The translations under genes were made by a program, and so were the position numbers. The notes under the pieces are model-generated. The model was not told the DNA's origin, searched no databases, and worked only from the letters and a program-made list of their open reading frames with translations. From Fragilaria crotonensis (Eukaryota > Bacillariophyta > Fragilariophyceae > Fragilariales > Fragilariaceae), in the NCBI GenBank assembly GCA_022925895.1, contig JAKSYS010000781.1, positions 1 through 25,881 on the forward strand: a stretch of DNA of 25,881 bases, given 5' to 3'. Of the stretch, positions 1-25,881 are shown one piece after another (within the stretch, counting starts at the first letter, position 1; each line of letters opens with the position of its first letter).

Positions 1-1033
1 TACAATACAACATATACCCGAAGAGAATAATGAAAAATCCTTGCATACGCCCTGTAACATATAGCTGGTTGCATCATGATGATGATTTTCGTAGGATGCG
101 TAGACCCTCGTATGGATTTATTTGACATTTAACGATTCTACGTACTGAGCCATACTAAACATCTCGTTCTTAATTTCTTTGGAAAGCATGGCGCGTGAGA
201 CCCTCGTATGGCATTTCCACAATGAGCGCAGCGGCATGTTCACCGATGTTGCCATAACTTTGTGAATTTCATTGCTGCAGTATTTCCATGAACGGTTTTC
301 ATTCATGGACTTGAACACAAGTCTATAAACTCTCGTGGAAATACGGCAGCTCAAAAAACAACGGAGATCTTGAGAGATCTTTGAGCGCCATTGTGAGACG
401 AACGAAGCGTGCAATTTGCCGTGATAATTTTAGTTCGACAGGGTTAATGCTATTCTTTTGTACTAGGGTCTACGTGGGCTACTATAAGTTTTCATTTATT
501 GCAACCAGCCGTAGTATCATAGTACATACCTTGTATGTACTATGTACATTGTACTCGGAGTACAGTACGAAGTATGTCATACCGAGTACTATAATATACT
601 GCGAGTACGGTGTATTCATATTCAAATTGTTTGGCAACGTGTTCCAAGTTGTGCGTATGCACATTGCACATGCCATGTATGCCATACAGTACTTGTACGC
701 AATTGTCTACTCTCAACTCTCAACTCCGAGTACCAGTATTGTACTCCTGTACTAGTAAGTACACCATCTACTTGGTCTGGTACCTGGTACCTGGTACCTC
801 GTATGCAGCGTCGTCGAACACACCCTTGGCGGTGGTGACCGTTGAGAACTTCTACTGTAACAAAAATGTGCTAAAATATAAACTACATTTTGCGTCTCGA
901 GTTTGTGGTTGACAGAACCTCATGAAGGCAACCTGAGGACTCAGCTCACAACTTAAACAATCCTTTCCTTCCTTTATTTTTGGACATCACACCCAGAGGC
1001 CATTAGCAGATAGTTTTCTCTTGTTGAGTTAGC
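1..1033. other. Non-coding 5' region of window
   Basis: I find no convincing gene here. A 98-codon minus-strand frame (414 to 118) has no recognisable domain and no better support than its neighbours. A 14-nt direct repeat (agaccctcgtatgg) occurs at 102-115 and 198-211. The stretch 511-815 is dense in GTAC words and is listed separately. The last 200 bases run into the start codon of the TPR gene at 1034 and should hold its promoter, but I see no clear TATA box. Confidence 0.6.
511..815. repeat. GTAC-rich island 1, with 7-bp tandem repeat
   Basis: By eye I count 17 GTAC tetramers in about 310 bp, where roughly one is expected in random sequence. Many sit in longer words such as AGTACT, GAGTAC and GGTACC. 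The end holds three tandem copies of ctggtac at 777-797. The small open frames seen here on both strands follow from this low-complexity composition. The island lies about 220 bp upstream of the TPR gene start. Confidence 0.75.
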
Positions 1034-2248
1034 ATGGCGACCCGCGACAAACCACTTTCCGTGGTTTCCGCGCTGCTTGGGGCAGCTGGGAATTGTTTCT
1101 GTGAGTTCCCGAATGTTCGAGAAAACAGCAATCAAGGCGTTCAATTTATGGAGCTTCATGGCGTGGAATACATCGGTCTTGGGGCCGTGGCATCCGAACT
1201 AACAGCTGAGCAGCGCGTCCGAGATACTGTTGCACAACTGACGGAACGAACCATGCGGTTAATAAGTGTGGGATATCTGGTGGATACAAAGGTTACGAAT
1301 ACCATCCCTCTCGAAGTATGGGAGCGTGAGTATCCCGACGATCGTGCCATGAGTAGGCAAATTCAAAAGACTATCAATCACATCAAGGTACATCCTGTTT
1401 AGCAACTGAGATTTGTGTCGTATTCTTCAATCTCGCCTCACACACACACATTCACAGAAAAAAGATTTCGCGGCAGCGTTGCGCGATCTGAGCAAAGACT
1501 ATGAATACCAAAAAAACCATCCAACCCAAGGCAGCAACAAGTACATGGCAGGAATCACAGGTCACAACATCGCAGTTCTATATGTCCTGTCAGATCAATC
1601 TGACAAGGCTCTGCCCCTCTTTCGACAGGCAGTGACGTTGAAAAGAGTTGCATTCGGACCCGAACACCCAGAAGTGGCAGTAAGTCAAAAATGTGCGTAT
1701 TGACAGCAACATTTTGAAAGCGCTGACTTCAACAATTGTCTTGCCCTTCTAGAAAACGTTAGACGAGATCGGAATCCAATTATTTGCCCAGGAAAACTTT
1801 GAGGAAGCGTTGATGGTTTTTTCTGAGGCACAGAAGATCCGTTCCACACAATTGGGAAGCACGCACCCTACAGTCTCCATGGTGCTCAATAATATCGCAT
1901 GCTGTCGATTTTCCGAAGGAAATCACAAGCAGGCGTGGGTTACCTTTTTGGAGGCTCGAGAGATTCAACAGAAAACTGCTCAGGCTGACTTGGATCTGCT
2001 TCATGTCGGTATCACTTTGAGCAATTTAGGTTATGTTTTAATTCAAATGCGACAGTACGAACAAGCACAAGAAATGTTTGAGGAGGCGCTTCTGGTAAGT
2101 TCCGTTCTGCGGCTGAACCTTGCAGCAATACACCGAGTCTAATTTAGCCTTCGAATAAAAGGTTCAGCAATCAGTGCTTGACGATGGTCATCGTGCCATT
2201 CAAGACACGTTGAGCAATCTACAATTTACAAATGCCTTTCATATGTGA
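1034..2248 (+). CDS. Kinesin-light-chain-like TPR protein
   Basis: Four exons are read in one frame: 1034-1387, 1458-1679, 1753-2094 and 2162 or 2168 to 2248 (TGA). Introns 1 to 3 have GT-AG ends and are about 70 nt long; the last acceptor is uncertain by six bases (after 2161 or 2167). The product is about 334 residues. The first 110 residues are not recognisable. After that come repeated helix pairs typical of tetratricopeptide repeats of kinesin light chain type, with cores such as AGITGHNIAVLY, TVSMVLNNIACC and GITLSNLGYV spaced about 42 residues apart. Such repeats bind proteins; no enzyme domain is visible, and the cargo or partner cannot be told. The gene reads through without any frame break, unlike several neighbours. 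The start at 1034 is the first ATG of the frame. Confidence 0.8.
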
Positions 2249-3510
2249 AGCCCAATATGTCTAATTACTTTATCCAAAGCCCATGTTTATCAACTATGTG
2301 AGTATCAGCGTACAAGAACGCAGCTCCACACCTAGAAAAATGTTGCAGAATCACAGTGGTGTCTCGGCAAGCTATCCAAGGTGACCTCCTTTGATGCTCA
2401 GCGTCAAGGTCTGTGCGATCTCAGTCGTCTCGACGTAGATTAGCACCTTCATTTCCTTACCAGGTAGTCTAGAGTCTCTACTAGACCACTGTTTTCTTTC
2501 ATGTAAAGTGAGCGTCAAAAATTGTGAGACGTGACAGAGATTTCGGAAGCCGCTGCGTGAGCTACTGGGTACTGGGGCATTCTGTACCGGGACTCATCAT
2601 TTCGTCTGTCCTTCGAGTCACAACGAAAACGAAGGAGGTCGCATATGTAAAGCACAGACACACATGTTTGAAAAGCTCAACTTCCGGGTTTACGAGGTGG
2701 CCAGGTCGTTACAAAGTTCAGAGTCAATTCTTGCCCCAACCGAATTGAATTGAAAATATTTCAACCTGTCACATCAAAGAACAGAACGCGATGGGATCGC
2801 TGGTGAGTTAATTCCCATGTCGAAGGAATACAAAATGGTAGGATTCATGTCTTTCGTAATCGGCAAGTGAAGATCAACCTCTGGGTTTGTGCCACTGCAA
2901 CTTCTGATTTCACTCCAGAATGCAGACATGGGAACTGAATCGATCGTGCAATTCGAATTCTGTTCTTGACTTTTCCCGCCCTTCTCGTCGTTTCACGGTT
3001 TCTTTGCAATGCTGTCTCGTTCGTTCGCCCTCTTCACGCATTGCACAAGAGCTATCTCTCCAATATGATTTCGTTTGCCTATGCATATACATATCGACAA
3101 GCAATTCGAAAGACTCTTAAGAATGGGCTGTGTGAGTCATCATCGGCGTCGATGAACTACACTGCCCTGTTCGAGGCGCCTCTCGCAACTCAGTCCGATT
3201 CACTGCACCTCCAGAGCACATATACACTGTACACACCAGGTACACGTTTACCGTACTGGCGCCACTGTGCTCCTTCGGGAGTGCTCCTAGTACTGGTACT
3301 GGACTACACCGAGTACATAGTATCGTTACGCATTTATGATACTGTACCGAAGACCAAAGTGTCTAATTCGCTGGCGCTGCTCATAGGTTTGTTCAAATCG
3401 AGTGTGAACCATCCTGCCAACTCGGGCGTGTTCGCTTTTTGTTTTGTTTCTCAACGGATGCGTGACACTTTAACCGCTCGCAATCCCCTTCTCACGGATT
3501 TCCTGTCGCC
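2249..3510. other. Intergenic region between TPR and HMG genes
   Basis: No supported gene. A 186-codon plus-strand frame at 2966-3526 runs into the HMG start codon, has no domain and covers a GTAC-rich stretch (about 3220-3320, including gtactggtactgg), so I do not call it. A weak inverted repeat (gtctag ... ctagac) lies at 2467-2486. The last part is presumably the promoter of the HMG gene. Confidence 0.55.
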
Positions 3511-4718
3511 ATGGCACTGCAGGTAGACGAACAACAAGCCCCCAATGAGGTGGACTACGAGCTCGAGGAGTCTCCCGAGTATACCGATTCATCCCCGAAG
3601 AAAAACAAGAAAAAGCGAGACGCAGCGACGCTGAGGAAAGCTCCACAAGGTAAGTCGTATATGTCATCTGATCACCGTCAAGCGTTGTAGGGTATAGACA
3701 TTGACGCTTTCTCCTTTCCCTAGCCCCCAAGAGGTTCAAATCAAGTTACATTTGTTTCTTCATGGCAAGCAACCGGAGATCAAGGAAGAGCTTGGAGACA
3801 AATCATCGGTCACCGAGGTTTCCAAGAAGTCAGCAGAAATGTGGAGGAACCTCCCAGCAGAAGAGCGCGCTCATTGGGATGATGTTGCAGCAAAGGATAA
3901 GCAGAGATACATGGTTGAAAAGTCAAGTTACACTGGTCCATGGCAGGTTCCTTGGAAGAGAGCTAAGAAAGATCCATCCGCCCCGAAGCGCCCCATGTCT
4001 GCTTTTCTCTATTTCAGCCAGGACAAGCGTCGCCAAATCAAGGACGCGAATCCAACCATTCGTAACACCGAAGTTTCTCGCATCCTTGGTGAGCTCTGGA
4101 GAAATGCTGGTGAAGAGGAAAAAAGTCCTCATGTTGAGCGAGAGAAAAGTGAACGCGAGAAATATAAGGTTGCTATTGCTGAGTGGCGGACTGAGTACGA
4201 ACAGAAGGTTGAGGAACAACGCAAGTTTCAAGCAGAACAAGCTGCTTACATGACCAGTATGTTTCAAAGCTCTGAGCAAGGCGCTGACAGTCAGAACCCC
4301 CAATACCAACAGCAGTATCCTCCTAATCCATACGGCGACCACCATGGTGGTGCATATAGTCACTATATGCATCCTGGCAATCCACCGTATGGGTACCCGC
4401 CACAATATCCTCCTCCTCCTCCTCAAATGTATCGTAAGTCAACGGATCGCGCGCTTGCGTAACGAACAACACGATAATCTAACTATCTCCTCAGCACCGC
4501 AGTATCCTTCAGCGCAGGGGCCATACGGATATGCCAATGGGAAACACGTAGCGGTCTTGGGTCCAAACGGCATGCCGCATTACCAACCTCCTGCTTACGC
4601 TGGACCGCCGCCCATTCAACCAGGATATGAGGGACAGCCTCCTCCTCAATATGAGCATGGTGAAGGATCATTACCTTCGGGTGATGATGAGCAGCGGCAC
4701 CATCAATCACCGCCCTGA
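3511..4718 (+). CDS. Tandem HMG-box protein with Pro/Tyr-rich tail
   Basis: Exons are 3511-3649, 3724-4433 and 4495-4718 (TGA); introns of 74 and 61 nt are GT-AG. The start has a good context (gccATGg). An acidic then Lys-rich N-terminus leads into HMG box 1 (APKRFKSSYICFF ... KSAEMWRNLP ... WDDVAAKDKQRY) and HMG box 2 (DPSAPKRPMSAFLYFSQ ... ELWRNAGEEEK). A Glu/Lys-rich helix and a low-complexity Pro/Tyr/Gly/Gln tail follow. HMG boxes bend DNA, so a chromatin architectural role is likely. The tail carries PPQY, PPAY and PPQY, which fit the PPxY motif bound by WW domains. Box 1 is broken: the frame changes at 3766/3767 (atggc then aagcaaccg), as if one base, probably an A, were missing. No intron boundary fits there. 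With that base the product would be about 357 residues. Confidence 0.9.
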
Positions 4719-4944
4719 AGCCCTGGGGGAAATTTAACTTTATGTGGAGGTTTTCCCGTTGATTCAAGACCCGTGTACCTATTTGCTACCAGTGATTTTT
4801 GTTGGGGTCGGACCCATTTGTCAATCTATATCTTAGCACTCACTATATCAACAACAATCATGATACATTGTGTGTGTTAGTTGGTTCACACGTAGAGACC
4901 TTCATCAACGAGTTCTCGGTATTGAAGCCATGAGGTTTGCATCA
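4719..4944. terminator. Shared 3' region of convergent genes
   Basis: This 226-bp gap separates the stop codons of the HMG gene (+) and the DNA polymerase gene (-). Both 3' untranslated regions and polyadenylation sites must lie here or overlap. No canonical AATAAA signal was identified. Confidence 0.4.
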
Positions 4945-7900
4945 CTACTTGGCATCATACCAATTGTTGTGCTCGTACGATCCATCAACGAGCAGTGGAA
5001 CAGCAGTCTTTTGCAAGCCATATACCCACGGACTTTCCATGCAATCAATAACTTCGGCAAAGGCCTCTTCGGCTGTCTCCTGGGGACCCTCTAGAATAAC
5101 CTCATCGTGAATCTGCATCAACAGAATCCATCCTAATCGTTTGAGCTTTTCGCTGTCGTTAATCTTGATCATGGCCATCATAGCCACATCTGCCGCACCC
5201 CCTTGAATTGGTGTGTTAATGCTAGCCCGTTGAGCATGACCGAGCAACTTTCGATCCTTTCCTTTTGCGTCCGGCAATTGACGATAGCGTCCCATGAGTG
5301 TTCTCGTGAGACCATATTCCTTTGCGTACTCCTTGGTCATTGTTTGCCACTCGAGCACCTCAGGGCGGGCATTGTACCATGCGTTCAGCATTTCTTCTGC
5401 CTCATCTTTGGAAACACCCCAATCTTGGCTAAGACCATGAGCTGTTTTGCCGTACGCGATGGAGAAATTTAACGTTTTCGCCTTACGGCGTTCCGATGCA
5501 AACATGTCTTTCAACATTGGTTTGGGTGGTTCGCCCTTGCTATAGTCCCATTCCAACAGACACTCACCCGCGTCAACCTTTTGCTGGACATAATCGAACA
5601 TATCCAATGCAGTTCGAGAGTGGAAGTCGCCACCAGCATGAAAAGCATCAATCATTGATCGGCATTTGGTCATACTCGCGAGCAACCTCAACTCCAGTTG
5701 ACCGTAATCAGCAACGATGAAGTTGTTGCCAGGTGACGCCTGGAATGCCCTACGAATCTTGTACGTGTCCTTCTCAAGTGCCGGTTGGTTTTGAAGGTTC
5801 GGTCGCCTTGACGACAGACGACCAGTCTCGGTGTTAAGATTAACTGATCCGTGAACCCGACTTTGCTCGTCAGCCAACAACTGAAGGCTAGTGAGGAAGT
5901 TTGCGATCATCGTATCTATAGAGCCGATGGCACCAAGGCTGTAAAGCGCTTCACACGCTTCGCGTCCAGCATCTCCACCTCCGAAAAAATCATACGCGGT
6001 GCCGAACTTGGGGTTCTCCCTAAAGGGATCTCCGGCAAGAGCCCGAATAACATCAGCTGTGGCACTAGGGGCACCTCCAGCAGTATACTTGCTAGGAGTC
6101 ATCCCGATACTACTGATTGTGACATCCACGAACTTCGAGACCGTATCCGCTTTCTTTCGTACTTCTGCAAGAATATCCTGCAAGGTACCACCGTCTCGAT
6201 CGGCTGCGTCTTTAAGAGCCCGACTTATCGCTTCATAACCATTCCTGTCGTTGGGGTTTCGAGCAGACATAAGCTCTAACGCGAAGGAGGTGTCGTCGCG
6301 CAACCGATCAAGAAGTTGTTTCCTATTTCCAGTGTTGTCTAAACCCCTCCCGACGAGCACGCACCGCAGGTCATCGTCTTTCATCACCTCGTAATCATCG
6401 CCAACGCCCAAAAGATTCGAATCCTCATCCCCAGCTTGAGTCAGATAATGTCCCCGCAGCCTTTCCTGCAACTCAGCCTTCTTGCCGGACTGTTTCAGTC
6501 CAAGGCTTTTACAAAGCGCCTTCAATTGAACTGCATTCATGCAGTCAAAATCGTCCTTTTCCGGTGGGGCGTCATTTGCCTCACCGCTGTCGCGCAGTCG
6601 CATTGCCTCCAAAGCATCCTCAGGAATTTCTTCCCGCGGAACTTTGAATACGCGCACACTTTCTGTTCTCTCTTTGCTTTTCGGGTTTTCAGCACCTCCG
6701 AAGAGGAACGTACACAGCTGCAAGCTAGAGGCTGTGTTGATTGCCAATCCATCTGGGCCAATCTGCTTTGCTGCCCAGTGTCGGAAGATATCGACGTGCC
6801 GCTCTCGGTCTTTGCGCGCTTGCACTTCGACTCCAGCCAAATAGTCCCGTGCATCAACGCGAATGCCACGACGTTCCATATCGGTTAATACTTCTCCAAA
6901 TGCGCGCATATACATTTGGTAGTAATCGTACATATTCTTGTCGCCGACCCACGTCATTTTTTCAAGCAATTTCTGCAGTTCTTCCCGGAGCAGCCACGTC
7001 CCTTCAGCATCGTATGCTGAATATATAATCCAACTTTGTCGGTGCTTTGGATCACGCTGCATCACTTCAATAGGTGGAATATCTGCCACGAGACCTTCCG
7101 TTCCATCCTTTCGAGTTCTCTTTATTCCGAAAAGCTCTTTCATAGGCTTCTTGCGTCGCTCAAGCAAGGATTCTGTTAATGCTTCCAAAGAATATCCTGT
7201 GCCATGCCCATACTTCGATCGCGAAGTATCCTGTAGGCGTGCCATGTGCATCGTATCACCACCAAACCCACGACAGTCGATTCCTTCGTTCCACATGACA
7301 TGTCGATCGAATCCGTAATTGTGCCACACTTTTAGTTGTTTTGAATCTTGAAACCAGTCCTTGAATTCTTGAAGTAGTCCAGCAGAATCGTCCAGATTAT
7401 CAATCCATAACGTAGAACCAGGACCATCCCCGAGCCCATAGTCAAAGTCAGGACCGCTATACACGGATACGCAAGTGACATAGCCATTGCCGACAGGACC
7501 AACAGTTTTCAAATCAATGTCCATAACTTCTGTATCGCACGCATGAAATGTGCCATCAGGGGCGTCAAAAAGCTTTTGCAGAACGATACGCGCCTCTTCT
7601 TTCGTGCGGACGATGGTAACCCCCGGTATTTTCATGTCGGAAACATCAAAATATCCTTCATCGCCGGGTCCGAGTTTCACAAGCGTCGCCAATCTTGCTG
7701 CTGATTCTGCCGACCGGCGTCCAAACGTTTGCGCCCACTTTAGGGGAGCAGCAGGATTCCAGTTACCCCCCTTGACGGGGCGAGACTTGAGATCTTGCAA
7801 CAAATCATCCTGGTCAGCTGTGTAAGCTGGAGGAACATACTCCGGTTTATCCGATGGATGAGCAAGAGTGCAGGCTACGTAGTCTGGCAGTAATAACTTG

Positions 7901-8189
7901 TCGGAAGCAAGAAGCGTCTTGTGCTCAAGAGGAACATCTTAACGATAGGCGGCTTGATGTTCTCGTAAGAGTAGACATCTTGCTCATCGTCATCGTCAAG
8001 TAGTCTGATGGCCGCTGCTTCTGACAATGAGGAACGCAGAAGGAATGAGTGTGGTGCAATGATCCGAGGGTTGTTTTGACACAGCTGCCGTCGATATGGG
8101 TTCGACAGGATAGCTCTTCTCATCATATTGAATGATGTGGGCTGTAACGAATCCACAAGTGCAAGTAGATGAAGAAGCAACAGGTTCAT
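4945..8189 (-). CDS. Organellar family A DNA polymerase (POP-like) with SAP motifs
   Basis: A DNA-dependent DNA polymerase of the plant/protist organellar type, about 1,080 residues. A first segment, 8189 to about 7938, starts right after an in-frame stop with a hydrophobic leader (MNLLLLHLLALVDSLQPTSF), so import into plastid or mitochondrion is likely. The frame then changes at about 7938 (gttaa/gatgttcc), as if one base were missing, and stays open to TAG at 4945. The 3'-5' exonuclease motifs are CDTEVMD, WHNYGFDRHVM and IYSAYDAEGTW. Polymerase motifs are A (VADYGQLELRLLASM, near 5712), B (RRKAKTLNFSIAYGKTAHG) and C (MQIHDEVILEG, near 5110). Between exonuclease and polymerase lie two SAP-like helix-turn-helix motifs (6543-6442 and 6402-6298), which may add DNA binding. 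No intron is seen. The TLNFSIAYGKTAHG motif B favours POP over bacterial Pol I. Confidence 0.93.
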
Positions 8190-8463
8190 TCAGTATTCTT
8201 TTTGTTCTGAGTGCGGACCCAGGATTGTCTCCGATACTCTTCAGTAGCGGTCAGACGCTGCGAAACTAAGATGTGAGGCGCGGTTGACAATGACTCGTCT
8301 ACTCCGTAGTTCTTGCTGTATTCATCAATGGCAATCTTATGATTGCGTACTAAGTTGCGTTTGGTGGTTGGGTGGTGTGGTGTTGACTTTTCGACTTCTT
8401 TTTTCTTGTTTTTTGAATTTCTTGCAAATTTGGCGCCAAAAGAAATGCCCCCACGGGGAGACT

Positions 8464-8522
8464 GTGTGGAGTCTGTGAAATCGACTGTGTGTCTGTGTGG
8501 AGTGTGGAGTCTGTGAAATCGA
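8464..8522. repeat. 21-bp direct repeat pair
   Basis: Two identical 21-nt copies beginning gtgtggagtctg and ending aaatcga lie at 8464-8484 and 8502-8522, offset by 38 nt. The linker (ctgtgtgtctgtgtgga) is similar in composition, so this looks like a recent local duplication. It sits 280-330 bp upstream of the polymerase start codon. Confidence 0.8.
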
Positions 8523-9249
8523 TGTTGGGACTTGGGACGTGATACTGTACGTGATTGACGATTGACGCATTGACGCATGGCGAACATACAGTCAATTCGG
8601 GTTCATTCAAAAGCAAACTTCGAACTCTCTTATGACAGTAGAGAGTGCTGCAGTACAACCATGCTGTTGAGGGTACAAGGTACAAGTGTAGTCTACATGA
8701 TGGTCAGCGCATGTGTTGTTATTTTGTATGATAATATACTGGAGAACTAATCCGATTGTACGGAAGTTATTATTTAATCTGGTACTCCTAGTAGTAGTAG
8801 TCTACGGGAATCCGACACTCTCGTAGTACAAGTATACAAGTACTAAGGAAAATCAATTAAAGCCTCATTTCGCTAACTGAAGTCTTTTGAGGGAATGATC
8901 TCTCAAACCAACATTCTTATTCCTCTACACTCATGTTCGCTATCCTTGTCCACTTTCTTCGTACCTGCCCACGTTACTCCCAGCCCTTCAGTCCCGTGGC
9001 CGTTAGCAAGTCGCTTCATTGTACTTCCAACGCGCTCCTCGAGCGCGATCCAAGGTCAAGAGTCAATGTGTTGTAACCTAGGAGAATGTCCCAAAACTTT
9101 TGTAAATAGGCACCTGTCTCCTTTGTTCTGGTGGTAGATGCAGATCCTTCTTCTCTTTGCACAAAATACAAAAAAAACAATTTCTTCTGAAAAAAGCCAC
9201 TAGTACTAACCTTTGGGGAACTACTGGCTGATAAAAAGCATCATTCATA

Positions 9250-9830
9250 CAAAGGTTATCTGCTTTCACCTTGCTCAGCATGTTAGTAACTTGTGGTGGG
9301 GTGTCAATGCAGGATTCAAGAAGGAACTAATACATGGAATGATTACCTCTTCATTGTTGTCAACATTTCTCCTCTTCGTATAGTGAGAACATTGATAGAA
9401 TTTCAAAAAGCAGCTGTGAGGGGTCCAATAGTCCGTCATCAATGTCATGGATTCCTCTCTTGCTTGCATCCCCAATGGCATCCCTGTTCACCTTTTGCAC
9501 CTGCAATTCGTGGACTTGAGAGGCACTGCACAAAGCTGATCAACATGATTTGGATATTCAAATTGTTGGACAGCATGATGCTTCTAAACTTATATGGTGG
9601 CATGGTGATCACATGGGACTCATCCACAGCAACGGTCATTACCATCCAGGAACAAATTGTATTTCATTAGCATCTAGCAGAACAAAGGCCACATTTGATC
9701 TCCCAAAGAAGTCAAGTGATGATCTTATTTTTACCTCTCACCACCTTCCTAATTTTGTTCAGCACTATAAAAGTAAAAACTGTCTAACAAAGTTTTCAGA
9801 CAAACAACTGCAATAGGTCTTCCATGATAT
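9250..9830. other. Possible relic of an unidentified element
   Basis: Open but short frames occur on both strands. The plus frame from about 9520 to 9816 reads EALHKADQHDLDIQIVGQ followed by LIWWHGDHMG and NGHYHPGTN. The minus strand at about 9500 to 9375 reads GIHDIDDGLLDPSQLLFEIL. These look protein-like but are interrupted by stops, and I do not recognise a family. A decayed transposable element or gene fragment is possible; a chance pattern is not excluded. Confidence 0.25.
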
Positions 9831-10288
9831 CAAAATTGCAATGAAATGCAATGACGTTTTGGTGAACGAAATGGTTTTGTCCAAGGAACCCAGGAGTATT
9901 CCAGAAGTATTTCCCTAAACACAGCAGGAGGAGTACCCTAATATAGCTGGGTGCACATCGTTCTCATTTCACTTTGTGCCCATGGAAACGTCAATAGAGA
10001 CGCCTGTGAATGGGTCCTATAACAAAACGATGCGCGAGAATTGAAGTAGATTGACCATCGCCCACCCACCAGGCTGCGAATCCGAACGATGTACGGGATG
10101 GGAGGTCAGACGATAAGATTATAACTCTACATTATCCCTGAAATACCACTACAATGGTATTTTCTCGTGGCCAGGTGTACAAGTGTCGTATGCGTACTTT
10201 CAGCATACGTTTGGCATACCATTTCAAAATGTAGGGTATTTTGCAGTAGGTCACGTGGTTTTATACTAACACTTGAATTAGGTATCTT

Positions 10289-10350
10289 GTACCACTAAGT
10301 GGTACCCTCGGTAGAGTTTCACAGCCCCTTAGTACCACTTGTACCACTCT
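10289..10350. repeat. GTACCACT palindrome and direct copies before Crypton
   Basis: A perfect inverted repeat, gtaccactaagtggtac (10289-10305), has 8-bp arms around one base. About 30 bp further, agtaccacttgtaccact holds two more copies of the arm in direct orientation. The group lies about 140-190 bp upstream of the recombinase start. It could be a recombinase or transcription factor site, or just part of the general GTAC richness of this genome. Confidence 0.6.
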
Positions 10351-10485
10351 TTAAGATGAGGCAGAGAGGTGCGCAGTACGTGGTAAACGCATGTATGCCA
10401 TATGGTATCCACAAGCACCAGCAGACTGTGTGTCAGAATTTGCATTTCTTCGTACAAGATCAGAGAACACGAGTCGATCACAAAA

Positions 10486-11884
10486 ATGGTGTCCTACGCT
10501 GACGATGACGAACTCGCTGAGCACCGTGCCACCCCTTCAGGGTGTGGCACTGGATTACAAGTCCTCCCTTGACAGTTTGATGTCATTTTTCCACGGAGTT
10601 GATTATGGGAAGGAACGCCAGTACACAAAGGGTGAATTGCGAGCTCTGACACCTGATGATGTAGTTGCTTGGATGAATGTGAAAACCTTCGATGACCCTG
10701 ACCCTCCTTTAGATGCAAACCCAACAGAGTGCCGTAGTAGTTCCCTTGAGTTTTGGAAGAAGGCCCTTTCATTCTTTATGCCTGATCGTTTGACTGCATG
10801 GGTGTCGGGCCGTAACGAAGGGAATCCTACACGATCGATTGAAGTGAACAGTCTTATCAGGCGTGTGAAGAAAAAGGAGGTCCGGAAGCAGGGTAAGGCT
10901 TCAAAGGTCAAACGTCCACTAACACGAGAAGAGTTTCAGAAGATGCAGCATATATTTCAGAGCAACGATAGCTTTCTATGGAAGTATGGTTTGAGCTGTC
11001 TAACAAAATTTCAGTTTCACATGATTGGCCGCATCGACGATACGACACAGGTGTTGATTGAAAATATCCAGGTTCACGATTTTTATCCCAATGCTTTGAA
11101 GACTCGTATGAATTGGTCGAAAAATGTATCCGAGGAACGAGATGCTCCGTGGCAGATTGTGTTGGGTGCAATGGATACGACATATTGTGTACTCACTTGT
11201 CTCTCTTTGTGGTTGGAGTTACATGCTCGATCGAATCCAAATGCTTTGCTTTCCCCCTATGTGTTTGCTTTTACTAACGACAACACTGTACCTGCTGGAG
11301 GTAAGAAATCAAAAGAGATTGCAGGCACTGCTTTTACTAAAATATTCAGAATGGACGAATTCGCTGGTGGTGTTGTCGACGATAAATTGGGAAGTCATTC
11401 AATTCGTAAGTTCGCGTCAACGCATGTGCGACGGTCTGGAATTAACAAGGATGATAAGGACATTCGCGGGCGCTGGAAGTTGGCAAAGCGGGTTTCAGAT
11501 GTTTACGATGATGTCGAATTGCCCTTTCCTGACGCGAAGGTTGCTGATAAGTTGTGTATTGGCGGTCCGTGCTATTACCTATTCCCTGATGAGTTGTTGG
11601 CGACGACTACTGGTGTTGGTGCTGGCGCTGGAGACGCCGGGTTGACACCTGTGCTTAAGACTTTCATCCTCAGCAACGTCGTTCCAAATATTCGAAAGGT
11701 GTTGTCAGAGGATGCGTCGCTTGTGCTTGGTAAGGCAATGCTTTGGATGATTTACTCACCTTATGATGCGGCAAACGAGATCGTTCCAACGGTCATTAAG
11801 GATCAGATTCGACTTGAGTGGAATGAAATCGTATCGGCTTTGCATCCTGGAATCGATTGCAACAGTCCTTTTACAATCCTATAA
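10486..11884 (+). CDS. Crypton tyrosine recombinase (frame-broken)
   Basis: Catalyses cut-and-join of DNA through a tyrosine nucleophile. The likely start is ATG 10486 (MVSYADDDELAEHRAT), after which the frame changes near 10532 into the long frame open from 10391. An in-frame ATG at 10505 would avoid the change but lose the N-terminus. The helical N-terminal domain contains SSSLEFWKKALSFFMPDRL and a basic stretch (RRVKKKEVRKQGKASKVKR). The catalytic set is Arg in MIGRIDD (codon at 11030), HSIR (codons 11396-11407), a Trp in RGRWKL replacing the usual second His, and Tyr in SDVYDDVELP (codon at 11504). LPFPDAKVADKLCIGG follows, as in diatom relatives I know. The stop at 11882 comes from a T run one base short; the reading continues beyond as PIKRVPVVITGDEG. 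Confidence 0.85.
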
Positions 11885-12632
11885 AGAGAGTGCCAGTGGT
11901 GATTACGGGCGACGAGGGTTGTGTGAATATTGATATCATTCCTTCTCTTGATGAAAATGGAAGTGTTGTGGATGGAATGGGAGGAGTCGTTGGTATTGCA
12001 AACGGTGGCACTGGCGGAAGAGGGTAGGAGGTATGGCATCAACAGCTGGCGGATTAGCAGCGCAGTTGTTGGCGGTTCAGTCATTGGCGAGTCAGATTCG
12101 TCGCGAGATTCAAGAGTTGCGATCAAACCAAATGGCTGATAGGGTCGAAACGCGCAAAGGCTTTACTATGGTGAATACAAACATCAGGAGGATCGCGTTG
12201 CAACCAGGTTTACGGGGTCCCGTGGGTACAGTGGCACAGGGAGGGACGAGGGCGACGGGCGGCAATGATGACGACATGGCTGTCGATGCGGTCGCCACAC
12301 TCAATGGAGTGGGCGCAGCTCCAGCAGTTCTGAGCCCAACTCCTCGCAATTTGTTCGAACTGTGGCAGGAGTACCAAGTCGGAATTGGAGGGAGGAAGGC
12401 AGCTCGGTTGTTTACTAGCAGGGAAAGGGGTGGAAAGAGCAAGTACAAGTACCACCGCCGACTCGTGATTTGGCGGATTATTTCGGGTTTAGTGCGTGGT
12501 GGAATGACTGCAGATGCAGCAATTGATAGCATTTATGCTATCTATGGACACCAGACAAGTGTCACAATAATCATCAACAGAATCAGAAAGCAAAAGAACG
12601 ATGGGACCCTGAATCCCAATCTCAGAATTTAG
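11885..12632 (+). CDS. Crypton C-terminal part with GCR1_C-like domain
   Basis: This is the continuation of the recombinase rather than a separate gene. The frame from about 11873 reads PIKRVPVVITGDEG and an acidic/Gly-rich linker to about 12022, where another frame change (agaggg/gta) leads into the open frame from 12033 to the TAG at 12630. That part has a helical segment (LASQIRREIQELRSNQMADR), a low-complexity linker and a domain with LFELWQEYQVGIGGRKAARL, KYKYHRRLVIW and YGHQTSVTIIINRIRK. The last pattern resembles the GCR1_C DNA-binding domain of fungal Gcr1 and Crypton proteins. ATG 12033 could start a separate product only if the breaks are real. Confidence 0.75.
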
Positions 12633-13150
12633 TTTTAAATTTTTACATGTTGGAAGCGACATGACATGTGATCCGCATGCTGGATCTGTATACACATGTC
12701 TGTACTTGTCGAACATCATACTAGCGAAAAACATGACAGTAAACAACTCAGCGTATTCTAGCAAGCGTATCTCGTGTTAATTACATGTACAGCACTCATT
12801 ACCGCCTCCCTACGTGGTGGTATAAAGTATTGCATTAAAAACCCATACTTTCACAGTACTATGATCCCCTTATCATGACTCAGCCTGCACTTTTATCGGA
12901 TTAGGAGTGGACAGGCATCCCTGCCTCGCAGTATTACTGGATGCTAGAGAGTACACGTCTGCATGCAAAGCCTATGCGCGAAGGAAATGAAGCGCACCTC
13001 GTACTACGAGTCCTAAGTACTAACAAGTAGGTATGGGGTATGGGGTATAATCTAAGGAAAATATCGACCTATGGGCGCTCACAATTGTAGAGTCGGCGAG
13101 CATGTGGAGCAATTAGCTTGAGTTCAGCATCTCACCTATCAAACGATGCC
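12633..13150. other. Intergenic region, Crypton to cyclase 3' end
   Basis: About 520 bp without a gene. It contains several GTAC and ACATGT words (for example ttacatgtacagc near 12780 and cgtactacgagtcctaagtac near 13000) and short repeats of ggtatgggg near 13030. The right end of the Crypton is probably here, but no target-site duplication could be fixed by eye. Confidence 0.5.
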
Positions 13151-16100
13151 TTAGCACTCAAATGAGCCGCATCGGTGTGGAGAACCCAGATCGAGCCCGC
13201 CTTCATCGAGTACTCTCCGATCCTGTGCCATGTTTTCCAGATCAGTCAAGATGGGAAGGACGCGACGCAGACTGGCGTTGGCCTTCGCTAGTCTGCAATA
13301 TTCAACTCCATCCCGACTCAACCGAAGTCCATTCTTCATGAGCATTTCCTGGTCATTTGTAGCTATGCCGGGGCGTTTGGCAAGCAAAAGGCAGATCTCG
13401 GCACCGATGCTGTCAGCCAGACGCCCAAATGGCAAAAAGGCGTTGTTCAATGTTTCTCCCAGACGTAAATTCTGTTCACACAATGCCCATTCAAGGTATT
13501 CTTGCAGGTTTGCAACATCAGCATCTTGGTTCTCGTCGAGATCCAGAAGCATAAGTATTGGATTGAATAATTTAAGACTGAACGTGGTCGCCCCTTCCCC
13601 AAAATATAGGTCAAACGCGTCAATGACGTACTTCATGAAGACTTGCTTAGCTTTCAAGGCCATTCCATTGTCTTTCAGTACCCAGAGTAAAGGGTATAAG
13701 ATGACGCATGAATTGTGAACATTCGATGGTTCCATGAGCGGCATTATTTCCGAAACAACAGAATCACACGTTCGAAGCGCCTCCTCTGTCCTGCCAACTT
13801 CAACCAACCAAATTGCGCTCAGGCTGAGGCATTGTGCAGCTCTGTCACTTCCATATTCACGACAGATTCCACTCGAATGGCAATCAGGGTGATAGATCTC
13901 TTTGAGGTGATCATGGGTTGAAAGAGCGCTCTCGAAATCGCATTGCCGAGCGAACATATCTGATTGCATAGCCAAGGCCCGAGCATAATGAATGGGATCT
14001 CCATGCAATCGAGTCTCGTCAACAAATTTGGCAACTAAGCCTTGCTCATAGGAACATGTCTCGTCCTGTTTGATCGCCCCCAACTTGATCAACAGGAACA
14101 ACCCGCTGAATATCGGAAAGACAATTGAACGATCTGTGATATTTCGGCCGCTCTTTGATGCTCCCAGCAACTGTTCCACGAGAACATGATGTCAGATGGA
14201 GTGAGTCTTAAATAAGGCATTCCAAACACGGTTGACTTACTCCCAAAGCATCCTGGTAAACCTTGGCGGCATCGTTCACCAGGTGCAGATTAAGGTATGC
14301 TTTGCCCAAAGCGACACAAATCTTAACACATGCCACAAGCTGGTCACTTGAGATAACGTTGAGAACTTCAGGAGAGAATCCGCCCGCTGCATCCTTTGAA
14401 TCGACTGCTCTGGCCCACATACCAAGGGCTTGGTACAGCCCAACATTCTGCTTGTGCAATCCCAGGTCCTCAAACATCTTGCCGGTTTCAAGAGCAATTC
14501 TTGAAGTCTCGAGGAAGTCTCCACTTGCCTTCCAATGGCCAAATAGGAGCAATCGGGATGTAAAATCCTTGGTGTTGTTGAGATCAGTGCCTTCTAAAGT
14601 GAGAGCTATTGCTCTGTGTAACTCGGACTTCCGTCTGTCGAGCATTAGGCCTAAGATCGATGACCGCCACATATCGTGCGAGAAGCAACATGTTAGTTCG
14701 TCAGGTATGGGATCGGATTGCTGCTGCAGGTTTGATTCGACCAAACCTGAGTATGAGGCAGGGGGTGGTCAATAGTCTCGCCCCGTTCCACTCAACGCAA
14801 AGAATTCCTTTTTCGCTGCCGAGGATAGTGCCCGCAGAGCACCATTCTCAATGCATCGGCATTTGCCGACGCTTTGCCTGCCGTTGTCCCTAAAAGTGTA
14901 AACATGACTGCCATGAGTTCTGAAAACTCGAATGAAGATCCCATCACGGCTGCTAAATTCAGCACCTTTCGGGCTATACCGCGAAAGCGATCAATCTCTT
15001 GCAGAATCATTTGATTGAGAGGCGTTGCAGACGTTGTCTAACAGTCAATTTGTTAGTTGACCGTGAGCATATGAGGTCAAAATGATTGACGTCGATCACA
15101 AGGAACACGTACCTCTGCAATCGCACCAAATTCTTTCATATCATTAACTACACCTCCGGCCACAGCAGATGAATAGTTTCGTTTTAGATGCTCAAGCAAG
15201 ACCGACGCCATTTGGGGTATACCTCCTGTCTGGGCCAAGGTGGACTTCAACAGCTGTTCGCTGACATCTTCGTTTGGAAGCCCCAGTGTTCTCGCTATCA
15301 ACTTTCTCATTTCTGGTTCGTTAAGCGGGTTCAAGACGACAGGCAGATACCTTCCGGTGAAGACATAATCATTGTTCAATCGGTCCCAGAACCCATTATC
15401 CATAGCCAATTTGTACTCCGAGAGAGGGCGGGACGCACAAACGATCATAAGATTTAAGCCACTCTCGAACAACTTTTGGACAACTTCGAACGACATATCA
15501 TCTGCGAATTGAACGTCGTCGAGAGCAATAATAGAGAGGTCAGCATTCCTTGTGCAGCGCAGAATAACGTCAGCCATTTGCGTTGCGAGTGAAGCTTTCT
15601 TTTGATGTTCCAGCTTGTCACTCCCGCCAATCATGCGCAGGTTCAACTTCAGCAGATGCTGACCCACAAGCTGAGCGAACTCGGGTGAGGCACCAATCTC
15701 GTTGCACAGGGCAGAGACTCGATCTCCAACTCTTGACGTGCTCATCATCGATATAGAAACTCCACAACTGGAGACCCACGAATTGATTGATCCTGCATTC
15801 GACATGACAGACGATTCATCCATCTGATATCCTTCACTTTCCTTTATAGCATCCATCAAAATCGAGCTAATAGCACCGAACGGAGTCCTCGCGTCGCTGT
15901 CCCTAATCACGCACTTCGCAACGAAAACACGCTTCCTTTTCGTGCGAAGGGTCCTCTGGATTTCGTCGATCATTTGTAGAACGAAAGTACTTTTGCCTAG
16001 GCCAGCGACACCTGAGACCAGGACAAGCCTAGCAGGCGTTTTTACAGACGACGTAGCAATCTGATACCCCAGTTTTGTCAACATTCCCAGCTCGCGGGTT

Positions 16101-18093
16101 CGACCAACAAAGTTAATAGTCTTTCGACCCCAACGTCTCTGCAAAGATGAGATTGGCTCAAAGATTGCGACCGGCATCGAATATCCTTTGGCTTGGACAG
16201 GACAAAGGGCGTTGAATCCGTACGATCTATCGGCTAATTGGCGGATTGCATCATCAACCAGTAACCCAGGGTTCGATGGCAATGCCATCAAACGAGCCGC
16301 CAAATTGACTGAAGGACCCAATATCGCATATTCGTGTCGCATGATTCCACCAACAACTCCACAATACGCGTTGCCCATCGTGGCACCGATTCGACTTTTG
16401 ACATCAAATTCTGAAAGGAGGCAGTTCTGAATGGTTGTTGCTGTTGGAAGCACTCGCTCCGTCACCATGTTTTGGAAATTCGAACCCCTTAATCCAAAAG
16501 TTGCAATCAGCACTAACCCTTTGTCGTCCACAACGAATTGTCTCAAATGGCCACCGAAGCGCGCTAACTCCTCGTTGCAAGATTCATAATTGAATTGAGA
16601 AGATCAAACAGCGGTGAATCGTTTTCGTCATCTCCAGGTATCGATACTGATATAAGTGGTGCAATAAACATAACAAACACATTCCTGAGCTCTGCTTCTT
16701 CAACCTGGCGTGTTTGAACAAGCGTGGTGTTCCCAGCAACATCTGGATATGACGCATTGCCATCACCGGCATCGTTTGCAGCCACGACCGGGTGCACATA
16801 CAGGGATAACAGCGTTCGGTAATGAATCAACGCCGCGGTGTCCCATCCACTCAAAAACCTTTCCACTCTCAATGCCAATGGATCACTCACGGCAGGGGAA
16901 AACGGTGCTGTCAACGTAAACATTGTCATAGACTGGTTCGCAATGACCGCAGGAGTGCGCTGTTTAGAAGAAGAAAGTGAATCAGATAGCACGCACGTTC
17001 GCGACAATATTTCAATCGAAGCGGGACAAGCAGCAACCTCCCCAATCTCGGCGAATGTCGCTGCGAGCGCAATCGCATCAACTGATGAGCCCAGAAATAT
17101 ATTTTGCCTTCGAAAAGTGTCATCCCCCACGTGCACTGATACAAGTGTGCCGAAGCTTATTCCACAGTGTACATTCAACATGTGTCCCTTTCCCCTTTCG
17201 TTATGCTTGGCTGTGTCACTGACACATATTGGATATTCACTGTATTTGGATACAATAGCCGCACCGCATAACGCAGCTGCAGTGACACATTCATCGCAGC
17301 TCATCAGAGCCCTCAACTCTAGTGATCGGCACGCAGCGTATGGTTTGCTTGTGGACACTCTCCACGTTGCAAGCAACGAATCCCCAGCAAATTGCAAGAT
17401 GTCCCCTGAATGATTCGTGACTTCATTCACTATCAATTCAAAATATTCGTTGATGGCCCTACTGAGCGCTTCCGGGCCCAACACGGTAGAGAGACGAGTA
17501 AATCCTGAGATATCAACAAGTAAGAGAGATGCATCAGTTCTGGATGCGTGAGGCATCCCTTGAAAATCTGACAATCTGAACGACACAATCGAAGCCATCG
17601 ACCCTCGGCGAACCATTTTGCGCCGAGGAATCGCACTGGTGTCAAAAATCACCTCGTGGTTCTCCAAATTAGCAGAGGCAGGTAACTCGTCCACTTCAGG
17701 CTCGGTTGCAAGAGATTCGTGAAGCGCCATTCGTTCCATGCCACTATTCTGTGTCAGATCAGTCTCTGAGTCGTCGAATTCACGAGAAAGCTCAGAAAGC
17801 GTATCCTCGGTTGTGACGCTGTCATGGTCCTGATCATCCTGATTATCCTGAAGATCTGATTCATCAGTCGTACAGTCGTTTAGAGCGTGGTGAATCGATC
17901 CTTCGCCGTCGCCGTGGCAATGTGTCATGGTAATTGCCCATGCCTTGGTCTCCTCGCTTAGGCGCGTTAGAACCGACATTGGAACATGGGTGGCAAGATA
18001 TTGAATAGACTGAACCGTGCGGGATCGAACTCGTTCAGGGTTTGAATCCACCACTCGAGAGCTGGAGGATTTCAACGATTCATCGTTATCCAT
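13151..18093 (-). CDS. Soluble adenylyl cyclase-like protein (ADCY10-type)
   Basis: Two class III cyclase domains, a P-loop ATPase and a long helical tail, about 1,570-1,600 residues, the layout of animal soluble adenylyl cyclase (about 1,610 residues). Segments on the minus strand: 18093 to about 16574; then, after a one-base frame change (gcaac/gaggagtta), to 15113; intron 15112-15038; 15037 to a disturbed zone at about 14860-14740; on to 14241; intron 14240-14171; 14170-13151 (TAG). C1 holds both metal-binding Asp, LLVDISGFT (residue 194) and GDILQFAGDSLL (residue 238). C2 (RQFVVDDKGLVLIATFGL, IGATMGNAYCGVVGG) lacks that pair and is probably regulatory. Walker A is GVAGLGKST (about 16012-15986) and Walker B SIIALDDVQFAD. 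No membrane segment is seen. An RRGS site at residues 162-165 fits the PKA consensus. Enzyme output (cAMP) is inferred from the family. Confidence 0.88.
14740..14862 (-). other. Unresolved coding junction inside cyclase gene
   Basis: The frame entering from 15037 ends at a TGA just after NSLR (about 14792). An alternative frame reads NGALRALSSAAKKEFFALSG and then, across one TGA (about 14772), PPPASYSGLVESN into the next open segment. Either there is a frame change near 14850 plus a nonsense or miscalled codon, or a short intron ending at ctcag (about 14755) joins the flanking frames. The sequence alone does not decide. Confidence 0.5.
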
Positions 18094-19766
18094 CTTGTTC
18101 TTGTGTGTTTTTCGGCGTCCCGACAGGAAGTCCTCGGTCCTGGATCCTCTTCTGGGAGAGGATTAAGGACGAGGTACGAATACCTTCCGACACAGCAAGT
18201 GCTTTTATGCGTTCAATTTGCTGCGTAAACAAGGTGGGTGTGACCGCCAATTTTCGGGCGAATCTGAAAAGGACAACAAAAAGTTCCGATTACGGTTTCT
18301 CAGTGTAGTAGAGTAGTAGAGACCTACTCCAAGGCATACGTGCTGAAACCTCGGACATCAGGAAACGCACCTCGGTGTGCTAAAATTATCATTTATCAAA
18401 AAGACACATAATCTCTTCTGCAAAGAGACACAGCTCCGTTACTTCTTCGAGTAGACTGTACTACTACTTAGATATTGGCAAAACCGTCCTTTACAACGAG
18501 ACATTCAATGACTTAGTCGTCATTTACCGTATATTCCCGACAAGTATTGGTAGACCTACGTGGTACATCCTCGTCGTTGTTTGGGATTATCCGATTATCC
18601 ATATCATGCGTTTGTACAAGACTGAACATTCCCGAACTTGGAGGTCCGGGAATTCTTGTTCACCATGAAATAATAAAATTGTGCAGAATGTACTGAGACA
18701 TAAGTCAAAGTTCCGGAACCCCCCTGGAGTCGGAGTGTAGACAGTAGACAGTGTTGATGATCGAAGTGTAACTCGAAAATCACTGCATGTGATGCACACG
18801 TTCTCAAGTTGTTGGATTCACTGTTTCATATGATGGTGAGCTCAGTACTACTCCGAGTACTCTAGCTAGCACTGTAGTTCTGTAGTACCTGTCCTAAAAA
18901 TTTGAATTTAAACACGCTGTGTGTATAATATTGCACTATTTTTCCTACAGTCACTTAATTTGTGCTAGGAATACAACTGCGGCCTAGAGTAGCTAGTCAA
19001 AAAAAAGAGTTGACCCTCATGGTCAATAGCAACATCTTGACACTCATGAAAGCAGACTCTTACCTCATCAGATAACACAAATTGATCATCATGGAGTGCA
19101 GCAGTAGTGCAAGCTAGATGTTCCAGCAAACAGCTCCCATTGTTGATTTGGGAAAGCTAAAAAAGTGGTCTTGGTCCAGGCCAGAACTGTGGTGCAATTC
19201 TCTACTGCCACCCTGAATGCCACCTCTTTTGCTCTCTACACGAAGATGTGGAAGAATTAGCTAAGCAGCCACCATTTTTGCGACACCTTGGCATCTGTGG
19301 GTGCATGCTCCATGGCCAACATTGGATGGATCCCAATCATCAGCCATTGCTTTAGCAATGAAATGAGCATCATGTATGCCACTTTTGACCTCAATTGGAT
19401 TTGCATATTATGAGCTGGTGTGGATGATGCGATGTCATGGTCAACAATCAACAATGTATCACCTAAAGGTTTTGTCTCTTTACTGTCGGACCTACTGCTT
19501 GTACCTACCCCTATGCATACCCCCGCTACGATATACGACTGGACTGGGCTCCGAGCTCCGAGCTCTCTGACTATAAGATTGCGTACTGGAGTACCAGGTA
19601 CAAGTATGTCGTACCTGGTACAGTACTACCTAATACACCTAATGGAAATACCGGTACTGCTAGCTACTGTACCGGTAGAGTCAGTACTCGACCAGTACAC
19701 CGAGGAAAAGCTTTTTCACCATGATGGCATACATGTAATGCTTCATTAGCAAGGTGCTTGATAACA
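18094..19766. other. Divergent intergenic region, cyclase and cyclophilin
   Basis: About 1.7 kb that should contain promoters of both the cyclase (-) and the cyclophilin (+). No gene is supported. GTAC-rich stretches lie at 18830-18890 and 19590-19705. A patch at about 19010-19440 looks like an element relic: on the minus strand it reads AKAMADDWDPSNVGHGACTH and, further on, EHLACTTAALHDDQFVLSDE, interrupted by stops. I do not recognise the family. Confidence 0.5.
19590..19705. repeat. GTAC-rich island upstream of cyclophilin
   Basis: About ten GTAC tetramers lie in roughly 115 bp, including ggagtaccaggtacaag, gtacctggtacagtactac and gtaccggtag. The island ends about 60 bp before the cyclophilin start codon, so it lies in the presumed promoter. 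Confidence 0.7.
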
Positions 19767-20463
19767 ATGAACGACGTTGACGTGGTGGTCGGTCCAGATC
19801 CTGAAGTGATGGAAGCTATCAATAAAGGCAATGCGGTTGTTTTCCTTGATATCAGCCTGGGGGAAGGTGATACTGCGGCGCCTTTGGGACGAATCAAGTT
19901 GGAACTCTTTGCTCAAGATGTAAGTTGAAAGCAGGAAACAGACAGGAATCGGCGTCTACTGTTTGAATGATATTGACCTCACACACGCGATGCTTTGCTT
20001 CCTTCGTCTTTTCTCCTTCTTGTCCGCCTAGTGCCCCAAAACGTGCGAGAACTTTCGTCAGCTCTGTACAGGTGAATTTCTGGTGAATGAACAACCGACG
20101 GGGTACAAAGGGGCCACATTTCATCGAGTCATTAAGGACTTTATGATTCAGGGTGGTGACTTTGTCAAGGGCGATGGCACTGGCCAAAACAGCATCTACG
20201 GAACATCGTTTCCTGATGAAAACTTTCTTCACCGTCACGATCAACCTGGAATGTTGAGCATGGCGAACTCGGGAAAGGATACAAACGCTTGCCAGTTCTT
20301 TATTACATTGGCCAAAGCGGACTGGTTGGATGGGGTGCATGTAGTCTTTGGGCGCGTTTTGGATGCCGAGTCTATGCTCACTGTCCGCAAGTGTGAGGCA
20401 GTGCCAGTGTCAAATCAAAAACCGAGAATACCATTGAGGATAACAGAATGTGGAGAACTGTAG
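19767..20463 (+). CDS. Cyclophilin H-type peptidyl-prolyl cis-trans isomerase
   Basis: Exons 19767-19919 and 20032-20463 (TAG), joined by a 112-nt GT-AG intron, give 194 residues without any frame break. The protein catalyses cis-trans isomerisation of X-Pro bonds. The fold signatures are all present: [15 protein letters not shown] (with the catalytic Arg), [28 protein letters not shown] and [10 protein letters not shown] (with the cyclosporin-binding Trp). The N-terminal extension before VVFLDIS and the end RITECGEL resemble human PPIH, the cyclophilin of the U4/U6-U5 spliceosomal particle, so a nuclear role in splicing is the best guess. No signal peptide is seen. The 3' end faces the small minus-strand gene 135 bp away. 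Confidence 0.93.
19920..20031 (+). other. Cyclophilin intron
   Basis: The donor gtaagt follows LFAQD and the acceptor is cgcctag before CPKTCENF. The 112-nt removal keeps phase 0 and restores the conserved cyclophilin core. Confidence 0.9.
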
Positions 20464-20598
20464 CTTATCACACTTTCTTGGATGGAGTATGTTTGGTATA
20501 CTGTAGTGGTAATTCCGATCGAACGAACTTCTAAACATCGAACTATGCAATACTATGCAATCCTTTGCGCGCTAGTCAAGGCCTCTGCTGTTTCCCTA

Positions 20599-21241
20599 TT
20601 ACTTGGTCTTTTTCTTGATAAACATTTCCAAAGCCTCGTCTTCATCGTCATTATCCGCACCTTTTTTCTTCTTCTTCTTTTTCTCCCCATTCATTTGCCT
20701 GAGTTTCTTCTGCTCTATGGCCAAACGCTGTTCCAGCTTGGCTTTGGCCTTGCGCGCCTTGGCCGCTTCTGCCTCTTGCTTGGCCTTGGCTTCCTCCTCA
20801 GTGTCACCAGCCAAATCCTTGATAAAATCTTCATCCAAATTTTGCAACTTCTTGTTCTTGACTGGAATACAGAGAACAGGTGTCAGATGTGATGGATGTA
20901 TTGTCCCATTTGTCACGGGTCGCTCGTCCCGCTCACTTACGGGCCTTCATTTGAGACTTACCAAGAACACAAGCCCCACACCGACCAAGATTGGCCCTCC
21001 TATGTATAGGGAATGTAATTGAAGTACGCCTGCAGAGAGAAAGGCATGAAAAGGAGATGATCGAAGAAACAAATCAGCGGTGAGGAGAGAGTGTGGGTAT
21101 AAATGACGGCAACAATGACTGACCACAACATGTCGACTCTGATCTGTGTCTTAGTCTTACATAGGCTCCGCATACAGTGAGGAGGGGCAGAGAGAAGGCA
21201 AGGTTCTCGCTGGTTAGGAATACGTTGTTGGACTGCGTCAT
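20599..21241 (-). CDS. Small putative membrane protein with Lys/Ala-rich coiled tail
   Basis: Three exons are proposed: 21241-21161 (starts MTQSNNVFLTSENLAF), 21029-20941 and 20861-20599 (TAG); introns are 131 and 79 nt, GT-AG. I do not recognise the protein. Exon 1 ends in a hydrophobic segment (LPLLTVCGAY), exon 2 has another (IGGPILVGVGLVFL), and exon 3 is a charged helix (EEAKAKQEAEAAKARKAKAK) with a run of seven Lys and an acidic end. This suggests one or two membrane helices and a cytosolic coiled tail. The exon lengths leave two bases missing. Frame changes near 21003 and 20960, one base each, would make the reading continuous at about 144 residues. Start and exon 2 limits are therefore tentative. 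Confidence 0.5.
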
Positions 21242-21339
21242 GGTGGAGGTCAAGACCGACAATCGGCACCTTTGCTCGAGTTCAGCAAATAATCAAGTCC
21301 GCTGATACTTGGTGCCTGTTTTTCATCGTGGCTTGAATC

Positions 21340-21364
21340 GGGCTCTGGGCTCTGGGCTCTGGGC
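21340..21364. repeat. Tandem repeat gggctct x3.5
   Basis: Three full copies and one partial copy of gggctct lie head to tail, about 100 bp upstream of the small minus-strand gene. Confidence 0.85.
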
Positions 21365-21463
21365 ACAAAGGTGTACTGGTGCACAGTGCAGACATTTACA
21401 GGTTCGCTTCTTCTCGTGGACAAAGAATCACGAGTCACGAGTGGGCGACGAGGAACGAGGACT

Positions 21464-21885
21464 GTTGGTACAAGTACTGTACTTGGTACTAGTACTACCT
21501 AAGAGATATGCATATGATATATGATACAAGTACCGGTAGATGTACGCTTACCGTAGAACTGTCATTGTCTGAGGGTACATGTACAAACTATGCATACAAA
21601 CTAGAATATGATGCGTCCGGAGTCCGGAGTCCGAAGTCAGGAGTCTCAGGAGTCAGGAGTAGACCGTAGCTATGGCATACATACTTGTATGATAGTGGAC
21701 TTGTACAGAATATTTCATACTGGAGTACAAGCACCTGGTACCAGGTACTTGCATCTGTGGGTAGTGAGGTCGGTACAGAATACAGAATGAGTTATGTACT
21801 AACATATGCATACAGTATATTAGTACCATGTACCAGTACTTCTCTACCAGTGTGTACTTGTATCATATGTACAAGTACCGCAACT
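21464..21885. repeat. GTAC-rich island in divergent promoter
   Basis: By eye I count 21 GTAC tetramers in about 420 bp, for example tggtacaagtactgtactt, ggtactagtactacc and cctggtaccaggtact. Several form longer palindromes. It also contains imperfect ggagtc repeats at 21616-21660. It lies about 340 bp upstream of the GOGAT start. Confidence 0.75.
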
Positions 21886-22228
21886 TCGTCGTGATGAGAG
21901 ATTTTTAGTGGTCCACCGTCCGCAGTCCATCAGCCGTTCATTCCCTTTGTTGAAAAGATTTTGGGGTTCGGAACACCGGGCTGACCCGAAAGTTCATTCG
22001 ATCCGATCCTTCTGAGTTGGGTGCATTAAAAGTTGCTCTTGTTCCTACGGCGGAAGTTGGGTGATACTGTCCGAACTCGCCGAGTCCACGTTTCCCTTCT
22101 TTGCAATTGCTTCATTCTGAAGCTAGTCTGCTGTTCTTGCTCATTTCAGAGAGATTGACTTGATTGTCGACCCATTGATTTGATATTCTTATAGGCTATA
22201 CAGACACATTCATCAAGTCGATCCAACC

Positions 22229-25200
22229 ATGAGATATTCGTTGACAGCCACCTTAATGATGGCGGCATGCCTGCTAATGCTTTCTTGCCTTCTTCGCCGA
22301 GAGTGCCTGCCAAGATTTTGACTCGAAGCTCCAAATGGCCTTTACTACCGACAAACCATCAACATGTTCGATGGTCCGCGGGCACTCGTCAAGGAGCGTG
22401 ACGCATGTGGTGTCGGTTTCATCGCAAACACACACTCAGGTGGTGAGTTGGACGTGCTTATCGAGGAAGAAGGTCAAACGAGTCGACGTCGTGATGTTGA
22501 TTCTCTGCCTTTCTGTCCATCTGACATACTTTGCTCTCCTTCTTTGTCTCTTGGTTGCAGATGAATTTGGCAGTCACAAGGTCCTACAAGACGGTCTTTC
22601 GGCCCTCGGTTGCATGGAGCACCGCGGGGCTTGCGGAGGTGATGGTGTCTCAGGAGACGGTGCTGGTATCATGACACAAATTCCTTGGAAATTATTCCCC
22701 GAATTCCTCTCCGAAGGCAGCGCCCACAAGCCGGGTGTTGGAATGATCTTCTTGCCACAGAACGAGCAGCGACGAAACGATGTCAAGCAAGTCATTGAAG
22801 ATGTCTGCCGTGCCAACGAACTGGAGTTCATGGGATGGCGCGAGGTTCCAGTCGACCCTTCTGTTCTTGGTGAGATGGCCCGCAAAGCACAGCCAAGTAT
22901 GTGGCAATTCTTCGTCAAGGCCCCACCGCGTCTGGATTACGACGACGATTCCCGCGACGGCTTTGAGAGAACCCTATATTTGGTCAGACGTCGTTTCGAC
23001 GTCGAACGCAAATTGCGTGGACTTGTTTGGGAGGATGGCGATGGCGAAGTGTATGTGGCATCCTTCAGCTGTCGCACAATTGTATACAAGGGCATGGTCC
23101 AATCCAAGTTCTCCTCGGTTCTACAAAGATCTGCAAAATCCAGATTACACAGTTTGTCATTTATCACAGACGCTTCTCGACCAACACAAACCCGCGATGG
23201 CCCCTTGCCCAGCCTATGCGTGTTGTGGGTCATAACAGTGAAATCAATACCCTGCTGGGCAACGTAAACTGGATTAAGGCTCGAGAGGCTGCCAGGGTAT
23301 CCCAATCTCGTCAGAGTTTGATCTCGATGAAGACACTTCCTCAAGCTCCACGATCAATGGAGCCAACGGTGACTCCAAAGGGGATGTCCGCGATTTGGTT
23401 GACTATGACGCCACTGACAATATTGTGATGATGTGCAACACCCAAGATATCCCATCTGTCTTGGAGCCCCTCATCGACTTGGGCCGTTCAGACTCCGCCA
23501 ACTTAGATGCTGTCTTTGAACTCATGTGCCACTCTCGTCATCGTGCTCCTTGCGCCCTCATGGCGCTGGTCCCTACTGCGTATGAGAACTCTCCCGACTT
23601 AAAGGACAATCCCGAAATTGTCGATTTTTACAAATTCCACGGCGGCCTCTTGGAGGCTTGGGATGGTCCTGCCCTTCTCGTGTTTTCTGATGGAAAGTCA
23701 ATTGGTGCTTCTTTGGATCGAAACGGCCTTCGTCCTGCGCGATTTTCAAGAACTATCGATGGAACTGTTTACATGATGAGCGAAGGTCATTCCTGGTCTC
23801 GACGAGTCAACTATTATCGAAAGGGACGTCTAGGCCCAGGACAAATGATCAACGTCGACCTTGTTACTGGAGAATTCAAGGACAATATTAAAATCAAGAG
23901 CAGATTGCCTCCCGTAAGTGAACTGGGAAACTGTGATTTGAGAGCTATTCAATTTCTAACAGTCGTCACTACCATAGGTCATCCTTATGGAGATTGGATT
24001 CAACGCCAGAGAAAGGATGTCAAGAAGATGAAATTTGGTCCGATGAGCGTTTGTACGATGATCTCACTGCCACCTTTGCGCAAAGCACCTTTGGTTGGGG
24101 TCTGAGGACATCGGTATGCAGATAGCTGACATGGCTGGAAGCGGGAAGGAGACGACATATTCAATGGGAGATGACGCTCCTATCGCTGCCCTTTCAACAC
24201 GTCCTCAACCACTTTACAATTATTTCAAGCAACGCTTCGCTCAAGTCACCAACCCTCCTATTGATCCACTTCGCGAGGGTGTTGTGATGTCCCTTGCAAC
24301 GACGCTGGGTAAAAAGGAAAGCATCTACAAGGTTTCCGAGAAAGGTGCACGTTTGATCCACCTTGAATCGCCTGTCCTGAACGATTCGGAGATGGCCCTC
24401 ATCAAGGAGTATGCAAAGGAAGAAAATGGCGGGTTCAAGCAAGCTACTCACCACTCGCTTCGACCTCAAGCTCGGCCCCGAAGGAATCAAATCCGCCCTC
24501 GACAAACTGTGCGACGAAGCTGTCGCCGCTGTGATGGCATCGAAGTTGTCATTCTTAGCGACTTGGCTGAGACGCAGGCTGTACTTGACGAGACCAGCTA
24601 CATCCCACCTCTCTTGGCAGTTGGGGCCGTCCATCACAGACTCATTGATGAAGGGTTGCGCATGGACGCTGGTATTATTGCAGAAACTGGTGGGGCTTGG
24701 TCAACTCATCATTTCGCTTGCCTGGTAGGATACGGAGCAAACGCTGTGCACCCATACCTAGCTCTTGAGACTGTGAAACAATGGCATGGACAGGAGAAGG
24801 TTCAAAAGATGATGGAGTCCGGAAAGTTGACCAAGACATCCCTTGATGAAGCTCAACAGAACTATCGCAAGGCTGTTGAAGATGGTTTGCTTAAGATCCT
24901 TTCCAAGATGGGAATTTCTCTGCTACATCTTATTCCGGGCCCAAATCTTTGAAGCCATCGGACTCGGCGAAGAGACCATCGAGCGCAGTTTCAAAGGAAC
25001 CACTAGCCGTATCGGCGGGTTGACATTGAGCGACATTGCCCACGAAACTGTTATGATGCGCCCAGAGGTTGCTGCTGCAAAAACTAAGCTGATGAACTTT
25101 GGCTTCTACAAGCCGGTCCCTGCTCTTGGGGAATACCATGCTAACTCAGCTGATTTAGCTAAGCTCTTGCATGACGCGATCGGGATGGATAAAAAGGTCA

Positions 25201-25881
25201 GCGCTGCCACCAACCGGGATGAGCTCGAGAACGACGGAGTTAAGCCTAAGAGTGTTGCGAACTACGAGATCTTCAGAAAGAGTCTTGAGGTTGCACCTCT
25301 CGCAAATATCCGCGACTTACTTGATTTTGACTCGGATCGCCCCAGTATCCCAATCTCTGAAGTCGAGCCTGCGTCTGCTATCATGGCTCGTTTCTGCACT
25401 GGTGCCATGTCTCTTGGTGCTTTGAGTCGCGAGGCTCATGAAACTCTTGCCGTAGCTGTCAACCGCATAGGTGGAAAATCTAACTCTGGCGAGGGTGGGG
25501 AAGATGTCATTCGCGGAAAGCCCATCATGGATGTTGACGAGAAGGGCAGAAGTGCGACGTTTCCTCATCTTGCTGGTTTGAAAATGGAGATTCAGCGAAT
25601 TCCTACATCCACCAGGTTGCAAGTGGCAGATTCGGTGTAACACCTGAGTTTTGGTTACTGCTAAGCAATTGGAGATCAAGATGGCCCAAGGTGCGAAGCC
25701 TGGTGAGGGTGGTCCTCCCAGGACCAAAGGTCTCGAATACATCGCCGGCCTCCGCGCCAGTAAGCCAGGAGTCACCCTCATCTCGCCTCCACCTCACCAT
25801 GATATCTACAGTATTGAGGATCTTGCTCAGTTGATTCACGATCTTCACGCTTAACGAAAGGCTGGTGTTTCGGTCAAACTT
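22229..25881 (+). CDS. Plastid ferredoxin-type glutamate synthase, 5' part (many frame breaks)
   Basis: Makes two glutamate from glutamine and 2-oxoglutarate in nitrogen assimilation; the gene runs off the window. The start [12 protein letters not shown] and a following [10 protein letters not shown] look like a diatom signal peptide plus transit motif, so plastid location is likely. The class II amidotransferase has its nucleophile in [16 protein letters not shown], then [19 protein letters not shown] and [38 protein letters not shown] and [15 protein letters not shown] mark the synthase domain. [11 protein letters not shown] favours the ferredoxin over the NADH type. Introns are 22443-22560 and about 23914-23977. 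The frame changes near 22263, 22334, 22363, 23107, 23118, 23149, 23316, 23785, 23821, 23979, 24041, 24100, 24446, 24533, 24923, 24941, 25583, 25650, 25712 and 25733, with a TAA at 25852. Residues between breaks are well conserved. Assembly error or a decaying copy are both possible. Confidence 0.88.
22443..22560 (+). other. GOGAT intron 1
   Basis: The donor gtgagt follows SGG codon remnants and the acceptor is ggttgcag. Removing 118 nt joins THSG to DEFGSHKV in frame, as expected for the family. Confidence 0.85.

Follow-up and report, generated by a model that had tools for sequence, protein, structure and literature searches.

Frame breaks concentrated in a glutamate synthase gene of a probable algal nuclear sequence point to probable deletion errors of a long-read assembly

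Results

Gene content of the window

The window, that is the whole stretch of 25,881 nucleotides that was analysed, carries eukaryotic genes with spliceosomal introns. Its Pfam matches are to HMG boxes, a family A DNA polymerase with SAP domains, a GCR1_C domain, a class III cyclase, AAA, glutamate synthase, cyclophilin and TPR domains. Twelve introns, two of them inside the glutamate synthase gene, were proposed by their GT...AG ends; introns in the window also shift the reading frame and are not errors. The intact genes and the frame changes (hereafter breaks) are the following:

1034–2249, plus strand: TPR gene, intact after removal of three introns (334 residues, no internal stop)
3766, plus strand: break inside the first HMG box of the HMG-box gene, from HMG-box text
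4945–8189, minus strand: family A DNA polymerase, with a break at 7939, the only one seen, and 997 open codons downstream of it
11874 and 12026, plus strand: breaks in a Crypton-like gene, from codon scores
14740–14850, minus strand: stretch of the cyclase gene holding breaks, a 45-base intron or both, the codon scores being nearly tied
16574, minus strand: break in the cyclase/AAA gene, between two cyclase ORFs, from codon scores
19767–20463, plus strand: cyclophilin gene, intact after removal of one intron (194 residues)
20960 and 21003, minus strand: two weakly supported breaks in a small gene, which is short and has no Pfam family
22229–25881, plus strand: ferredoxin-type glutamate synthase (GOGAT), cut by the right end of the window, with 18 profile-supported breaks and 2 inferred at the N terminus

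The three Pfam families of GOGAT (GATase_2, Glu_syn_central and Glu_synthase) each fall on separate ORFs, and among solved structures a ferredoxin-dependent glutamate synthase matches it best. The GOGAT piece is 44–55% identical to the cyanobacterial loci listed among the matches. Bridging two further breaks gives a possible reading of the N terminus as a signal peptide and then A-N-A-F, like the diatom plastid motif. Taken together, these two features make a photosynthetic stramenopile host likely, and the window is probably nuclear DNA of a photosynthetic eukaryote, a diatom or another stramenopile alga. In viral_contigs, no relative of the polymerase, the GOGAT piece or the Crypton ORF was found, and a 36-base string of the window was absent.

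Frame breaks in GOGAT

The GOGAT DNA was aligned from position 22201 (21901 in a simpler first run) to a profile built from 73 relatives, all bacterial and mostly cyanobacterial, the scan for relatives having returned the best 80 of 590 loci. The aligner accepted codons of 1, 2, 4 or 5 bases, priced missing and extra bases equally, allowed introns and used codon scores trained on the polymerase and cyclase ORFs. It placed 18 breaks at frame-shift penalties of 4.5 and 5.5, and 20, 14, 12 and 9 breaks at penalties of 3.5, 6.5, 8 and 10, respectively; a different profile used without codon scores gave 19, and the simpler first run gave 10. Two more breaks, at about 22255–22275 and 22290–22350, were inferred by eye at the N terminus, where codon scores are indecisive. 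The figure of about 20 sites in an earlier note on this DNA therefore agrees with what we find, namely 18 by profile (9 to 20 by setting) and 2 by eye. The 18 breaks and the two introns are:

22443–22560, plus strand: intron 1 (GTGAGT...GCAG)
23112, 23149 and 23294, plus strand: breaks from the profile alignment, with two bases missing, ambiguous and one base missing, respectively
23785 and 23819, plus strand: compensated pair from the profile alignment, two bases missing and one missing; gone at penalty 9
23899–23900, plus strand: break with one base missing, directly before the intron at 23914
23914–23977, plus strand: intron 2 (GTAAGT...ATAG)
24037 and 24099, plus strand: breaks called as two extra and one missing; a single merged call at higher penalties
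24446 and 24534, plus strand: breaks from the profile alignment, two bases missing and one missing
24926 and 24937, plus strand: breaks with one base missing each; a single two-missing break at higher penalties
25581, 25649, 25736 and 25856, plus strand: breaks with one base missing each, the first two also seen in the simpler run
25714 and 25849, plus strand: breaks from the profile alignment, two bases missing each

Six of these breaks fall within about 280 bases (25581–25857), and two compensated pairs in the gene bring back family text. The breaks, their direction and the intact text between them are read directly from the alignment. An intron proposed at 23315–23448 by the simpler run was rejected, the donor consensus and codon scores favouring the break at 23294 plus an insertion relative to the profile; the run without codon scores put a break at 23315 in place of 23294.

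Direction of the breaks

Eleven breaks were called as one base missing and five as two missing, which leaves a two-extra call at 24037 and a one-extra call at 23149. Both of the latter are ambiguous: two extra bases at 24037 are equivalent to one missing base with one more residue, and the call at 23149 adjoins an alignment gap. At penalties of at least 6.5, two of the 9 to 14 breaks were called as one extra, and one in-frame stop appeared near 25852, the last two breaks being read through.

The first 3400 bases of each of 12 intact held-out genes gave 0 breaks and 0 stops. The method read 218 of 240 planted one-base deletions as one missing and 18 as two extra, and overlooked 4, while 240 planted insertions were returned as one extra (228), two missing (9) or two extra (1), with 2 missed. 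A two-missing call is thus rarely a masked insertion, and true deletions at times give a two-extra call like that at 24037. Even if both ambiguous breaks are taken as insertions, 16 of 18 missing departs from equal odds (p=6.6e-4) and from one insertion in three (p=0.033). A scan by codon scores alone, in which no profile sets the direction, called five breaks in the GOGAT stretch, three as one extra, including one within intron 1; it read the cyclase stretch 14740–14850 as two one-extra breaks. These calls run against a long-read origin.

Each of the seven breaks outside GOGAT has either one base missing or two bases too many, two states that are indistinguishable without a profile. Four are well supported, since codon scores are clear on both sides of 7939, 11874, 12026 and 16574. 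The remainder of the loci named in the earlier note fared less well: HMG-box text argues for a break at 3766, where the codon test detects no frame change, the small gene yields weak support, and a break at 10532 in the Crypton-like gene was rejected, as the same frame is open and best-scoring on either side. The claim that missing bases alone suffice holds for 16 of the 18 GOGAT breaks and is compatible with the class of the others, 23149 and 24037 staying ambiguous. For the cyclase stretch at 14740–14850, which the earlier note does not list, a candidate alternative of close score would have one base missing and a 45-base intron whose donor, GTGGAA, is weak; the stretch was entered as one break in several tests, including the base-run test below.

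Density along the contig

GOGAT has 5.2 breaks per kb and the genes to the left of 20.9 kb have 0.39–0.54 (p below 1e-7), an uneven density that is directly observed. The contrast is inflated by the fact that compensated pairs are detectable in GOGAT alone. With the strictest count (9 breaks), GOGAT still has 2.6 per kb, about fivefold (p 6e-4 to 2e-3). Neither clustering (p=0.10) nor skew along the gene (p=0.20) is significant within GOGAT, so the gradient shows only between genes. The breaks had been described as window-wide; they instead concentrate right of about 20.9 kb, a boundary that was set after the data had been seen and whose right side is mostly one gene.

Base runs

At the one-missing GOGAT events (10 of 11 used), runs of at least 3 bases showed a small excess (0.055 against 0.021, p=0.005), and an earlier test on 7 events gave p=0.02 for runs of at least 3 and p=0.26 for runs of at least 2. 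A simpler test found no excess, either for the 18 GOGAT breaks (p=0.39) or for 8 other breaks (p=0.72). The tie of breaks to base runs is therefore weak, contrary to the earlier impression that many of them lie in such runs. Runs of at least 4 are themselves scarce in GOGAT 23100–25881 (24 against 35.7, sd 4.9, in codon shuffles); the Crypton-like gene is similar (20 against 29.2, sd 4.4), so this shortage is not specific to GOGAT.

Run-length errors of an older platform, of the 454 or Ion Torrent type, would produce single-base frame breaks and could account for the small excess at runs of at least 3. Errors of that type occur mostly in longer runs, and the weak run tie seen here makes such an origin very unlikely.

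Weighing genomic decay

The breaks could also be real, if GOGAT, and perhaps other genes, were either pseudogenes or part of a second copy or haplotype in decay, accumulating genomic deletions. Natural decay also yields deletion-biased indels, and if one insertion in three is expected, 16 of 18 missing gives a p of only 0.007 to 0.033; moreover, breaks are unevenly distributed among genes, and GOGAT differs at 8 of 218 invariant columns. When each of six intact relatives was left out in turn, however, it showed 0 to 21 differences in 251–264 invariant columns, so the 8 differences of GOGAT are no more than working genes can show, the remaining 210 columns being kept. GOGAT has 0 stops in 1103 codons, where 1.24 would be expected per 1% of neutral substitution. 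In decay, substitutions outnumber indels about ten to one, and at that ratio several stops would be expected. All 16 resolved GOGAT indels are of 1–2 bases, and the unrelated small gene beside GOGAT seems to be affected too, although this point is weak. We therefore consider decay improbable, in line with the earlier view that it fits less well than assembly error.

Weighing recoding and RNA editing

If the DNA were correct, an algal nuclear gene for a plastid enzyme would hold some 18–20 short gaps, to be closed by insertional editing of the mRNA or skipped by the ribosome, and the genes around it would require little or no such correction. We know of no nuclear gene with recoding this dense, and we regard such a reading as exceedingly unlikely.

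A ribosome that changes frame at every site would be in keeping with the family-like protein text that flanks the breaks. Nevertheless, none of the 18 breaks has an in-frame −1 slippery heptamer within 21 bases upstream, a motif practically missing from the whole gene, so that this result says no more than that a canonical site is lacking; the old frame reaches a stop within one codon at only 1 of 18. Sequences of 3, 4 and 5 bases are not shared among breaks beyond chance (p 0.80, 0.82 and 0.97), and the genes left of 20.9 kb rarely need a frame change. Taken as a whole, this leaves ribosomal recoding with a negligible probability.

Insertional RNA editing, which would fill the missing bases in the mRNA, occurs in Physarum mitochondria, and it agrees with the finding that nearly all GOGAT breaks lack bases. 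A test for editing of a single base type was neutral, the smallest loss (4.8 nats) equalling the mean of controls with randomly planted deletions (4.8). The editing systems of this kind known to us are mitochondrial, whereas the affected genes are nuclear with spliceosomal introns; in addition, the TPR and cyclophilin genes are intact, and break density seems to follow place on the contig and not gene type. Editing thus appears hardly credible. The earlier judgement that frameshifting and editing are far less likely stands. No signal of recoding was found; the sequence by itself leaves editing a small probability.

Discussion

We have described a GOGAT gene broken at some 18 points (9 to 20 by setting), nearly always by missing bases, with intact text between them. 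The direction test, the lack of stops, the kept invariant residues and the rightward jump in density favour deletion errors over decay and recoding, and a poorly polished long-read assembly is very probably the source, as the earlier note had proposed. Two marks expected of such errors are seen: nearly all indels are missing bases, and few substitutions lie beside them. The assembled sequence would then lack single bases that are very probably present in the genes of the organism, its consensus having been built from deletion-prone long reads that may not have been corrected, or not fully, with accurate reads. In the last 5 kb, probably the part with the least coverage, errors would be about ten times as dense. 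The odd length of the window leads us to guess that its right end is the end of the contig, where thin coverage would yield denser breaks. The platform, the low coverage and this contig end are inferred. The affected genes are probably intact and normally translated. If the breaks are assembly errors, gene calls on this contig and on others from the same assembly would wrongly list GOGAT as a pseudogene or in fragments, and could send searches for recoding or gene loss astray.

GOGAT resembles a pseudogene in being a conserved gene with several frame breaks, but it differs in having no stops, in mostly keeping its invariant residues and in showing resolved indels of 1–2 bases only.

Errors of long-read assemblies offer a closer likeness. 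In the Kastor study (PMC12007338), indel errors are mostly false deletions that split genes and are strongly tied to runs of 2–8 bases. The gene-splitting deletions resemble those described here; the weak run tie does not, and fits less well. As a strong tie is expected for long-read deletions on the evidence of that source, this weakness counts against a long-read origin. A diatom paper (PMC8147415) states that MinION errors are mostly indels and that assemblies required polishing.

The yeast nanopore study (PMC5466710) reports, for an assembly of about 12 Mb, 128,050 deletions, 7,735 insertions and 6,970 mismatches, with few genes free of indels. Homopolymers held 79,152 of the 128,050 deletions, and 6,869 of 17,445 after Nanopolish; R9 homopolymers were more insertion-prone, so that deletion bias varies with chemistry. 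The present contig differs from that MinION assembly in its uneven density inside one contig and its weaker run tie (PMC5466710). It resembles it in the excess of deletions, which there too fell partly outside homopolymers, and the 5.2 breaks per kb in GOGAT lie between the rates of about 11 per kb (unpolished) and about 1.5 per kb (polished) that we derive by division from the yeast figures (PMC5466710).

Domain content of the other loci

Five features of the window are considered here.

13151-18093 (-): large cyclase gene, with class III cyclase and AAA_16 domains
20599-21047 (-): small gene, with a lysine-rich and a hydrophobic stretch
23296-23440 (+): insertion in the ferredoxin-type glutamate synthase (GOGAT) gene, from alignment to the profile of its bacterial relatives
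10391-12632 (+): Crypton-like gene, with a GCR1_C domain on its last ORF
4945-8189 (-): family A DNA polymerase gene, from its Pfam domains

The class III cyclase domains of the large cyclase gene are spread over two ORFs. The gene also encodes an AAA_16 ATPase, its C-terminal part is long, and in this make-up it resembles soluble adenylyl cyclases. The small gene carries one lysine-rich and one hydrophobic stretch, and a Pfam search of its main ORF returned no family. The GOGAT insertion, relative to the bacterial profile, is acidic and serine-rich.

In the Crypton-like gene, Pfam searches identified GCR1_C on the final ORF (E=1.9e-5) and no family on the long first ORF, so the recombinase of this gene is putative. 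According to the available part of a 2011 survey, GCR1_C is reported for CryptonF of fungi and oomycetes, and CryptonS, the group known from a diatom, is described without it.

A Pfam search of the polymerase gene detected a 3'-5' exonuclease domain, with SAP domains between the exonuclease and polymerase parts. The word SAP does not occur in the accessible text of the POP paper, which describes POP as exonuclease and polymerase only.
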